Program-made: the position numbers and the translations under genes
Assembly: GCF_022836935.1 (NCBI RefSeq)
Contig: NZ_CP083239.1
Coordinates: 2,556,001-2,620,000, forward strand
DNA: 64,000 nt
Direction of reading: 5' to 3'
Origin: Ancylobacter polymorphus
GTDB lineage: Bacteria; Pseudomonadota; Alphaproteobacteria; Rhizobiales; Xanthobacteraceae
Shown: one piece after another, positions 1 through 64,000 of the stretch
Numbering within the stretch: the first letter of the stretch is position 1
Layout of the letters: each line of letters starts with the position of its first letter
The notes under the pieces: model-generated
Seen by the model: only the letters and a program-made list of their open reading frames with translations
Told to the model about the DNA's origin: nothing
The model's database searches: none

Positions 1-731
1 TCCTGCAGCGCCGCGCGTTCGTCCTGCGCGCGGGTGAGAGCCTCCTGCACCTTGGCCAGTTCGTCCTTCATCGCGTGGTTCCGGCGCAGTTCGGTTGCGA
101 GGCTTTCGCCCGTGGTGCGGACCGTCTCGCGCTCGCTCGCCAGATGGGCGTTGGCGGCGACGAGCTGGCGGTCGAGTTCGTGGATGCGGTCTTTCAGCGT
201 GTCGCGCAGCGTGGTCAGCGCCACATGCTCGATCTGCAGCCCTTCCTCACGCGAACGGGTGTCCTCGAAGGCGTCGCGGGTGCGGGCAAGTTCCGCGCGG
301 GTATGGAGCAGCGCGGAGCGGGCTTCTTCCAGCGCGCTGGTGGTCGTCTCCAGCTCGGCCAGCAGATGGTCGCGATGGGTGGAGACGCTGGCATGTTCGG
401 TCTGCAGCGCGTCGAGCTCGGTGGAGAGGCGGTCGATCGTGTCCTGCCGCAGGCGCAGGGCCTCGGCCTGGCGGACGATCTCGCCATATTGCGCGGCGGT
501 GCGAACCTGCTGGCGCTCGACTTCCATCTCCAGCCGGCGGATGCCGACGGCGAAGAGGGCGCGCTGTTCGTCCTTGTCGGCCTGCACCTCGGCGATGGAG
601 ACGGGAATCGCGCCCTCGATCCGCTTGCGGGTGAGCCGCACCGCCCGGCGCCACACGGCCGGCAGCGTCAGCAGCGCCAGCAGGGTCGCGGCCAGGAAGC
701 CGATGGCGCAATACATGATCGCTTCGATCAT
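1..731 (-). CDS. Membrane-anchored coiled-coil protein, unknown function (3' end outside window)
   Basis: The frame opens at an ATG (731) preceded on the minus strand by GAGGTGA and runs off the left edge with no stop, so about 243 residues are visible. Residues 2-25 form one hydrophobic N-terminal segment (MIEAIMYCAIGFLAATLL...). This is followed by a basic stretch (RRAVRLTRKR) and then a long Glu/Gln/Arg/Leu-rich region with heptad spacing, typical of a long coiled coil. I recognise no catalytic motif. The topology suggests an inner-membrane anchor with a cytoplasmic rod. Similar proteins in Hyphomicrobiales are usually annotated only as hypothetical. The next gene upstream on the same strand is eipA, separated by a likely terminator, so this is probably its own transcription unit. 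Confidence 0.7.
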   Translation of the reverse strand, partial: MIEAIMYCAIGFLAATLLALLTLPAVWRRAVRLTRKRIEGAIPVSIAEVQADKDEQRALFAVGIRRLEMEVERQQVRTAAQYGEIVRQAEALRLRQDTIDRLSTELDALQTEHASVSTHRDHLLAELETTTSALEEARSALLHTRAELARTRDAFEDTRSREEGLQIEHVALTTLRDTLKDRIHELDRQLVAANAHLASERETVRTTGESLATELRRNHAMKDELAKVQEALTRAQDERAALQ

Positions 732-805
732 GCGGTGATTTCACCTCACAACGCGGCGGCGGTCGGGAGCGGGACCGCCGGCCAGGGAGCCAACAGGTTA
801 CAGAT

Positions 806-832
806 ACCAAAACGGCCGGGCTAGCCCGGCCG
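806..832 (-). terminator. Rho-independent terminator after eipA
   Basis: A perfect 20-bp palindrome (CGGCCGGGCTAGCCCGGCCG at 813-832) is followed on the minus strand by TTTT. It lies about 20 nt beyond the eipA stop codon. Confidence 0.75.
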
Positions 833-853
833 CACGGCATTCGGTGAGACGGT

Positions 854-1426
854 TCAGAAAGGATTCCACGTCGCCGAGGGGGTGAACTTCAGATAGCCGA
901 TATTGGCGCCGAGGCGCACGCCGACGCCGGAGCGGATCGGCACCACGACGATATTGTCGGAGGCCAGCGCCGTCATGCCGAAGCCGGCGACGAAATAGGC
1001 CGAGCCGGAAATGCCGCCGAAGCGCCGGTAAATGTCGTTGATGCCGTTGAGGTTGTACACAAGGATCATGGTGCGGGCGCCGTCGCCGCCGAAATCCCAG
1101 CCGAGCGAGGGGCCCTGCCAGTAGACCTTCAGGTCGCCGGCATTGCGGGTGTAGAGCGTGCCGTCGCCATAGCGCAGGCCGCCGACAAAGGCGCCGGAGC
1201 CCTCCTGGCCGAGAATATAGCCATTGGGCTGGCCCCACTGGCTGACCGCCTTCTCGATCGACAGAGCAAGGCCGCGCGAGACCTCGCCGAAGAAGCCATG
1301 GCCCTTCTCCACCAGTTCGTCCGTGGAATAGGTGCCGCCGGCCTGCTGCGCCGCCGCGGGCGGGGCGAGGAAGGGCAGGGCGCAGAGAAGGGCGAAGCAG
1401 GCATAAAGGGCGCGCAAGGTCGGCAT
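854..1426 (-). CDS. eipA: EipA-like DUF1134 periplasmic protein
   Basis: This 190-residue protein has a clear signal peptide (residues 1-26, ending PPAAAQ). The rest is one DUF1134 domain, rich in Gly and small residues (GYILGQEGSGAFVGGLRYG, then GPSLGWDFGGDGARTMILVYNL). In Brucella abortus the DUF1134 protein EipA is a soluble periplasmic protein with a small beta-barrel fold. It is needed for cell-envelope integrity, and its gene is controlled by the cell-cycle regulator CtrA (published knowledge of the family). Length and domain placement match a full-length member. The presence of chpT and ctrA within 5 kb makes the envelope/cell-cycle link attractive, but I see no exact CtrA box upstream. 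A terminator follows the stop. Family assignment is firm; function here is inferred from the Brucella work. Confidence 0.85.
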   Translation of the reverse strand: MPTLRALYACFALLCALPFLAPPAAAQQAGGTYSTDELVEKGHGFFGEVSRGLALSIEKAVSQWGQPNGYILGQEGSGAFVGGLRYGDGTLYTRNAGDLKVYWQGPSLGWDFGGDGARTMILVYNLNGINDIYRRFGGISGSAYFVAGFGMTALASDNIVVVPIRSGVGVRLGANIGYLKFTPSATWNPF

Positions 1427-1597
1427 GGACGGTCTCGCGTTTGATCACGACAGGCAGGGCGCCGCCGGTGACGGGCCCGTTTCAGGACCCGGGCAACCGG
1501 CACCGCGTGCCTATCAATAGCATGGAGTGCGACCAGAGAAAGGCATGGCCGGCCCAAAAGGGCGGAAGCGGGGCAGGTGTGGCCCGGCGGCCTTGCC

Positions 1598-2425
1598 TCA
1601 CGCCTCGCGGCCGCGGGCGATGAAACCGTGCACCCGATAGTCCGCCTGCGTGCGCGCATAGGGCAGGGCGCTGCCATCGGGCCGGCGCACGCTGCCCCCC
1701 GCCGCCCGCACCAGCGCATGGCCGGCGGCGACATCCCATTCGCACACCGTGCCGAAGCGCGGATAGAGATCGGCCCGCCCTTCCGCCACCAGGCCGAATT
1801 TCAGCGCCGAGCCGCAGCTGATCGATTCGGCGATGTCGAGATTGGCGAGGAAGGCCGAGGTGTCCGGGTCGAGATGCGAGCGGCTGGCGACGGCGATGAG
1901 CCCCTTTTCCGGCATGGGCCGGCAGCGAATCGGCGTCCAGCTCGCGGGAGCGGCGTCGTTGCCGCCGAGAAAGGCGAGCCCGCCTTCCGCCGTGGTGGCG
2001 CCGGCATAGAGCTTGTTCACCGCCGGGGCGAGCACGATGCCGATGCTCGGCACACCGGCTTCCACCAGCCCGATATTGACGGTGAACTCGCCGCTGGCAC
2101 CGATGAATTCGCGCGTGCCGTCGAGCGGATCGACCAGAAGGAAGGTATCGGCCGGCGCTTCGCCCTGGCCCTGCGCCACCGCCTCCTCGGCGATGACGGG
2201 CACGCCCGGCAGCAGGCGGGCGAGTTCCTCGCGCAGGATCGCCTCGGCGGCGAGGTCGGCGGCGGTGACGGGGCTTTCGTCGCTCTTGCGCGCACTAGCC
2301 AAACCCCCGCTGGCGAGCCCTTCGGCGCGGATGCGCAGAATGACCTCTCCCGCCTTCAGCGCCGCGTCGGCGAGGGCGGAGAGCAGGCTGAGGGCGGGCG
2401 GCAGGTGCGGGGGAAGAGAGGACAT
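1598..2425 (-). CDS. cysQ: 3'(2'),5'-bisphosphate nucleotidase CysQ
   Basis: The protein has 275 residues when started at the ATG at 2425. It is an inositol-monophosphatase-fold phosphatase: the Mg2+/Li+-binding motif is seen as EEAVAQG, then LLVDPLDGTREFI, and the C-terminal metal motif as CEWDVAAGHAL. CysQ dephosphorylates 3'-phosphoadenosine 5'-phosphate to AMP, clearing the by-product of PAPS-dependent sulfate reduction or sulfation. Length fits the family (about 250-275). The frame stays open far upstream, but the region beyond 2425 has no homology-like features and overlaps the divergent chpT, so 2425 is the sensible start. Other IMPase-like enzymes are possible, but the GTREFI form is typical of CysQ. 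Confidence 0.9.
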   Translation of the reverse strand: MSSLPPHLPPALSLLSALADAALKAGEVILRIRAEGLASGGLASARKSDESPVTAADLAAEAILREELARLLPGVPVIAEEAVAQGQGEAPADTFLLVDPLDGTREFIGASGEFTVNIGLVEAGVPSIGIVLAPAVNKLYAGATTAEGGLAFLGGNDAAPASWTPIRCRPMPEKGLIAVASRSHLDPDTSAFLANLDIAESISCGSALKFGLVAEGRADLYPRFGTVCEWDVAAGHALVRAAGGSVRRPDGSALPYARTQADYRVHGFIARGREA

Positions 2426-2579
2426 TGCGCGCGTGTTTCCGGCTGGAACGGGAGAGCGGAGGGGGAGAAACGGTTGGCCTCCATGGGAGCGCGGTGTATC
2501 ACACCCGGCGATGCCGGCCACACAGGCCGGCGCGATTTCCGGGCGGGCGATCCCGCCATAGCTCTTCGCAAGGGACGCG

Positions 2580-3230
2580 ATGACGACCGCCATCGACCTC
2601 GACAAGCTCGACCTCGCCGCTCTTCTGTGCTCGCGCGTCTGCCACGACGTGATCAGTCCGGTCGGCGCCATCGTCAACGGGCTGGAAGTGCTGGAAGACG
2701 AGGACGACCCGGCGATGAAGAGCTTCGCGCTCGACCTCATCGCCAAGAGCGCCCGGCAGGCGTCTGCCCGGCTGCAATTCGCCCGCCTCGCCTTCGGCGC
2801 CGCCGGCTCGGCCGGGGCGCAGATCGACACCGGCGACGCGGAAAAGGTGGCGCGCGGCTTCCTGGAAGACGACCGCACCAGCCTGACCTGGCAGCTGCCG
2901 CGCGTGCTCGCGCCGAAGAACAAGGTGAAGCTGCTGCTCAACCTGCTGGTGGTCGCCACCTCGACCATTCCGCGCGGCGGGCGCATCGGCGTGGAAGAGA
3001 ACGGCGCGGGCGAGGAGGGCGGTTTCCGCCTCACCACCCAGGGCAGCCATTCGCGCATTCCCCCGCATCTCGTGGCGCTGCTGGCCGGCCACCCGGCCGA
3101 GGAGGGCGCGGCGCTCGACGCCCATGCCATCCAGCCGCATTACACCGGCCTGCTGGCGCGGGCGACCGGCTATGGCATCGACCTCGCCCATGAAGGCGAC
3201 ACGGTGACGATTCTGGTGGCGCGCGGCTGA
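2580..3230 (+). CDS. chpT: Histidine phosphotransferase ChpT
   Basis: This 216-residue protein has the ChpT signature near its N-terminus (CSRVCHDVISPVGAIVNGLE). The phospho-accepting histidine is His22. The C-terminal half is the degenerate ATPase-like domain of the family (LLNLLVVATSTIPRGG... and a GYGIDLAHEGD ending), which does not bind ATP in characterised members. In Caulobacter ChpT dimers relay phosphate from the hybrid kinase CckA to CtrA and CpdR. Here ctrA itself lies about 2.5 kb downstream in opposite orientation, while cckA and cpdR are not in the window. The gene is divergent from cysQ, with 154 bp between them holding its promoter. The next gene starts 143 bp downstream in the same direction. 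Confidence 0.93.
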   Translation: MTTAIDLDKLDLAALLCSRVCHDVISPVGAIVNGLEVLEDEDDPAMKSFALDLIAKSARQASARLQFARLAFGAAGSAGAQIDTGDAEKVARGFLEDDRTSLTWQLPRVLAPKNKVKLLLNLLVVATSTIPRGGRIGVEENGAGEEGGFRLTTQGSHSRIPPHLVALLAGHPAEEGAALDAHAIQPHYTGLLARATGYGIDLAHEGDTVTILVARG

Positions 3231-3373
3231 GGCCGCGCCGCCGGTTTATGGCGAAACCGCGACGGCGGGCGGGACAGCTTCCCGAAGGTTCAGACGACAT
3301 TAACGGTATCGGTGGAAACTGACATTCGCAGGCCGAAAGGTCGGTGTGTCCTGTCCCGTAGTGCCGGTCGCCC

Positions 3374-4576
3374 ATGTTCCCCGTCGATTCCCTGCCTGCC
3401 GCCCCGCGCGGCCCCGTTTCCCGCGAAGCCGCCCGCATCGCCGCGAGCCTGCGCGCGCCCGCGCCGCGCCCGGAGGCGACCCGTGCCGCCCCGCGCCCGG
3501 CGACGGCGCGCGTCGAGATCATGGCCTTCGCCCTTGGCGGGCTGCGTCTCGCCTTCGCCGCCTCCCAGGTGATGGACACGATGACGGTGAGCGGCGCGCG
3601 CTGGGCGCGGCTGCTCGCCATGACCCAGACCGGCACGCTGGCCTCCAGCGGCCTGCCGCTCATCCATCTCGCCGCCCGCATGGGCGTGGCGCCGCTGCGT
3701 GCCACCACGGGCACGCTGCTGCTGCTCGGCAGCGGTGGCAAGGTGCGCGCCGCCGTGCTGGTGGAAGGCGAATTGCAGGCGCAGACGGCCCGCGTGGAGA
3801 GCCTGCCGCCGGGCTGGCGGCCGCGCTTTGGCAGCGGTGCCGATCTCGTGGACGGCATGGCGCTGCTGGCCGACGGCACGCGGGCGGCCATGGTCGCGCT
3901 GCCGCTCGGCGTGGCGATGAAGCGCCCCGCCGCCGCCGCGCCGGAGACCGACACGGCGCATCTTCTGGTGCGCGCCGGGCGGGCGCAGATGGAGGCGGTG
4001 CGCATCGCCTCGCTGAAGACGGTGACGGCGCTGGAGAAGGTGCCGGGCATCGCGCTTCTGCCCACGGCCGGCGCCCCGGCCCGGCGCATGCTGCTGGCCT
4101 TTGGCGGCGAGGGCGAGGTGGTGATCGTCGACGAGATCGTCGGGCTGGCACCGGAAGGCCGGATCGAGCGCGTGGGCGGTCTGCGCTTTCTCGCCACCGC
4201 GCAGGGGCGCTACCGGCTGTTGGAGCCGTCCAGCACCCAGGCGCCGCGCCCGACCCCGTGTCGCGTGCTGGTGACGGCGCCGGCCGGCGCCGCCCGCACC
4301 GCGCTGCGCGCGCTCATGCGCTCCCTCGGGCATGAGGTGTCGCTGGCCGAGGATCCGCGCGCGGCGCGGCTGATGGGCGAACGCTTCGATGTGATTCTGT
4401 TCGACCTCGACGCCTATGGCGAGGGGTGTGAGGCCGGAATTGCTGCCGGGCCGGGCCGGCGCATCGGGCTCTCGACCTCGCCCGTCGCGACGCCGCCGGG
4501 CTTCGAGGCGGTGGTGCCGGCCGGCGACGCGGTGGCGCTGGTGCTGGCGCTGCTGCAAAGCCCGCCGGAGCGCTGA
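3374..4576 (+). CDS. CheW-like protein with degenerate C-terminal receiver domain
   Basis: The protein has 400 residues. Residues 1-45 are a Pro/Ala/Arg-rich linker. About 46-180 reads as a CheW-like domain (MAFALGGLRLAFAASQVMD, later LPLIHLAARMGVAP, VRAAVLVEGEL). About 195-290 is a second, weaker CheW-like half (HLLVRAGRAQMEAVRI, VVIVDEIVGLAPEGRIERVGG). About 298-400 resembles a receiver domain (CRVLVTAPAGAARTALRALM, then GERFDVILFDLDAYGEG). A CheW/receiver combination is that of CheV or of the C-terminus of FrzE-type kinases. The acidic pair near the receiver N-terminus is absent (TA where DD is expected), though an Asp remains at the phosphorylation strand. It sits directly behind chpT in the same direction. 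A role as a docking or scaffold partner for the CckA-ChpT-CtrA relay or for chemotaxis is inference. No kinase, CheA or CheY lies nearby. Confidence 0.6.
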   Translation: MFPVDSLPAAPRGPVSREAARIAASLRAPAPRPEATRAAPRPATARVEIMAFALGGLRLAFAASQVMDTMTVSGARWARLLAMTQTGTLASSGLPLIHLAARMGVAPLRATTGTLLLLGSGGKVRAAVLVEGELQAQTARVESLPPGWRPRFGSGADLVDGMALLADGTRAAMVALPLGVAMKRPAAAAPETDTAHLLVRAGRAQMEAVRIASLKTVTALEKVPGIALLPTAGAPARRMLLAFGGEGEVVIVDEIVGLAPEGRIERVGGLRFLATAQGRYRLLEPSSTQAPRPTPCRVLVTAPAGAARTALRALMRSLGHEVSLAEDPRAARLMGERFDVILFDLDAYGEGCEAGIAAGPGRRIGLSTSPVATPPGFEAVVPAGDAVALVLALLQSPPER

Positions 4577-4689
4577 CGCCCGATCACGCTTGCGCCATCC
4601 GGATGAGCCCGCTCTGTCCTCTCCGGGCGGGGCTTGCTAGCGTGACGGCTCGATGGGCCCCGTTTCTGCGGCCGGCCGTCACCGGAGGG

Positions 4690-5061
4690 ATGATGCGGCT
4701 TCGATGGCTCCGCCTGCTGTTGGCGCTTTGTGCGCTGGGCGCCGCCCTGGCGAGCCCGGTCGCGGCGGCGCGGGCGATCGCGGCGCCGGGTCCGGCCGTG
4801 TCCGACCCCGTCCTGCCCTGCCACGAGACCGCGTCCGAAGCGGCGCAAGCCGCGGCGCAGGCGTCGCAAACCGTCACCCCCGCACAGAAGCCGGCTGCGT
4901 CGCATCTGTGCTGCGTTCTGACCCAGGCCGTTGTGCCGCCGCTCACTTCGCCCGCCCTGCCGGTGCCGGAGGCGGTGTCCGCGCGCCCGGCCGTGCCGGC
5001 GGAGACGACGCGGGCGGGCCTTGCCCCGCGGATCCCGGTGCCGCCGCCGCGCGTTCTCTGA
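4690..5061 (+). CDS. Small secreted protein with CH/CC cysteine motifs, probably copper-related
   Basis: About 124 residues. A GGAGG at 4684-4688 fits the ATG at 4693 best, with 4690 also possible; an earlier in-frame ATG at 4603 lacks a matching signal-peptide layout. The N-terminus is a signal peptide (MMRLRWLRLLLALCALGAAL). The mature part carries a PCHE motif and a HLCCVL motif separated by an Ala/Gln-rich linker, then a Pro-rich tail. This His/Cys pattern resembles DUF2946-type small proteins often found with copper-handling genes. The next gene, a DUF305 protein, starts 54 bp downstream, so they probably form one unit. A similar protein occurs at 50363-50800. Function is unproven. Confidence 0.6.
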   Translation: MMRLRWLRLLLALCALGAALASPVAAARAIAAPGPAVSDPVLPCHETASEAAQAAAQASQTVTPAQKPAASHLCCVLTQAVVPPLTSPALPVPEAVSARPAVPAETTRAGLAPRIPVPPPRVL

Positions 5062-5115
5062 TCGGTTTCGCGCGGCCGGAACGGCCGCTTTCCCACCATC
5101 AGAGGATTTCTTCAC

Positions 5116-5508
5116 ATGAACCGTACCCTGTGCGCGGCGCTGCTCGCCGCCGGCCTCGTCCTGCCCGCACCCCTGCTGGCGCAGCAGGCGACCACCCCCA
5201 TGCCCGGCATGGATCACAGCCAGATGGACCACAGCACGCATATGAGCGCCGCGGCCCCTTCGACCCAGGCCTTCGAGGCGGCCAATGCCCGCATGCATGA
5301 GGGGATGGCCATTCCCTTCACCGGCAATGCCGATATCGACTTCGCCCGCGGCATGATCCCCCATCACCAGGGGGCGATCGACATGGCGCGGATCGAGCTG
5401 GAACACGGCAAGGACCCGGAACTGCGGGCGCTGGCGGAAGAGATCATCAAGGCGCAGGAGGGCGAGATCGCCTTCCTCAAGGCCTGGCTGGCGAAGAACG
5501 CGAAGTAG
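5116..5508 (+). CDS. DUF305 family periplasmic protein (copper-associated)
   Basis: This 130-residue protein has a signal peptide (residues 1-22, ending LLAQQ) and a His/Met-rich spacer (PMPGMDHSQMDHSTHMS). The spacer looks like a soft metal-binding segment. It is followed by a ferritin-like helical DUF305 domain containing the family signature FARGMIPHHQGAIDMA. DUF305 proteins such as CopM of Synechocystis bind copper and help resistance (family knowledge). It follows the CH/CC protein by 54 bp, which supports a two-gene periplasmic copper-handling unit. It is convergent with ctrA, with a palindromic repeat and a terminator in between. Confidence 0.85.
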   Translation: MNRTLCAALLAAGLVLPAPLLAQQATTPMPGMDHSQMDHSTHMSAAAPSTQAFEAANARMHEGMAIPFTGNADIDFARGMIPHHQGAIDMARIELEHGKDPELRALAEEIIKAQEGEIAFLKAWLAKNAK

Positions 5509-5545
5509 CCGGGCAGGCAAAGCAGGCGAGGGCGCCTGAACGAGA

Positions 5546-5633
5546 CGTCATCCCGGACGGCCGGAACGGCCGATCCGGGATCGCGCGCCACCTCATCGCG
5601 ATCCCGGCTCTCGCTACGCTCGGACGGGATGAC
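5546..5633 (+). repeat. Palindromic repeat, family A copy 1 (88 bp)
   Basis: The element starts CGTCATCCCGGACGGCC and ends CGGACGGGATGACG, giving terminal inverted arms, with inner GATCCGGGATCGC and GCGATCCCGG arms. Two further copies lie at 11005-11092 and 19645-19740. It is intergenic, between the convergent DUF305 gene and ctrA. Confidence 0.85.
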
Positions 5634-5651
5634 GCAGGCGACGGCCCAGCC

Positions 5652-5683
5652 CCAAAACAAAAACCCCGCCTTGCGGCGGGGCT
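5652..5683 (-). terminator. Rho-independent terminator after ctrA
   Basis: The hairpin CCCCGCC-TTG-CGGCGGGG (5664-5681) is followed on the minus strand by a T-rich run (5654-5663). It lies 32 nt past the ctrA stop. Confidence 0.85.
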
Positions 5684-5714
5684 TTCAGTCGGGGAGGATC
5701 GGAGAAGCGGGCGG

Positions 5715-6416
5715 TCAGGCGGACAGGCGGTCCGACTCATTGCCGGCGTCGCGCAGCACATAGCCGCGGCCCCAGACCGTCTCGATGAAATTGTGTCCCT
5801 GCGAGGCATTGGCCAGCTTCTTGCGCAGCTTGCAGATGAACACGTCGATGATCTTCAGCTCCGGCTCGTCCATGCCGCCATAGAGATGGTTGAGGAACAT
5901 CTCCTTGGTCAGGGTCGTGCCCTTGCGCAGGGAGAGGAGCTCCAGCATCTGGTACTCCTTGCCCGTCAGATGCACGCGGTTGCCGGCGACCTCGACCGTC
6001 TTGGTGTCGAGATTGACCACGAGGTCGCCCGTGGTGATGACCGACTGCGCATGCCCCTTGGAGCGGCGCACAATGGCGTGGATGCGGGCGACCAGCTCGT
6101 CCTTGTGGAACGGCTTGGTGAGATAATCGTCGGCGCCGAAGCCGAGGCCCTTCACCTTGTCCTCGATGCCGGCGAGGCCGGAGAGGATGAGGATCGGCGT
6201 CTTCACCTTGGCGACGCGCAGCCCCTTGAGGACATCATAGCCCGACATGTCGGGCAGGTTGAGGTCCAGGAGGATGATGTCGTAATCGTAGAGTTTGCCG
6301 AGATCGACGCCCTCTTCACCTAGATCGGTCGTGTAGACGTTGAAGTTCTCGGACTTGAGCATCAACTCGATGCTCTGCGCGGTCGCGCGGTCGTCCTCGA
6401 TGAGCAAGACGCGCAT
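5715..6416 (-). CDS. ctrA: Cell-cycle master response regulator CtrA
   Basis: This 233-residue OmpR-type regulator has a receiver domain (1-120) with the acidic pair E7/D8/D9, phospho-acceptor Asp51 ([18 protein letters not shown]) and the YLTKPF lysine. Its C-terminal winged helix (about 128-225) holds the near-invariant CtrA stretch [19 protein letters not shown] and [20 protein letters not shown]. CtrA-P, made through CckA-ChpT, controls division, flagellar and methylation genes and silences origins in alphaproteobacteria. The C-terminus is DRLSA rather than the AA end that targets Caulobacter CtrA to ClpXP, so its turnover may differ (inference). The upstream region is unusually rich in GANTC. 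fliJ is divergent from it, as in other Hyphomicrobiales. Confidence 0.97.
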
Positions 6417-6936
6417 GCCAATCCCCTTCCCTCGCCATGGCCCCGGGGGGGTCAGCGCTCAACACGACTCTTTCAAGCCGAGCGTGACCCCACCCCGCGC
6501 CCGGCCGACACACACCGATTCGTTACTCGTGAGACAAGGGGTAACAAAAACCGATTCCCGAGCACAAGCGGCGATCCGAATTATCTTCGAGTCTTCCGCC
6601 AAGAGTTTGTTCGAAAATTGGAATTCCAGATCCCAGCCCTTAGAGTCGAATCTTAACAAGCATGCCTAAGTGAGTCTCTCGACTCCGCTTTCGCGAAAGC
6701 CTGACCCCACCGGACGACATCGCGATCATTAATGAGCCCGGTAAACAAATCGTTTCGATCCGACGGCTCTGAGGTGCTTTCCCCCAGCCGGGCACCCTTT
6801 TCCGACGAAAGAGTAAGGAAGCGGCAATATCTGTTGTCGAAAATGGCTTTGCCGCAGCGTGATGGCGGTACGTGACGGCCGCCTTGTCGCGCCCATCAGG
6901 GATGCGGGCGGACGACGGAACGGAGTTATGCCGACC
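6417..6936. promoter_or_regulatory. ctrA/fliJ divergent control region with seven GANTC sites
   Basis: This 520-bp gene-free stretch is visibly more AT-rich than its surroundings. GANTC (CcrM methylation) sites occur at 6517, 6553, 6589, 6643, 6648, 6672 and 6681, all within 169 bp. A single TTAAC half-site lies at 6653, but I see no exact TTAA-N7-TTAA CtrA box. The short frames here have no coding character. The region must carry the promoters of ctrA (left) and fliJ (right). In Caulobacter one ctrA promoter is controlled by CcrM methylation and GcrA, so methylation control is a reasonable inference here. Confidence 0.7.
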
Positions 6937-7335
6937 ATGAAGTCGCTGGACACCCTTATTCGCCTCAAGCGCTTCCAGGCGGAGGAAAAGCGCCGCCATC
7001 TCGCCCAGATCGAGACCATGATCGCGGACTTCGACCGCATGGCGCGCGACCTGGAACGCGAGATCGAGGCCGAAGAACAGCGCTCGGGCATCACCGACAC
7101 CCAGCATTTCGCCTATTCCACCTATGCCCGCGCCGCCGCCACCCGCCGCGACAATATGCGCCGCTCCGCCGACGAGCTGAAGGGCCAGCTCAGCGAGGCG
7201 CGGCTGGCGCTGGACGATGCGCTGGACGAGCTCAAGAAGATCGAGGCGCTGGGCGAGCGCGAGCGGATCGAGGCGCCGGTGGAAATGACCCCGCGCAACA
7301 TCGCCGGCCGCGCCCGCGCCGTGCTCGGCGCCTGA
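6937..7335 (+). CDS. fliJ: Flagellar export protein FliJ-like
   Basis: The protein has 132 residues when started at MKSLDTLIRLKRFQ (ATG 6937, with GGAACGGAG about 11 nt upstream). An ATG at 6928 is also possible. It is almost wholly alpha-helical and coiled-coil (KRFQAEEKRRHLAQIETM, later RRSADELKGQLSEARLALD), as expected for FliJ. FliJ is the soluble stalk-like component that links the FliI ATPase ring to the FlhA export gate. In related alphaproteobacteria a protein with this N-terminus is encoded next to ctrA. No other flagellar gene lies in the window. The divergent arrangement with ctrA suggests direct cell-cycle control. Confidence 0.75.
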   Translation: MKSLDTLIRLKRFQAEEKRRHLAQIETMIADFDRMARDLEREIEAEEQRSGITDTQHFAYSTYARAAATRRDNMRRSADELKGQLSEARLALDDALDELKKIEALGERERIEAPVEMTPRNIAGRARAVLGA

Positions 7336-7341
7336 ACCCTC

Positions 7342-7971
7342 TCAGCCGGCCGGGCGAATGACCGGCACATGCGGCGCCGCCTCGCGTGCCAACAGGCCGG
7401 CGAGGCGGGGATCGTCGACGATCTCCACCGCGCTCGCATAGGGCCGGAACCCGGCCTTGAGGTAGAAAAGCAGCGCGCCCTGCTTGTCATGGGTGCAGGT
7501 GTGGACATGCACCCGCCGGGGCTGGCGTTCCCAGGCGCGCGCCAGCGCCCGGTTGATCATGAAGCGCCCGGCGCCGCTGCCGACCATGTCGGGCACCAGC
7601 CCGACAAAAGCGAGTTCGATCTCGCCCGGTTCGCGGCCGTCCAGCTCGATATAGCCGGCCTCCACCCCGTCCTTGCGCAGCAGCAGCACCTCCACCTCGG
7701 GGTGCTGGATGATGGCGGCCAGTTCGGCGTCGCTCATGCGCAGCCGCGAGAACCACATCCAGTCCTCGCCGACCCGGCGGAACAGGGCGCGGTACCAGCC
7801 GGGATCGGGGCAGGGCACGCGCTCCAGCGTCAGCCCCTCGCTCGCCCGCTCCGGCAGCGGCGGCGGCGGGGCGGTCATCTCCAGCATGGTGACGATCGCC
7901 GCGACCTTGCCGGGAGGCAGGGGCGTGTAGCCATCGAGATTGAGAAGGAGCGGGGCGTCGGTGGCGGTCAT
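7342..7971 (-). CDS. GNAT family N-acetyltransferase
   Basis: The protein has 209 residues from the ATG at 7971, which has GGAAG upstream on the minus strand. The acetyl-CoA-binding motif A is visible as [25 protein letters not shown]. Motif B follows, with [25 protein letters not shown], where the Tyr and the [10 protein letters not shown] helix are typical. The N-terminal 60 residues precede the core fold. The substrate cannot be told from sequence. It ends 6 bp from the end of fliJ, so the two are tail to tail with almost no gap, and it is divergent from cysA. Confidence 0.85.
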
Positions 7972-8129
7972 GGCGGGAACTTCCGGTAAGGTCGCCCCTT
8001 CTAGCCTCATCCGCGCACCTTCCGCCATGGGGCGGATGCCGGGGCGCGGTGCGTTGCGGGGTTCACAGCGGCGAATTTTCGGATATCTTGCGGATAATTC
8101 CATTTAGTACATCTAATGAGAGTGAATTC

Positions 8130-9230
8130 ATGACGGTCGCCGTCACCATCGACCAGGTCGGCAAGAGCTTCGGCAGCGGCGCGCCGGCGCTTTCCAACGT
8201 GTCGCTGGATGTGAAGCCCAGCGAGCTGGTGGCGCTGCTCGGGCCTTCCGGTTCGGGCAAGACCACGCTGCTGCGCATCGTCGCCGGGCTGGAACAGCCG
8301 AGCCATGGGCGGGTGCTGTTCAATGGCGAGGACGCGCTTTCCGTGCCGGTGCGCCGGCGCGGCATCGGCTTCGTGTTCCAGAATTACGCCCTGTTCCGCC
8401 ACATGACGGTGGCGGAGAATGTCGCCTTCGGCCTGCGCTCGCGCCCGCGCGCCGAGCGGCCCTCGGAGGCCGAGATCCGCTCGCGCGTCGCCGATCTTCT
8501 GGCGCTGGTGCAGCTGGAAGCCTTTGGCGGACGCTTCCCGGCGCAGCTTTCCGGCGGCCAGCGCCAGCGCGTGGCGCTCGCCCGCGCGCTCGCCATCGAG
8601 CCCAAGGTGCTGCTGCTGGACGAGCCGTTCGGCGCGCTCGACGCGCTGGTGCGCAAGGAACTGCGCCGCTGGCTGCGCGAACTGCACGACCGCACCGGCC
8701 ACACGACTCTGTTCGTCACCCACGACCAGGAGGAGGCGCTGGAACTCGCCGACCGCGTGGTGGTGATGGGCAAGGGCAAGATCGAGCAGGTCGGCACGCC
8801 GGACGATGTCTATGACCGGCCGGAGACCGCTGCCGTGTTCGGCTTCATGGGCGAGTCGAGCCGGATCGAGGTCGAGGTGAAGGGCGGCGTCGCGCTGGCT
8901 GGCGCCACCGCCATCGCTGCGGCGACGCAAGGCGTGCCGGACGGGCCGGGCCTGCTCTATGTGCGCCCGCACGATGTGACGCTGGGCCTGCCGGGCACGG
9001 AGGGGCTGAAGGGGCAGGTGCGCGCCTTCCGCCGTCACGGCGCCATTCGCCGGGTGGAGATCGCGGTCGGCAATGCGGTGCTGGAAGCCGACATCGCCCC
9101 CACGGTGCGGGTGCCGATCGGCGAGAAGGTGGCGGTGCGGCTCGACCGCGCCCGCCTGTTCGCCTCCGGCGGGCCGGGCGTCGACACCAAGGCCCCGCCG
9201 GCGCAGCAGCCGGGCGACTACGCGATCTGA
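8130..9230 (+). CDS. cysA: Sulfate/thiosulfate ABC transporter ATP-binding protein CysA (orphan)
   Basis: This 366-residue ATPase has Walker [10 protein letters not shown], signature [15 protein letters not shown], Walker [13 protein letters not shown] and switch histidine FVTHDQEEA. After about residue 235 comes a TOBE-like C-terminal domain ([14 protein letters not shown]...), typical of CysA. CysA energises import of sulfate or thiosulfate with CysT/CysW and a binding protein, none of which are here. The frame continues upstream of 8130, but the preceding 90 bp are AT-rich and promoter-like, and the ATG at 8130 begins the conserved ABC fold. A family-B repeat follows the stop. Another CysA-like importer ATPase (e.g. 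for molybdate or spermidine) is less likely. Confidence 0.85.
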
Positions 9231-9245
9231 GGGGGCGGGCGGGCG

Positions 9246-9358
9246 CCCTCATCCCCGGGCTTGGCCCGGGGTCCCGGCTTGCGCCGGACGCGCGGCCCGA
9301 TGCCGGGGGCGACCTCCCAAGCCTCTGGCTGCCCGGGTCACGCCCGGGCCAGAGGGGG
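9246..9358 (+). repeat. Palindromic repeat, family B copy 1
   Basis: CCCTCATCCCCGGGCTTGGC opens an element with inner palindromes at 9253-9271 (CCCCGGGC..GCCCGGGG-type) and 9331-9349 (GCCCGGG-TCACG-CCCGGGC). It fills the gap between cysA and tpm. A second full copy is at 14881-14966 and a half copy at 16588-16617. Confidence 0.75.
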
Positions 9359-9367
9359 AGCGGGCGG

Positions 9368-10006
9368 TCAGCGTCGCTCCAGCTTCCACGCTTCCTCGGC
9401 CACCGGCTCCTTGCCGCGCAGCCCGCCCTTGAGCGGGTGCTTTTCCAAAAGGGTCACGTGATAGGCCGCGCCATAGTGCCGGCGCACCTCGTGCTCGTTG
9501 ACGGAGAAGGGCGGCCCGACGGTGAGCAGCGGATCGTAGTCGAAGGTGATCAGCAATTGCCGGGCGCTGTGGGTGAGATGCACGAGATGGCCGGCATAGC
9601 GCGCCCGCATCGCCTCCGGCAGGGCGACCAGCGCGGCGCGGTCATAGACGGCATCGACCGGGCCGAGCACGTCGCGGGTGAGGTCGAAGATGTCGCCGAC
9701 ATAGATCGTGATGCCTTCCGCCGCGAAGCGCTCCAGCGGGCCGATCTCGGTGATCTCAGGCGTCACGCCGAGTTCGCTGAACAGCTGTTCGACGGCGAGG
9801 CGGCTCAGCTCCGCCCCGGCGACCTCATAGCCATGGCCGAGCAGCCAGTTCATGTCGCGGCTCTTGCCGCAGAGCGGCACGAACACCCGCGCGCCGGGGG
9901 CGAGGCCGAGCGCATGGAAATGCCGGACCAGCAGCGGATGGGCTTCGCTCTCGTGGAAGGCGATCTCGTTCGCCTCCCACTTCTTGTGCCAGAAATCGGG
10001 GTCCAT
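9368..10006 (-). CDS. tpm: Thiopurine S-methyltransferase family protein
   Basis: This 212-residue protein opens with the TPMT signature MDPDFWHKKWEANEIAFHES. It then shows the SAM-binding loop VFVPLCGKSRDMNWLLGHGYEVAGAELS, where the acidic residue contacts the ribose, and YDRAALVALPEAMR. The family methylates thiopurines and, in bacteria, selenite/tellurite or related chalcogen compounds. The natural substrate is not deducible here. Length matches bacterial TPMTs (about 215). It stands alone between a repeat and the convergently placed beta-propeller unit, with a short 56-bp upstream gap. Confidence 0.92.
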   Translation of the reverse strand: MDPDFWHKKWEANEIAFHESEAHPLLVRHFHALGLAPGARVFVPLCGKSRDMNWLLGHGYEVAGAELSRLAVEQLFSELGVTPEITEIGPLERFAAEGITIYVGDIFDLTRDVLGPVDAVYDRAALVALPEAMRARYAGHLVHLTHSARQLLITFDYDPLLTVGPPFSVNEHEVRRHYGAAYHVTLLEKHPLKGGLRGKEPVAEEAWKLERR

Positions 10007-10062
10007 GGCGGTGCCTTTCCTGGGTGCCGGGCCGGCATCCTAGACCCGGCCGGGCGGGAGGC

Positions 10063-11010
10063 TCAATCGCCTGTCCGGCGGATGAAGGCGCCGAAGGCGC
10101 GCGGGCCGTCGGCGACGGGGATCGTCTCCACCACCTTCAGCGTGGCGGCGTCGATGATCTCCAGCGTGTTCGCCTCCCAGCAGGCGACATAGACGAAGGC
10201 GCCGTCACGGCTGGCGGCGATGCCTTCGGGATAGTCGCCGACGGGAATGGTGGCGAGCGTCTTCAGCGTGTCGGTATCGAACACGGTGACGGTCGAATCA
10301 TACTGATCGGTGACGAAGGCTCGGCCTTTCGCCAGCGCCACCGCATAGGGCCGCGCGCCGACCTTCACGCGCGCCACCACCTGGCGGGAGGCGAGGTCGA
10401 TCACGCTCACATCGTTGGAGGCGACATTGGCGGTGTAGGCGCGCGCGCCCGCCGCATCGATGGTGACGCCGAACGGACGGGCGCCGACGGGAATCGAGGC
10501 GAAGCGGGTGAGGGTTTTGGTGTCGATCACGCTCACCGCATCGGAATCGCGGTCGGCGGAGAGCAGCAGCGCGCCGTCCGGCGTCACCGCGAGGCCGGAG
10601 GGCGACTGGCCGACCGCGACCTCGCCGGTGACCGCGCCGCTCGCCGCATCCACCGCCTTGATTCGGTGCAGATACCAGTCGGCGACATAGGCCGGGCTGC
10701 CGGAGGGATGAACGGCGACGCCGAGCGGCCCGCCGCCCAGCTCCACCCGGTGGATGACGGTGCGGCTGGCGGCGTCGAGGATGGTCAGCGCCTTGCCATC
10801 CGGCGACGTGACGAAGGCGCGCGCGCCGTCGGCGCTCACCGCGATGCCGGCCGGCTTGCCTGGGATGGGCAGGGTGGCGACCACCTTGCGGGTGGCGAGA
10901 TCGACGACGGAAAGGGTTTCCGCCGGCTGCGAGGTGATGAAGGCCTCGTCCGCGCGGGCGGGCGGGGCCGCGAGGAGGGTGAGGAGGGCCAGTGCACCGA
11001 TGAACGTCAT
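10063..11010 (-). CDS. Secreted YVTN seven-bladed beta-propeller protein, PQQ-catabolism-associated type
   Basis: Starting at 11010 gives 315 residues. Residues 1-20 are a signal peptide (MTFIGALALLTLLAAPPARA). The rest divides into seven YVTN-like blades of about 40 residues (AFITSQ...SVVDLATRKVV, AFVTSPDG..., AYVADW..., LLLSADRDSD..., AYTANVASND..., AFVTDQYDST..., VYVACWEANT...). Such propellers are common beside periplasmic PQQ-dependent alcohol oxidation genes. The next gene upstream encodes an MxaD-like protein, which supports that idea, but no dehydrogenase is in the window. The ATG lies inside the terminal arm of a family-A repeat. The frame stays open through the repeats upstream, but that extension is repeat-derived and would bury the signal peptide. 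Confidence 0.8.
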   Translation of the reverse strand: MTFIGALALLTLLAAPPARADEAFITSQPAETLSVVDLATRKVVATLPIPGKPAGIAVSADGARAFVTSPDGKALTILDAASRTVIHRVELGGGPLGVAVHPSGSPAYVADWYLHRIKAVDAASGAVTGEVAVGQSPSGLAVTPDGALLLSADRDSDAVSVIDTKTLTRFASIPVGARPFGVTIDAAGARAYTANVASNDVSVIDLASRQVVARVKVGARPYAVALAKGRAFVTDQYDSTVTVFDTDTLKTLATIPVGDYPEGIAASRDGAFVYVACWEANTLEIIDAATLKVVETIPVADGPRAFGAFIRRTGD

Positions 11011-11092
11011 CCCGGACGACCGAAGGTCGAGCCGGGATCGCACGGAGGCGGCGCGCGATCCCGGCGCGCGCGGTTGCGCGGCCGGGATGACG
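11005..11092 (+). repeat. Palindromic repeat, family A copy 2 (88 bp)
   Basis: It starts CGTCATCCCGGACGACC and ends GGCCGGGATGACG. Read on the minus strand, its terminal GGGATGACG supplies the ATG used by the beta-propeller gene. Confidence 0.85.
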
Positions 11093-11127
11093 CCGTGAGA
11101 GCGAGACGGCTCGTCTGGCCGCCCACG

Positions 11128-11165
11128 CCCCTCACCCCAACCCTCTCCCCGACGGGGAGAGGGGG
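11128..11165 (+). repeat. Palindromic repeat, family C single unit
   Basis: The unit reads CCCCTCACCCCAACC followed by the palindrome CTCTCCCCGACGGGGAGAG and a short G run. It is the only unpaired unit of family C seen here. Confidence 0.85.
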
Positions 11166-11199
11166 CCGGGCGCCGCGAGATTGGGGGCGCCGTCACGGC

Positions 11200-11754
11200 T
11201 CAGCTGCCGCCCTCGATCTGCTTCTTCAGACTTTCCAGACCCGCCTTGTAGAGGCCCGTCACCGCGTTGACGGCGGCTTCGTCGTTCAGCTCCGGCGGCG
11301 GGTCGTTATTGGGGTAGCCGCGATAGAAGGCGCCGCGCCACTCGACCTCGGACTTCTTGCCATCATCGGCCGGGGTGACGATCAACCAGGAGGAGTAATT
11401 GGTAACCGGCAGCACCGCCACGTCGACCTTGTCGATGCGGTACATGAGGGTCATCTTTTCCGGCTCGAACTTGGCGACCTCTTCCTCGACGGTGGCGCCG
11501 TTCTTCAGGGTCAGGGTGCGCTTGGCGCCGGGGGCGTTGCCGCCCGTGCCTTCGGTCTTGGCGACCACCGGAATCCAGCCGCCATCCTGGAAGTTGGAGA
11601 CCACGGCCCACACCTTCTCCGGCGGGGCGTTGATCTCGATCTTCTCGGAGATTTTCTGGCGGGTCGGGCCGTGCGCGGCGGCGGGCGGCAGGGTGGCGAG
11701 CAGAGAGGTGGCGGCCAGCGCCGCGGCAAAGAGTTGAAGCTTCATCGTTTCCAT
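11200..11754 (-). CDS. Secreted SRPBCC-fold protein, MxaD-like
   Basis: This 184-residue protein (METMKL; start at MKLQLF, 11745, also possible) has a signal peptide ending LPPAAAH at about residue 27. It carries a START/SRPBCC fold beginning KISEKIEINAPPEKVWAVVSNFQDGGWIP and ending in a helix (AAVNAVTGLYKAGLESLKKQ). MxaD of methylotrophs has the same size, a signal peptide and this fold, and promotes electron transfer from methanol dehydrogenase to its cytochrome. The adjoining YVTN propeller on the same strand fits such a periplasmic PQQ-enzyme context. Absence of mxaF/xoxF here leaves the assignment inferential; a generic polyketide-cyclase-like lipid or cofactor-binding protein is the alternative. 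Confidence 0.7.
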   Translation of the reverse strand: METMKLQLFAAALAATSLLATLPPAAAHGPTRQKISEKIEINAPPEKVWAVVSNFQDGGWIPVVAKTEGTGGNAPGAKRTLTLKNGATVEEEVAKFEPEKMTLMYRIDKVDVAVLPVTNYSSWLIVTPADDGKKSEVEWRGAFYRGYPNNDPPPELNDEAAVNAVTGLYKAGLESLKKQIEGGS

Positions 11755-11869
11755 CCCGGAGCAGGGTTCCTTCCGGGCTTTTGCGCCCGTTGATGCCCAG
11801 TCTAGGGAGGGATTCGCCGTTCGTGAACTCTTTTGCGCGTGGAAAATTTCCCGGGTCGAATTCTTCGGA

Positions 11870-11903
11870 TTTCTTAAGAGAATTCTTTGAGAATCTTAAG
11901 AAA
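11870..11903. repeat. AT-rich inverted repeat across the recQ stop codon
   Basis: Ten-bp perfect arms TTTCTTAAGA (11870-11879) and TCTTAAGAAA (11894-11903) flank a 14-nt loop. The recQ stop codon (11874-11876) lies in the left arm. There is no T-run beyond a GC stem, so it is not a standard terminator. Confidence 0.7.
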
Positions 11904-13712
11904 CGCCGCTCCGAACGCCTCCAGCTTGGCGGCGCCGACGCCCTTGACGCCGGCGAGTTCGCTGCGCGTGCGCGGGTGCTCCACCGCCATTTCCTCCAGC
12001 GTCTTGTCGGCGAAGACGACATAGGCCGGCACGTTGCGCTCGGCCGCGAGATCGCGGCGCAGCGCCTTGAGCCTGCCGAGCAGCGCCGCTTCGGCCGGGG
12101 CCAGTTCCGCCCCGCTGTCGGAACGGGCGAAGCGCTCGCGCGAGCGCTTGGCGGGCGCGCGCAAAGTGAAGGCGCGGGTGCCCTTCAGCACGGCGAGGCC
12201 GGTCTCGGTGAGGGTGAGCGCGCCGAAGCGGGTGGGGTCGGCGTGCAGCGCCCCGGTGGCGACCAGCTGGCGCAGCAAGGCGCGCCACTCGGTCGCCGGC
12301 TTGTCGCCGCCCGCGCCGAAATCGGCGAGCTTGTCATGGCCGCGACCGCAGATCGCATCCGTGCGCTGGCCGGTGACGACGCTGGCGAGATAGGCGGCGC
12401 CGAAGCGCTCGCCGGTGGCGCGCACGAGGCGCAGCACCAGCTGGGCCTCGGTGCTGGCGTCGATCACCTTGGGCGGATCGCGGCAGACATCGCAGGCGCC
12501 GCACGCCTTGGCGCGCTCGCCGAAATAGCCAAGCAGCACGGCGCGCCGGCAGGTCACCGCCTCGCAGAAGCCGACCATGGCGTCGAGCCGGCGGGCTTCC
12601 ACCATCTTGCGCTCGGGCGGGGAGGGTTCCTCGTCGAGGAAGCGGCGGCGGGTGGCGATGTCACCGGCGGAATAGAGCAGCAGCGCTTCCGCCGGCTGGC
12701 CGTCGCGGCCGGCGCGGCCGATCTCCTGATAATAGGATTCCAGCGTGCCCGGCGCGTCGGCATGCAGCACATAGCGCACATCCGACTTGTCGATGCCCAT
12801 GCCGAAGGCGACGGTGGCGACCATCACCACCCCGTCCTCGGCGAGGAAGATTTCCTGATTGGCGGCGCGCGCCTCCGCGCTCATGCCGGCATGGTAGGGC
12901 AAAGCGCGGATGCCGGTGGCGGCGAGCCGCTCGGCGGTCTCGTCCACCTTCTTGCGCGAGATGCGGTAGATGATGCCGGACAGCCCCGGCCGGGCGCGGA
13001 CATAGCTCTCGATCTGCCGCGCCGGGTCCTTCTTGTCCTCGACGCCGATGAAGATGTTCGGCCGGTCGAAGCCGGAGACGAAGACGCGCGCCTGCCCGCC
13101 GAACAGCCGCTCGACAATGTCGTCGCGGGTGGCGCGGTCGGCGGTGGCGGTCATCGCCACCAGCGGCAGGCCGGGGAATATCTCGCGCAGCCGGCCGAGG
13201 CCGAGATATTCATTGCGGAAGGAATGGCCCCATTGCGAGATGCAATGCGCCTCGTCCACCGCCACCAGCCCGAGCGGAAAGCGCGACAGCGCCGCCAGCA
13301 TGCGCTCGGTGAGCAGGCGTTCCGGGGCGAGATAGAGCAGGCGCACCTCGCCCGCCGCCACGCGGCGCCAGATTGCGACATTCTCCTCGCGGGATTTGCC
13401 CGAATGGATGGCCTCGGCGGCGACACCCTGCAGCTTGAGCGCGTTCACCTGGTCGTCCATCAGCGCGATGAGCGGCGAGACGACGATGGAGAGCCCGCCC
13501 TTCACCAGCGCCGGCAATTGGTAGCACAGCGATTTTCCCGCACCGGTGGGCATGACCGCGAGCGTCGGCACGCCGGCGAGGATGGAATCGACCACCTCCT
13601 GCTGGCCGGGACGGAAACGGTCGAAGCCGAACACCTCGGCGAGCCGCGCCCGCTTCGCCTCCTCGATGTGAGGCGGCAGGATGCCGTGCGATGAGGTGAC
13701 GGGGATATTCAT
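11874..13712 (-). CDS. recQ: ATP-dependent DNA helicase RecQ
   Basis: The protein has 612 residues from the ATG at 13712 (MNIPVTSS). Domains in order: helicase core with Walker A MPTGAGKSLCYQLP, DEAH box VAVDEAHCISQWGHSFRNEY, motif III MTATAD and motif VI QEIGRAGRDG; then a zinc-binding RQC region with four cysteines (CRRAVLLGYFG...CGACDVC); a winged helix; and a C-terminal HRDC domain (LLGRLKALRRDLAAERNVPAYVVFADKTL). RecQ unwinds recombination and stalled-fork intermediates. Length matches E. coli RecQ (609). A longer open frame extends upstream to 13874 but overlaps cobD, and 13712 begins at the conserved N-terminus. The gene is divergent from cobD. Confidence 0.97.
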   Translation of the reverse strand: MNIPVTSSHGILPPHIEEAKRARLAEVFGFDRFRPGQQEVVDSILAGVPTLAVMPTGAGKSLCYQLPALVKGGLSIVVSPLIALMDDQVNALKLQGVAAEAIHSGKSREENVAIWRRVAAGEVRLLYLAPERLLTERMLAALSRFPLGLVAVDEAHCISQWGHSFRNEYLGLGRLREIFPGLPLVAMTATADRATRDDIVERLFGGQARVFVSGFDRPNIFIGVEDKKDPARQIESYVRARPGLSGIIYRISRKKVDETAERLAATGIRALPYHAGMSAEARAANQEIFLAEDGVVMVATVAFGMGIDKSDVRYVLHADAPGTLESYYQEIGRAGRDGQPAEALLLYSAGDIATRRRFLDEEPSPPERKMVEARRLDAMVGFCEAVTCRRAVLLGYFGERAKACGACDVCRDPPKVIDASTEAQLVLRLVRATGERFGAAYLASVVTGQRTDAICGRGHDKLADFGAGGDKPATEWRALLRQLVATGALHADPTRFGALTLTETGLAVLKGTRAFTLRAPAKRSRERFARSDSGAELAPAEAALLGRLKALRRDLAAERNVPAYVVFADKTLEEMAVEHPRTRSELAGVKGVGAAKLEAFGAAFLKILKEFS

Positions 13713-13879
13713 TCCGTGCGTCGTCGTCCGTTTCAGGTGCCCTTGGGCGTCAGGGGTCTTGCTGGCGACCGCGCGGGCGGAAATGGTGGCCGCGCGGCCC
13801 CCCGGGGGATTCGCCGCCTTCCGGCAGGGAGGGGTGAACCGCGCGCCGGACCAACGACATGCCGAGAGAATCACTCGCG

Positions 13880-14860
13880 ATGAGCCTCGACCTTACTCTT
13901 GGTTTAACCCTGGCGGCGCTGCTGTTCGAGGTCGCCTTCGGCTATCCCTCCTTTTTGCTCGCCCGGATTGGCCACCCGGTGATGTGGATCGGCCGGCTGA
14001 TCGGCGCTCTCGACCGCCATGTCAACCGCGACGCCGCCGCCCCGCGCGAGCGGCGCCTCGCTGGCGTCGGGGCGCTGGTGCTGATCGTGGCGGTGAGCGG
14101 CGGTGCCGGGCTGCTGGTTCAGGGCCTCGCGATGAAGGTGCCGTTCATCGGCCTGCTGCTGGCCGGGCTCGCCGGCTCCAGCCTGCTGGCGCAGCGCAGC
14201 CTCTACCAGTTCGTCGGCGCGGTGGCGGACGGGCTGGAAGTGAGCCTCGATGAGGGGCGGCGGGCGGTGTCGCACATTGTCGGCCGCGACCCGGACAAGC
14301 TCGACGAGGCCGGGGTGGCGCGGGCGGCGATCGAGAGCCTGGCGGAGAACTATTCCGACGGCGTGGTGGCGCCGGCCTTGTGGATGGCGGTCGGCGGGCT
14401 GCCGGGCGCGGCGATCTACAAGGGGGTGAACACCTCCGACAGTATGATCGGCCATCGCGACGCGCGGCACCTTCATTTCGGCTGGGCCTCGGCGCGGTTC
14501 GACGATGTGATCAACCTGCCGGCCTCGCGGCTGGCGGGCCTGCTGATCGTCGCCGGGGCGCTGTTCGTGCCGGGCGCTTCGTCGCGCCGGGCATGGCAGG
14601 CGATGCGGCGCGACGCCCGCCGCCACCGCTCGCCCAATGCCGGCTGGCCGGAGGCGGCGATGGCCGGCGCGCTCGGCATCGCCATCGCCGGGCCGCGCCA
14701 TTATGGCGGCAAGCTCTCCGTCGACGGGCTGATGGGCGAGGGCGGGCGCTATGAATGCACCGCGGCCGACATCCGCCGCGCGCTCGCCCTCTACCGCGCG
14801 GCGGATGCGGTGATGCTGGCGCTGGTGGCCGGGCTGGCGCTGGTCGCTTGGGGGTGGTGA
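13880..14860 (+). CDS. cobD: Adenosylcobinamide-phosphate synthase CobD (CbiB)
   Basis: This 326-residue, multi-spanning membrane protein starts at the ATG at 13880; an in-frame ATG at 13859 is less well placed. The CobD/CbiB signature ARAAIESLAENYSDGVVAPALW is present, with NTSDSMIGHRDARHLHFGWASARFDDVINLPASR later. The enzyme joins (R)-1-aminopropan-2-ol phosphate (or aminopropanol) to adenosylcobyric acid, giving adenosylcobinamide (phosphate), and works in the inner membrane. It stands apart from the other + strand cob genes and is convergent with cobQ, whose product feeds it. The naming follows the Pseudomonas denitrificans scheme, where CobD equals CbiB, not the Salmonella decarboxylase. 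Confidence 0.95.
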   Translation: MSLDLTLGLTLAALLFEVAFGYPSFLLARIGHPVMWIGRLIGALDRHVNRDAAAPRERRLAGVGALVLIVAVSGGAGLLVQGLAMKVPFIGLLLAGLAGSSLLAQRSLYQFVGAVADGLEVSLDEGRRAVSHIVGRDPDKLDEAGVARAAIESLAENYSDGVVAPALWMAVGGLPGAAIYKGVNTSDSMIGHRDARHLHFGWASARFDDVINLPASRLAGLLIVAGALFVPGASSRRAWQAMRRDARRHRSPNAGWPEAAMAGALGIAIAGPRHYGGKLSVDGLMGEGGRYECTAADIRRALALYRAADAVMLALVAGLALVAWGW

Positions 14861-14880
14861 GGAAGGGCCTCACTTCCGCG

Positions 14881-14966
14881 CCCTCATCCGCGGGCGTGAC
14901 CCGCGGATCCAGAGAATGCCGGCGCTCCCGGCCGCTGGGTGCCCGGGTCAGGCCCGGGCATGAGGG
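14881..14966 (+). repeat. Palindromic repeat, family B copy 2, overlapping the end of cobQ
   Basis: CCCTCATCCGCGGGCGTGAC opens the element, which closes with GCCCGGGTCAGGCCCGGGC (14941-14959) and ATGAGGG. The closing arm contains the cobQ stop codon (14948-14950) and its last codons. Confidence 0.8.
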
Positions 14967-16438
14967 ACGTTCGCCGCGATTTCCAGCAGCCGGTCGAGAT
15001 CGACATGGCGTTCCAGATGCGCGGCCAGCGCGTCGAGCGCCGCCTCCACCCCGGCCTCATAGTCGAGCCCGCTCGGCGGCGCGCCGAGCGTGGCCAACCA
15101 ATGCGCGCGCTGGCGGTCGTCCGAGAACAGGCCGTGCGCATAGGTGCCGATGACGCGCCCGTCCGGGGAGACCGCGCCTTCCGGCCCGGCGCCGTCGATA
15201 AGCGCGAAGGGCCGGGCGCGGCCGGGGCCCTCGGTCACGCCCATATGCATCTCGTAGCCGGAGAAGGGCGCGCCGCCGGCCGACCCGGTGACGGCGACGA
15301 GCCGCTTTTCGCCTGAAAGCACCGTGTCGACCTCCAGAAGGCCGAGGCCGGGCACGGTGCCGGGCGGGCCTTCCACGCCGTCGGGGTCGGAGAGGCTGCG
15401 CCCCAGCATCTGGTAGCCGCCGCACAGGCCGAGCACCCGCCCGCCGCGCCTGATATGCGCGAGAAGGTCGATGTCCCAGCCCTCGCGGCGGAAATCGGCG
15501 AGGTCGGCAATGGTGGATTTCGAGCCCGGCAGCAGGATGAGCGCGGCATCGGCGGGCAGCGGCGTGCCGGGCCGCACGCGCACGACGTCGACGCCCGGTT
15601 CGGCCTCCAGCGGGTCGAGATCGTCGAAATTGGCGATGCGCGGCAGCAGCGGCACGGCGATCTTCACCCGCGCACCGGGCTTCGCCGGCGTCGGAGCGTC
15701 GAGCGCCAGCGCGTCCTCCGCCGGCAGGCGGCGGGCGTCGGTGAAGAAGGGGATGAGGCCGAGCGCCTCCCAGCCGGTGCGGGACGCGATCGCCTCCATG
15801 CCGGCGGCGAAGAGGGCCGGGTCGCCGCGAAAGCGGTTGACGAGGAAGCCGCGTATCATCGCCGCGTCGTCCTCCGGCAGCACCGCCTTGGTGCCGACGA
15901 GCGAGGCGATGACGCCGCCGCGGTCGATGTCGCCGATGAGGATGACCGGCACCTGCGCCGCGCGGGCGAAACCCATATTGGCGATGTCATTGGCGCGAAG
16001 ATTGATTTCCGACGCCGAGCCGGCGCCTTCCACCAGCACGAGGTCGGCCTCGGCCCGCAGCCGCCCATAGCTGTCCAGCACGGCTGCCATGAGGGCGGGT
16101 TTGAGCTTCTGGTAGTCCGCCGCCTTCGCCGTGCCCTGCGCCCGGCCCTGCACGATGACCTGCGCGCCGATCTCGCTCTGGGGTTTGAGCAATACAGGGT
16201 TCATATGGACGGAAGGGGCCACGCCGGCGGCGCGGGCCTGCAGCGCCTGCGCGCGGCCGATCTCGCCGCCATCGGGTGTGACGGCGGCGTTGTTCGACAT
16301 GTTCTGCGGCTTGAACGGGCGCACGATGAGCCCGCGCCGGGTGAAGGCGCGGGCGAGGCCGGCGACGATGAGCGACTTGCCGACATCCGAGCCGGTGCCC
16401 TGGAACATAAGGGCGAGGGGAGAGCGGGGGGCGGTCAT
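14948..16438 (-). CDS. cobQ: Cobyric acid synthase CobQ
   Basis: This 496-residue glutamine amidotransferase has an N-terminal dethiobiotin-synthetase-like ATPase domain ([54 protein letters not shown]). The C-terminal class-I-like amidotransferase domain has nucleophile Cys in [13 protein letters not shown] and His in GTYAHGLF. It amidates four side chains of adenosylcobyrinic acid a,c-diamide to give adenosylcobyric acid. Length fits (about 485-500). The last codons (HARA-stop) lie inside a family-B repeat, and a family-C repeat begins only a few bases before the start codon. The substrate comes from CobO and the product goes to CobD, both neighbours. Confidence 0.97.
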
Positions 16439-16441
16439 GCA

Positions 16442-16550
16442 CCCTCTCCCCGTCGGGGAGAGGGATGGGGTGAGGGGAATCGGGGCCGATGAGCCGGGAG
16501 CCCTCTCACCGGCCCGCTGCGCGGGCCACCTCTCCCCGACGGGGAGAGGG
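16442..16550 (+). repeat. Palindromic repeat, family C pair
   Basis: Two head-to-head units: 16443-16478 (palindrome plus GATGGGGTGAGGGG) and 16501-16550. The second carries the longer form with GGCCCGCTGCGCGGGCC between the two halves. Confidence 0.85.
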
Positions 16551-16587
16551 CAGGACGGCCCGCAACAGGAAGGCTCGCACAGGTGGT

Positions 16588-16617
16588 GGATCCCCGGGGC
16601 GAGCCCGGGGATGAGGG
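16588..16617 (+). repeat. Palindromic repeat, family B half copy
   Basis: GGATCCCCGGGGCGAGCCCG GGGATGAGGG matches one half of the family-B element. It lies just before the end of the TM2 gene. Confidence 0.6.
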
Positions 16618-16628
16618 GGCGGCCGGCC

Positions 16629-16853
16629 TCAGCCGCGCCTTGCTTCGAGATAGTCGACGCGGCGCTCCAGATTGGCCTCGCGCACCATGCCGGGGATGAG
16701 GAACAGGTCGATGATCTGGCCGATGCCGAGCAGGCCGACCGTCAACAGCCACAGGGCGCCGGTCCAGTAGCGGCCGGTATAGAAGCGCTGGATGCCGCAC
16801 ACGCCGATCAGGCCGAAGCACCAGAACAGATAGGCGATGGGGGTGGAACGCAT
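16629..16853 (-). CDS. TM2 domain-containing small membrane protein
   Basis: This 74-residue protein (start ATG 16853, [11 protein letters not shown]) has two hydrophobic segments. They are separated by the TM2 signature [25 protein letters not shown], followed by [19 protein letters not shown] short charged tail ([17 protein letters not shown]) ends it. TM2 proteins are widespread two-helix membrane proteins with no agreed biochemical role. It sits between cobQ and cobO on the same strand, but no cobalamin link is known for the family, so its place here may be incidental. The frame continues to 16907, but 16853 gives the standard TM2 N-terminus. Confidence 0.8.
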
Positions 16854-16976
16854 CGAAGCGTTTCTCCATGAAAGAACCACGCCGCAACAGCCGGCGTCGG
16901 CTTTCACATAGGAATGCCGTTGCGCAATTGCGAGATCGCCGCCACGGCCCGCGTGCCGATTTCGATCGGTCGCGCA

Positions 16977-17597
16977 TCAGAATTCGATGCCCTTCTGCGC
17001 CTTCACCCCGGCTTTGAAATGGTGCTTGACGAGCCCCATCTCGGTGACGAGGTCCGCCGCCTCGATCAGCTCCGGCTTGGCGTTGCGGCCGGTGACGACG
17101 ATGTGCAGCCCCGCGCGCCGGTCGCTGAGCGCGGCCACCACCTCGGGCAGGGGGAGATAATCGTAGCGCAGGGCGATGTTCAGCTCGTCCAGAATGATCA
17201 GCCCGAAGGCGGGGTCGTCCATCATCTCGCGCGCCTTGTCCCAGGCGCGGCGGGCGGACGCGATGTCGCGGGCGAGGTCCTGCGTCTCCCAGGTGAAGCC
17301 CTCGCCCATGGAATGCCATTCCACCCGCGCGCCGAAGCTCTCCAGCGCCCGGCGCTCGCCGGAATCCCACGCGCCCTTGATGAACTGGACGACGCCGACC
17401 CTCAATCCGTCCGGCTGGCCGAGCGTGCGCAGCGCTAGGCCGAAGGCGGCGGTGGACTTGCCCTTGCCGGGGCCAGTATGGACGAGCAGCAGGCCCTTTT
17501 CGACGGTCTTTTCCGCCACTTCCGCGTCCTGCACCGCCTTGCGCTTTTCCATCTTGGCGCGGTGGCGGGCGGCCTCCTCGGGGGAAATCTCGCTCAT
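16977..17597 (-). CDS. cobO: Cob(I)yrinic acid a,c-diamide adenosyltransferase CobO
   Basis: This 206-residue protein has the CobO/BtuR P-loop LLLVHTGPGKGKSTAAFGLALR, the acceptor region VGVVQFIKGAWDSGERRALE, and the Asp-containing LIILDELNIALRYDYLP and VVTGRNAKPELIEAADLVTEM. It transfers the adenosyl group from ATP to the Co(I) of cobyrinic acid a,c-diamide. Its start codon overlaps the cobP stop by 4 nt (ATGA), so the two are translationally coupled with cobP first. Length fits (about 200-215). Confidence 0.97.
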   Translation of the reverse strand: MSEISPEEAARHRAKMEKRKAVQDAEVAEKTVEKGLLLVHTGPGKGKSTAAFGLALRTLGQPDGLRVGVVQFIKGAWDSGERRALESFGARVEWHSMGEGFTWETQDLARDIASARRAWDKAREMMDDPAFGLIILDELNIALRYDYLPLPEVVAALSDRRAGLHIVVTGRNAKPELIEAADLVTEMGLVKHHFKAGVKAQKGIEF

Positions 17598-18109
17598 GCG
17601 GCGCTTCCTTTCACGTAAAGCGGCAGGCCGGCGACGGTGAACACCACGCGCTCCGCGCGGGCGGCGACCATCTGGTTGAGCCGTCCCTGCGCGTCGCGGA
17701 ACCGGCGGGCCAGCGCATTGTCCGGCACGATGGAGAGGCCGACCTCGTTGGAGACGGCCACAATCGGCCCGTCATGGGCGGCGAGCGCTTCCACCAGCGC
17801 GGCGGACTCCGTGGCAAGGTCAGCTTCCGCCAGCAGCCGGTTGGAAAGCCAGAGGGTGAGGCAATCGACCAGCACCGGCCGGCCGGGCGGCAGCGCCTTG
17901 AGCGCGGCGGCGAGGTCGTGCGGGGCGTCCCGCGTCTCCCAGCCTTCCGCGCGGCGGGCGCGGTGCTCGCCAATGCGCGCGGCCATCTCGTCGTCGAAGG
18001 CCTGCGCGGTGGCGAGGTAGCACCAGGGCGGCGGCAGGGCGGTGACGAGGCCTTCGGCATAGGCGCTCTTGCCCGAACGCGCGCCGCCGAGAACGAGCGT
18101 CAGCGCCAT
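17594..18109 (-). CDS. cobP: Adenosylcobinamide kinase / adenosylcobinamide-phosphate guanylyltransferase CobP (CobU)
   Basis: The protein has 171 residues from the ATG at 18109. It shows the RecA-like CobU fold: P-loop LVLGGARSGKSAYAE, then RRAEGWETRDAPHDLAAAL with the guanylylation region, VLVDCLTLWLSNRLL and VAVSNEVGLSIVPDNALARRFRD. The bifunctional enzyme phosphorylates adenosylcobinamide and then activates it as the GDP derivative for lower-ligand attachment. Length matches (about 170-180). The frame stays open upstream to 18550, but that part is antisense to the riboswitch and has no homology-like sequence, so it was excluded. It is the first gene of the cobP-cobO pair and divergent from the riboswitch-led cobW unit. 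Confidence 0.96.
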   Translation of the reverse strand: MALTLVLGGARSGKSAYAEGLVTALPPPWCYLATAQAFDDEMAARIGEHRARRAEGWETRDAPHDLAAALKALPPGRPVLVDCLTLWLSNRLLAEADLATESAALVEALAAHDGPIVAVSNEVGLSIVPDNALARRFRDAQGRLNQMVAARAERVVFTVAGLPLYVKGSAA

Positions 18110-18234
18110 GGCAGGCAGACCGGGGCAAAGCGGGGCGGCATCGTCATCGGCTCCCAATGGGGCGGCGGCGGGCGAGCGGCGGACTATAGCGGCGGCGCGG
18201 GGGCGGGCAACCGCCGGGGGCCGGGGCCTGCGGT

Positions 18235-18263
18235 TTGACTTTGCCGGCCAAGCCTCCTTTAGT
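18235..18263 (+). promoter_or_regulatory. Sigma-70-type promoter ahead of the cobalamin riboswitch
   Basis: TTGACT (18235-18240) and TTTAGT (18258-18263) are separated by exactly 17 nt. They place a transcription start near 18270, right at the 5' edge of the riboswitch. The match is -35 5/6 and -10 4/6. Confidence 0.55.
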
Positions 18264-18270
18264 GGCCGCG

Positions 18271-18455
18271 ACCGACGGTTTCCTCCCGCGAGGGAGGGAC
18301 GAAGAGGGAATGCGGTGCGGGGCTCTCGGGCCCCAATTCCGCGGCTGCCCCCGCAACTGTAAGCGGCGAGCCTCAGCCGGAAGCCACTGGAGACCTCTCC
18401 GGGAAGGCGGCGACGAGGCGGCGACCCGCGAGCCAGGAGACCTGCCGGCGGTCCG
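18271..18455 (+). ncRNA. Cobalamin (B12) riboswitch
   Basis: The conserved core elements occur in the right order. A GGGAATGCGG-type stem lies near 18306. The B12 box region follows with GCGGCTGCCCCCGCAACTGT (18341-18360) then AAGCGGCGAG, then GCCACTGG (18383), GGGAAGGCGGCGA (18401) and GACCCGCGAGCCAGGAGACC TGCC (18423-18446). The aptamer precedes cobW by about 120 nt. Adenosylcobalamin binding normally lowers expression, so high B12 should shut off cobW-cobN-cobG-cobH-cobI-cobJ. Exact ends are approximate. Confidence 0.95.
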
Positions 18456-18515
18456 GTCGTGCGTGCCGGCGGGGTGCCCGGCAGACAGGCAGAGACGCGC
18501 CACGGCGCGGCTTCG

Positions 18516-18535
18516 CGCGGGGATTCCTCCCCGCG
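18516..18535 (+). promoter_or_regulatory. Hairpin between riboswitch and cobW, possible expression platform
   Basis: An 8-bp stem CGCGGGGA/TCCCCGCG with a TTCC loop lies about 28 nt before the cobW GTGGAG ribosome site. No U-run follows, so translational rather than terminator control is the better guess. Confidence 0.4.
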
Positions 18536-18576
18536 ACCGACGCATCCCACGAATCCGTCGCCCGTGGAGATGCCGC

Positions 18577-19638
18577 ATGACTACCGATTCCCGCACCGCC
18601 CTTGATCGTGTCCCCTGCACCATCGTCACCGGCTTTCTCGGCTCGGGGAAAACGACGCTGATCCGCCATGTGCTGGAGCATGCGCGCGGCAAGAGGCTGG
18701 CGGTGATCGTCAACGAATTCGGCGATGTCGGCATCGACGGCGACATCCTCAAAGGCTGCGGCATCGACACCTGCCCGGAAGAGAACATCGTCGAACTCGC
18801 CAATGGCTGCATCTGCTGCACCGTGGCGGATGATTTCGTGCCGGCGCTCGACGCCATTCTCGCGCGGGAGCCGAAGGTCGATCACATCCTGATCGAGACC
18901 TCCGGCCTCGCTCTGCCCAAGCCCCTGGTGCAGGCCTTCCACTGGCCGGCGATCAAGAGCCGGGTGACGGTGGACGGCGTGGTGGCGGTGGTGGATGGCG
19001 AGGCGCTGGCCTCCGGCCGCGTGGCGCATGACCACGACGCGCTCGCCGCTCAGCGCGCCGCCGATGACAGCCTCGACCATGACGACCCGATCGAGGAAGT
19101 GTTCGACGACCAGATCGCCTGCGCCGATCTCGTCATCCTGACCAAGGCCGACCTGATCGATGATGCCGGCCAGGCCAAGGCCCGCGCCGCGCTCGACGCC
19201 GAACTGCCCAAGGGCGTGCGGGTGGTGAGCGTGACCGAGGGGCGGATCGACCCGGCGATCCTGATGGGCCTCGGCATCGGCACCGAGAACGACATCGAGA
19301 ACCGCAAGACGCATCACGATGACGAGCTCGACCACGACCACGACGATTTCGACAGTTTCGTCGTCGCGGTGCCTGAAATCACCGACCCGGCCGAGTTCGC
19401 GGCACGGGTGGAGCGGGCGGCGGAGGAGGCCGACGTGCTGCGGGTGAAGGGGTTTTTGCCCGTCGCCGGCAAGTCGATGCGGTTGCTGGTGCAGGCGGTC
19501 GGCCCGCGCGTGGCGCATCATTTCGACCGCCCCTGGGGCGAAGCTGAGCGCACCGGGCGCCTCGTCGCCATCGGGCTGAAGGGCCTCGACCGCGCCAAGG
19601 TGGAGGCGATCCTCGCCGGGGAGCGCGTGGCGGCGTGA
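18577..19638 (+). CDS. cobW: CobW GTPase (COG0523 metal chaperone)
   Basis: This 353-residue protein (ATG 18577, GTGGAG 8 nt upstream) has the G3E-family P-loop TIVTGFLGSGKTTLIRHVL, the metal site GCICCTVADD (CxCC), ETSGLALPKPL and the base motif LTKADL. Between GTPase and C-terminal domains lies a His/Asp-rich stretch (THHDDELDHDHDDFD), suited to cobalt or other divalent metal binding. CobW loads Co2+ for cobaltochelatase CobNST. Being first behind the B12 riboswitch and directly before cobN supports this job. A family-A repeat fills the gap to cobN. The frame is open upstream through the riboswitch but that region is not coding. Confidence 0.96.
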   Translation: MTTDSRTALDRVPCTIVTGFLGSGKTTLIRHVLEHARGKRLAVIVNEFGDVGIDGDILKGCGIDTCPEENIVELANGCICCTVADDFVPALDAILAREPKVDHILIETSGLALPKPLVQAFHWPAIKSRVTVDGVVAVVDGEALASGRVAHDHDALAAQRAADDSLDHDDPIEEVFDDQIACADLVILTKADLIDDAGQAKARAALDAELPKGVRVVSVTEGRIDPAILMGLGIGTENDIENRKTHHDDELDHDHDDFDSFVVAVPEITDPAEFAARVERAAEEADVLRVKGFLPVAGKSMRLLVQAVGPRVAHHFDRPWGEAERTGRLVAIGLKGLDRAKVEAILAGERVAA

Positions 19639-19644
19639 GCCTTC

Positions 19645-19740
19645 CGTCATCCCGGACGGCCGCGAGGCCGATCCGGGATCGCCGGCCGGAATGAACGGCA
19701 ACCGATCCCGGCCCGGCGCTGCGTGTCGGCCGGGATGACG
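19645..19740 (+). repeat. Palindromic repeat, family A copy 3 (96 bp)
   Basis: It starts CGTCATCCCGGACGGCC and ends CGGCCGGGATGACG, with inner GATCCGGGATCGCC and ACCGATCCCGG arms. It lies within the cobW-cobN transcription unit. Confidence 0.85.
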
Positions 19741-19762
19741 ATTTCAGGAGACCCGCCTTCCC

Positions 19763-22700
19763 ATGCACATTCTCGCCACCAGCTCCTCCAGCCTCGACGA
19801 TCTCGTCGAGCCGGTCGATCTCGGCCAGACGCCGGGCGAGGTGGTGGTGGTGTCCTTTGCCGACAGCGATCTCGGCGCGCTCGCCACCGCCATGGCGCGG
19901 GCGCAGGCGCGGGAGGAAGAGCGGGGCGAGGACCTGCCGAGCCTGCGCCTCGCCAATCTGCGCGATCTGCGCCACCCGATGTCGGTCGACCTCTGGATCG
20001 ACAAGGTGGCGATCCATGCCCGCATCGTGGTGGTGCGGCTGCTCGGCGGGCTCGACTGGTGGCGCTACGGCGTCGACCGGCTCAGCGCCGAGGCGCGGGC
20101 ACGGGGCTTTCACCTCGCCGTGCTGCCGGGCGAGGACCGCGACGATCCCCGCCTTGCCGAGGCCTCCACCCTGAGCGAGGCGGAGCTCGCCACACTGCTC
20201 GGCTATTTCCGCGCCGGCGGGCCGGGCAATATGGCCGCGCTGCTGCGGCTGCTTGCCACTTATGCGGGGCGGGCGATGCCCCCGCCGTCCGCGGCGCAGA
20301 ACCTGCCGCTGGCCGGGTTTTATGCGTGGGGCGGGGCGTCCCCCTCACCCAACCCTCTCACCGGCGGGGAGAGGGCTTTGGCCGGCTTCCCACCGCCGTT
20401 TTCTTCCCCCTCTCCCCCTCGGGGAGAGGGTCGGGGTGAGGGGGCTTCTGCCGCCGCCATCCCGATCATCTTCTACCGCTCCATGGCGCTGGCGGGCGAT
20501 ACCGCGCCGGTGGAGGCCCTGTGTGCGGCGCTGATCGCGCGCGGGCTCGATCCGCGCCCGATCTTCGTCGCCAGCCTGAAGGAGCCAGTCTCCATCGGCT
20601 TCCTGCGCGATGCGCTGGCGGGTATGGACCCGGCCGCGATCCTGACCCTGACCGCCTTCGCCGCCGCCGATCCCGGCGAGGCGACAGTGCTGGACGCGCC
20701 CGGCGTGCCGGTGCTGCAAGCGGTCATCGGCACCACCAGCCGCACCGGCTGGACGGAGGGCGTGCGCGGGCTGACCAGCGCCGATCTCGCCATGCATGTG
20801 GTGCTGCCCGAACTCGACGGGCGGGTGCTGGCGGGGGCGCTCTCCTTCAAGGCGCCGCAGGAGATGGACGCCGTGCCCGGCTTCGCCGCGCTGGTGAACG
20901 CGCCGGTGCCCGACCGTGTGGCGCAGGTGGCAGAGCGCGTCTCTCGCCTGGTGCGGCTGCGCCAGACCCCGCGCGGCGCGCGCCGCGTCGCCGTGCTGAT
21001 GCCGGACTACGCCGGCGCTCCCGGCCGCACTGGCTGGGCAGTGGGGCTCGACGTGCCGGCGAGCGTGCGGGCGCTGCTGGCCGATTTGAAGGCCGCCGGC
21101 TACCGGGTGGAAGACGAGCCTCGCGATGAGACGGCGCTAGTGGCGGCGGTGAGGGGCGGGTCGCCCCCTCTCCCCGCGGGGGAGAGGGATGGGGTGAGGG
21201 GTGCTTTTCCCTCTGCCCCCGTTCTACCCCTCACCCAACCCTCTCCCCGCCGGGGAGAGGGCTTTGCGGGGCACGACGCCGTCCTCTCCCTCGCCGCCTA
21301 CCGCGCCCATCTCGCCACGCTGCCGTCCGAGGCGGTGGCGGCGGTCGAGGCCGCCTGGGGAGCGCCGGAAGACGACCCGGAGTTGATCGACGGGGCCTTC
21401 CGCTTCCGCGCTGCGCGCTTCGGCCATGTCACCGTGGCGCTGGCGCCGGAGCGCGGCGATGCGGCGGACCGGCGGGCGCAGTATCACGATCCCGCCCTGC
21501 CGCCGCGCCACGGGCTCATCGCCTTCGGCCTGTTGCTGCAGCAGACCGCCGACGCTCTCGTGCATATGGGCGCGCATGGCACGCTGGAATGGCTGCCCGG
21601 CAAGCATGTGGCGCTGACCCGCGCCTGCTTCCCCGAAATCGTGCTCGGCGCCCTGCCGGTGGCCTACCCGTTCATTGTCTCCAACCCCGGCGAGGCGGCG
21701 CAGGCCAAGCGGCGGATCGCGGCGGTGACGCTCGGCCATCTGCCGCCGCCGACGCAGGAGGCCGGCCTCGCGGACGACGCCGCTAGCCTGGAGCGGCTGG
21801 TGGATGAATATGCCGAGGCCGACGGGCTCGACCGCCGCCGCCGCGAACGCCTCGCCCGGCTGATCGTGGAGGAGGCGACGCGCACCGGCTTTGCCCGCGA
21901 CGCCGGGCTGGACACGGGCGCCGACCCGGAGGAGGCCCTCAGACAGATCGACGCCTTTCTCTGCGACATCAAGGAGATGCGGCTGAAGGACGGTTTCCAT
22001 GTCTATGGCCGTGGCCCCTGCGGGGAGGCCGAGCGCGACGGGCTGCTGGCGGCGCTGGACGCCCGCCGGGTGTCCGCCGGCCCGGCCGGCGCGCCGGGGC
22101 GTGGGCGGACCGACGTGATGCCGACCGGGCGCAACCTGTTCACCAGCGACCCCCGCGCTCTGCCGACGCCCACCGCCATGGATCTCGGCCGGCTGGCGGC
22201 AGAGGAGATCGTGCGCGCCTATGCGCAGGCGCATGGCGACTGGCCGCGTTCGCTCGTGCTCGACCTCTGGGGCAGCGCGACGCTGCGCACCGGCGGCGAG
22301 GAGATCGCGCAGGGCCTGGCGCTGATCGGCGCAAGGCCGGTGTGGGACCCGGGTTCGGGCCGGGTCACCGGCATCGAGGTTCTGCCGCCGGCGGTGCTGG
22401 GGCGCCCGCGCGTCGATGTCACCTTTCGCATATCGGGGCTATTCCGCGACCTGTTCCCGGCGCAGATCGCGCTTCTCGATGCCGCGCTGCGGGCGGTGGC
22501 GCGGCGCGAGGAGAGCGAGGAGGAAAACCCGCTGCGCGCGGCGGGCGAGGGGGCGGCGCGCATTTTCGGCACCGCGCCGGGGGCCTATGGCGCCGGGCTG
22601 GAACGCCGCGCCGACGGAATGGAGCGCGACGCGCTGGCCGACGCCTATCTCGCCAGCGCCTCGCATGCCTATGGCGGGGCGGAAGGCGCGGGCCGGGCGA

Positions 22701-23245
22701 CAGGCGATTTCGCCGCGCGGGTGGCGGCGGCGGATATGCTGGTGCATGGCGCCGACGATCCCGGCCGCGACCTCTTGGAAGGCGATGCCGATCTCGCCTT
22801 TATCGGCGGTTTCGCGGCGGCGGCGGAAAAGCTCGGCCGCGCACCGGACCTCGTGGTGCTCGACACCTCCGATCCCGCCCGGCCGCAGGCCCGCCCTTTG
22901 GCGGCGGCGCTGGCGCGGATCGTGCGCGGGCGGGTGAACCCGCGCTATCTCGACGGGCTGAAGCGGCACGGCCCGCGTGGGGCGGCGGAAATGGCGGAGA
23001 CGGTGGACCGGCTGATCGGCTTCGCCGAGGCGACGCGGGCCGTGCCCGGCCATCTGATCGACGCGCTGCACGGCGCCTATGTCGACGATGCCGGCATGCG
23101 CGCCTTCCTGATGGACGCCTCGCCCGAGGCGGCGCGCTTCATCGCCGCCCGGTTCGACGGCGCGCGCGACAAGGGCCTTTGGCACCCGCGCCGCAACGAT
23201 GTCGGCGCCGGGCTCGCGCAGCTTGCCGGGGAGGCGGCGGAATGA
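19763..23245 (+). CDS. cobN: Cobaltochelatase subunit CobN with two in-frame repeat insertions
   Basis: This 1160-residue large subunit of the aerobic, ATP-dependent cobaltochelatase CobNST inserts Co2+ into hydrogenobyrinic acid a,c-diamide. Family landmarks are seen throughout: the N-terminal SLDDLVEPVDLGQT, later HMGAHGTLEWLPGKHVAL, YPFIVSNPGEAAQAKRR, LDLWGSATLRTGGEEIAQGL and the C-terminal SHAYGG..., NPRYLDGLKRHGPRGAAEMAETVD. Two family-C repeat pairs are translated inside it (about residues 193-227 and 468-500), giving Pro/Gly/Arg-rich peptides (e.g. [27 protein letters not shown]) that look like surface loops. AGGAG lies 12 nt before the ATG. The stop overlaps the cobG start (ATGA). cobS and cobT are not in the window. 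Confidence 0.95.
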   Translation: MHILATSSSSLDDLVEPVDLGQTPGEVVVVSFADSDLGALATAMARAQAREEERGEDLPSLRLANLRDLRHPMSVDLWIDKVAIHARIVVVRLLGGLDWWRYGVDRLSAEARARGFHLAVLPGEDRDDPRLAEASTLSEAELATLLGYFRAGGPGNMAALLRLLATYAGRAMPPPSAAQNLPLAGFYAWGGASPSPNPLTGGERALAGFPPPFSSPSPPRGEGRGEGASAAAIPIIFYRSMALAGDTAPVEALCAALIARGLDPRPIFVASLKEPVSIGFLRDALAGMDPAAILTLTAFAAADPGEATVLDAPGVPVLQAVIGTTSRTGWTEGVRGLTSADLAMHVVLPELDGRVLAGALSFKAPQEMDAVPGFAALVNAPVPDRVAQVAERVSRLVRLRQTPRGARRVAVLMPDYAGAPGRTGWAVGLDVPASVRALLADLKAAGYRVEDEPRDETALVAAVRGGSPPLPAGERDGVRGAFPSAPVLPLTQPSPRRGEGFAGHDAVLSLAAYRAHLATLPSEAVAAVEAAWGAPEDDPELIDGAFRFRAARFGHVTVALAPERGDAADRRAQYHDPALPPRHGLIAFGLLLQQTADALVHMGAHGTLEWLPGKHVALTRACFPEIVLGALPVAYPFIVSNPGEAAQAKRRIAAVTLGHLPPPTQEAGLADDAASLERLVDEYAEADGLDRRRRERLARLIVEEATRTGFARDAGLDTGADPEEALRQIDAFLCDIKEMRLKDGFHVYGRGPCGEAERDGLLAALDARRVSAGPAGAPGRGRTDVMPTGRNLFTSDPRALPTPTAMDLGRLAAEEIVRAYAQAHGDWPRSLVLDLWGSATLRTGGEEIAQGLALIGARPVWDPGSGRVTGIEVLPPAVLGRPRVDVTFRISGLFRDLFPAQIALLDAALRAVARREESEEENPLRAAGEGAARIFGTAPGAYGAGLERRADGMERDALADAYLASASHAYGGAEGAGRATGDFAARVAAADMLVHGADDPGRDLLEGDADLAFIGGFAAAAEKLGRAPDLVVLDTSDPARPQARPLAAALARIVRGRVNPRYLDGLKRHGPRGAAEMAETVDRLIGFAEATRAVPGHLIDALHGAYVDDAGMRAFLMDASPEAARFIAARFDGARDKGLWHPRRNDVGAGLAQLAGEAAE
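20341..20444 (+). repeat. Palindromic repeat, family C pair inside cobN (first)
   Basis: Units at 20341-20375 (CCCCTCACCCAACCCTCTCA then CCGGCGGGGAGAGGG) and 20407-20444 (CCCTCTCCCCCTCGGGGAG then AGGGTCGGGGTGAGGGG) stand head to head. They are translated in the cobN frame. Confidence 0.9.
21164..21261 (+). repeat. Palindromic repeat, family C pair inside cobN (second)
   Basis: Units at 21164-21201 and 21227-21261 stand head to head. The CCCCTCACCCAACC half is read here as LTQPSP, a different frame from the first insertion, where the same sequence gives SPNPL. Confidence 0.9.
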
Positions 23246-24435
23246 GCGCGCTCTCCATGCGCCGGGGCGCCTGCCCGAGCCTGCCGGAACCGATGCAAAC
23301 CGGCGACGGGCTGCTGGCGCGGCTGCAGCCTCTGGCACCACTGACGCTGGACCAGCTCGCCGGGCTGGCGCTTCTGGCGGCGGAACGCGGCAATGGCATC
23401 CTTGAGGTGACGGCGCGCGGCAAGCTGCAATTGCGCGGGCTGACGCCGGCCACCGTGCCGGGTCTTCCCGAGGCGGTGGCGGCGCTCGGCATCGACGTGC
23501 CACAGGGCTTTCCGGTGGAAGTGAGCGCGCTGGCGGGGCGCGACCCCGAGGGGCGGTTCGACCCGCGCCCGCTGGCGCGGGCGATCTCCGAGCGCGCCGC
23601 CCCGCTGGTGCCGCATCTGGCGCCGAAGGCCTCCGTGGTGGTGGATGGCGGCGGGCTGTTCCGGCTCGGCGGGCTGAAGGCGGATATCGCGGTGAGCGCG
23701 GCGGAGGGGGGGCTTTCCCTCACGCTCGCCGGCACGCCGTTCGGCGTGATGGAACAGGCGCGGGCGGCGGCGGTGGTGGTCGCGCTGCTGCAGCGGTTGG
23801 CGGCGTGCGGCCCGACGGCGCGGATGGCGGAACTTGTGGCGGCGGAGGGGATCGAGAGCCTGCGCGCCGCCTATGGCCTCGCCTCGCCCGTCGCCGCACC
23901 GGGGGAGGGTTTCGACCCGGTGGGTCTGCACGCGCTCAGCGACGGAAGCGTTGCGCTCGGAATCGGCCTCGCCTTCGGTCAGGTCCGGGCGGCGGCGCTG
24001 GCGAATCTGATCGACGCCGCGCGTCGGGCGGGCGTGACCGAGGTCGAGCCCGCAGCCGGGCGGGCGCTGCTGTTGGTCGGGCTCACGCCCGAGGCGGCGG
24101 AAACCCTGCGCGCGATAGCGGCGGGGCTCGGTTTCCTCACCGATGCCGGCGACCCGCGCCGGCGTGTCTTCGCCTGCGCCGGGCGCCCGGCCTGCGCCTC
24201 CGCGCGGCTCGACACCCATGAACTCGCGGCGACGCTGGTGCCGCTGCTGGGTGGGCGCGATCTCCATGTGTCGGGCTGTCCGAAGGGCTGCGCGCACCCG
24301 GCAAAAGCGGCGCTGACCATTGTGGGGCTGGACGAAGGGGCGGGTCTCGTGGTCGAAGGCACGCCGCGCGACGTGCCCGCCCGCATCGTGCCTCCCGCGC
24401 GCCTGCGCGAGACGATTGAGAAGGATCTGGCCTGA
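23242..24435 (+). CDS. cobG: Precorrin-3B synthase CobG
   Basis: This 397-residue protein has sulfite/nitrite-reductase-like half domains. The N-terminal half starts MRRGACPSLPEPMQTGDGLLARL with GILEVTARGKLQLRGL (ferredoxin-like repeat). The C-terminal half carries the cofactor cysteines in CAGRPACASARLDTHEL and HVSGCPKGCAHP, ligands of the [4Fe-4S] cluster. CobG is the O2-dependent monooxygenase that hydroxylates precorrin-3A to precorrin-3B, which marks the pathway as aerobic. Its ATG overlaps the cobN stop by 4 nt. The following cobH begins with GTG immediately after the cobG stop, so the genes are tightly coupled. Confidence 0.95.
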   Translation: MSALSMRRGACPSLPEPMQTGDGLLARLQPLAPLTLDQLAGLALLAAERGNGILEVTARGKLQLRGLTPATVPGLPEAVAALGIDVPQGFPVEVSALAGRDPEGRFDPRPLARAISERAAPLVPHLAPKASVVVDGGGLFRLGGLKADIAVSAAEGGLSLTLAGTPFGVMEQARAAAVVVALLQRLAACGPTARMAELVAAEGIESLRAAYGLASPVAAPGEGFDPVGLHALSDGSVALGIGLAFGQVRAAALANLIDAARRAGVTEVEPAAGRALLLVGLTPEAAETLRAIAAGLGFLTDAGDPRRRVFACAGRPACASARLDTHELAATLVPLLGGRDLHVSGCPKGCAHPAKAALTIVGLDEGAGLVVEGTPRDVPARIVPPARLRETIEKDLA

Positions 24436-25071
24436 GTGTCCACCCCGTTCGACTATGAGCGCGACGGCAATGCGATCTATGAGCGCTCCTTCGCCATCAT
24501 CCGCGAGGAGGCCGAGCTCGGCCGCTTCACGCCCGAGGAGGCGGATGTGGCGGTGCGGATGATCCATGCCTGCGGGCTAGTGGAAGCCGCCTTCGCCATC
24601 GATTTCGCCCCCGATCTGGTGCGGGCCGCCCGCAACGCGCTCAAGGCCGGCGCGCCCATCCTGTGCGACGCGCAGATGGTGGCGCATGGCGTCACCCGCG
24701 CCCGGCTGCCGGCGCAGAACGAGGTGATCTGCACATTGCGCGATCCTGAGGTGCCCGCTCTCGCCGAGCGGCTCGGCACCACCCGCTCGGCCGCCGCGCT
24801 GGAGCTGTGGCGCGACAGGATGGAAGGCGCGGTGATCGCCATCGGCAACGCCCCGACCGCCTTGTTCCGCCTCCTGGAAATGCTCGACGCCGGCGCGCCG
24901 AAGCCGGCGGCGATTCTGGGTATCCCGGTCGGCTTTGTCGGCGCGGCGGAATCCAAGGACGCGCTGGCGCTGGGCGAGCATGGCGTGCCGTGGCTGGTGG
25001 TGCGCGGAAGGCTCGGGGGTAGCGCCATGGCGGCGGCGGCGGTGAACGCACTGGCGAGGCCGGGCCTATGA
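24436..25071 (+). CDS. cobH: Precorrin-8X methylmutase CobH
   Basis: This 211-residue protein starts with GTG directly abutting the cobG TGA. It contains the CobH core: VRMIHACGLVEAAFAIDF with His44 at the catalytic position (His43 in Pseudomonas denitrificans), GAPILCDAQMVAHGVTRARLPAQNEVICTL, and IGNAPTALFRLLEMLDAGAPKPAAILGIPVGFVGAAESK. It moves the methyl group from C11 to C12 to give hydrogenobyrinic acid. The stop overlaps cobI by 4 nt. Confidence 0.97.
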   Translation: MSTPFDYERDGNAIYERSFAIIREEAELGRFTPEEADVAVRMIHACGLVEAAFAIDFAPDLVRAARNALKAGAPILCDAQMVAHGVTRARLPAQNEVICTLRDPEVPALAERLGTTRSAAALELWRDRMEGAVIAIGNAPTALFRLLEMLDAGAPKPAAILGIPVGFVGAAESKDALALGEHGVPWLVVRGRLGGSAMAAAAVNALARPGL

Positions 25072-25805
25072 GCGAGATCGCGCAGGGGCGGCTGATCGGC
25101 GTCGGCGTCGGGCCGGGCGACCCGGACCTCATCACGCTGAAGGCGGTGCGGGCGCTCGGCGCGGCGGATGTGGTCGCCTATTTCGCCAAGCTCGGCAATG
25201 CCAGCCATGCCCGCGCCATCGCCCATCCGCATTTCCGCGCCGGGGCGGAGGAACTGCCGCTCGGCTACCCCGTGACCACGGAAATGCCGAAGGACGAGGC
25301 GCCCTATCGCACGGCGATCACGGGGTTTTACGAGGCGGCGGCGGAAGCGGTGGCGGCGCATCTCGCGGCCGGGCGCACCGTGGCGGTGCTCTCCGAGGGC
25401 GATCCGATGTTCTACGGCTCCTACATGCATCTGCATGTGCGGCTGGCGCATCGTTATCCGACCGAGGTCATCGCCGGCGTCACCGGCATGTCCGGCTGCT
25501 GGTCGCAGGCGGGCACCCCGATCGCCCAGGGCGACGATGTGCTGAGCATTCTGCCGGGCACGCTTGCCGAGGACGAACTGGCGCGCCGGCTCAAAGGCAC
25601 CGATGCGGCGGTTATCATGAAGGTGGGGCGCAATTTGCCGAAGATCCGCCGGGCGCTGGCCATTGCCGGGCGGCTGGAGCGGGCGCTCTATGTCGAGCGC
25701 GGGACGATGACGGGCAGCCTGTGCGAAAGGCTGGAGACGCGCGGGGATGCCCCGGCGCCCTATTTCGCCATCGTGCTGGTGCCAGGCTGGGAGACGAGGG
25801 CATGA
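25068..25805 (+). CDS. cobI: Precorrin-2 C20-methyltransferase CobI
   Basis: This 245-residue SAM-dependent tetrapyrrole methylase has GVGVGPGDPDLITLKAVRAL at the N-terminus, VAVLSEGDPMFYGSYMHLHVRL in the SAM pocket, and VTGMSGCWSQAGTPIAQGDD and VIMKVGRNLPKIRRAL typical of C20 enzymes. It makes precorrin-3A from precorrin-2. It is coupled to both neighbours by ATGA overlaps. Length matches CobI (about 245). Confidence 0.97.
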   Translation: MSEIAQGRLIGVGVGPGDPDLITLKAVRALGAADVVAYFAKLGNASHARAIAHPHFRAGAEELPLGYPVTTEMPKDEAPYRTAITGFYEAAAEAVAAHLAAGRTVAVLSEGDPMFYGSYMHLHVRLAHRYPTEVIAGVTGMSGCWSQAGTPIAQGDDVLSILPGTLAEDELARRLKGTDAAVIMKVGRNLPKIRRALAIAGRLERALYVERGTMTGSLCERLETRGDAPAPYFAIVLVPGWETRA

Positions 25806-26563
25806 GCAAGGGCAGATTGTTCGTCATCGGCCTCGGCCCCGGCGAGGCGCGCTTCCTCACCCCGGAGGCGAGCGCGGCGCTCAGCGCCGCCGAGGCGCTT
25901 TATGGCTACGAACCCTATCTCGCCCGCGTACCGGTGCGCGAGGGGCAGACGCGCCACCCCTCCGACAATCGCGAGGAACTGGTGCGCGCCGGCGCGGCGC
26001 TGGCCCATGCCGCCGCCGGCGCCACGGTGGCGATGGTCTCGGGCGGCGATCCCGGTGTGTTCGCCATGGCGGCGGCGGTGATCGAGGCGATCGAGGCCGG
26101 GCCGGCGGAATGGCGGGCGCTCGATCTCGCCATCGTGCCCGGCATCACCGCCATGCTGGCGGTGGCGGCGAAGTGCGGCGCGCCGCTGGGGCATGATTTC
26201 TGCGCCATCTCGCTCTCGGACAATCTGAAGCCCTGGGAGGTGATCGAGAAGCGGCTGCGCCTCGCGGCGCAGGCGGGGTTCGCCATGGCGTTCTACAACC
26301 CGGTGTCGAAAGCCCGCCCGCACCAGCTCGACACCGCTTTCGAGATTCTGCGCGCCGAGCTGCCGGCGAGCGTGCCGGTCATTTTCGGCCGGGCGGTGGG
26401 GCGGCCGGACGAGCGGATGCGGGTGGTGCCGCTCGGCCATGCGCGCGGGCACATGGCCGACATGGCGACCTGCATCATCGTCGGTTCGCCGGAGACGCGG
26501 CTGGTGGAACGCCCCGGCCTGCCGGCGCTGGTCTACACGCCGCGCCGCGCCGGGGAGGAGTGA
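25802..26563 (+). CDS. cobJ: Precorrin-3B C17-methyltransferase CobJ
   Basis: This 253-residue protein starts at 25802 (MSKGRLFVIGLGPGEARFLTPEA), overlapping cobI by 4 nt. The tetrapyrrole methylase motifs are GLGPG, ATVAMVSGGDPGVFAMAAAV and FAMAFYNPVSKARPHQLDTAFEIL. The DNLKPWEVIEKRL segment is typical of CobJ/CbiH. It methylates C17 and drives ring contraction, giving precorrin-4. It is the last gene of the riboswitch-led co-directional run. A family-C repeat pair separates it from the opposed cobK. Confidence 0.97.
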   Translation: MSKGRLFVIGLGPGEARFLTPEASAALSAAEALYGYEPYLARVPVREGQTRHPSDNREELVRAGAALAHAAAGATVAMVSGGDPGVFAMAAAVIEAIEAGPAEWRALDLAIVPGITAMLAVAAKCGAPLGHDFCAISLSDNLKPWEVIEKRLRLAAQAGFAMAFYNPVSKARPHQLDTAFEILRAELPASVPVIFGRAVGRPDERMRVVPLGHARGHMADMATCIIVGSPETRLVERPGLPALVYTPRRAGEE

Positions 26564-26583
26564 TGCGGGCGGTGGCCGTCACT

Positions 26584-26679
26584 CCCTCGCCCCGTCGGGG
26601 AGAGTGTCGGGGTGAGGGGGAGGGCCGGCCCTTGCCCGCAGGCGCCCCTCACCCAACCCTCTCCCCGACGGGGAGAGGG
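26584..26679 (+). repeat. Palindromic repeat, family C pair, between cobJ and cobK
   Basis: Units at 26584-26620 and 26645-26679 stand head to head. The right unit ends immediately next to the cobK stop codon (26680-26682). Confidence 0.9.
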
Positions 26680-27462
26680 CTAGGAGGTTCGGCTGAGTGT
26701 CTCCAGCCAGTCCAACACCCCGTCCACGCTGTCGACCGTCTCGACCTCGGGCCGGGGCGGGCGGGTGACCATGATCACCTCGATGCCGAGCGCGCGGGCG
26801 GCTTTGATCTTGCCATAGGTCGCCTCCCCGCCGCTGTTCTTGGACAGGAGGGCGTCGATGCGGTGGGTTTTGAGCAGCGCGTGCTCGTCCGCCTCGGGGA
26901 ACGGCCCGCGCGCCTCGATATAGCGCGCCTGCGGCAGGGCGAGCGGCGGGTCGACGGGGTCGATGCTGCGCACGAGATAGGCGTGCTGCGGCGCGGCCTC
27001 CAGCGCGCGCACCTCATTGCGGCCGAGCGCCACCAGCACCCGGCGCGGGGCGGGGCCGAGCTTTTCCACCGCTTCGGCAATGTCCGTGGCCTGCGTCCAG
27101 AGATCGCCGGGCTGCCGCTGCCATGCGGGGCGCAGCAGGGCGATGAGCGGCACGCCGGCGCGGCGGGCGGCCTCAGCGGCGTTGTGCGACATGGTGGCGG
27201 CGAAGGGATGGGTGGCGTCGATCACCGCGTCGATGCCCTCGGTTTTCAGATAGGCTTCGAGACCCTCCACGCCACCGAAGCCGCCGGAGCGGGTGGGGGC
27301 CTCCACAGGCAGCGGGTTGCGCGTGCGCCCGGCCAGCGACAGGCTCACCGCGAATCCCCCGCGCGCGGCGAGCCGTGCCGCGAGGTCGCGGGCCTCATTG
27401 GTGCCGCCGAGGATGAGCAGGCGCGGGACGCCGGCCTCCCGGCTCTTATCGGATGCGTTCAT
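26680..27462 (-). CDS. cobK: Precorrin-6A reductase CobK
   Basis: This 260-residue protein has an NADPH-binding N-terminus (RLLILGGTNEARDLAARLAARGG). The CobK/CbiJ signatures are IDAVIDATHPFAATMSHNAAEAARRAGVPLIALLRPAWQ and the C-terminal IDALLSKNSGGEATYGKIKAARALGI. It reduces precorrin-6A to dihydro-precorrin-6B. It is the only minus-strand gene inside the cobW-cobB stretch. Its ATG (27462-27460) overlaps the divergent cobL ATG (27461-27463) in the tetranucleotide CATG, so no intergenic promoter exists. No alternative downstream Met precedes the Rossmann motif. Confidence 0.95.
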   Translation of the reverse strand: MNASDKSREAGVPRLLILGGTNEARDLAARLAARGGFAVSLSLAGRTRNPLPVEAPTRSGGFGGVEGLEAYLKTEGIDAVIDATHPFAATMSHNAAEAARRAGVPLIALLRPAWQRQPGDLWTQATDIAEAVEKLGPAPRRVLVALGRNEVRALEAAPQHAYLVRSIDPVDPPLALPQARYIEARGPFPEADEHALLKTHRIDALLSKNSGGEATYGKIKAARALGIEVIMVTRPPRPEVETVDSVDGVLDWLETLSRTS

Positions 27463-28723
27463 GCCCGACCGTGAAACCATCGCCTCCGCCGCGTCAACCG
27501 CTGACGACCGCTGGCTCACCCTTGTCGGCATCGGCGAGGATGGGCTCGATGGCCTTTCCCCCGCCGCGCGGGCGGCGGTGGAGGCGGCGGAAATCGTGTT
27601 CGGCGGGGCGCGGCATCTGGCGCTGGCCGGCGATGCGGTGAAGGGCGAGGCGCGGGCCTGGCCGAGCCCGTTCGCGCGCGGCATCGAGGCGGTGCTGGCG
27701 CTACGCGGGCGGCGGGTCTGCGTGCTGGCTTCCGGCGACCCGTTCCTGCACGGTGTCGGCGCCACGCTGGCGCGGCATGTGCCGGCGGAGGAGATGCGGG
27801 TGTTTCCCGCGCCGTCCGCCTATAGCCTCGCCTGCGCCCGGCTCGGCTGGCCGCTGGCGGAGGTGACCTGTCTTACCGTGCATGGCCGCTCGCTCGATCT
27901 GGTGCGGGCGCATCTTTACCCCGGTCGGCGGCTGCTGGTGTTGACCTCGGACGGCGCCGGGCCGGGCGAGATCGCGCGCCTGCTGGCGGAAGGCGGCTTT
28001 GGCGGCTCCCATCTCACCGTGCTGGAAGCGCTGGGCGGCCCGCGCGAGCTTGTGCGCCGCGCTCGGGCCGAGGGCTTCGCGCTCGATGATATCGACGCGC
28101 TGAACGTGCTCGCCATCGAGGTGGCCGCGGGGGAGGGCGCGCGCATCATTGCCCGGGCGCCGGGCCTGCCGGACGCGCTGTTCGAACATGACGGGCAATT
28201 GACCAAGCGCGAGATCCGCGCGGTGACGCTTTCCGCCCTCGCGCCCCGCCGGGGGGAACTTCTGTGGGACATCGGCGCCGGCGCCGGTTCGGTCGGCATT
28301 GAATGGATGCTGGCCGACCCCTCGCTCGCCGCCATCGGCATCGAGGAGCACCCGGAGCGGGCGGCGCGGGCGCGGCGCAATGCGGCCGCGCTCGGCGTGC
28401 CCGGACTGGAGATCGTCGAGGGGCGTGCGCCCGAGGCGCTTTCCGGCCTGCCGGCGCCGGCCGCGATTTTCCTCGGCGGTGGCGCGGGCGATGAAGGCGT
28501 GATGGACGCCGCGCTGGCCGCGCTCAAGCCCGGTGGGCGGCTGGTCGCCAATGCGGTGACGCTGGAGACCGAGGCGCTGCTCATCGCCCGCCATGCGGCG
28601 CTGGGGGGAGACCTCACGCGCCTCTCCGTCGCCCGCGCCGTGCCGGTGGGTGGGCTCACCGGCTGGCGGCCGGCGATGCCGGTGACGCAATGGAGCTGGG
28701 TGAAGCCGGGGGGCGCGCCGTGA
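27461..28723 (+). CDS. cobL: Precorrin-6Y C5,15-methyltransferase (decarboxylating) CobL
   Basis: This 420-residue fusion has an N-terminal CbiE-like tetrapyrrole methylase (about 20-215; [42 protein letters not shown]). The C-terminal part is a CbiT-like Rossmann methylase (about 235-415; [22 protein letters not shown] and [33 protein letters not shown]). It methylates C5 and C15 and decarboxylates the C12 acetate to give precorrin-8X. The start codon overlaps that of the divergent cobK by 2 nt. The stop overlaps the GTG of cobE (GTGA). Confidence 0.96.
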
Positions 28724-29115
28724 TCGTCGCCGGAGTCGGCAGCCGGCGCGGCGTCACCTCGGAGGAGGTGTGCGCGGCTGTGCGCGGGGCGATGGAGCGC
28801 CACGGCGTGAAGCTGTGCGACATCTCGCTGATGGCGACCCCGGCGGCGAAGGGCAGCGAGGCCGGCATCATCAAGGCGGCGCTCGATCTCGGCCTGTTGC
28901 TGGTCATGGTGCCGCAGCGCCAGCTGGAAGCGGCGGGCACGCGGGCGATGAGCCATTCCGACCGGGTCGTGGCGCTGATGGGCGTGCCCTCGGTGGCGGA
29001 AGCCTCGGCACTGGCCGTGGCCGGGCGGCGCTCGACGCTGATCGGGCCGCGCTTCGTGCTGGGGCCGGTGACCTGCGCCTTCGCGCGCGAGGCGGAGAAG
29101 GGAGAAGCACCGTGA
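28720..29115 (+). CDS. cobE: Cobalamin biosynthesis protein CobE
   Basis: The protein has 131 residues from the GTG at 28720, which overlaps the cobL stop as GTGA. An ATG at 28690 would overlap cobL by 34 nt and adds only [10 protein letters not shown]. The sequence ([87 protein letters not shown]) matches CobE, the stand-alone equivalent of the CbiG C-terminal domain. Its exact biochemical role in the aerobic route is not settled. It is coupled to cobM by another GTGA overlap. Confidence 0.93.
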
Positions 29116-29870
29116 CCGTGCATTTCATCGGCGCCGGGCCGGGCGCGGCCGACCTGATGACGCTGCGCGGGCGCGACCTCATCGCCCGCTGTCCGGTGTG
29201 CCTCTATGCCGGCTCCATCGTGCCGCCGGAGGTGCTGGCCTGGTGCCCGGCGGGCGCGCGCATCGTTGATACCGCGCCGCTGTCGCTCGACGAGATCGAG
29301 GCGGAGTTCGTCGCGGCGCAGGCGTTGGGGCAGGATGTGGCGCGGCTGCAGTCGGGCGACCTCTCGATCTATTCGGCGGTGGCGGAGCAGATTCGGCGGC
29401 TGGAGAAACACGCCATTCCCTACACGCTCACCCCCGGCGTGCCGGCCTTCGCGGCGGCGAGCGCGGTGCTGGGGCGCGAATTCACCGTGCCGGGGCTGGC
29501 GCAGAGCCTGGTCATCACCCGCGTTTCCGGCCGCGCTTCGGCGATGCCGGCAGGCGAGACACTGGCGGCCTTTGGCGCGACCGGGGCGACGCTCGCCATC
29601 CATCTCGCCATTCACGCGCTGGGTGAGGTGGTGGCGGAACTGACCCCGCTCTATGGCGCGGTGTGCCCCGTCGCCGTGGTGGTGGAGGCGAGCCGGCCGC
29701 GCGAGCGGGTGATCCGGGGCACGCTGGGCGATATCGTCGCGCAGGTGGCAGCGGCGCCGGTGGAGCGCACCGCGCTCATCATGGTGGGTAAGGCGCTGGC
29801 GCCGGAGGATTTCCGCGAGAGCGCGCTCTATGACGCCGCCTATCAGCGCCGCTTCCGGGGGCGGGAATGA
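29112..29870 (+). CDS. cobM: Precorrin-4 C11-methyltransferase CobM
   Basis: This 252-residue protein starts with GTG overlapping the cobE stop. Tetrapyrrole methylase motifs are [61 protein letters not shown] and [22 protein letters not shown]. The LQSGDxSIYGA form identifies the C11 enzyme (CobM/CbiF). It produces precorrin-5. A family-C repeat pair separates it from cobB on the same strand. Confidence 0.97.
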
Positions 29871-29890
29871 GGGGGCGCGGCTTGCCTTTG

Positions 29891-30000
29891 CCTCTCCCCG
29901 TCGGGGAGAGGTGGCCCGCGCAGCGGGACGGTGAGGGGTGCCTGAGTTGCCGCGCTCGACTGCCCCTCACCCCATCCCTCTCCCCGTCGGGGAGAGGGGG
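29891..30000 (+). repeat. Palindromic repeat, family C pair, between cobM and cobB
   Basis: Units at 29891-29939 (long form with GGCCCGCGCAGCGGGACGG) and 29963-30000 stand head to head. They occupy most of the 157-bp gap inside the cobL-cobB run. Confidence 0.9.
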
Positions 30001-30027
30001 CAGCCGCGAACTCCCCGGAGCCGCCGC

Positions 30028-31362
30028 ATGACCGCCCGCGCCTTCATCATCGCCGCGCCGCGCTCCGGTTCGGGCAAGACCACGGTGACGCTCGGCGTGG
30101 CGGCGGCGCTGCGGGCGCGCGGCGTGCGGGTACGGGTGGCGAAGTCCGGGCCGGACTATATCGACCCCGCCTTCCACGCCGCCGCCACCGGGCGGCCGGG
30201 GCTCAACCTCGACAGTTTCGCCATGCCGCCCGCCCTCATCGACGCGCTGGCGGCGGAGGTGGCAGAGGCGGCCGATACCGTCATCATCGAAGCCTCGATG
30301 GGGCTATTCGACGGCATCGAGGGCGAGGCCGGGCGCAGCGGCGCGGCGGCGGACCTCGCCGCCCGGCTCGGCCTGCCTGTCGTGCTGGTGCTCGACATTT
30401 CCGGCCAGTCGCAATCGGCCGCCGCCGTGGTGCGCGGCTTTGCCGGCCATGACCCGCGCGTGCGCATCGCCGGGGTGATCCTCAACCAGGTGGCGAGCGA
30501 GCGGCACCGGACGCAGGCCAGCACGGCCATCGAAGCGCTCGGCCTCCCCATTCTCGGCAGCCTGCCGCGCGACGGGGCGGTGCGGCTGCCGGAGCGCCAT
30601 CTCGGCCTCGTGCAGGCGGAGGAGCACCCCGCGCTCGCGGCGCAATTGGCGGCGCTGGCGGAACGGGCGGAAAAGCACATCGACCTTGCTACGCTCTGCG
30701 CGCTGGGGGCGCCGGTGACCCCGGCCGGCCCGGCGCCGGTGGCGCTGGCTCCGCCCGGCCAGCGCATCGCCCTGGCGCGCGATGTCGCCTTTTCCTTCGC
30801 CTATGAGCATCTGATGGCCGGCTGGCGCCGGGCGGGGGCGGAAATCCTGCCCTTTTCCCCGCTCGCCGATGAGGCGCCCGCCGACCATGCCGATGCCTGT
30901 TGGCTGCCCGGCGGCTACCCCGAACTGCATGGGGAAAGGCTCGCGCAAGCCTTCCGCTTTCTCGATGGGGTGCGGGCCTTTGCCCGAACCCGGCCGGTGC
31001 ACGGCGAATGCGGGGGCTTCATGGTGCTGGGCGAGGCGATCGAGGACGCGGAGGGCCGGAGCCACCCGATGCTCGGCCTGCTCGGCCACGCCACCAGCTT
31101 CGCCCGCCGCCGGCTCAATCTCGGCTATCGCCGCGCGGTGACGCTCGACGCTTCGGCGCTGGGGCCGGCGGGGACAAGGCTGCGCGGCCACGAGTTCCAT
31201 TATGCCAGCGTCACACAAGCCGGCGACGATGCGCCGCTGGTCGCGCTGAGCGATGGACAGGGTAAGGAAATGGGTCCTTCAGGAAGCCGCCGGGGGCGCG
31301 TTTCGGGAACCTTCTTCCACGTCATCGCCACGGACGGCCAGTCAAGCGGAGCCGACCCATGA
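30028..31362 (+). CDS. cobB: Hydrogenobyrinic acid a,c-diamide synthase CobB
   Basis: The protein has 444 residues from the ATG at 30028. The N-terminal ATPase domain shows FIIAAPRSGSGKTTVTLGVAAALRARG and SGPDYIDPAFH, then IIEASMGLFDGIEG. The C-terminal glutaminase domain shows CWLPGGYPELHGE, nucleophile Cys in HGECGGFMVLGEAI, and LRGHEFHYAS. The enzyme amidates the a and c acetate groups before cobalt insertion by CobNST. Its stop overlaps the ATG of the DUF423 gene by 4 nt. Length matches CobB (about 435-460). Confidence 0.96.
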   Translation: MTARAFIIAAPRSGSGKTTVTLGVAAALRARGVRVRVAKSGPDYIDPAFHAAATGRPGLNLDSFAMPPALIDALAAEVAEAADTVIIEASMGLFDGIEGEAGRSGAAADLAARLGLPVVLVLDISGQSQSAAAVVRGFAGHDPRVRIAGVILNQVASERHRTQASTAIEALGLPILGSLPRDGAVRLPERHLGLVQAEEHPALAAQLAALAERAEKHIDLATLCALGAPVTPAGPAPVALAPPGQRIALARDVAFSFAYEHLMAGWRRAGAEILPFSPLADEAPADHADACWLPGGYPELHGERLAQAFRFLDGVRAFARTRPVHGECGGFMVLGEAIEDAEGRSHPMLGLLGHATSFARRRLNLGYRRAVTLDASALGPAGTRLRGHEFHYASVTQAGDDAPLVALSDGQGKEMGPSGSRRGRVSGTFFHVIATDGQSSGADP

Positions 31363-31736
31363 ACGCCTTTCGCCGTTTCCTCGTTTTTGTCGCCGGCCTG
31401 ATGGGCGCGGCCGGGGTGGCTGCGGCGGCGGCCGGCGCGCATGTGAACGCCGCCCCGAATTTGACCACGGCCGCCACCTTCCTCATGCTGGGCGCCAGCG
31501 CGGTGGTGGGAGGCTGCGCCCTGGCCGCGCTGCGCGGTCCGGGCTGGTCCTTCGCCAGTGTCGGCGCCGGTATCATCGCGCTGGGCACGGTGCTGTTCAG
31601 CGGGGCGCTGGCGCTGCGCGCGCTGTGGGACATCGTTGTTTTTCCTATGGCCGCGCCGATCGGCGGTACTATGCTCATCCTCGGATGGCTGGTGCTCGCC
31701 CTGGCCGCGTTTCAGAGGGAACCCCGCGCCGGCTGA
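31359..31736 (+). CDS. DUF423 family small membrane protein
   Basis: This 125-residue protein has four predicted membrane segments (FLVFVAGLMGAAGVAAAAAGAH, TAATFLMLGASAVVGGCALAAL, FASVGAGIIALGTVLFSGALALRAL, IGGTMLILGWLVLALAAF). The DUF423 pattern GALALRALWDI...APIGGTMLILGWL is recognisable. The function of DUF423 (YgdD-like) proteins is unknown. It is translationally coupled to cobB through ATGA, so it is probably expressed with the cob genes, but a role in B12 synthesis or cobalt transport would be speculation. Confidence 0.85.
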   Translation: MNAFRRFLVFVAGLMGAAGVAAAAAGAHVNAAPNLTTAATFLMLGASAVVGGCALAALRGPGWSFASVGAGIIALGTVLFSGALALRALWDIVVFPMAAPIGGTMLILGWLVLALAAFQREPRAG

Positions 31737-31826
31737 GTTGGCCAAAAGGTTGCATCCGGCAGGGGTGAGATGAGCGGCCGCTTCCCGTTTCGCGGGGAGT
31801 GACCGCAAGGGGAGCACAAGCTGCAC

Positions 31827-34328
<2,502 letters not shown>

Positions 34329-34520
34329 CGCGGCCGGCCGCCGGGTTCCGCCCGGCGGCCGTTGCACGGCGGCCATCGGGGCCGCGCCCCGGTAAGCCCG
34401 CCATTAACCTGATGCCGCGACGAGCGGCTGCGACCAGTGGACTTTGTGTTGGCGGTAGAGGAACCTTCACTGCGCGCGGGGCTTGTCCCCGGTGTTTCGG
34501 CTCAGGAAGGGTTGGCAGTG

Positions 34521-36758
34521 ATGCAGGCATGGCAGGCACCCGCACGGGAGGTCGACGCTCTCGTCGCAGGCCGCCATCACGACCCCTTCGCGCTGCTGGG
34601 TCCGCACCAGTCCGAGGAGGGCCTCGTGCTGCGCGCCTTCGTGCCGGACGCGCAGGCGCTCGAGGCGATCGAGCCCGACGGCGCGGTGTTCGCGACCTTC
34701 GACTGCCGGCACCCGGCCGGCTTCTTCGAGGCGCTGGTGCCCGACCGCCCCGCCTGGGCGCGCTACCGCCTGCGCGCCCGCAATGAGGGCGGAACGTGGG
34801 AACTCGACGATCCCTATTCCTTCCCGCCGATGCTCGGCCCGCTCGACGACCATCTGCTGGTCGAAGGCACGCATCGCACGCTTTATGAGCGGCTCGGCGC
34901 CCATCCCGACGCGCATGAAGGTGTCGAAGGCGTGCGCTTCGCCGTCTGGGCGCCGAACGCGGCCCGCGTTTCGGTCGTCGGCGACTTCAACCGCTGGGAC
35001 GGGCGCCGCCACCAGATGCGCAAGCGCGTCGACAGCGGACTGTGGGAGATCTTCGCCCCCGGCGTGACCGAAGGGGCAATCTACAAATATGAGATCGTCG
35101 CTGCCGATGGCCGGCTGTTGCCGCTCAAGGCTGACCCGTTCGGCTTTGCCGGCGAGTTCCGCCCGGCAACGGGCTCGGTGGTGGCGCGCACCGACAATTT
35201 CGCGTGGGGCGACGATGCCCATATCGCCGCCCGCGCCGAAGGCGAGGCGCGCCGCAAGCCGATGAGCACCTATGAGGTGCATCTCGGCTCCTGGCGGCGC
35301 GGCGAGGACAACCGCTTCCTCACCTATGACGAACTCGCCGACCAGCTGATCCCCTATGTGCAGTGGATGGGCTTTACCCATCTCGAATTGCTGCCGATTT
35401 CCGAACACCCGCTCGACGCCTCCTGGGGCTACCAGCCGATCGGCCTGTTCGCGCCGACCAGCCGCTTCGGCGACCCCGCCGGCTTCGCCCGCTTTGTCGA
35501 CAAGGCGCATCAGGCGGGGCTGTCGGTGATCCTCGACTGGGTGCCGGCGCATTTCCCCACCGACATTCACGGGCTGGCGCATTTCGACGGCGGGCCGCTT
35601 TATGAGCACCCCAATCCGCAGCGCGGTTTTCACCCGGACTGGAATACGGCGATCTACGACTTCGGCCGCCGCGAGGTCGCCAATATGCTGATCGCCAACG
35701 CGCTGTACTGGCTCGACCGTTTCCATGTCGACGGGCTGCGCGTGGATGCGGTGGCGTCGATGCTCTACCTCGACTATTCGCGCAAGCACGGGGAGTGGTC
35801 GCCCAACCCCGACGGCTCCAACGACAACAAGGACGCGGTGTCGTTCCTGCGCCGCGCCAACGAGATCATCTATGCCGAGCATCCCGGCACGGTGGTCATC
35901 GCCGAGGAATCCACCTCCTGGGCCGGCGTCTCGCAGCCCGTCTTCGCCGGCGGGCTCGGCTTCGGCTTCAAGTGGAACATGGGCTGGATGCACGACACGC
36001 TCGACTATATGTCGCTCGATCCGGTCTATCGCCCCTGGCACCACAACCGGGTGACCTTCGGCATCACCTACGCCTTCACCGAGAATTTCGTACTGCCGCT
36101 CTCCCATGATGAGGTCGTGCACGGAAAGGGCACCATTCTCTCGCGCATGCCGGGCGATGACTGGCAGCAATTCGCCAATATGCGCGCCTGCTACGGCATG
36201 ATGTGGGCCTATTCCGGCAAGAAGCTGCTGTTCATGGGCCAGGAATTCGCCCAGCGCCGGGAATGGAGCGAGGAGCGCTCGCTCGACTGGCATCTCGTCG
36301 GCATGGGGCCCTATCATCGCGGCATGCAGCTGCTGGTGCGCGACCTCAACCTGATCTACCGCGACACGCCCGCCTTGCATGTGCGCGACTGCGAGCCGGA
36401 GGGCTTCCGCTGGATCGTGGTCGACGACAGCGCGCAATCGGTGTTCGCCTGGGCGCGCTTCGGCGAGAATGACGACGCGCCTGTCGTGATGGTCGCCAAC
36501 CTCACCCCCGTGCCGCGTCACGACTACCGCGTCGGCTTGCCGCGCGCGGGGCGCTGGCGCGAAATCCTCAACACCGACGCCGATCTCTATGGCGGCTCCG
36601 GCATGGGCAATCTCGGCGGCGTCGATGCCACGGACGAGCCCGCGCATGGGCTGCCCGCCAGCGCGCGGCTGACGCTGCCGCCGCTCGCCACGCTGTATTT
36701 CAAATGGGAACCGGAAACGCGCGCCGCCGAACGCGACGAGCCGGAACAGAGTAACTGA
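34521..36758 (+). CDS. glgB: 1,4-alpha-glucan branching enzyme GlgB
   Basis: The protein has 745 residues from the ATG at 34521, with AGGAAGG about 10 nt upstream; the frame is open to 34437. An N1 domain (residues 1-120) is followed by a CBM48 ([25 protein letters not shown]) and a GH13 barrel. Catalytic residues are nucleophile Asp409 ([17 protein letters not shown]), acid/base Glu462 ([13 protein letters not shown]) and Asp530 ([14 protein letters not shown]). A beta-sandwich C-domain ends it. It forms alpha-1,6 branches in glycogen. The stop lies 15 nt before glgC. Confidence 0.98.
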
Positions 36759-36773
36759 GGGAGACCACGCGAC

Positions 36774-38042
36774 ATGGCACGGCCGACGCTACCCAACGCA
36801 CCCCTGGCCCGCTCCGCGATGGCCTATGTCCTTGCCGGCGGCCGCGGCAGCCGCCTGATGGAACTGACCGACCGCCGCGCCAAGCCGGCGGTCTATTTCG
36901 GCGGCAAGTCGCGCATCATCGACTTCACCCTGTCCAACGCCATCAATTCCGGCATCCGCCGCATCGGCGTCGCCACCCAGTATCAGGCGCACAGCCTGAT
37001 CCGGCACATGCAGCGCGGCTGGAACTTCCTGCGCCATGAGCGCAATGAGAGCTTCGACGTGCTGCCCGCCAGCCAGCGTGTTTCGGAAACCATGTGGTAT
37101 CTGGGAACGGCGGATGCGGTCTATCAGAACCTCGACATCATCGAGGCCTATGACACCCGCCACATCATCATTCTGGCGGGCGACCACGTCTACAAGCAGG
37201 ACTACGAGATCATGCTGCAGCAGCACGTCGACTCGGGGGCCGACGTGACCGTCGGCTGCCTCGAAGTGCCGCGGCACGAGGCGAGCGCCTTCGGCGTGAT
37301 GCATGTCGATGACCGGGACCGCATCATCTCCTTCCTGGAAAAGCCGAAGGACCCGCCGGCCATGCCCGGCCGGCCGGACAAGGCGCTGGCCTCGATGGGC
37401 ATCTATGTCTTCGAGACCAAATTCCTCATCGACCAGCTGCGCCGCGACGCCGCCGACCCGCTGTCGACGCATGATTTCGGCAAGGACATCATCCCCTACA
37501 TCGTCAAGAACGGCACCGCCTCGGCGCACCATTTCTCGCGGTCCTGCGTGCGTTCCGACCAGGAGACGGCGCCCTATTGGCGCGATGTCGGCACGGTGGA
37601 CGCCTATTGGGAGGCCAATATCGACCTCACCGGCGTGGTGCCGGAGCTCGACCTCTATGACCGCGACTGGCCGATCTGGACCTATGCCGAGATCACCCCG
37701 CCGGCCAAGTTCGTGCATGATGACGAGGGCCGGCGCGGACAGGCGATTTCCTCGCTCGTGTCGGGCGGCTGCATCATCTCCGGCTCGTCGCTGCGCCGGG
37801 CGCTGCTGTTCACCGGGGTGCGGATCAACTCCTATGGCTCGATCGAGAACGGGGTGATCCTGCCCTATGTCGAGATCGGCCGGTCCGCCCGGCTGAAGAA
37901 TGTGGTGATCGATTCGCACGTGCGCATTCCCGAGGGCCTTGTCGTCGGCGAGGACCCGGAGCTGGACGCCAAGCGCTTCCGCCGCACGGAAAAGGGCATC
38001 TGCCTCATTACCCAGCAGATGATCGACAAGCTGTCGGTCTAG
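36774..38042 (+). CDS. glgC: Glucose-1-phosphate adenylyltransferase GlgC
   Basis: This 422-residue protein has the nucleotidyltransferase core [35 protein letters not shown], substrate and metal residues in [30 protein letters not shown] and the active-site lysine-bearing [28 protein letters not shown] left-handed beta-helix C-domain follows ([32 protein letters not shown]). It makes ADP-glucose, the committed and allosterically controlled step of glycogen synthesis. The N-terminal Arg/Lys-rich region that binds activators is intact. GGGAG precedes the ATG. Confidence 0.98.
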
Positions 38043-38163
38043 GGGGCTCGCGTCGGTCGGGTTGGGAAATCCGATCGACAAGAAGCTGCTTTACACTCAA
38101 CCCGCGCCGGCGGTTCAGGCCGTCGGCGGCTTCGGTTCTAACGGCACAGGGCGCGGGTCTGAC

Positions 38164-39621
38164 GTGTCATCCCTCAAGGTTCTCTCCGTCGTCTCGGAAG
38201 TCTTTCCGCTGATCAAAACCGGCGGCCTCGCCGATGTGGCCGGCGCGCTGCCGGCGGCGCTGGCGCGGCACGATGTCGAGGTTCGCACGCTCGTTCCCGG
38301 CTATCCCGCCGTGATGGCGAAATTGACCGAGGCGGCGCCGGCGCACCGTTTCGACGATCTGTTCGGCGGGCCGGCGACACTGCTGGCGGCCAAAGGCGGC
38401 GGGCTCGACCTGTTCGTCATCGAGGCGCCGCATCTCTATGACCGCCCGGGCGGCCCCTATGCCGGGCCGGACGGGGCCGACTGGGGCGACAATGCGCGGC
38501 GCTTCGCGGCGCTGGGGGCGGTGGCCTCCGGCGTCGGGCTCGGCCTGATCGCCGGCTTCGTGCCCGATATCGTCCATGCGCATGACTGGCAGGCCGGGCT
38601 CGCGCCGGCCTATCTCCACTATGCCGGCACAAGGCGGCCCGGCACGGTGATGACCATCCACAACATTGCCTTTCAGGGGCAGTTTCCCGCCCATGATTTC
38701 CCCATGCTCGGCCTGCCGCCGCACGCGTTCGGGCTTGGCGGCGTCGAGTATTACGGCATGGTCGGCTATCTCAAGGCCGGGCTGCAACTGGCGGACCGCA
38801 TCACCACGGTCTCCCCGGGCTATGCCGGCGAAATCCTGCTGCCCGATGCTGGCATGGGCCTCGACGGCCTGCTCAATGCCCGCGCCTCCGTTCTGTCGGG
38901 GATTCTCAACGGGCTCGACGATGCTGGCTGGAACCCCGCCACCGATACGCTGATCGCCAAGCCCTTCGACGCCAAGACGCTGAAGGCGCGGGCGGCGAAC
39001 AAGGTGGCGCTGAAGGAGGCGTTCGGGCTTGAGGCCGACCCGGAGGCGCTGCTGTTCGGCGTGGTCAGCCGCCTGTCCTGGCAGAAGGGGCTCGATCTGC
39101 TGGCCGACAGCCTCGATACGCTGCTCGGCCTCGGCGCGCAGATGGTGCTGCTCGGTGCGGGCGACGCCGACCTTGCCGGCCGCTTCGCCGCGGCCGCCCA
39201 TGCCCATCCCGGCCGCGTCGGCGTGCAGCTCGGCTATGACGAGGGCGTGGCGCATCGCATCCAGGCGGGGGCGGATGTGCTGATCGTGCCCTCGCGCTTC
39301 GAGCCCTGCGGCCTCACCCAGCTTTCCGCCCTGCGCTATGGCGCGCTGCCGCTGGTGGCGCGCGTCGGCGGGCTCGCCGATACGGTGATCGACGTGAACG
39401 AGATGGCGCGCAGCGCCGGCGTCGGCACCGGGGTGCAGTTCTCGCCCGTCACCGCGCCGGCGCTGCAGATCGCGCTCAAGCGGGTGGCGGCGCTGTGGCA
39501 GGACAAGGCGCTGTGGCAGAAGCTGCAGCGCAATGCGATGACGACCGACGTATCCTGGCAGCGGGCGGCCGGCCAGTACAACACGCTGTTCCGCACGCTG
39601 GCGGCGGAGCGGGCGGGGTGA
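38164..39621 (+). CDS. glgA: Glycogen synthase GlgA (ADP-glucose)
   Basis: The protein has 485 residues from the GTG at 38164. A TTG at 38062 would add 34 residues of Gly/Ala-rich sequence not found in GlgA. GT5 landmarks are [26 protein letters not shown] (ADP-glucose-binding KTGGL), [33 protein letters not shown] and [29 protein letters not shown]. It elongates alpha-1,4-glucan. No strong ribosome site is seen before the GTG, so start confidence is moderate. The stop overlaps the GTG of the next gene (GTGA). Confidence 0.95.
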
Positions 39622-42600
39622 GCGACCTTACCCTCGCCCCCGGCAGCCCCGAGCCGCTCGGCGTCACCCTCGACGCGCGCGGCATCAATGTCGCGGTTTT
39701 CTCCGCCCATGCGACGCGCATCGAGTTCTGCCTGTTCGACGCGGCGGGCGAGGTGGAGATCGCCCGTATCGGCCTGCCGGAGCGTACCGGCGACGTGTTT
39801 CACGGTCACATTGCCGGGGTGACGGCGGGTGCCCGCTACGGCCTGCGCGCGGCGGGGCCGTGGGCGCCGAAGGAGGGCCACCGCTTCAACCCGGCCAAGC
39901 TGCTGGTCGACCCCTATGCGCGCCGGCTCGACCGGCCGTTCCGGCTCGATGCCGCCTTGTTCGACAACCGCGCCAGCGGCGCGCTGCATGACGAGACCGA
40001 CAGCGCCTTCGCGCTGCCGAAAGCCATCGTGATGGGGGCGGAAGCCGGACCCGTCGCGCCGCGCTCGCCGTTCCGCTGGGACCGGCAGGTGCTGTACGAG
40101 CTGCATGTGCGCGGCTTCACCATGCGGCAGGAGGCGGTTCCGCCCGGCTTACGCGGCACCTTTGCCGGGCTGGCCGAACCGGCGGCGCTGGACCATCTGG
40201 TGCGGCTCGGCGTCACCACGGTGGAGCTGATGCCCGCCATGGCCTGGATCGACGAGCGGCATCTGCCACCGCTGGGGCTGAGCAATTACTGGGGCTACAA
40301 TCCCGTCGTATTCGGCGCGCCCGATCCGCGCCTCGCGCCCGGCGGTTTCGAGGAAATCGCCCGCACCATCGCCGCGCTGCACGCGGCCGGCATCGCTGTG
40401 GTGCTGGATGTGGTGCTGAACCATTCCGGCGAGAGCGACGCCTTCGGGCCGACGCTGAGCCTGCGCGGGCTCGACAACGCGACCTATTACCGCCACGCCG
40501 CCGACGATCCCTCCCGCCTCATCAACGATGCCGGCACGGGGAACACGCTGGCGCTGGAGCGGGCGCCGGTGCTGCGCCTCGCCATGGATGCGCTGCGGCG
40601 CTGGGCCGCCTGCGGGCTCGACGGCTTCCGCTTCGACCTCGCCGCCACGCTGGGGCGCCGGCCAGCCGGCTTCGACATGGAGGCGCCGTTCCTCGCCGCG
40701 ATGCAGCAGGACCCGGCGCTACGCGATCTCGCGCTCATCGCCGAACCCTGGGATATCGGGCCGGGCGGCTATCAGGTCGGGCGCTTTCCGCCGGGCTGGG
40801 GCGAATGGAACGACCATTTCCGCGACACGGCGCGGCATTTCTGGCGCGGCGATGCCGGCGTCGTGGGCGAGCTGGCGACGCGGCTGGCCGGCTCTGCCGA
40901 CATTTTCGCCGGGCGCCACCGCCCGCTCTCGCGCGGCATCAATTTCGTCACCGCCCATGACGGCTTCACCCTGGCCGATCTCGTCGCCTATGCGGGCAAG
41001 CACAACGACGCCAATGGCGAGCACAACCGCGACGGCACCGACAATAATGTGAGCTGGAACCACGGCGTCGAGGGCGGCACCGACGATCCAGCCATCAACG
41101 CCGCCCGGCGCGGCGATGCGCGGGCGCTGCTGGCGACGCTGCTCGCCGCGCGCGGCACGCCGATGCTGACCATGGGCGACGAATGCGGGCGCACGCAGGC
41201 CGGTAACAACAATGCCTATGCACAGGACAATGAGCTGACCTGGCTCGACTGGTCGGCGATGGATGCGGAGCTTGCCGCCTTCACCGCCCGGCTGGTGAAG
41301 CTGCGCCTTGCCCATCGCGCGCTGCGCGGCGAGGCCCCGCTGACCGGGCGCCCGCCCGATGGCAGCGGCATTGCCGATGTCGACTGGCGTGCGCCCTCCG
41401 GCGGCACGGTGCGCTGGGACGACGGCGCCACCCGCGCGCTGGTGGCGGTGTTCTACGCCCCAGCCATGTCGGAGGAAGAGGCGGACCGCGTGGCGGTGGC
41501 GCTCAACGCCTCAGACAAAGCGGAGCCGCTGGTTCTGCCCGAACCGCGCGACGGCTTCGTCTGGCGCGTCGCCGCCGACACCGCCCGGCCGGAGGCCGGG
41601 GAGGGGGAGCCCACCGAGGTCGCACCGCGCGCGGTGCTGATCGCCGTCGAGACCACTGAGCCGGCCGCACCGCGCCGCGCCGCCGCGCTGGAGCGGCTCG
41701 ACAAGCTCTCCGCTGCGGCCGGCATCGATGGCCAGTGGTTCACCGCCGATGGCAAGGCGCAGAAGGTGGGCGACGATACCAAGCGCGCGCTGCTCGCCGC
41801 GCTGGACCTGCCGGCCGGCACCCCCGGCGAGGTCAGCGACAGCCTCGCCCGGCTGTCCGCCCAGCATTTCGACCGCGCCATTCCCTTCGCCGCCCTTCTG
41901 CGCGAGGGGACAGTGCCGCTGCTGACGCTGGCGGGCGAGGCCGCACAGGCGCCGCGCCGGCTGGACCTTTCCGTGACGCTGGAGGATGGGCAGGAGATCG
42001 CCTTTCCCATCCGCCCCGAGGACGGCGAGAGCCGCAGCGTGGAGCGGCCGGACGGCCGGCTGGCGACGCTGCGCGCCGTGGCGCTGCCCGCCCTGCCGCC
42101 GGGCCGGCATGTGCTGCGCCTCGGCGCGGATGCGTGCCGGATCACCGTCGCGCCGCCGGCGAGCCATCTGCCACGTGTGCTTGAGGCAGGGGGACGGCTG
42201 TTCGGACTTGGCACGCATCTTTACACGCTGCGCAGGGGCGAGGCGGATCAGGGCATTGGCGATTTCACCGCGCTGGCTGAACTCGGCGAGCGGGCGGCAC
42301 AGGCGGGGGCGCGCACGCTGGGGCTGAACCCGCTGCACGCGCTGTTCCCGGACGACCGGGAGCGCACCAGCCCCTATTCGCCGTCCGACCGGCGCTTCCT
42401 CGACCCGATCTATATCGATGTCGCCGCGCTCGGCGCGGAGATGGCGGATTTCGCCGCGCTCGCCGCCACACCGTCGGTCGACTATGCCGGCGTGTGGGCG
42501 GCCAAGGAGGCGGCGCTGCGGGCCGCCTTCGCGCGCTTCGAGCGCGGGCCGGACCCCGATTTCGACCGTTTCATCGCCGAAGGCGGCGAGACGCTGCGCC

Positions 42601-43766
42601 GCTTCGCCCTGTTCCAGGCGATTGCCGGCGCCCATCCCCGCCGCCCCTGGCGCGACTGGCCGGGCGGTCTGAGCGAGGTCGGCGGCGCGGCGGTGGAGGC
42701 GTTCGGCCGCGCCCATGCGGACGAGGTCCGCTTCGCGCTGTGGCAGCAATGGGTGGCCGACCGGCAGCTGGCCGCTGCGGCGGAGAGGGCGCGCGCGGCA
42801 GGGCTCTCGCTAGGCCTCTACCGCGACCTCGCCGTGGGCACGACGCTGGACGGCGCCGAAGCCTGGGCCGAGGCCGACCTTTTGATGCCTGGCGTCACCA
42901 TCGGTGCGCCGCCCGATCCGCTGGGGCCGGAAGGGCAGAACTGGAACCTGCCGCCCTTCGACCCGCTGGCGCTGCAGCGCGACGGCTATCTCCGCTTTGC
43001 CGGGCTGTTGCTGGCGAATATGCGCCATGCCGGCGCGCTGCGGATCGACCATGTGATGGGGTTGCGGCGGCTGTTCCTCATTCCCGAAGGGGCCAGCGGG
43101 GCGGACGGCGCCTATCTCGCCATGCCGTTCGAGGCGCTGGCGGCGCAGGTGGCGCTGGAAAGCGCGCGGGCGCAGTGCCTCGTCATCGGCGAGGATCTCG
43201 GCACTGTGCCCTTCGGCATGCGCGACCAGCTTTCCGCCGAGCGCATGCTGTCCTACCGCGTGCTGTGGTTCGAGCAGAAGGCGGGCGTGTTCACGCCGCC
43301 GGAGGACTATCCGGCGCTGGCGGCGGCCTGCGTCTCCACCCATGACCTGCCGACGCTGGCCGGCTGGTGGGAGGGGATCGACCTGAAGGAGCGGGAAACG
43401 CTCGGCCTGATCGACGCGGCGGATTATGCGGCGGGGCTGGTGGAGCGGGCCGCTGAGCGCGAACGACTATGCGCGGCGCTGCTTGAGGAGGGGCTGATTG
43501 CCACGCTGCCGGCGGCGGGAGCGCCGCTCGACGATGCGCTGCTGGCGGCGATTCACGCCTTCGTCTCGCGCACCAAGGCGGCGCTGGCGCTGGCGCAGCT
43601 CGACGATCTCGCCGGCGAGACGGTGGCGGTGAACCTGCCGGGCACGGACAAGGAGCGGCCGAACTGGCGGCGGCGGCTGGCGCAGACGGTGGAGACGGTG
43701 CTGGACAGCCCGCGCGCCAGGGCCGCGCTCGCCGCCATGTCGGGCGAGCGCGGCGGGGAGGCGTGA
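39618..43766 (+). CDS. Fused glycogen debranching enzyme GlgX and 4-alpha-glucanotransferase MalQ
   Basis: The protein has 1382 residues from the GTG overlapping the glgA stop. Residues about 10-680 form a GlgX-type isoamylase: CBM48 ([28 protein letters not shown]) then GH13 with nucleophile Asp340 ([13 protein letters not shown]), acid Glu376 ([11 protein letters not shown]) and Asp448 ([13 protein letters not shown]). Residues about 691-1382 form a GH77 MalQ: nucleophile Asp1144 ([15 protein letters not shown]), acid Glu1192 ([10 protein letters not shown]) and Asp1243 ([14 protein letters not shown]). All catalytic residues of both enzymes are present, so both should be active. GlgX trims short branches left by GlgP; MalQ rejoins the released oligosaccharides. 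No stop or frameshift separates the halves. Confidence 0.93.
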
Positions 43767-43769
43767 GCC

Positions 43770-44075
43770 TTACGGGGTCGTGGGCGCCGGGGCAGACGGA
43801 GCCGGCTCGGCCGGCGTGGCGGGCGCGGGTTCCGGCGACGCGGCCGGCGGGGTCGAGGGCTGCACCGCCGGATCATTCGGCGGCGGCAGGGTGGCTTCCG
43901 GCGCGGGCGGCGGCGGGGTGATCGGATCGGCAGCCGGGGGAACCGAGGGCTGGGCAGCCGGCGGGGTCGGGTTTTCCGTGGGCTGCGGGGTCATGCGCCC
44001 GGAATATTGGACGGCGGCATAGGCGGCGATCACCAGGACGATCGCTGCCACGATCAGCATCATGTTTCGGCTCAT
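43770..44075 (-). CDS. Small membrane-anchored proline-rich protein, unknown
   Basis: This 101-residue protein has one N-terminal hydrophobic segment (MMLIVAAIVLVIAAYAAVQY, residues 5-24). It is followed by about 75 residues made almost wholly of Pro, Ala, Thr, Ser and Glu (e.g. NPTPPAAQPSVPPAADP, PPPPAPEATLPPPND). This looks like an inner-membrane anchor with an extended periplasmic tail. No domain is recognised. It ends 3 bp from the malQ stop on the opposite strand. Low-complexity composition makes coding status less than certain, but the transmembrane start is convincing. Confidence 0.6.
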   Translation of the reverse strand: MSRNMMLIVAAIVLVIAAYAAVQYSGRMTPQPTENPTPPAAQPSVPPAADPITPPPPAPEATLPPPNDPAVQPSTPPAASPEPAPATPAEPAPSAPAPTTP

Positions 44076-44183
44076 TTACGCGTCTCCGACTTGGTGGCCC
44101 GGCGCCCGCTTCGGAGAACCGACAGGCGTCGCCCAGTCCACGAGGCATGGCTTCACGGGATGCCCGCAGGCGGGGCCGTTGCA

Positions 44184-44246
44184 GGTAAATCCACAGCCGG
44201 GCCACGGCCCGGACGCGCCAAAAACGGCGCCGCCTGTGGATTTACC
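44184..44246. repeat. 13-bp perfect inverted repeat with 37-nt loop
   Basis: GGTAAATCCACAG (44184-44196) and CTGTGGATTTACC (44234-44246) face each other in a gene-free gap. The arms are AT-richer than the surroundings and resemble degenerate DnaA boxes (TTATCCACA, 7 of 9). Confidence 0.7.
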
Positions 44247-44372
44247 ATTGTCGCAACGTCATTATTCGACGAAAGTTCCTGCTCCATTCCGCCGCAGGGC
44301 GGACGCCGACAAACCGAGCCGCGCCCACGCGGCCGCCGGCCCGCCGAACTGGCGGCCACAGGGGAGATGACC

Positions 44373-44609
44373 ATGCCGCACACCGATTTCGATGTCGTCA
44401 CGCTCTCGCCGTCGACGGTCCGGGTGATGCACCGCGTCGCCCACCACATTTACGAATTCGCGCTGGAAGAGGATGCCAGCGGCCGGCGGCGCATGCGCGG
44501 CGGCCCGCAGGTGACCTGCGGCCACGGCGCTGTGCCGGCGCTGGAATTGCTGAGCGCCGCCGAGCAGGTCGCCGCCGCCACCGCGCGCCATACCGGCATG
44601 ATCGATTGA
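44373..44609 (+). CDS. Conserved-looking small protein, unknown
   Basis: The protein has 78 residues from the ATG at 44373, with GGGGAG 6-7 nt upstream. An ATG at 44367 is too close to that site. The sequence (MPHTDFDVVTLSPSTVRVMH...) has a His-rich helix (RVMHRVAHHIYEFALEED), a basic turn (SGRRRMRGGPQ) and a C-terminal helix (ALELLSAAEQVAAATARH). It is soluble, with no signal peptide and one cysteine. I recognise no family. Codon use and an SD site support it being real. It is preceded by the 13-bp inverted repeat and followed by the modA control region. Confidence 0.55.
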   Translation: MPHTDFDVVTLSPSTVRVMHRVAHHIYEFALEEDASGRRRMRGGPQVTCGHGAVPALELLSAAEQVAAATARHTGMID

Positions 44610-44726
44610 GGCCGCGCCCGGCTCTTTCGGGCATCTGACTTCCGCAGCCTCTGGGTCTCCCCGTTCACAGGACTTCCGACGCGCCGTCGCCGGGCGGATC
44701 GGTGCTGGCATCACGCGGCCAATCAT

Positions 44727-44762
44727 GTATATGGACGGATACATGTATATCACGGGATATAT
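44727..44762 (+). promoter_or_regulatory. Two tandem ModE-type molybdate boxes before modA
   Basis: GTATAT-GGACGG-ATACAT (44727-44744) is followed without a gap by GTATAT-CACGGG-ATATAT (44745-44762). Both fit the TATAT-N6-ATATA layout of Mo-boxes and lie 14 nt before the modA ATG. Binding by the ModE-like protein at 47771-48196 would repress modABC when molybdate is plentiful (inference). Confidence 0.75.
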
Positions 44763-44775
44763 GAGGGGGCCCGCC

Positions 44776-45564
44776 ATGACGTCTCGCCGCCTTGTCCTGC
44801 GCAGCCTTGCCGCTGCCGCCGTCGCCGCCCTTCTCGGCACAGCGCTCCCGGCGCCCGTGCGGGCCGAGGCACCCGTCACCGTCTTCGCCGCCGCCAGCCT
44901 GACCAATGCGTTTCAGGACATCGGCAAGCTCTACAAGGCGAAGACCGGCACGGAGGTCGCCTTCTCCTTCGCGGCCTCCTCGGCGCTGGCCAAGCAGCTG
45001 GAGGCCGGCGCACCGGCGGGGATTTTCGCTTCCGCCGACAACAAATGGATGGACTATGCCGAGAGCAAGGACCTGACGCTGAAGGCCACCCGCGTTACCC
45101 CGATCGGCAACAGCCTCGTGCTCATAATGCCGGCGGACAAGGCCAAGGATGTGACCATCAGCGCCGCCTTCGACTGGATGGCCTTCCTCGGCGCCGATGG
45201 CCGCATCGCCACTGGCATCACCGACAGCGTGCCGATCGGCATCTATGCCAAGACCGCGCTGACCACTCTCGGCGCGTGGGACAAGGTGAAGGAGCGCGTC
45301 GTCGGCGCCGAGAGCGTGCGCGCGGCGCTGGCGCTGGTCGAGCGCGGCGAGGCGGCCGCCGGCATCGTCTATTCCACCGACGCGGCGGTGGCGAAGAATG
45401 TGAAGGTGGTCGCCACCTTCCCGGCGAACAGCCATCCGCCGGTCGAGTACCCGTTCGAGATCGTCAAGGGGCAGGACACTGCGGCGACGCGGGCCTTTTT
45501 CGACTTCCTGGTGGGGCCGGAGGCCAAGGCGGTGTATGCGAAGTACGGCTTCGTGGTGAAGTGA
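44776..45564 (+). CDS. modA: Molybdate ABC transporter substrate-binding protein ModA
   Basis: The protein has 262 residues from the ATG at 44776; earlier in-frame ATGs lie inside the Mo-boxes. A signal peptide with a twin-arginine-like start (SRRLVLRSLAAAAVAALL) ends near VRAEA. The mature protein has the ModA oxyanion-binding segments VTVFAAASLTNAFQDIGKLYKAKTG, FSFAASSALAKQLEAGAPAGIFASAD and ESVRAALALVERGEAAAGIVYSTDA. It captures molybdate (or tungstate) in the periplasm. modB follows after 151 bp that hold a palindromic repeat. Confidence 0.96.
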   Translation: MTSRRLVLRSLAAAAVAALLGTALPAPVRAEAPVTVFAAASLTNAFQDIGKLYKAKTGTEVAFSFAASSALAKQLEAGAPAGIFASADNKWMDYAESKDLTLKATRVTPIGNSLVLIMPADKAKDVTISAAFDWMAFLGADGRIATGITDSVPIGIYAKTALTTLGAWDKVKERVVGAESVRAALALVERGEAAAGIVYSTDAAVAKNVKVVATFPANSHPPVEYPFEIVKGQDTAATRAFFDFLVGPEAKAVYAKYGFVVK

Positions 45565-45587
45565 GGCGAGCCGTTGGTCGGCCGCCT

Positions 45588-45685
45588 GCGTGCTTCGAGG
45601 CCGGCCTTCTGGCCGGCACCTCAGCATGACGCAGCGTGTCGTATCATGAGAACCACGTCATCCTGAGGTGCTCGCGCAGCGAGCT
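45588..45685 (+). repeat. Palindromic repeat, family D, between modA and modB
   Basis: GCGTGCTTCGAGGCCGGCC opens an element whose arms CACCTCAGCATGACG (45617-45631) and CGTCATCCTGAGGTG (45656-45670) pair at 14 of 15 positions. This type (GTGCTTCGAGG...CCTCAGCATGAC) is common between genes of Hyphomicrobiales. Single copy here. Confidence 0.75.
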
Positions 45686-45715
45686 GTGAGGGATGTGCGA
45701 TCAAGGGCCTTAGGC

Positions 45716-46405
45716 ATGCTCACCCCCGAGGAATGGACGGCGGTCACGCTCAGCCTGAAGGTCGCGTTCTGGGCGACCTTCTGGAGTCTGCCGCTCGCGG
45801 TACTCACCGCCTTCGTGCTGGCGCGCGCGCGCTTTCCCGGCAAGAGCCTGCTCGACGGGCTGGTCTATCTCCCCCTCGTGCTGCCCAAGGTGGTGGTGGG
45901 CTATCTGCTGCTGGTCAGCCTTGGCGCGCGCGGCTTTCTCGGCCAGTATCTCGACGCCTGGTTCGGTATCCGGCTGATCTTCACCACGGCAGGGGCGACG
46001 GTGGCGGCGGCGGTGGTGAGCTTTCCGCTCACCGTCAACGCCATCCGCCTGGCGCTGGAGGCGGTGGACCGGGGGCTGGAGACGGCGGCGCGCACGCTCG
46101 GCGCCTCACGGCTCGACGTGTTCTTCTCGGTGACGCTGCCGCTGATGCTGCCCGGCATCCTCTCCGGCGCGCTGCTCGCCATTGCCTCGGCGCTGGGCGA
46201 GTTCGGCGCCACCATAACCTTCGTCTCCAATGTCGAAGGCCAGACCCGCACCATCCCGCTCGCCATTTACAGCGCCACCCATATGCCGGACGGCGACGCC
46301 ATGGCGCTGCGGCTGACTCTGGTTTCCGTGGTGCTGGCGCTCGGCTCGCTGCTGCTGGCGAGCCTCGTCGACCGGCGCATCCGCGTCATGATCGGGCGGG
46401 GATAG
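45716..46405 (+). CDS. modB: Molybdate ABC transporter permease ModB
   Basis: The protein has 229 residues from the ATG at 45716; an in-frame start at 45668 lies in the repeat. Five to six membrane segments are visible, with the binding-protein-dependent transport signature ETAARTLGASRLDVFFSVTLPLMLPGILSGALLAIASALGEFGAT, which contacts ModC. The stop is 2 nt before modC. The ribosome site is weak. Confidence 0.95.
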   Translation: MLTPEEWTAVTLSLKVAFWATFWSLPLAVLTAFVLARARFPGKSLLDGLVYLPLVLPKVVVGYLLLVSLGARGFLGQYLDAWFGIRLIFTTAGATVAAAVVSFPLTVNAIRLALEAVDRGLETAARTLGASRLDVFFSVTLPLMLPGILSGALLAIASALGEFGATITFVSNVEGQTRTIPLAIYSATHMPDGDAMALRLTLVSVVLALGSLLLASLVDRRIRVMIGRG

Positions 46406-46407
46406 GC

Positions 46408-47529
46408 ATGATCGAGGTTGATCTGCGCCTCGCCCGGCCGGGCGGTTTCGCGCTCGACTGCGGCTTCGCCGTGCCGAGCGAGGGCGTCACCGCGCTGTTC
46501 GGCCGTTCCGGCGCCGGCAAGACCACCATCATCCAGGCGGTGGCCGGCGTGGTGCGGCCCGATGCCGGGCGCATCGTGGTCGGGGGCGAGGTGTTCTTCG
46601 ACGCGGCGCGCGGCATCGACGTGCCGATCGAGGCGCGGCGCGTCGGCTATGTGTTCCAGGAGTCGCGGCTGTTCCCGCATCTCAAGGTCGAGGGCAATCT
46701 GCGCTATGGCGAGCGCCGCTGCCGGGCGGCGGAACGCCCCATCCGCTTCGAGGCGGTGGTGGAATTGCTCGGCATCGGCCACCTTCTGGCGCGCCGGCCG
46801 CACACATTGTCGGGCGGCGAGCGCCAGCGCGTCGCCATCGGCCGGGCGCTGCTGGCGCAGCCGCGCCTGCTCTTGATGGACGAGCCGCTGGCGGCGCTGG
46901 ACGAGGCGCGCAAGGCGGAAATCCTGCCCTATCTGGAGCGGCTGCGCGACACGATGCGCCTGCCCATCCTCTATGTCAGCCATTCGCTCGACGAGGTGCT
47001 GCGCCTTGCCGACACCCTGGTGGCGCTGCGTGACGGGCGGCAGGTGGCGGCGGGGCCGGTGGCGCAGGTGCTCTCCCGGCCGGAGATGCTGCCAGTGGTC
47101 GGGCGGTTCGACCTCGGCACGCTGCTGGAATGCGTCGTTGCCCGGCACGATGCCGATCTCGCTTTGTCCAGCCTCGCCTTTGCCGGCGGGGAACTGCGCG
47201 TGCCGCAGGTGGACCGAGCGGTGGGCGAGAAGGTGCGGGCGCGGGTGCGGGCGCGCGATGTCGCCATCGCCCTGGCGAAACCCGAGGGCGTCTCGGTCTC
47301 CAACCTGCTGCCGGCGGTGGTGGAAGAGGTGGTGGCGCAGGAAGGGCCCTATGCCGATGTCGGCCTCAACGTCGGCGGCGTCCGCCTCGCCTCCATGGTC
47401 ACGCGCGAAAGCGTGGCGCGGCTGGCGCTGCGGCCGGGGCTCGATGTGTGGGCGATGGTGAAATCGGTGGCGGTCGACAGCCGTAACCCGGATTTTCTCA
47501 GTTCTGGCGGCGTCACGGCGCCTGAATGA
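46408..47529 (+). CDS. modC: Molybdate ABC transporter ATP-binding protein ModC
   Basis: The 373-residue protein has ABC domain residues about 1-230: Walker A LFGRSGAGKTTIIQAVAG, signature LSGGERQRVAIGRALLAQP, Walker B LLLMDEPLAALD and switch His in YVSHSLDEV. Residues about 290-360 form a Mop/TOBE molybdate-binding domain (SVSNLLPAVVEEVVAQEGPYADVGLNVGG). The C-terminal Mop domain allows feedback inhibition of transport by molybdate in known homologues. The 3' end overlaps the convergent 64-residue gene by 17 bp. Confidence 0.96.
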   Translation: MIEVDLRLARPGGFALDCGFAVPSEGVTALFGRSGAGKTTIIQAVAGVVRPDAGRIVVGGEVFFDAARGIDVPIEARRVGYVFQESRLFPHLKVEGNLRYGERRCRAAERPIRFEAVVELLGIGHLLARRPHTLSGGERQRVAIGRALLAQPRLLLMDEPLAALDEARKAEILPYLERLRDTMRLPILYVSHSLDEVLRLADTLVALRDGRQVAAGPVAQVLSRPEMLPVVGRFDLGTLLECVVARHDADLALSSLAFAGGELRVPQVDRAVGEKVRARVRARDVAIALAKPEGVSVSNLLPAVVEEVVAQEGPYADVGLNVGGVRLASMVTRESVARLALRPGLDVWAMVKSVAVDSRNPDFLSSGGVTAPE

Positions 47530-47707
47530 TCGGCGCCACGCCGGGTCCGACCGCCTGCTCGTCGCGCACGAAGCCGATGACCGCGAGGATCAGCAGGCCG
47601 ATGGTCAGCACGATCAGCACCAGGCGCAGCCGGGCCGAGCGGGCGCGCAACACGCCGAAACCGCTGAGCAGCACGAGGATCAGGATGACGATAAGCAGCG
47701 TCTGCAT
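47513..47707 (-). CDS. Small two-helix membrane protein, unknown
   Basis: This 64-residue protein has two hydrophobic helices (LLIVILILVLLSGFGVL, then LVLIVLTIGLLILAVIGFV) around a basic loop (RARSARLR) and a short tail. A GGGGGAC ribosome site lies 4-10 nt before the ATG on the minus strand. No family is recognised. The tail-to-tail overlap with modC is short and does not argue against it. It lies downstream of the ModE-like gene on the same strand (63-bp gap), so they might be co-transcribed. Confidence 0.55.
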   Translation of the reverse strand: MQTLLIVILILVLLSGFGVLRARSARLRLVLIVLTIGLLILAVIGFVRDEQAVGPGVAPIIQAP

Positions 47708-47770
47708 GGTGTCCCCCAGGGCGGAACGCCCGCCGGTGGGACAACGGGCCGGGCGCTCGCGGGTTCCCCG

Positions 47771-48196
47771 CTACCCGTCTTTGCCCGCCTCTTCGTCCTG
47801 CGGCGCCAGCGCGGCGCGCAGTTCGTCCACCGCGTCCCGGCTGGCGGCGGCGCTGGCGCGCTCGACCTCGCGATAAAGCGCGATCAGCCTTTCGCCGAAG
47901 GCGGTTAGATCAGTGCCATGGCCGCGCCGGCCGGGATGGGTTTCGACCACGGGCTGGCGGAAATTGCGGCCGATCTCGTCCACCAACAGCCAGGCGCGGC
48001 GATAGCTCATGCCGAGCCGGCGGGCAGCGGAGAGAATCGAGCGCTCGTGGCGGATCGCTTCCAGAAGTTCGATCATGCCGGGGCCGAGATGGCGCCCATC
48101 GCCGAAATAGACGCGGATGAACAGCCCGTCGCGCGGACGCGGCGTTCCCGCATCCGCGCCTTCCGTGTCGGCGGTCGTCGTCTTCGTTCCGGCCAT
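47771..48196 (-). CDS. ModE-like winged-helix regulator without molybdate-binding domain
   Basis: The 141-residue protein is a ModE N-terminal/LysR-type winged helix: FIRVYFGDGRHLGPGMIELLEAIRHERSILSAARRLGMSYRRAWLLVDEI, then the recognition-wing GGxG-like region HPGRRGHGTDLTAFGERLIALYREVE. Full ModE (about 260 residues) carries two C-terminal Mop domains that sense molybdate; here the protein ends after the dimerising helix. How the signal is sensed is therefore open. The two Mo-boxes before modA are the obvious targets. Short ModE homologues are known in other proteobacteria. Confidence 0.85.
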   Translation of the reverse strand: MAGTKTTTADTEGADAGTPRPRDGLFIRVYFGDGRHLGPGMIELLEAIRHERSILSAARRLGMSYRRAWLLVDEIGRNFRQPVVETHPGRRGHGTDLTAFGERLIALYREVERASAAASRDAVDELRAALAPQDEEAGKDG

Positions 48197-48251
48197 GCGC
48201 GCCCCTTGCCCCGCGCAATGTTAGGGGAAGAGGCGCGCGGCTGGAACCCGC

Positions 48252-49619
48252 TCAGGCGGTGCGCAGCTTCGGGCGACGGCGGGCGAAGACGAGGTCGAGC
48301 GCCACCATCACCACCAGCGAGGCGCCGACCAGCGGGAAAATGACCCCGACCACGGCCATGATGGCGATCAGCCCCCACATCACCCCGGCGCTGGTGGGCG
48401 CGGGCGGCACGCCGAGCGAACCGGCCGGCCGGCGCTTCCACCACATCACCCCGGCCGACACCGCCATCAGAATGATGGCGAGGCACAAGGCGAGCAGGAA
48501 CAGCTGGTTCGCCAGCCCGAATTCCTGGCCCATATGGAAGTTGATGCCCCATTCCATCGCCTTCGCCGCCGGGCCGTAATCGGCATAGGAGAAGTCGATC
48601 AGCGGCTTGCCGGTGTACTGGTCGAGATGGACGACGCGCTGCTTGGACAGGTCGTCGGGATAGACCGTGGCGGAATAGACGCCGGTGGGACCGCCTGGCA
48701 GGCTCAGCGTGTAGCCTGGCGAGACGCCGAGACCGTTCACGATCGCCGCCGCCTTGTCGATGCCGATGGGCGCGCCGGGAGCCGGGGTCGATTCCGGCAT
48801 CTTCGCCTGTTCCAGCGACCAGGTGGTGGGGCCGTTGGCGTGGGCGAGGTGCTCGTCCGACATCGGCACGTTGACGTAGAGGCCGGAGGGGTAGCCGTAA
48901 TTGGAGCTGTTGGCCCACTCATTGACCTTGTCGCCCCAGAACACCGACCACGGCATGCCCGACAGCGACATGAAGGCGATGAGCACGCCGGCGAAGGCGC
49001 CGGTGACGGCGTGAACATCGCGCCAGAAGATGCGCTTGCCCGGCGTGCCGCGCACGCTCACCACGCCGCCGGCCTGCTTGCGCGGCCACCAGAGATAGAA
49101 GCCCGTGGCGACCAGCAGGATCGACCAGCCGCCGACGATCTCGATGATGCCGTTGGCGATGGGGCCGAACTCGGCCAGGCTGTGCAGCCGGCGCATCAGC
49201 CACATGATGGTGCCGCGATCCTTCAATTCGCCGAGGACGCGCGAATCGTAGGGGTCGACATAGACCGAGCGGCGGGCGCCCTCGGGGGTCTTGATCACCA
49301 CCTCGGCCGAAGCGGTGGCGTCGACCGGCGAGATGATCTTCAGCGCCGTGCCGGGGCGGGCCTTGAGCGCCGCGTCGATCCAGGCGCTGGGGGCCTCCAC
49401 AGGCGTGGCGCGGGCCTCGACGACCTTGAGCTGGTGGTGCCAGACATTGTCGATCTCCTCGCGGAAGAGATAGAGCCCGCCGGTCACCGCCAGCAGGATC
49501 ATGAAGGGCAGCACCAGCAGGCCGGCATAGAAATGCCAGCGCCAGACGGCGCGGTAGAGATTGGCCGAGCGCTCCTCGGCGCCGAGCGTGCGGTCGGCAG
49601 ACAGAGTCGTGGTGTTCAT
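48252..49619 (-). CDS. PepSY-associated membrane protein (PepSY_TM, PiuB-like)
   Basis: The protein has 455 residues from the ATG at 49619. It has a cytoplasmic start and a first helix containing WRWHFYAGLLVLPFMILLAVTGGLYLF with the family histidine. A large periplasmic part with PepSY-like stretches follows (SAWIDAALKARPGTALKIISP..., YVDPYDSRVLGELKDRG). Then come helices with LHSLAEFGPIANGIIEIVGGWSILLVATGFYLWW and WRDVHAVTGAFAGVLIAFMSLSGMPW, and four C-terminal helices. Related proteins (PiuB/FsrB-like) act in iron-siderophore or copper-linked redox processes. It follows the PCuAC gene on the same strand, so a role in copper or haem handling at the membrane is inferred. Confidence 0.85.
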   Translation of the reverse strand: MNTTTLSADRTLGAEERSANLYRAVWRWHFYAGLLVLPFMILLAVTGGLYLFREEIDNVWHHQLKVVEARATPVEAPSAWIDAALKARPGTALKIISPVDATASAEVVIKTPEGARRSVYVDPYDSRVLGELKDRGTIMWLMRRLHSLAEFGPIANGIIEIVGGWSILLVATGFYLWWPRKQAGGVVSVRGTPGKRIFWRDVHAVTGAFAGVLIAFMSLSGMPWSVFWGDKVNEWANSSNYGYPSGLYVNVPMSDEHLAHANGPTTWSLEQAKMPESTPAPGAPIGIDKAAAIVNGLGVSPGYTLSLPGGPTGVYSATVYPDDLSKQRVVHLDQYTGKPLIDFSYADYGPAAKAMEWGINFHMGQEFGLANQLFLLALCLAIILMAVSAGVMWWKRRPAGSLGVPPAPTSAGVMWGLIAIMAVVGVIFPLVGASLVVMVALDLVFARRRPKLRTA

Positions 49620-49722
49620 CGGAGAGGTTCCGGAAAAGGGCACGCCACGCACGCGCCGAGCCCCGGCCCTCACAGGGGAGGGCCGGCCTCAAGGCGCGCG
49701 GCGGGCGGTCCGCTGATGAGGA

Positions 49723-50280
49723 TCAGTTGGCGGGGGTGCCGTGCTGGTGGCTGTGCCCATCCTGACCGGCGGCTTCCGAACCCTTCGGCCCGGCCATGCC
49801 CTCGATCTTGAACGAGACGTTCACCGTGCCGGCCTTGGCGAAGGTGAGCGTGCCCTTGAAGCTCTCGCCTTCCTTCAGCGGCTGCTTCAGATCCATGAAC
49901 ATCAGGTGAAAGCCGCCGGGCGCCAGCTTGGCTTCGCCGCCGGCCGGGATTTCCAGCCCGTCGGCAAGCATGCGCATGGTCATGACGCCGTCCTTGACGG
50001 CCATTTCGTGGATTTCCACGCGCCCGGCCACCTCGGCGGTGGCGGAGACGAGGCGGTCGGCCTCTTTGCCCTCATTCTCGATGGTGAGGTAGCCGCCGCC
50101 GACCTTGGCGCCGGCCGGGGTCATGCGCGCCCAGGGGTGCTCGATTTCGAGACTGCCGATCTTGTACTCATGGGCGAAGGCGGGCTGCATGACGAGCAGG
50201 CCGAGCGCGGCGGCGAGGGTGGCGAAGCCGACGCGGTCCTCGGTGCGGCGAAGGGCGCGGCGCAGAACGGTGGTGATCAT
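49723..50280 (-). CDS. Periplasmic copper chaperone PCu(A)C
   Basis: This 185-residue protein has a signal peptide (ending MQPAFAHE near residue 36) and a cupredoxin-like PCuAC domain. Its Cu(I) ligands fit H-x-M...M...H-x-M, seen as VEIHEMAVKDGVMTMRML and APGGFHLMFMDL. The C-terminus has an extra His-rich tail (GQDGHSHQHGTPAN) that may bind further copper. PCuAC delivers copper to the CuA site or CuB of haem-copper oxidases. Neighbours are a DUF2946-like protein upstream and the PepSY membrane protein downstream, all on the minus strand, forming a compact copper module. Confidence 0.93.
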   Translation of the reverse strand: MITTVLRRALRRTEDRVGFATLAAALGLLVMQPAFAHEYKIGSLEIEHPWARMTPAGAKVGGGYLTIENEGKEADRLVSATAEVAGRVEIHEMAVKDGVMTMRMLADGLEIPAGGEAKLAPGGFHLMFMDLKQPLKEGESFKGTLTFAKAGTVNVSFKIEGMAGPKGSEAAGQDGHSHQHGTPAN

Positions 50281-50362
50281 GTGAGGTCTCCCGGGCTGCC
50301 GGCAGGCGCATTCCGCGCACATGGCCGGCGCATTGATGACGATCGAAAGCGGTGTTCCGGCG

Positions 50363-50800
50363 TCAGGCGGCGGGAGGGGCCCGTGTATGGCGGGGCGAGC
50401 GCTCGGGGAGAAAGGCGAGGCGCGCGGTGCGCGGCGCCAGCGTGCGGGCCTGCGCAGGACTGGCCGTGAGAACGGGCGTGGTCGCCACCGGCGGCGGCAG
50501 GGCGCTCGCGGGGGCGCTCTGACAGCCGGTGAGGCAGCAATCGGGTGTATGGCGCCCGGATTCGCCCGGCGCGTCGGGGACGCCATGTCTGTTGAGGCAG
50601 AGCGTCTGGCCGAAGGCGTCGACGGTGAGGAAGCCGGCTGCATGGGCGCCGCTCGCCATGCCGCCGAGAAGCGCCTGCAACACCAGCACATAGGCGACAG
50701 CCAGCACCAGAGCCAGCCGGCGCAGCGGCGCATCGGCGGGGCGGATGGCCTTGGCGGTGGCGTCGGTTGCGGACACGGCGTGCTCCCTTGCCCGCCTCAT
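50363..50800 (-). CDS. DUF2946-like small protein with CC/C motif
   Basis: The protein has 145 residues from the ATG at 50800; an in-frame start at 50833 is possible. One hydrophobic segment ([26 protein letters not shown]) is followed by [10 protein letters not shown], the Cys cluster [12 protein letters not shown] and a Pro/Arg-rich tail. The DCCL(x)GC pattern is that of DUF2946 proteins, usually beside copper genes, where a thiol-based metal role is suspected. It leads the PCuAC-PepSY unit. It is analogous to the CH/CC protein at 4690-5061, but not a close copy. Confidence 0.65.
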
Positions 50801-50865
50801 AGCACAGGTGGGGAGGGGCCGGAACAGCGGCACGCCGCCGCTCCCCAGCCCCCGCGTCGGGACGA

Positions 50866-51687
50866 TCAGTCGGCGGCGGCGCCCGGGCCGGCCAGCGCGC
50901 CAGGCGGGCTCTTGCCGAGGATGATCATGCCGAGCACCTCGTCCTTGGTCACGTCCGAGGTGCGGGCGGTGCCCACCAACTTGCCGTTCTTCATCACGCT
51001 CACCCGGTCCGCGAGGTCGAACACGTCGTGAATGTCGTGGCTGATGAGGAAGATGGCGATGCCCTCGGCCTTGAGCTGCTTGATCAGCTCGGCCACCTGC
51101 GCCGTTTCCTGCGGGCCGAGCGCGGCGGTGGGCTCGTCCATGATCAGGATCTTGGCGTTGAAGTGGATGGCGCGGGCGATCGCCACCGACTGGCGCTGGC
51201 CGCCGGAGAGGCCGCGCACCGGCTCTTTGAACTTGCGGAAGTTCGGGTTGAGCCGGCCCATCACCTCGCGCGTCGCCGCCTCCATGGCCACGTCGTCGAG
51301 CGTGCCCCAGGGGGTCATCAGCTCGCGGCCGAGGAAGAGATTGGCGGCGGCGTCGACATTATCGGCGAGGGCGAGGGTCTGGTAGATGGTCTCGATGCCG
51401 TAGCGCTTGGCATCGCGCGGATTGCCGATATCGGCCTTCTCGCCATTGATGCGGATTTCGCCGGCATCCGGGCGATAGGCGCCGGCGAGGATCTTGATCA
51501 GCGTCGACTTGCCGGCGCCGTTATGGCCGAGCAGACCGACGACCTCGCCGGGATAGAGATCGACGGACACCCCGTCGACGGCGCGGATGCCGCCGAAGGA
51601 GATGCAGATGTCGCGCATGTCGACGGCAGGGGTGCCGGTCATGCGGGAGGCGCCAGGATTGGCGACGGGCGACGTGACAGCGTTCAT
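50866..51687 (-). CDS. xylG: Xylose ABC transporter ATP-binding protein (single-domain XylG type)
   Basis: This 273-residue ATPase has a single ABC domain: Walker [20 protein letters not shown]-loop [10 protein letters not shown], signature [15 protein letters not shown], Walker [13 protein letters not shown] and switch [11 protein letters not shown]. coli XylG has two fused ABC domains (about 510 residues). The single-domain form, as in FrcA-type sugar importers of rhizobia, presumably works as a homodimer. It is third in the xylF-xylH-xylG unit, 11 nt after xylH. Sugar specificity is inferred from XylF and from xylA/xylB opposite. Confidence 0.88.
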
Positions 51688-51698
51688 GGTCGCGCTCC

Positions 51699-53021
51699 TC
51701 ACTTGATCCGCTTGCGATAGACCGTGTCGATCCACACGGCGACGACCAGCACGATGCCGACCACGATGTTCTGATAGGGCGTGTCGACGCGCATCAGCAC
51801 CATGCCCGACTGTAGGCTCTGCATGACCAGCGCGCCGACCATGGCGCCGACGATGGTGCCGGAGCCGCCGGCGAGCGAGGTGCCGCCGATGACCGCCGCG
51901 GCGATGACGTAGAGTTCGTCCAGCGTGCCCTGCGCATTGGTCGCCGAGTTGAGGCGTGCGGTGGAGATGGCGGCGCCGATGGCGGCGAGCGCGCCCATCA
52001 GCGCGAACACGGCGAGCGTCACCCGCTTGGTGTTGATGCCGGCGAGTTCCGCCGCCTCCGGATTGCCGCCAATGGCGAAGACATAGCGGCCGAAGCGGGT
52101 GCGGGTGGTCACAAAGGTCATGACGATGCCGACCGCGACGGCCACCAGCACGGGAATGGCGTAGCCGAAGCTGATCGACAGGCCCTCCGGCGGCACGGTG
52201 AGGCCGGCGGCCTCGGCATAGCGGCGGGCGAGCGCGGGTGGGAGCGTGTAAGCGTTGACCACCAGCGTGGCCGCGATCACGGCGAGGCAGCCGGAAATGA
52301 CGAGCGTGAACTCGGCCCAGACGGGCTTCAGCGGGAAGTGGAAGCGCTGGCGCTGGCGGCGCGCCTGCACCGCGGCGAAGGCGATGGCGAGGCAGGCGAT
52401 GACGGCGATCACCCAGCTCCACATCTCGCCGACCGAGCCATTGGCACCGCCGCCGAGCAGCTTGAAATTGTCGTCGACCAGCGGGATCGTCTTGCCCTCG
52501 GCCACCGCCCAGGCGGCGCCGCGCCACACGAGCAGGCCGCCCAGCGTGACGATGAAGGCCGGCACGCCGAGATAGGCGATGACGAAGCCGTGCAGCGCGC
52601 CGATGGCGGCGCCGATGCCGATGCCGGCGGCGAGGGTGAGGACGATCACCGCGGGGTGGTTGAAGCCGAAGGTCGGCAGCAGGTAATTGACCTGGAACAC
52701 CGCCATGATCATGCCGGTGACGCCGAGGATGGAGCCCACCGACAGGTCGATGTGGCGCATCACGATCACCAGCACCATGCCGGTGGACATGACGGCGATG
52801 GAGGAACTCTGGACCGAGAGGTTCCAGAGATTGCGGGCGGTGAGGAACGTGCCGCCGGCGAGGAAATCGAACACCACCCAGATGACGGCGAGGGCGCCGA
52901 GCATGCCGAGGAAGCGGACATCGATTTCCAGCGCGCCGATGAAGCTGGTGGGCGCGGCGGCGGGGGCAGAGCCGGAGGCCCGCGAGGCGGGGGCCGGCGT
53001 CGTGGTGGTGGTGTCTGTCAT
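51699..53021 (-). CDS. xylH: Xylose ABC transporter permease XylH
   Basis: This 440-residue permease of the ribose/xylose (BPD_transp_2) type has a disordered Thr/Ala/Pro N-terminus and about ten to eleven membrane segments. Landmarks are [75 protein letters not shown] and [27 protein letters not shown]. The length above 400 with the extra loop ([15 protein letters not shown]) is typical of XylH rather than RbsC. It lies between xylF and xylG on the same strand. Confidence 0.94.
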
Positions 53022-53121
53022 GAGCGTTCTCTCCCCGCCGCGCGCTGGGTGCGGTGACGCCTGCGCAGCGGCGGGGTGAGCCCCCGCCGCGCGGATCGTT
53101 ACCGGACCGGCGGCTGCCGGA

Positions 53122-54162
53122 TCAGTTGCAGGCCTTCACCGTGCCGGGCTTCACGCCCTGGCAGACCGTCGCCTTCGGCACCCAGCCGGCGTCGATGATC
53201 ACGTCGAGATTGTCCTTGGTGATCGGAACGGGCTTGAGGAAGGTGGAGTTCATCGCCACGCCCTTCGGGCCGCCGGTGAAGGTGGTGGTGCCCTTCACCG
53301 CCTTGGGATCGGTGCCCTTGGCGAGGTCGATGGCGATTTCGGCGGCGCGCTTGCCGAGCTCGCGCGAATCCTTCCACACCGACACGGTCTGGGTGCCGAG
53401 CGCGATGCGGTTCAGCGCGGCGAAATCGGCGTCCTGGCCGGACACCGGCACCGAGCCGGCGAGGCCCTGGGCGGCGAGCGCGGCGATGGCGCCGCCGGCG
53501 GTGCCGTCATTGGAGGCGACCACGGCGTCGACCTTGTTGTTGTTGGCGGTCAGCATCTGCTCGGTGTTGCGCTGGGCATTGGCGGGAAGCCAGCTATCCG
53601 TATACGCCTCGCCGACATTCTTGATGTCGCCCTTGTCGATGGAGGGCTTGAGCACTTCCATCTGGCCGGAGAACAGGAAGTCGGCATTGGGATCGGAGGC
53701 CGAGCCCTTGATGAAGATGTAATTGCCCTTGGGCTTCACCTTCATCACCTCGGCGGCCTGCAGGCGGCCGACTTCCTTGTTGTCGAAGGTGATGTAGTAG
53801 GCATAGGGATTCTCGATCAGCCGGTCATAGCCGACCACCGGGATGCCCTCGTTCTGCGCCTTGGTGATGGCGGGGGCGATGGCGTCGGCATCCTGCGCCA
53901 GAATGATGAGGGCGGTGGCGCCCTGGGCGATCAGCGCCTCGACATCGGAGAGCTGCTTGGCGGCGGAGGACTGCGCATCGGCCGAGATGTACTTGGCGCC
54001 GGCGGCGTCGAGCGCCTTCTTGATCGCGGTCTCGTCGGTCTTCCAGCGCTCTTCCTGGAAGTTCGACCAGCTCACGCCGACCACGGGCTGCTGGGCATGG
54101 GCAGCGCCCATCGCCAGAACCGTGGTGAGGGCCATGGCGGAAATCGTCAGTTTCAGATTCAT
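53122..54162 (-). CDS. xylF: D-xylose-binding periplasmic protein XylF
   Basis: This 346-residue protein has a signal peptide ([24 protein letters not shown]) and a type I periplasmic-binding fold: [80 protein letters not shown] and [23 protein letters not shown]. The YDRLI and ASNDGTAGG motifs are those of xylose-binding proteins. It is the first gene of the transport unit, divergent from the LacI regulator; the 289-bp space holds a 19-bp palindrome. Confidence 0.95.
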
Positions 54163-54321
54163 CTCTTCCTCCCAAAGGGGTGCGACAGGCGGGTGCCGGT
54201 GGCTGGGCGTGCCGCCCCGAAGGGGCGATGCCTGCCGCGGTCGTTATCCTGACGTTCGAACCTCATTGAGATCCGATCGCCGTCAAGTGGTTGGCCGGCG
54301 CGGACGCCGGCGGTAGGGTTT

Positions 54322-54340
54322 CACCTCGCTCAGCGAGGTG
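54322..54340. promoter_or_regulatory. 19-bp perfect palindrome between xylF and lacI, candidate operator
   Basis: CACCTCGCTCAGCGAGGTG has 9-bp arms about a single base. It is centred in the divergent control region of the xylose genes. It may be the operator of the LacI-type regulator or an RNA hairpin in the xylF leader. The rest of the 289-bp gap shows no clear feature. Confidence 0.45.
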
Positions 54341-54451
54341 CTGATGGTCAAGGTAACAAATCGTGATGCCGGGCGCTTGTCGATCTTTGGTCTAAAGCGG
54401 CGATCCACAGCCTGAGTTGCGTACCTCAGATTTTGAGGGCAACATGATGCC

Positions 54452-55489
54452 ATGTCCAGAGGTGTTTCGCGCATAACCCTGCAAGATGTCGCCCGGGAGG
54501 CCGGCGTGTCGCTGGCCACCGCCGACCGCGTGCTCAATGGCCGCGCGGGGGTGCGCGGCATCACGGCGGAGCGGGTGAAGCAGGCGGTGGCCCGCCTCGG
54601 CTACCGTCCGAACCTCGCCGCTGCCCGGCTGGCGCGGGGGGAAACCTACCGTTTCTGCTTCGTGCTGCCGGCCGGCGCCAATGTGTTCATGCGCATGCTC
54701 GGGGAGCAGGTGTCCAACACCGCGACGTGGCTGGCCGCCAACAACGCCTATATCGACACGCTTCGGGTCGACGTGTTCGCGCCGGAAACGCTGGCGACGG
54801 CGCTTGAGGGGTTGATCGGCCATTATGACGGGGTGGCGGTGGTCGCCCTCGACCATCCGCGCGTGCGGGCGGCGATCGACGACCTCGCGGCCTCCGGCAT
54901 TGCCGTGGTGACGCTGGTGTCGGACGTGCCGTCCTCGCACCGCCTGCATTATGTCGGCATCGACAACATCGCCGCCGGCCGCACTGCCGCCACCCTGCTC
55001 GGTCGCTTCGCCCGCGGGCGGCGCGGCTCCATTGGCCTCATCGTCGGCACGCCGGCCCTGCGCGACCACGCCGAACGGCAGTTCGGCTTCACCCAGGTGA
55101 TGGCGGGCGAATACACGGCGCTGAAGGTGCTGCCGGTGCGCGAGAGCCTCGACGAGGACGAGCGCAACGAGGCCATCGTCTCGCAGATGCTGCGCGAGGT
55201 GCCGGACCTGATCGGCGTCTACAATGTCGGCGCCGGCAATCGCGGCATCGCCGCGGCGGTTTCCGCCGCCAACCGCGCCGGCGACCTCATCTTCATCGGC
55301 CACGACCTCACCGACGACACGCGCCGCTTCCTGCTGCGCGGGGTGATGGACGCGGTGATCAACCAGGATGCCGGCCACCAGTCGCGCTCGGCCGCCCGGG
55401 TGCTGCTGGCGCATTGCGCCGGCGAGCCGCTGCTGAACGAGCAGGAGCGCATCCGCATCGACATCTTCGTGCGGGACAACCTGCCGTGA
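54452..55489 (+). CDS. LacI-family transcriptional regulator of xylose genes
   Basis: The 345-residue protein has helix-turn-helix residues about 8-30 (ITLQDVAREAGVSLATADRVLNGRAGV) and hinge helix AARLARGETYRF. The C-terminal sugar-binding core shows HYDGVAVVALDHPRVRAAIDDLAASG, VGIDNIAAGRTAATLLGRF and IFIGHDLTDDTRRFLLRGVMDAVINQDAGHQ. The core resembles periplasmic sugar-binding proteins. Its position, divergent from xylFHG and 35 bp before xylB-xylA, makes it the likely xylose-responsive repressor, although the ligand cannot be read from sequence. Confidence 0.88.
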   Translation: MSRGVSRITLQDVAREAGVSLATADRVLNGRAGVRGITAERVKQAVARLGYRPNLAAARLARGETYRFCFVLPAGANVFMRMLGEQVSNTATWLAANNAYIDTLRVDVFAPETLATALEGLIGHYDGVAVVALDHPRVRAAIDDLAASGIAVVTLVSDVPSSHRLHYVGIDNIAAGRTAATLLGRFARGRRGSIGLIVGTPALRDHAERQFGFTQVMAGEYTALKVLPVRESLDEDERNEAIVSQMLREVPDLIGVYNVGAGNRGIAAAVSAANRAGDLIFIGHDLTDDTRRFLLRGVMDAVINQDAGHQSRSAARVLLAHCAGEPLLNEQERIRIDIFVRDNLP

Positions 55490-55524
55490 CCTTCCTTCTC
55501 CGTTGTGCCGAAAGGGTGTGAGGC

Positions 55525-56982
55525 ATGTATCTCGGCCTCGATATTGGAACCTCCGCCATCAAGGCGGTGCTCGTCGATGATGGGCAGAACGTCCTCGCGA
55601 CGGCGGAGACGCCGCTGGCGATCTCGCGTCCGCAGCCGGGTTTCAGCGAACAGAACCCGGAGGACTGGTGGCAGGCGACGCTCTCCAGCATCGACAAGCT
55701 GAAGGCGGAACAGCCGGCGGCGCTCGCCGCCGTGCGCGGCATCGGTCTCTCCGGCCAGATGCACGGCGCGGTGTTGCTCGACGCTTTCGGCAAGGTGCTG
55801 CGCCCCGCCATTCTCTGGAATGACGGGCGCTCCTCCGCCGAATGCCGCGAGCTTGAAGAGCGCTTCCCAGCGCTGCACCAGATCGCCGGCAATCTCGCCT
55901 TCCCCGGCTTCACCGCGCCCAAGCTCCTGTGGGTGCGCACACATGAGCCGGACCTGTTCGCCCGCACGGCCAAGGTGCTGCTGCCCAAGGCCTATGTCGG
56001 CTACCGCCTCACCGGCGAGATGGTGGAGGAGATGTCGGACGCCTCGGGCACGCTGTGGCTCGATGTCGGCCGGCGCGACTGGTCGGACGAGGCGCTCGCC
56101 GCCACCTATCTCTCGCGTGAACACATGCCGCGCCTTGTCGAGGGCAGCGCGGCGGCCGGGCGGATCAAGCCGGAACTGGCGGCGCGCTGGGGCATGGAGA
56201 CGCCGCCGGTGCTGGCGGGCGGGGCGGGCGACAATGCCGCCGGCGCCATCGGGCTCGGGGCCATCGGCGCCAATGACGCCTTCGTCTCGCTCGGCACGTC
56301 GGGCGTGCTGTGGGCGACGACGGACCGTTACGCCCCGAACCCGCAATCGAGCGTCCACGCCTTCTGCCACGCCATTCCCGCCACCTGGCACCAGATGGGC
56401 GTGATCCTTTCCGCCGCCTCGGCGCTGGGCTGGTGGGCGGAGGTGGCGAAGGAGGCGCCGGGCGATCTGCTGGCGCCGCTGGGCGATGCGCCCAAGGCGC
56501 CCTCGCGCGCCACCTTCCTGCCTTATCTCTCCGGCGAGCGCACCCCGCATAACGACACGGCGATCCGCGCCGCCTTCATCGGCATGGACCACGACACCGG
56601 CCGCGCGGCGCTGACCCAGGCGGTGCTGGAAGGCGTGTCCTTCGCCTTCAAGGATTGCCTCGACGCGCTGACCGCCGCCGGCACGCGCCTCACCCAGGCC
56701 GATGTCATCGGCGGCGGCTCGCGCTCGCGCTTCTGGATCGCGGTGCTGGCGAGCGTGCTCGGCATTCCGCTCAACCGGATCGAGGATGGCGAGCGGGGAG
56801 GGGCCTTCGGCGCCGCGCGGCTCGCCCGCATGGCGGCCACCGGCGAAAGCCCGGCGGAGATCTGCCTGCCGCCGCGCCGCCTTGAGACCATCGAACCCGA
56901 TCCCGTTCTTCAACAGGCCTATGCGGAACGCCACGCGCTCTACAAGGCGCTGTACCCCGCGCTCAAGGGAGTGACCTCATGA
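55525..56982 (+). CDS. xylB: Xylulokinase XylB
   Basis: This 485-residue FGGY kinase has [17 protein letters not shown] (phosphate 1), [15 protein letters not shown], the catalytic Asp236 in [16 protein letters not shown] and the adenosine motif [21 protein letters not shown]. It phosphorylates D-xylulose made by XylA. Its stop overlaps the xylA start by 4 nt (ATGA). Length matches E. coli XylB (484), and all substrate-binding segments are intact. Confidence 0.97.
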
Positions 56983-58298
56983 CCGCCCGCTTCTTCCCCT
57001 CCATCGACAAGCTGACATATGCGGGGCCCGAGAGCCGGGATCCGCTCGCCTTCCACTGGTACGACAAGGACCGGGTGGTGCTGGGCAAGCGGATGGAGGA
57101 CCATCTGCGCTTCGCCGTCGCCTATTGGCACAGCTTCACCTGGCCGGGCGGCGACCCCTTCGGCGGCGAGACCTTCCTGCGCCCGTGGATGCATGGCACG
57201 GACGAACTGGCGCTGGCCCGCGCCAAGGCGGATGTGGCGTTTGAGCTGTTCGACATTCTCGACGTGCCGTTCTTCGCCTTCCATGACCGCGACATCGCCC
57301 CCGAAGGCAAGACGCTGGCGGAATCGAACGCCAATGTCCGCGCCATCGCCGACATCTTCGCCAAGAAGATGGAGACGTCGAAGACCAAGCTGCTCTGGGG
57401 CACGGCGAACCTGTTCTCCAACCGGCGCTTCATGTCGGGCGCGGCGACCAATCCGGACCCGGACGTGTTCGCCTATTCCGCCGCGCAGGTGAAGAACGTG
57501 CTGGAAGTGACGCACGAGCTGGGCGGCGCGAACTATGTGCTGTGGGGCGGCCGCGAGGGCTATGAGACGCTGCTCAACACCGATCTCAAGCGCGAACTCG
57601 ACCAGATGGGCCGTTTCCTCAACCTGGTGGTCGAGCACAAGCACAAGATCGGCTTCAAGGGCACGATCCTCATCGAGCCGAAGCCGCAGGAGCCGACCAA
57701 GCACCAGTACGACTTCGACGTCTCCACCGTCTACGGCCTGCTCTGCCGCGCCGGGCTGGAGAAGGAAGTGAAGGTCAATATCGAGGCCAACCACGCCACG
57801 CTCGCCGGCCACAGCTTCGAGCACGAGATCGCCATGGCGGCGGCGCTCGGCATTTTCGGCTCCATCGACATGAACAAGGGCGACGCCCAGTCCGGCTGGG
57901 ACACCGACCAGTTCCCGACCAATGTCGAGGACACGGCGCTCGCCATGTACGAAATCCTGCGCGCGGGCGGCTACACCACCGGCGGCACCAATTTCGACGC
58001 CAAGGTGCGGCGCCAGTCGATCGAGCCGGAAGACCTCGTCATCGCCCATGCGGCTGCCATGGATGTGTGCGCGCGCGCCCTGCTGATCGCCGCCGACATG
58101 ATCGAGGACGGCGCGCTGCAGAAGGCGGTCGATGAACGCTATGCCGGCTGGGAGGCGCCCGCGAACAAGGCGATGCTCGCCGCCGACAGCTCGCTGGACG
58201 CGATCGCCGCCCGCGTCGCGGCGGAAGGGCTCGACCCGCAGCCGCGCTCCGGCCGGCAGGAGCGGCTTGAGGCGCTGGTGGGCAGCTACCTGCGCTGA
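56979..58298 (+). CDS. xylA: Xylose isomerase XylA
   Basis: This 439-residue class II xylose isomerase has catalytic His102 and Asp105 in [13 protein letters not shown]. Metal ligands lie in [38 protein letters not shown] and [20 protein letters not shown]. It converts D-xylose to D-xylulose for XylB. Length equals E. coli XylA (440). With xylFHG and the regulator this makes the full isomerase pathway for xylose. A hairpin terminator follows 21 nt after the stop. Confidence 0.98.
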
Positions 58299-58319
58299 GC
58301 GCGGACGATTCACGACACG

Positions 58320-58348
58320 ATCTGCGCCGGCAGGGCTGGCGCAGATTT
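58320..58348 (+). terminator. Probable terminator after xylA
   Basis: Perfect 9-bp arms ATCTGCGCC (58320-58328) and GGCGCAGAT (58338-58346) are followed by TTTCATC. The T-run is short, so it is moderately supported. Confidence 0.6.
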
Positions 58349-58461
58349 CATCAAACAGTGATTGACTTTAGGTCATAATCCTCTTTCGATCCCGACCCAG
58401 GGAGCGACCCGTGACTCGGTGGCGCGCGTGCGCGTGCGCCCGGTTCTCAGAGGGGAATGAC

Positions 58462-59094
58462 ATGCGTCTTCATCATGTGGGGGCAGGCCTGATCGGGGCG
58501 GCGCTGGCGCTGGCCCTCGCGCTTCCCCTCGGCCCAGCTGTGGCGCAGATGCGGCCGGCGGCGGGCATGGGCAACCAGATCGTCGATGTGCCGGAAAAGC
58601 CCGGCTATGTGCCCTCGGCCGACGAGGAGCAGCTGGACCCGGCCTTCCGCCGCCAGCCGGTATATTTCCGCACCAATGAGCCGCCGGGGACGATCATCGT
58701 CCACACCAATGAGCGCTTCCTCTATCTCGTGCTCGGCGACAACCGGGCGCTGCGCTATGGCATCGGCGTCGGTCGCGACGGCTTCCAGTGGGCCGGGCTG
58801 CAGAAGGTGAGCCGCAAGGCGGAATGGCCGGACTGGACCCCGCCGCCGGAAATGATCCAGCGTCAGCCCTACCTGCCGCGCTTCATGGCCGGCGGACCGG
58901 GCAACCCGATGGGCGCCGCCGCGCTCTATCTCGGCTCCACCGTCTACCGCATCCACGGCACCAACATGCCGAACACGATCGGCATGGCGATTTCGTCCGG
59001 CTGCTTCCGGCTGGTCAATTCGGACGTGCAGGACCTCTACAACCGCGTCCCGGTGGGGACGAAGGTGGTCATCCGGCAGGCGCCCGAGCTGTGA
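58462..59094 (+). CDS. L,D-transpeptidase (YkuD domain)
   Basis: The protein has 210 residues from the ATG at 58462, with GAGGGGA 6-12 nt upstream. It has a signal peptide (GAALALALALPLGPAVAQ). The YkuD domain covers about 75-205: GTIIVHTNERFLYLVLGDNRALRYGIGVGR, then the active-site segment YRIHGTNMPNTIGMAISSGCFRLVNSDVQDLYNRV. The catalytic Cys is in SSGCFR, where SHGCxR is usual, with His in IHGTN. Such enzymes make 3-3 peptidoglycan cross-links or attach outer-membrane proteins. Which one applies here is unknown. It has its own upstream gap with a TTGACT at 58362. Confidence 0.92.
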   Translation: MRLHHVGAGLIGAALALALALPLGPAVAQMRPAAGMGNQIVDVPEKPGYVPSADEEQLDPAFRRQPVYFRTNEPPGTIIVHTNERFLYLVLGDNRALRYGIGVGRDGFQWAGLQKVSRKAEWPDWTPPPEMIQRQPYLPRFMAGGPGNPMGAAALYLGSTVYRIHGTNMPNTIGMAISSGCFRLVNSDVQDLYNRVPVGTKVVIRQAPEL

Positions 59095-59141
59095 GCGCAG
59101 CCCGTCCTGCCGCACGGCTTTCGATCGACATTGGGGGAAAA

Positions 59142-60155
59142 ATGAACAGGATCGCAACCGCGCTGGCCGCCGCCGGCGTTCTGCTCTCAGCCGGCTTCGC
59201 GCAGGCGGGCACGCTGGCGGATGTGAAGGCGCGCGGCACGCTGAAATGCGGCGTCAGCCAGGGTCTCGCCGGCTTTTCCGCCAAGGACGACAAGGGCCAG
59301 TGGTCCGGCTTCGATGTCGATTTCTGCAAGGCGGTGGCGGCGGCGATCTTCGACGATCCCGCCAAGGTGGAGTATGTGCCGCTCTCGGCCGAGGCGCGCT
59401 TCCCCGCCCTGCAGAAGGGCGAGGTCGATCTGCTCTCGCGCAATTCCACCTGGACCATGCAGCGCGAGGCCGATCTCGGCCTGCTGTTCGCCGCCGTCTC
59501 CTATTATGACGGCCAGGGCTTCATGGTGCCGGCGGCCAAGAATGTGATGGGCGCGCTGGAACTGGGCGGCTCCAAGGTCTGCACCCAGGCCGGCACCACG
59601 AGCGTCGACAACGTTCAGGACTATTTCAAGCAGAACAAGATGGAGCTGGAGCTGATCCAGCTGCCCAATGTCGACGAGTTGGTGCAGGCCTATGCCGACG
59701 GCAAATGCGACGTGCTGACCACCGACGTGTCGCAGCTCTACGCGCTGCGGCTGAAGCTGCCGAAGCCCGCCGACTATGTCGTGCTGCCGGACGTGATCTC
59801 CAAGGAGCCGCTCGGCCCCGTGGTGCGGCAGGGCGACGACAACTGGCTCAACATCGTCAAGTGGAGCTTCTACGCGCTGGTGAACGCGGAGGAACTCGGC
59901 ATCAGCACCGTGACGCTCGACCAGGCGGCGCAGTCCGCCAAGCCGGATGTGCGGCGCTTCGTCGGTTCGGACGGCGCCTATGGCGAGAAGCTGGGCCTGA
60001 CCAAGGACTGGGCCATGCGCATCGTCAAGAGCGTCGGCAATTACGGCGAAGTGTTCGAGCGCAATGTCGGCGCGCAGTCGCCGCTCGGCATTCCGCGCGG
60101 CATCAACCAGCTGTGGAGCACCGGCGGCATCCAGTACGCCCCGCCGATCCGCTGA
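59142..60155 (+). CDS. General L-amino-acid ABC transporter substrate-binding protein (AapJ-like), orphan
   Basis: This 337-residue protein (ATG 59142, GGGGGA upstream) has a signal peptide ending GFAQAG. Its type II periplasmic-binding fold starts GTLADVKARGTLKCGVSQGLAGFSAKDDKGQWSGFDVDFCKAVAAAIF. AapJ-type features are YVPLSAEARFPALQKGEVDLLSRNSTWTMQREADLGLLF and VVRQGDDNWLNIVKWSFYALVNAEELGI. AapJ captures a broad range of L-amino acids for AapQMP. No permease or ATPase is adjacent, and a strong terminator follows at once, so it is an orphan binding protein here. Confidence 0.92.
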   Translation: MNRIATALAAAGVLLSAGFAQAGTLADVKARGTLKCGVSQGLAGFSAKDDKGQWSGFDVDFCKAVAAAIFDDPAKVEYVPLSAEARFPALQKGEVDLLSRNSTWTMQREADLGLLFAAVSYYDGQGFMVPAAKNVMGALELGGSKVCTQAGTTSVDNVQDYFKQNKMELELIQLPNVDELVQAYADGKCDVLTTDVSQLYALRLKLPKPADYVVLPDVISKEPLGPVVRQGDDNWLNIVKWSFYALVNAEELGISTVTLDQAAQSAKPDVRRFVGSDGAYGEKLGLTKDWAMRIVKSVGNYGEVFERNVGAQSPLGIPRGINQLWSTGGIQYAPPIR

Positions 60156-60174
60156 CCGCCTGACGGCCGAAATG

Positions 60175-60208
60175 AAAGCCGGCGACCCGGACAGGGCGCC
60201 GGCTTTTT
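60175..60208 (+). terminator. Rho-independent terminator after the aapJ-like gene
   Basis: AAAGCCGGCG and CGCCGGCTTT form a 10-bp stem that runs into TTTTTC. It lies 20 nt after the stop and between convergent genes, so it may serve both. Confidence 0.85.
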
Positions 60209-60232
60209 CAGTTGGGACGTGACGAAAACGGG

Positions 60233-61030
60233 TTACGCCCCGCGCCACTGTGCCGGGCGCTTGGCGAGGAACGACTCCACCCCTTCGCGGAAATCGGCGC
60301 TGCCATAGATTTCCCGGACGAGGTCGGTGTCGTCGGCACCGGGCCGATGGGCGAGGCGATCCAGCATCTGCTTGGTGACGCGCAGGGTGAGCGGCGCATG
60401 GGCCGCGAGGCGCGCGCATAGCGCGTCCACCGCCGCGTCGAGTTCTTCAGCCGGATGGATCGCGACATAGCCGGGGGGCATCTCCTCGGCGGTCGGGGTC
60501 TCGGCGGCGAGCAGCATGCGGCGGACCATGCCAAGCCCGAGCGTGGCGACCAGCCGCCGTAGATTTGCCGCCGACAGGCAATTGCCGAGCGTGCGGGCAA
60601 TGGGCACGCCGAAGCGTGCGCCGGGCGTCGCCAGACGGAAATCGCAGGCATTGGCAATGGCCATGCCGCCGCCGACCGCCCAGCCTTCCACCACCGCGAC
60701 GGTCGGCACGGGCACCTGTTCGAGAAGGCGCATATAGTGCTCGACCTTCGCCTCATAGGCGAGGCCGTCCTCGCCGGAGAAGCCGCGGAACTGCTCGATA
60801 TCGGTGCCGGCGACGAAGGCCTTGCCGCCGGCGCCGCGCAGCACCGCGACGCGGATGGCGGGATCGGCCGCGATGGCGGCGAGGACGTGGGCCATCTCCT
60901 CATACATGCGCCAGCTCATGGCGTTGCGGGCCGTGGGTCGGTCGAAGACGAGGTGAGCGACCGCGCCCTCGCAGGAGAAGCGGACGCGGCCCTCGGCAGG
61001 GGAGGGGCTTGCGGTGTCGGGGGCGCTCAT
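60233..61030 (-). CDS. Crotonase-family protein lacking both usual catalytic glutamates
   Basis: The 265-residue protein has a crotonase fold with CoA/oxyanion segments VLRGAGGKAFVAGTDIEQF and AVVEGWAVGGGMAIANACDFRLATPGARFGVP. In true enoyl-CoA hydratases the two glutamates lie in GGGCELAMMCD and QPEIxxG. Here the equivalent positions are Ala124 and Ile144 (GVPIARTLGNCLSAANLRRL). It is therefore unlikely to hydrate enoyl-CoA and may be a decarboxylase, isomerase or hydrolase-type member. Its start overlaps the stop of the CaiB-like CoA-transferase by 4 nt, so both act in the same acyl-CoA pathway. Confidence 0.85.
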   Translation of the reverse strand: MSAPDTASPSPAEGRVRFSCEGAVAHLVFDRPTARNAMSWRMYEEMAHVLAAIAADPAIRVAVLRGAGGKAFVAGTDIEQFRGFSGEDGLAYEAKVEHYMRLLEQVPVPTVAVVEGWAVGGGMAIANACDFRLATPGARFGVPIARTLGNCLSAANLRRLVATLGLGMVRRMLLAAETPTAEEMPPGYVAIHPAEELDAAVDALCARLAAHAPLTLRVTKQMLDRLAHRPGADDTDLVREIYGSADFREGVESFLAKRPAQWRGA

Positions 61031-62289
61031 GGGGCGAAGGCTCCGCGCGTGGTCAGGCTTTCCACCGCCGCTTCGTCGAGGCCGATCTCCCGCAGCACTT
61101 CGTCCGTATGCTGGCCCAGCAGCGGGGGATGGAGCCGCACCTGCTGCGGCGTGCCGGTGAGCTTCACCGCGAAGCCGATATTCGACACCTTGCCCTCATG
61201 CGGGTGGTCGATCTCCATGCGCATCTGGCGGTGGCGGCCATGCTCGCTCTCGAAGGCCTGGGGGTAGGTGTACATGGTGCCGGCGGGAATGCCGACGGCG
61301 AGCAGGGTCTCGACCCATTCGTCCGAGGTCCGGGTAACGAAGGTCTTTTCCAGCTCGGCGATCAGCGCCTCGCGATTGTCGAGACGGTCGGGGATGGTGG
61401 CGAAGCGCGGATCGGCGGCCAGATCCGGCCGCGCCAGCGTCTCGCACAGCTGCAGCCACAGCTTCTGGCTGGTGGCCCCCATGACGAAATAGCCGTCCTG
61501 CGATTTCACCGCCTGATAGGGCGCGGTCATGCGGTTGGCGGTGCCGAGCGGGATCGGCTCGGTGCCGCGCCCCCAATATTCCGAAATGTCCCAGACGGAG
61601 AAGGCCAGCGCCGCCTCGAACAGCGAGGCGTCGATATACTGGCCCTCGCCGGTGTTCTTCGCGCCGATATAGGCACCGAGCACGGCATAGGTGGCGAACA
61701 GGCCGCAGCCGATATCGGCCACCGGCACGCCGGCCTTGACCGGCGGGCCGCCGGGATGGCCGGTGACGCTCATCACGCCCGACATGGCCTGCGCCATCAG
61801 ATCGAAGCCGGGACGGCCGGCCCAGGGGCCGGTCTGGCCGAAGCCGGATATGGAGGCGTAGACGAGGCGGGGATTATAGGCGCGCACCGTCTCGTAATCG
61901 CATTTCAGCTTCTTCATCACGCCGGGTCGGTAGTTCTCGACCAGAATGTCGGCGGTCTTCACCAGCTCATAGAAGGCCTCGCGCCCGGCCTCGCTCTTGA
62001 GGTTGAGGGCGACGGAGCGCTTGTTGCGGTTCATGTTGAGAAAGCCCATGGAATCCGGGCCCTTCATCTTGAACCCCATGGCGCCGCGCGTCTGGTCCCC
62101 GGTGCCGGGCGGCTCGATCTTGATGACATCGGCGCCGAGATCGCCCAGCAGCATGCAGCTATAGGGCCCGGCCATCACCTGACTGACATCGAGCACCCGC
62201 ACGCCGGCGAGCGGCAGCGGGCGCGGCGCTTTAGCAGCCTCGGAGGCCGGCGCGGCGTCCGGCGGCGCCTGATCGAGTACGTCGCTCAT
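61027..62289 (-). CDS. CaiB/BaiF-family CoA-transferase (class III)
   Basis: This 420-residue protein shows family III landmarks: LAGVRVLDVSQVMAGPYSCMLLGDLGADVIKIEPPGTGDQTRG at about 28-70, LNMNRNKRSVALNLKSEAGRE, ADILVENYRPGVMKKLKCDYE, and FGQTGPWAGRPGFDLMAQAMSG carrying the conserved Asp. The C-terminal part closes the interlocked fold. These enzymes move CoA between organic acids (e.g. succinyl-CoA to formate, carnitine or aromatic acids). The substrate cannot be predicted. It is first in a two-gene unit with the crotonase-like gene. An ATCAATAATTAT motif upstream is shared with the GntR gene. Confidence 0.93.
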   Translation of the reverse strand: MSDVLDQAPPDAAPASEAAKAPRPLPLAGVRVLDVSQVMAGPYSCMLLGDLGADVIKIEPPGTGDQTRGAMGFKMKGPDSMGFLNMNRNKRSVALNLKSEAGREAFYELVKTADILVENYRPGVMKKLKCDYETVRAYNPRLVYASISGFGQTGPWAGRPGFDLMAQAMSGVMSVTGHPGGPPVKAGVPVADIGCGLFATYAVLGAYIGAKNTGEGQYIDASLFEAALAFSVWDISEYWGRGTEPIPLGTANRMTAPYQAVKSQDGYFVMGATSQKLWLQLCETLARPDLAADPRFATIPDRLDNREALIAELEKTFVTRTSDEWVETLLAVGIPAGTMYTYPQAFESEHGRHRQMRMEIDHPHEGKVSNIGFAVKLTGTPQQVRLHPPLLGQHTDEVLREIGLDEAAVESLTTRGAFAP

Positions 62290-62320
62290 GGGGTCTCTCT
62301 CCGCTCACTTATGATTTTAA

Positions 62321-62333
62321 ATCAATAATTATA
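62321..62333. promoter_or_regulatory. ATCAATAATTATA motif before the CoA-transferase gene
   Basis: ATCAATAATTAT here is identical to the copy at 63140-63151, upstream of the GntR gene. Both lie in otherwise GC-rich surroundings and just upstream of a start codon. This is a candidate operator of the GntR regulator. Confidence 0.5.
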
Positions 62334-62366
62334 GATTGGTCGTTCACGCCCATGTGAGCCCTTTGC

Positions 62367-63089
62367 TCAGGCCTCCTGCGGGGCCGGCACGGACCCGCTG
62401 CGCGGCGAAGGGTCGCCGGCGCCCGCGCGCATCCGCTCTATGAAGGCGCGGGCAATGCCGGCGGTGGTGCCCATGACGTGGCGTTCCATCAGCGCGCCGA
62501 GGCGCGGGGCGTCGCGCGCCTCCAGCGCCTCGATCATCGCCTTGTGCTCCTCCACCGCCGCCGCCCAGTGATAGCGGCTCTTGCGCACCACGAAGCGGCA
62601 GGCATGGATGCGGGTGAGGATCTGCTGGTAATAGGCGGAGAGGGTGGCATTGCCGGCGATGGCGAAAAAGGCTTCGTGGATCAGCCGGTTATGCCGCAGA
62701 TACTCCGCCTCCTCGTCCTTCTCGAAATGCCCCATCATGGCGTCGTGCAGGGCGCGCACGCGGGCGATGTCCTCATCCGAGGCCTGGGCGCAGGCCAGCA
62801 AGCCGGCCAGTCGCTCCAGCGAGGCCATGATCGGGAAAAGCTCGTCGATCTGCTCCTCGGTGATGCGGGCGACGATGGCGCCGCGATGCGGCAGGATCTG
62901 CAGCACCCCTTCCGCCGCCAGCACCTTCAACGCCTCGCGGATGGGGGTACGCGAGACGCCGAAGCGCTCGCAAAGCTGTTCCTCCGGCACCTTTTCCCCA
63001 GGGCGCAATTCGCCCTGCAGGATCATCTCACGCAGCGGAGCGACCAGCGATTCGTGCAGGGAATGACGGATGATCGGCGAGGAGGGCAT
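62367..63089 (-). CDS. GntR-family (FadR/FCD) transcriptional regulator
   Basis: The 240-residue protein has an N-terminal winged helix (LREMILQGELRPGEKVPEEQLCERFGVSRTPIREALKVLAAEGVLQILPHRGAIVARI) followed by a helical FCD ligand-binding domain. That domain has metal- or acid-binding histidines in LHDAMMGHFEKDEEAEYLRHNRLIHEAFFAIAGN and the helix ending VEEHKAMIEALEARD. FCD regulators sense organic acids or acyl-CoA pathway intermediates. It lies just upstream of the CoA-transferase/crotonase unit on the same strand and shares an upstream motif with it, so it probably controls both. Confidence 0.93.
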   Translation of the reverse strand: MPSSPIIRHSLHESLVAPLREMILQGELRPGEKVPEEQLCERFGVSRTPIREALKVLAAEGVLQILPHRGAIVARITEEQIDELFPIMASLERLAGLLACAQASDEDIARVRALHDAMMGHFEKDEEAEYLRHNRLIHEAFFAIAGNATLSAYYQQILTRIHACRFVVRKSRYHWAAAVEEHKAMIEALEARDAPRLGALMERHVMGTTAGIARAFIERMRAGAGDPSPRSGSVPAPQEA

Positions 63090-63139
63090 GGGCGTTTCCG
63101 GCGGGGTGGGCGTTCAGCCTAGCGCGCCGGTCAGATTGC

Positions 63140-63151
63140 ATCAATAATTAT
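63140..63151. promoter_or_regulatory. ATCAATAATTAT motif before the GntR gene
   Basis: This is the second copy of the 12-bp motif seen at 62321, 50 bp before the GntR start. It suggests autoregulation. Confidence 0.5.
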
Positions 63152-63177
63152 CGTCGGGGCGCACCCCGGCGCGGCGG

Positions 63178-63591
63178 TCACAGCCCCGCCGCGCGCTGCA
63201 ACGGCCGCTCGTCGGGATCGGGCGCGGTGCGCCGGTCGAACGCCGCCTGTGCCTGCGCGATCTCATCGAGGTTCGCTTCCACCCACTGGCCGAGCGCCAT
63301 CACCGGGCCGCGCAGGGAATGGCCGAGCGGGGTCAGCTCATAATCGACGCGCGGCGGAATGGTGGGGTAGACGGTACGCGAGACCAGCCCGTCGCGCTCC
63401 AACCCGCGCAAGGTCAGGGTGAGCATGCGCTGGGAGATGCCGTTGACCATGCGCTTCATCTCGTTGAAGCGGCGCGGCCCGCCGGCCAGCAGCATGACGA
63501 TGAGCACGCTCCATTTGTCGCCGACGCGGGCCAGCACGCGGCTGACCGCGAGGCAGCCCTCAGTATGGAAAGGTGGATGTTCCTCAGTCAC
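63178..63591 (-). CDS. HxlR-family winged-helix regulator
   Basis: This 137-residue protein begins with GTG at 63591. The HxlR fold is visible as [81 protein letters not shown]. Cys13 at the start of the domain is at the place used for redox or electrophile sensing in YodB/HypR-type members. It is divergent from an azoreductase gene, the classic arrangement for quinone- or diamide-responsive regulation. A GTTAC-N5-GTAAC palindrome lies between them. Confidence 0.93.
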
Positions 63592-63658
63592 TTCCGTGTG
63601 CCTCAGGGTGAGCGATGTGCGTTCTTGCGGAGTTTATCGCAGGTATCTAGTTGGGTCA

Positions 63659-63673
63659 GTTACAAATCGTAAC
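63659..63673. promoter_or_regulatory. GTTAC-N5-GTAAC operator between hxlR-type gene and azoreductase
   Basis: GTTACAAATCGTAAC is a perfect inverted repeat 21 bp before the azoreductase ATG and 68 bp from the regulator start. It matches the inverted-repeat style of HxlR/YodB operators. Confidence 0.65.
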
Positions 63674-63693
63674 CAGCCAATCACGGTGGCATC

Positions 63694-64000
63694 ATGTCCA
63701 AGACCCTCCTTCACCTCGATTCATCCATTCTCGGCGACCATTCGGTGAGCCGGCAGGTCAGCGCCGCCATCGTGGCGCGGCTCACCGCCGCCGATCCCTC
63801 GCTTACCGTCGTGTATCGCGATCTCGCTGCCGCCCCGCTGCCGCACGCGACGCCCGCCTCCATGCCGGCCGACCATCCGCTGTCCGGCGGCAAGGGCGAT
63901 GCGGCGAGCCAGCAGGCGCTCGACGACTTCCTCGCTGCGGACATCGTGGTGGTGGGCGCGCCGATGTACAATTTCTCGGTCCCCACCCAGTTGCGGGCCT
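63694..64000 (+). CDS. azoR: FMN-dependent NADH-azoreductase AzoR (3' end outside window)
   Basis: 102 residues are visible, from the ATG at 63694. It has the flavodoxin-like AzoR N-terminus: [30 protein letters not shown] (phosphate loop with SS and SVSR), then [13 protein letters not shown] and the FMN-binding [18 protein letters not shown]. These enzymes reduce azo compounds and quinones with NADH, acting as quinone reductases against thiol stress. It is divergent from the HxlR regulator. The rest lies beyond the right edge. Confidence 0.93.

Follow-up and report, generated by a model that had tools for sequence, protein, structure and literature searches.

How do palindromic DNA repeats come to lie inside the reading frame of a cobaltochelatase gene, and what becomes of them there? 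The question is raised by cobN of Ancylobacter polymorphus, which lies in a 64,000-nucleotide stretch of contig NZ_CP083239.1 (the window, meaning the whole stretch analyzed) and is open over all 1160 codons, spanning two pairs of family C repeats, as the first-pass annotation had claimed. Comparison with relatives points to the answer developed below: two CobN loops in Ancylobacter are refilled in frame by several kinds of palindrome, and the repeat-derived stretch at either loop differs from one related species to the next.

The cobN product scored 1547.6 bits against the NCBIfam CobN model NF008973 (cut-off 1235), and GC content at the three codon positions (0.79/0.55/0.87) is as in coding DNA here. 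A backup second copy was rejected because no other full cobN match was found in the genome, the other match being repeat sequence alone; a search for plasmid relatives gave 14 records, none of which covered 80% of the query. An artefact, either assembly errors in the repeats or a cobN pseudogene held open by chance in GC-rich DNA, is very improbable: open frames are indeed favored by GC-rich sequence, and in one genus member (G012) the frame is split and site B contains an N run, but 29 genus genomes keep the frame open across the sites, some of them in one contig, codon-position GC is coding-like and the core of the protein is conserved. A cobalamin riboswitch (RF00174, 18259-18463, 120 bits) lies upstream of cobW and cobN. 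It was the only Rfam match at gathering thresholds in the whole window, and a known RNA element was therefore rejected as the identity of the repeats.

In the family C unit, the stem, CCCTCTCCCC...GGGGAGAGGG, comes after CCCTCACCC(C)AA. Allowing at most one mismatch, the stem pattern matched 46 times per strand in the 5.2 Mb genome from which the window was taken and the reversed control did not match at all, in agreement with the view that the inserts are in-frame insertions of a dispersed palindromic repeat. Both pairs had been described as head-to-head, which proved incorrect: the layouts are unlike, tail-stem...stem-tail at site A and stem-tail...tail-stem at site B, so that the tails point outward at the former and inward at the latter. 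The same repeat half is nevertheless read in two ways, as claimed, because the unit containing CACCCAACCCTCTC is in phase 2 at site A (SPNPL) and in phase 0 at site B (LTQPSP). The accompanying suggestion of openness holds insofar as more than one phase is used, but the element is not specially open. In 28 C clusters of at least two units (units joined at 250 bases), a mean of 2.6 of the six frames were open, compared with 3.7 in dinucleotide shuffles, and an element built for being read was rejected on this basis.

Table 1. Positions in the window of cobN, its two repeat-derived inserts and the element upstream
Feature	Position	Strand	Description
cobN	19763-23245	+	cobaltochelatase subunit CobN, 1160 aa; ORF, NCBIfam CobN equivalog, Pfam PF02514
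Site A insert	20340-20444		two family C units with tails pointing outward (CCCCTCACCC-stem ... stem-GGGGTGAGGGG); lies in residues 192-227
C unit stem, site A left	20353-20375	+	one mismatch to stem pattern
C unit stem, site A right	20408-20430	-	
Site B insert	21164-21261		two family C units with tails pointing inward (stem-GGGGTGAGGGG ... CCCCTCACCC-stem); lies in residues 467-503
C unit stem, site B left	21166-21188	-	
C unit stem, site B right	21239-21261	+	
D3-type element	19645-19740		CGTCATCCCGGACGGCC ... GGCCGGGATGACG, in the cobW-cobN gap

An AlphaFold2 model of CobN, built from a 53-row alignment, had a mean pLDDT of 83.2. Values below 50 (segments of at least three residues) were confined to residues 1-4, 192-227 and 467-503; the two inserts are thus the sole internal segments of this kind, and their placement in loops, proposed from the DNA at the outset, is borne out as predicted flexibility. 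Structure comparison placed CobN, ChlH and HmuS in the top rows, with solved CobN and ChlH among the matches. In solved CobN 9uk9 aligned to the model, residues 468-506 are missing and the site A stretch is shorter. Within the genus, the site A loop is 46 aa in the window compared with 12-17 aa in seven insert-free rows and 28 aa in G005. The site B loop is 52 aa compared with 14-20 aa in the insert-free rows (eight such rows of the 53-row alignment, with G025 set apart at 33 aa). In the 35 rows from outside the genus, site A spans 11-49 aa and site B spans 10-19 aa; we therefore regard A as probably a naturally variable loop and B as a short one.

Relatives contain further palindromes at these sites, which we call D1, D2, D3 and E. 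D1 and D2 have a tag, a 9 bp stem beginning with AT, a 5 nt loop and a CCA tail; D2 of G013 and G018 reads CGTC-ATGGCCGGG-CTTGG-CCCGGCCAT-CCA, and D1 of G008 has a CCTC tag variant and one stem mismatch. In D3 and E the loops are larger and the ends resemble CGTC or CCTC. The kind of D3 element found in the cobW-cobN gap of the window also occurs inside cobN, at site B of G010, G014 and G028. Exact-pattern counts in 30 genus genomes, with reversed patterns as the control (the D1/D2 core gave 0 to 2 control matches per strand and the other three patterns, C, E and D3, gave none), found C in 28 genomes, D3 in 21 and E in 12, seven of which have four or fewer E matches. The D1/D2 core is present in 28 of the 30, several of them with few matches that do not exceed the reversed-control maximum. 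Five genomes have at least 20 E matches, and each of them has E inside CobN; among the 24 others, only one does (Fisher 5e-5, uncorrected for kinship).

To compare the sites across the genus, 34 CobN sequences were aligned, 30 from Ancylobacter, the window's own among them (A. polymorphus, A. rudongensis, A. vacuolatus, A. aquaticus and others), and four from the family. G012 was excluded from the CobN counts and the tree for its N run and split frame, which leaves 29 genus rows, and site states were labeled by hand from the sequences together with a motif classifier. Site A is filled in 21 of the 29: C in 14, D1 in three, C plus D1 in two and E in two, with G025 labeled C by eye where the classifier gave nothing. 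Site B is filled in 18: C in six, E in five, D3 in three, D2 in three and E plus D2 in one, with G013, G018 and G021, which score for D1 and D2 alike, labeled D2. At least one insert is present in 22 members and both in 17; the seven with neither keep an intact cobN frame. The two sites are also the only ones, as no insertion longer than 14 aa was found elsewhere in the 29 genus rows and the family-defining motifs had no match in the rest of the 34 cobN sequences (105,483 bases). Relatives thus do carry equally long, unrelated loops at both sites, literally the observation that the first-pass annotation had named as grounds against its reading, but most of these loops are other palindromic families, which points to a hot spot shared across the genus and not to a single pair of insertions.

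Could the inserts be maintained for a function, with the peptide loop or an mRNA hairpin tuning CobN folding, translation rate or message stability? The predicted RNA hairpins are very stable, at -78.6 kcal/mol (z -5.1) for the site A insert and -78.3 kcal/mol (z -4.5) for the site B insert, with none of 200 shuffles equally stable in either case, and the same sites are occupied in many species. Against this, the seven members without inserts manage with an intact frame, the sequence, family and phase differ among close species, every row from outside the genus is short at site B, and the element has no special openness. We consider such a function quite unlikely.

The states change often. On a tree of the cobN core, built by a quick method from cobN itself with both sites removed, parsimony requires at least 12 changes of state at site A and at least 15 at site B; presence or absence alone requires eight at each. 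The window's genome (G000; C at both sites) is sister to G008 (D1 at site A, nothing at site B), and G015, next to them, has neither insert. The short alleles of G015, CCCCC|GAGGGG and CGTCATGACG, look like the scars that hairpin deletion might leave. Composites also occur: at site A of G019 and G010, the left unit of a C pair is followed by a D1 element, G009 and G006 have E next to sequence resembling C, and G020 has E plus D2. Separately, nested palindromes were seen, with inverted repeats inside the C stem loop (e.g., GACCAACATCGGATGCATCCGATGTTGG) and the frame open, in uvrC of G007 and G020 (L233, L228) and at cobN site A of G024 and G003 (L046, L047).

Some alleles may have come from other species. 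Much of one D1 spacer is common to G010, G023 and G008, and the affinity of G008 switches along CobN: at residues 263-292, near site A, it is 94% identical to G019 and 80% to its sister G000, whereas at residues 1-60 it is 77% identical to G019 and 94% to G000 (descriptive values from 21 chosen pairs, with no formal test). The shared spacer and the switch in identity together suggest that exchange between species is likely to be part of the turnover at the cobN sites.

The C repeats of the window's own genome were surveyed in the window and 26 further stretches, which gave 32 clusters when units less than 400 bases apart were joined; places at 2637012 and 4128164 were omitted. Whether a cluster lay within a gene was judged by codon-position GC, by protein reading for 12 frames and by NCBIfam for four. 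Four of the 32 were judged to be in frame inside real genes, two in cobN and, as the proposed search for further such genes went on to find, one each in glcE and uvrC. The UvrC frame is above its NCBIfam cut-off; for the glcE frame, GlcE was the best NCBIfam match, but its score of 264 bits falls below the cut-off of 284. Six of the 32 clusters fall within 19 kb around cobalamin genes (window 11141-29999), for which the Poisson value of six or more is 3e-9 in a region picked after the fact. A single C unit (L055:2489-2512) lies just upstream of cobT (432-2456; NCBIfam CobT 932 bits), a cobaltochelatase gene. A second C layout is common elsewhere, in which an inward-tailed C unit is followed by ACCGACCCGC..GCGGGCC and, 75-90 nt away, by an ACCTCTCCCC...GGGGAGAGG unit (e.g., L060:2513-2622); it is present in glcE and uvrC and absent from both cobN pairs.

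Among relatives, glcE shows swapping of the kind seen in cobN, and uvrC carries C elements in apparently different states of decay. At the glcE site, four of 30 genomes have C, three have D1, 22 have a stretch of 5-11 aa and G016 has an unclassified stretch of 27 aa; G008 and G015 have D1 where the window's genome has C. In uvrC, the C motif is present in 16 of 30 genomes and the other 14 have variable stretches of 31-77 aa, with no stops inside the best matches. We read the uvrC series as an old insertion decaying into a linker.

These alternations could also be produced by a targeted swap, in which a putative mobilizing or repair activity would place palindromes into or beside resident palindromes, the genic sites serving as docking points. 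The composites, with C plus D1, E beside C-like sequence and E plus D2, are what such an activity might leave, as is the presence of C in the window's genome and D1 in G008 and G015 at one glcE site, and many elements carry the outer motifs CCTCA...TGAGG or CGTCA...TGACG, as read from the sequences. The same pattern would, however, result from selection for tolerant loops combined with exchange between species; no candidate enzyme was found in a search limited to PF01797; and the glcE sites are mostly insert-free, hence a prior palindrome is not required. We regard a targeted swap as unlikely. More broadly, it is conceivable, although doubtful, that a putative activity swaps palindrome families, possibly through the shared outer motifs, and that the loops of CobN and GlcE, perhaps with those of other proteins, are its fixed docking sites. 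If so, palindromes would preferentially enter or adjoin existing palindromes, and exchange of mobile DNA would be a way in which disordered protein segments evolve.

The explanation that we favor, and consider probable, is recurrent, tolerated in-frame insertion at the two CobN loops, followed by loss, overwriting and exchange between species. Two flexible loops would tolerate foreign peptide, and dispersed short palindromic repeats (C, D1, D2, D3 and E) would land repeatedly in both. Selection would remove any insertion that disrupted the reading frame or the folding of the protein, so those that remain would be the ones read through as a disordered loop, presumably within a stable protein and probably without a selected function. 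Resident elements could then change by several routes: loss when a hairpin is deleted in frame, nesting or overwriting by an element of another family, or exchange between species when short stretches of cobN recombine. The simplest account of the pattern is selection that spares only tolerated insertions, and the inserts themselves are probably neutral. As to the mover of the elements, the RAYT-type transposase domain PF01797 (Y1_Tnp), the sole transposase family sought, was absent from all 30 genus genomes and detected in 5 of 14 named control genomes, and RAYT was rejected as the mover. In sum, the first-pass interpretation stands in part, for in-frame insertion, flexible loops, reading in more than one phase and a resemblance to Rickettsia palindromic elements (RPEs), and falls short on a common head-to-head layout and special openness.

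With about 30 genomes of one genus, many of them named type strains, filled, empty, scar-like, nested and swapped states can be seen at the same genic sites. This makes it testable how REP-like elements move without a known transposase and how often they enter genes, and whether disordered segments are born from mobile DNA and then decay to ordinary linkers, as the uvrC series suggests.

Among known systems, RPEs are protein-coding palindromes of 105-146 bp in Rickettsia (PMC2229807). The Ancylobacter elements share with these, and with other protein-coding palindromes and MITEs, dispersed palindromic DNA of ~100-150 bp placed in frame inside conserved protein genes (PMC2229807): here cobN twice, glcE and uvrC, with the frames open in relatives. 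They differ from RPEs in sequence and in a host genus that is free-living, and in Ancylobacter several families alternate at the same two sites of one gene. REP/REPIN sequences moved by RAYT are likewise short, dispersed palindromic units that form inverted pairs, but the genus genomes lack the Y1_Tnp transposase and C lacks a GTAG tag. Intragenic GTAG and CGTC REPs are closer. The part of the account by Di Nocera and others (2013; PMC3733652) consulted here describes units and dimers in frame, the dimers mostly 20-30 aa, with targets that include UvrABC genes. It also reports a uvrA that holds two dimers, and a recB site near which two Xanthomonas species have different REPs. It defines CGTC REPs by a terminal CGTC, TGTC or CCTC tag, an 8-9 bp stem beginning with AT, a 4-5 nt loop and a CCA-like tail, and D1 and D2 fit this description when compared by eye. 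Family C matches neither the GTAG nor the CGTC type: it has neither tag, and its stem does not start with AT as that of a CGTC REP does. In the same part of that account, we found neither a cobN target nor four or more kinds turning over at two fixed sites across a genus, and among the matches listed for the open-licence literature, none dealt with palindromes inside genes of Ancylobacter or inside cobN, or with several families that turn over genus-wide at the same genic positions. Palindromes that code for protein are therefore known, as are intragenic REPs, and what looks like a new variation on them is the turnover of many families at genic sites that stay fixed.
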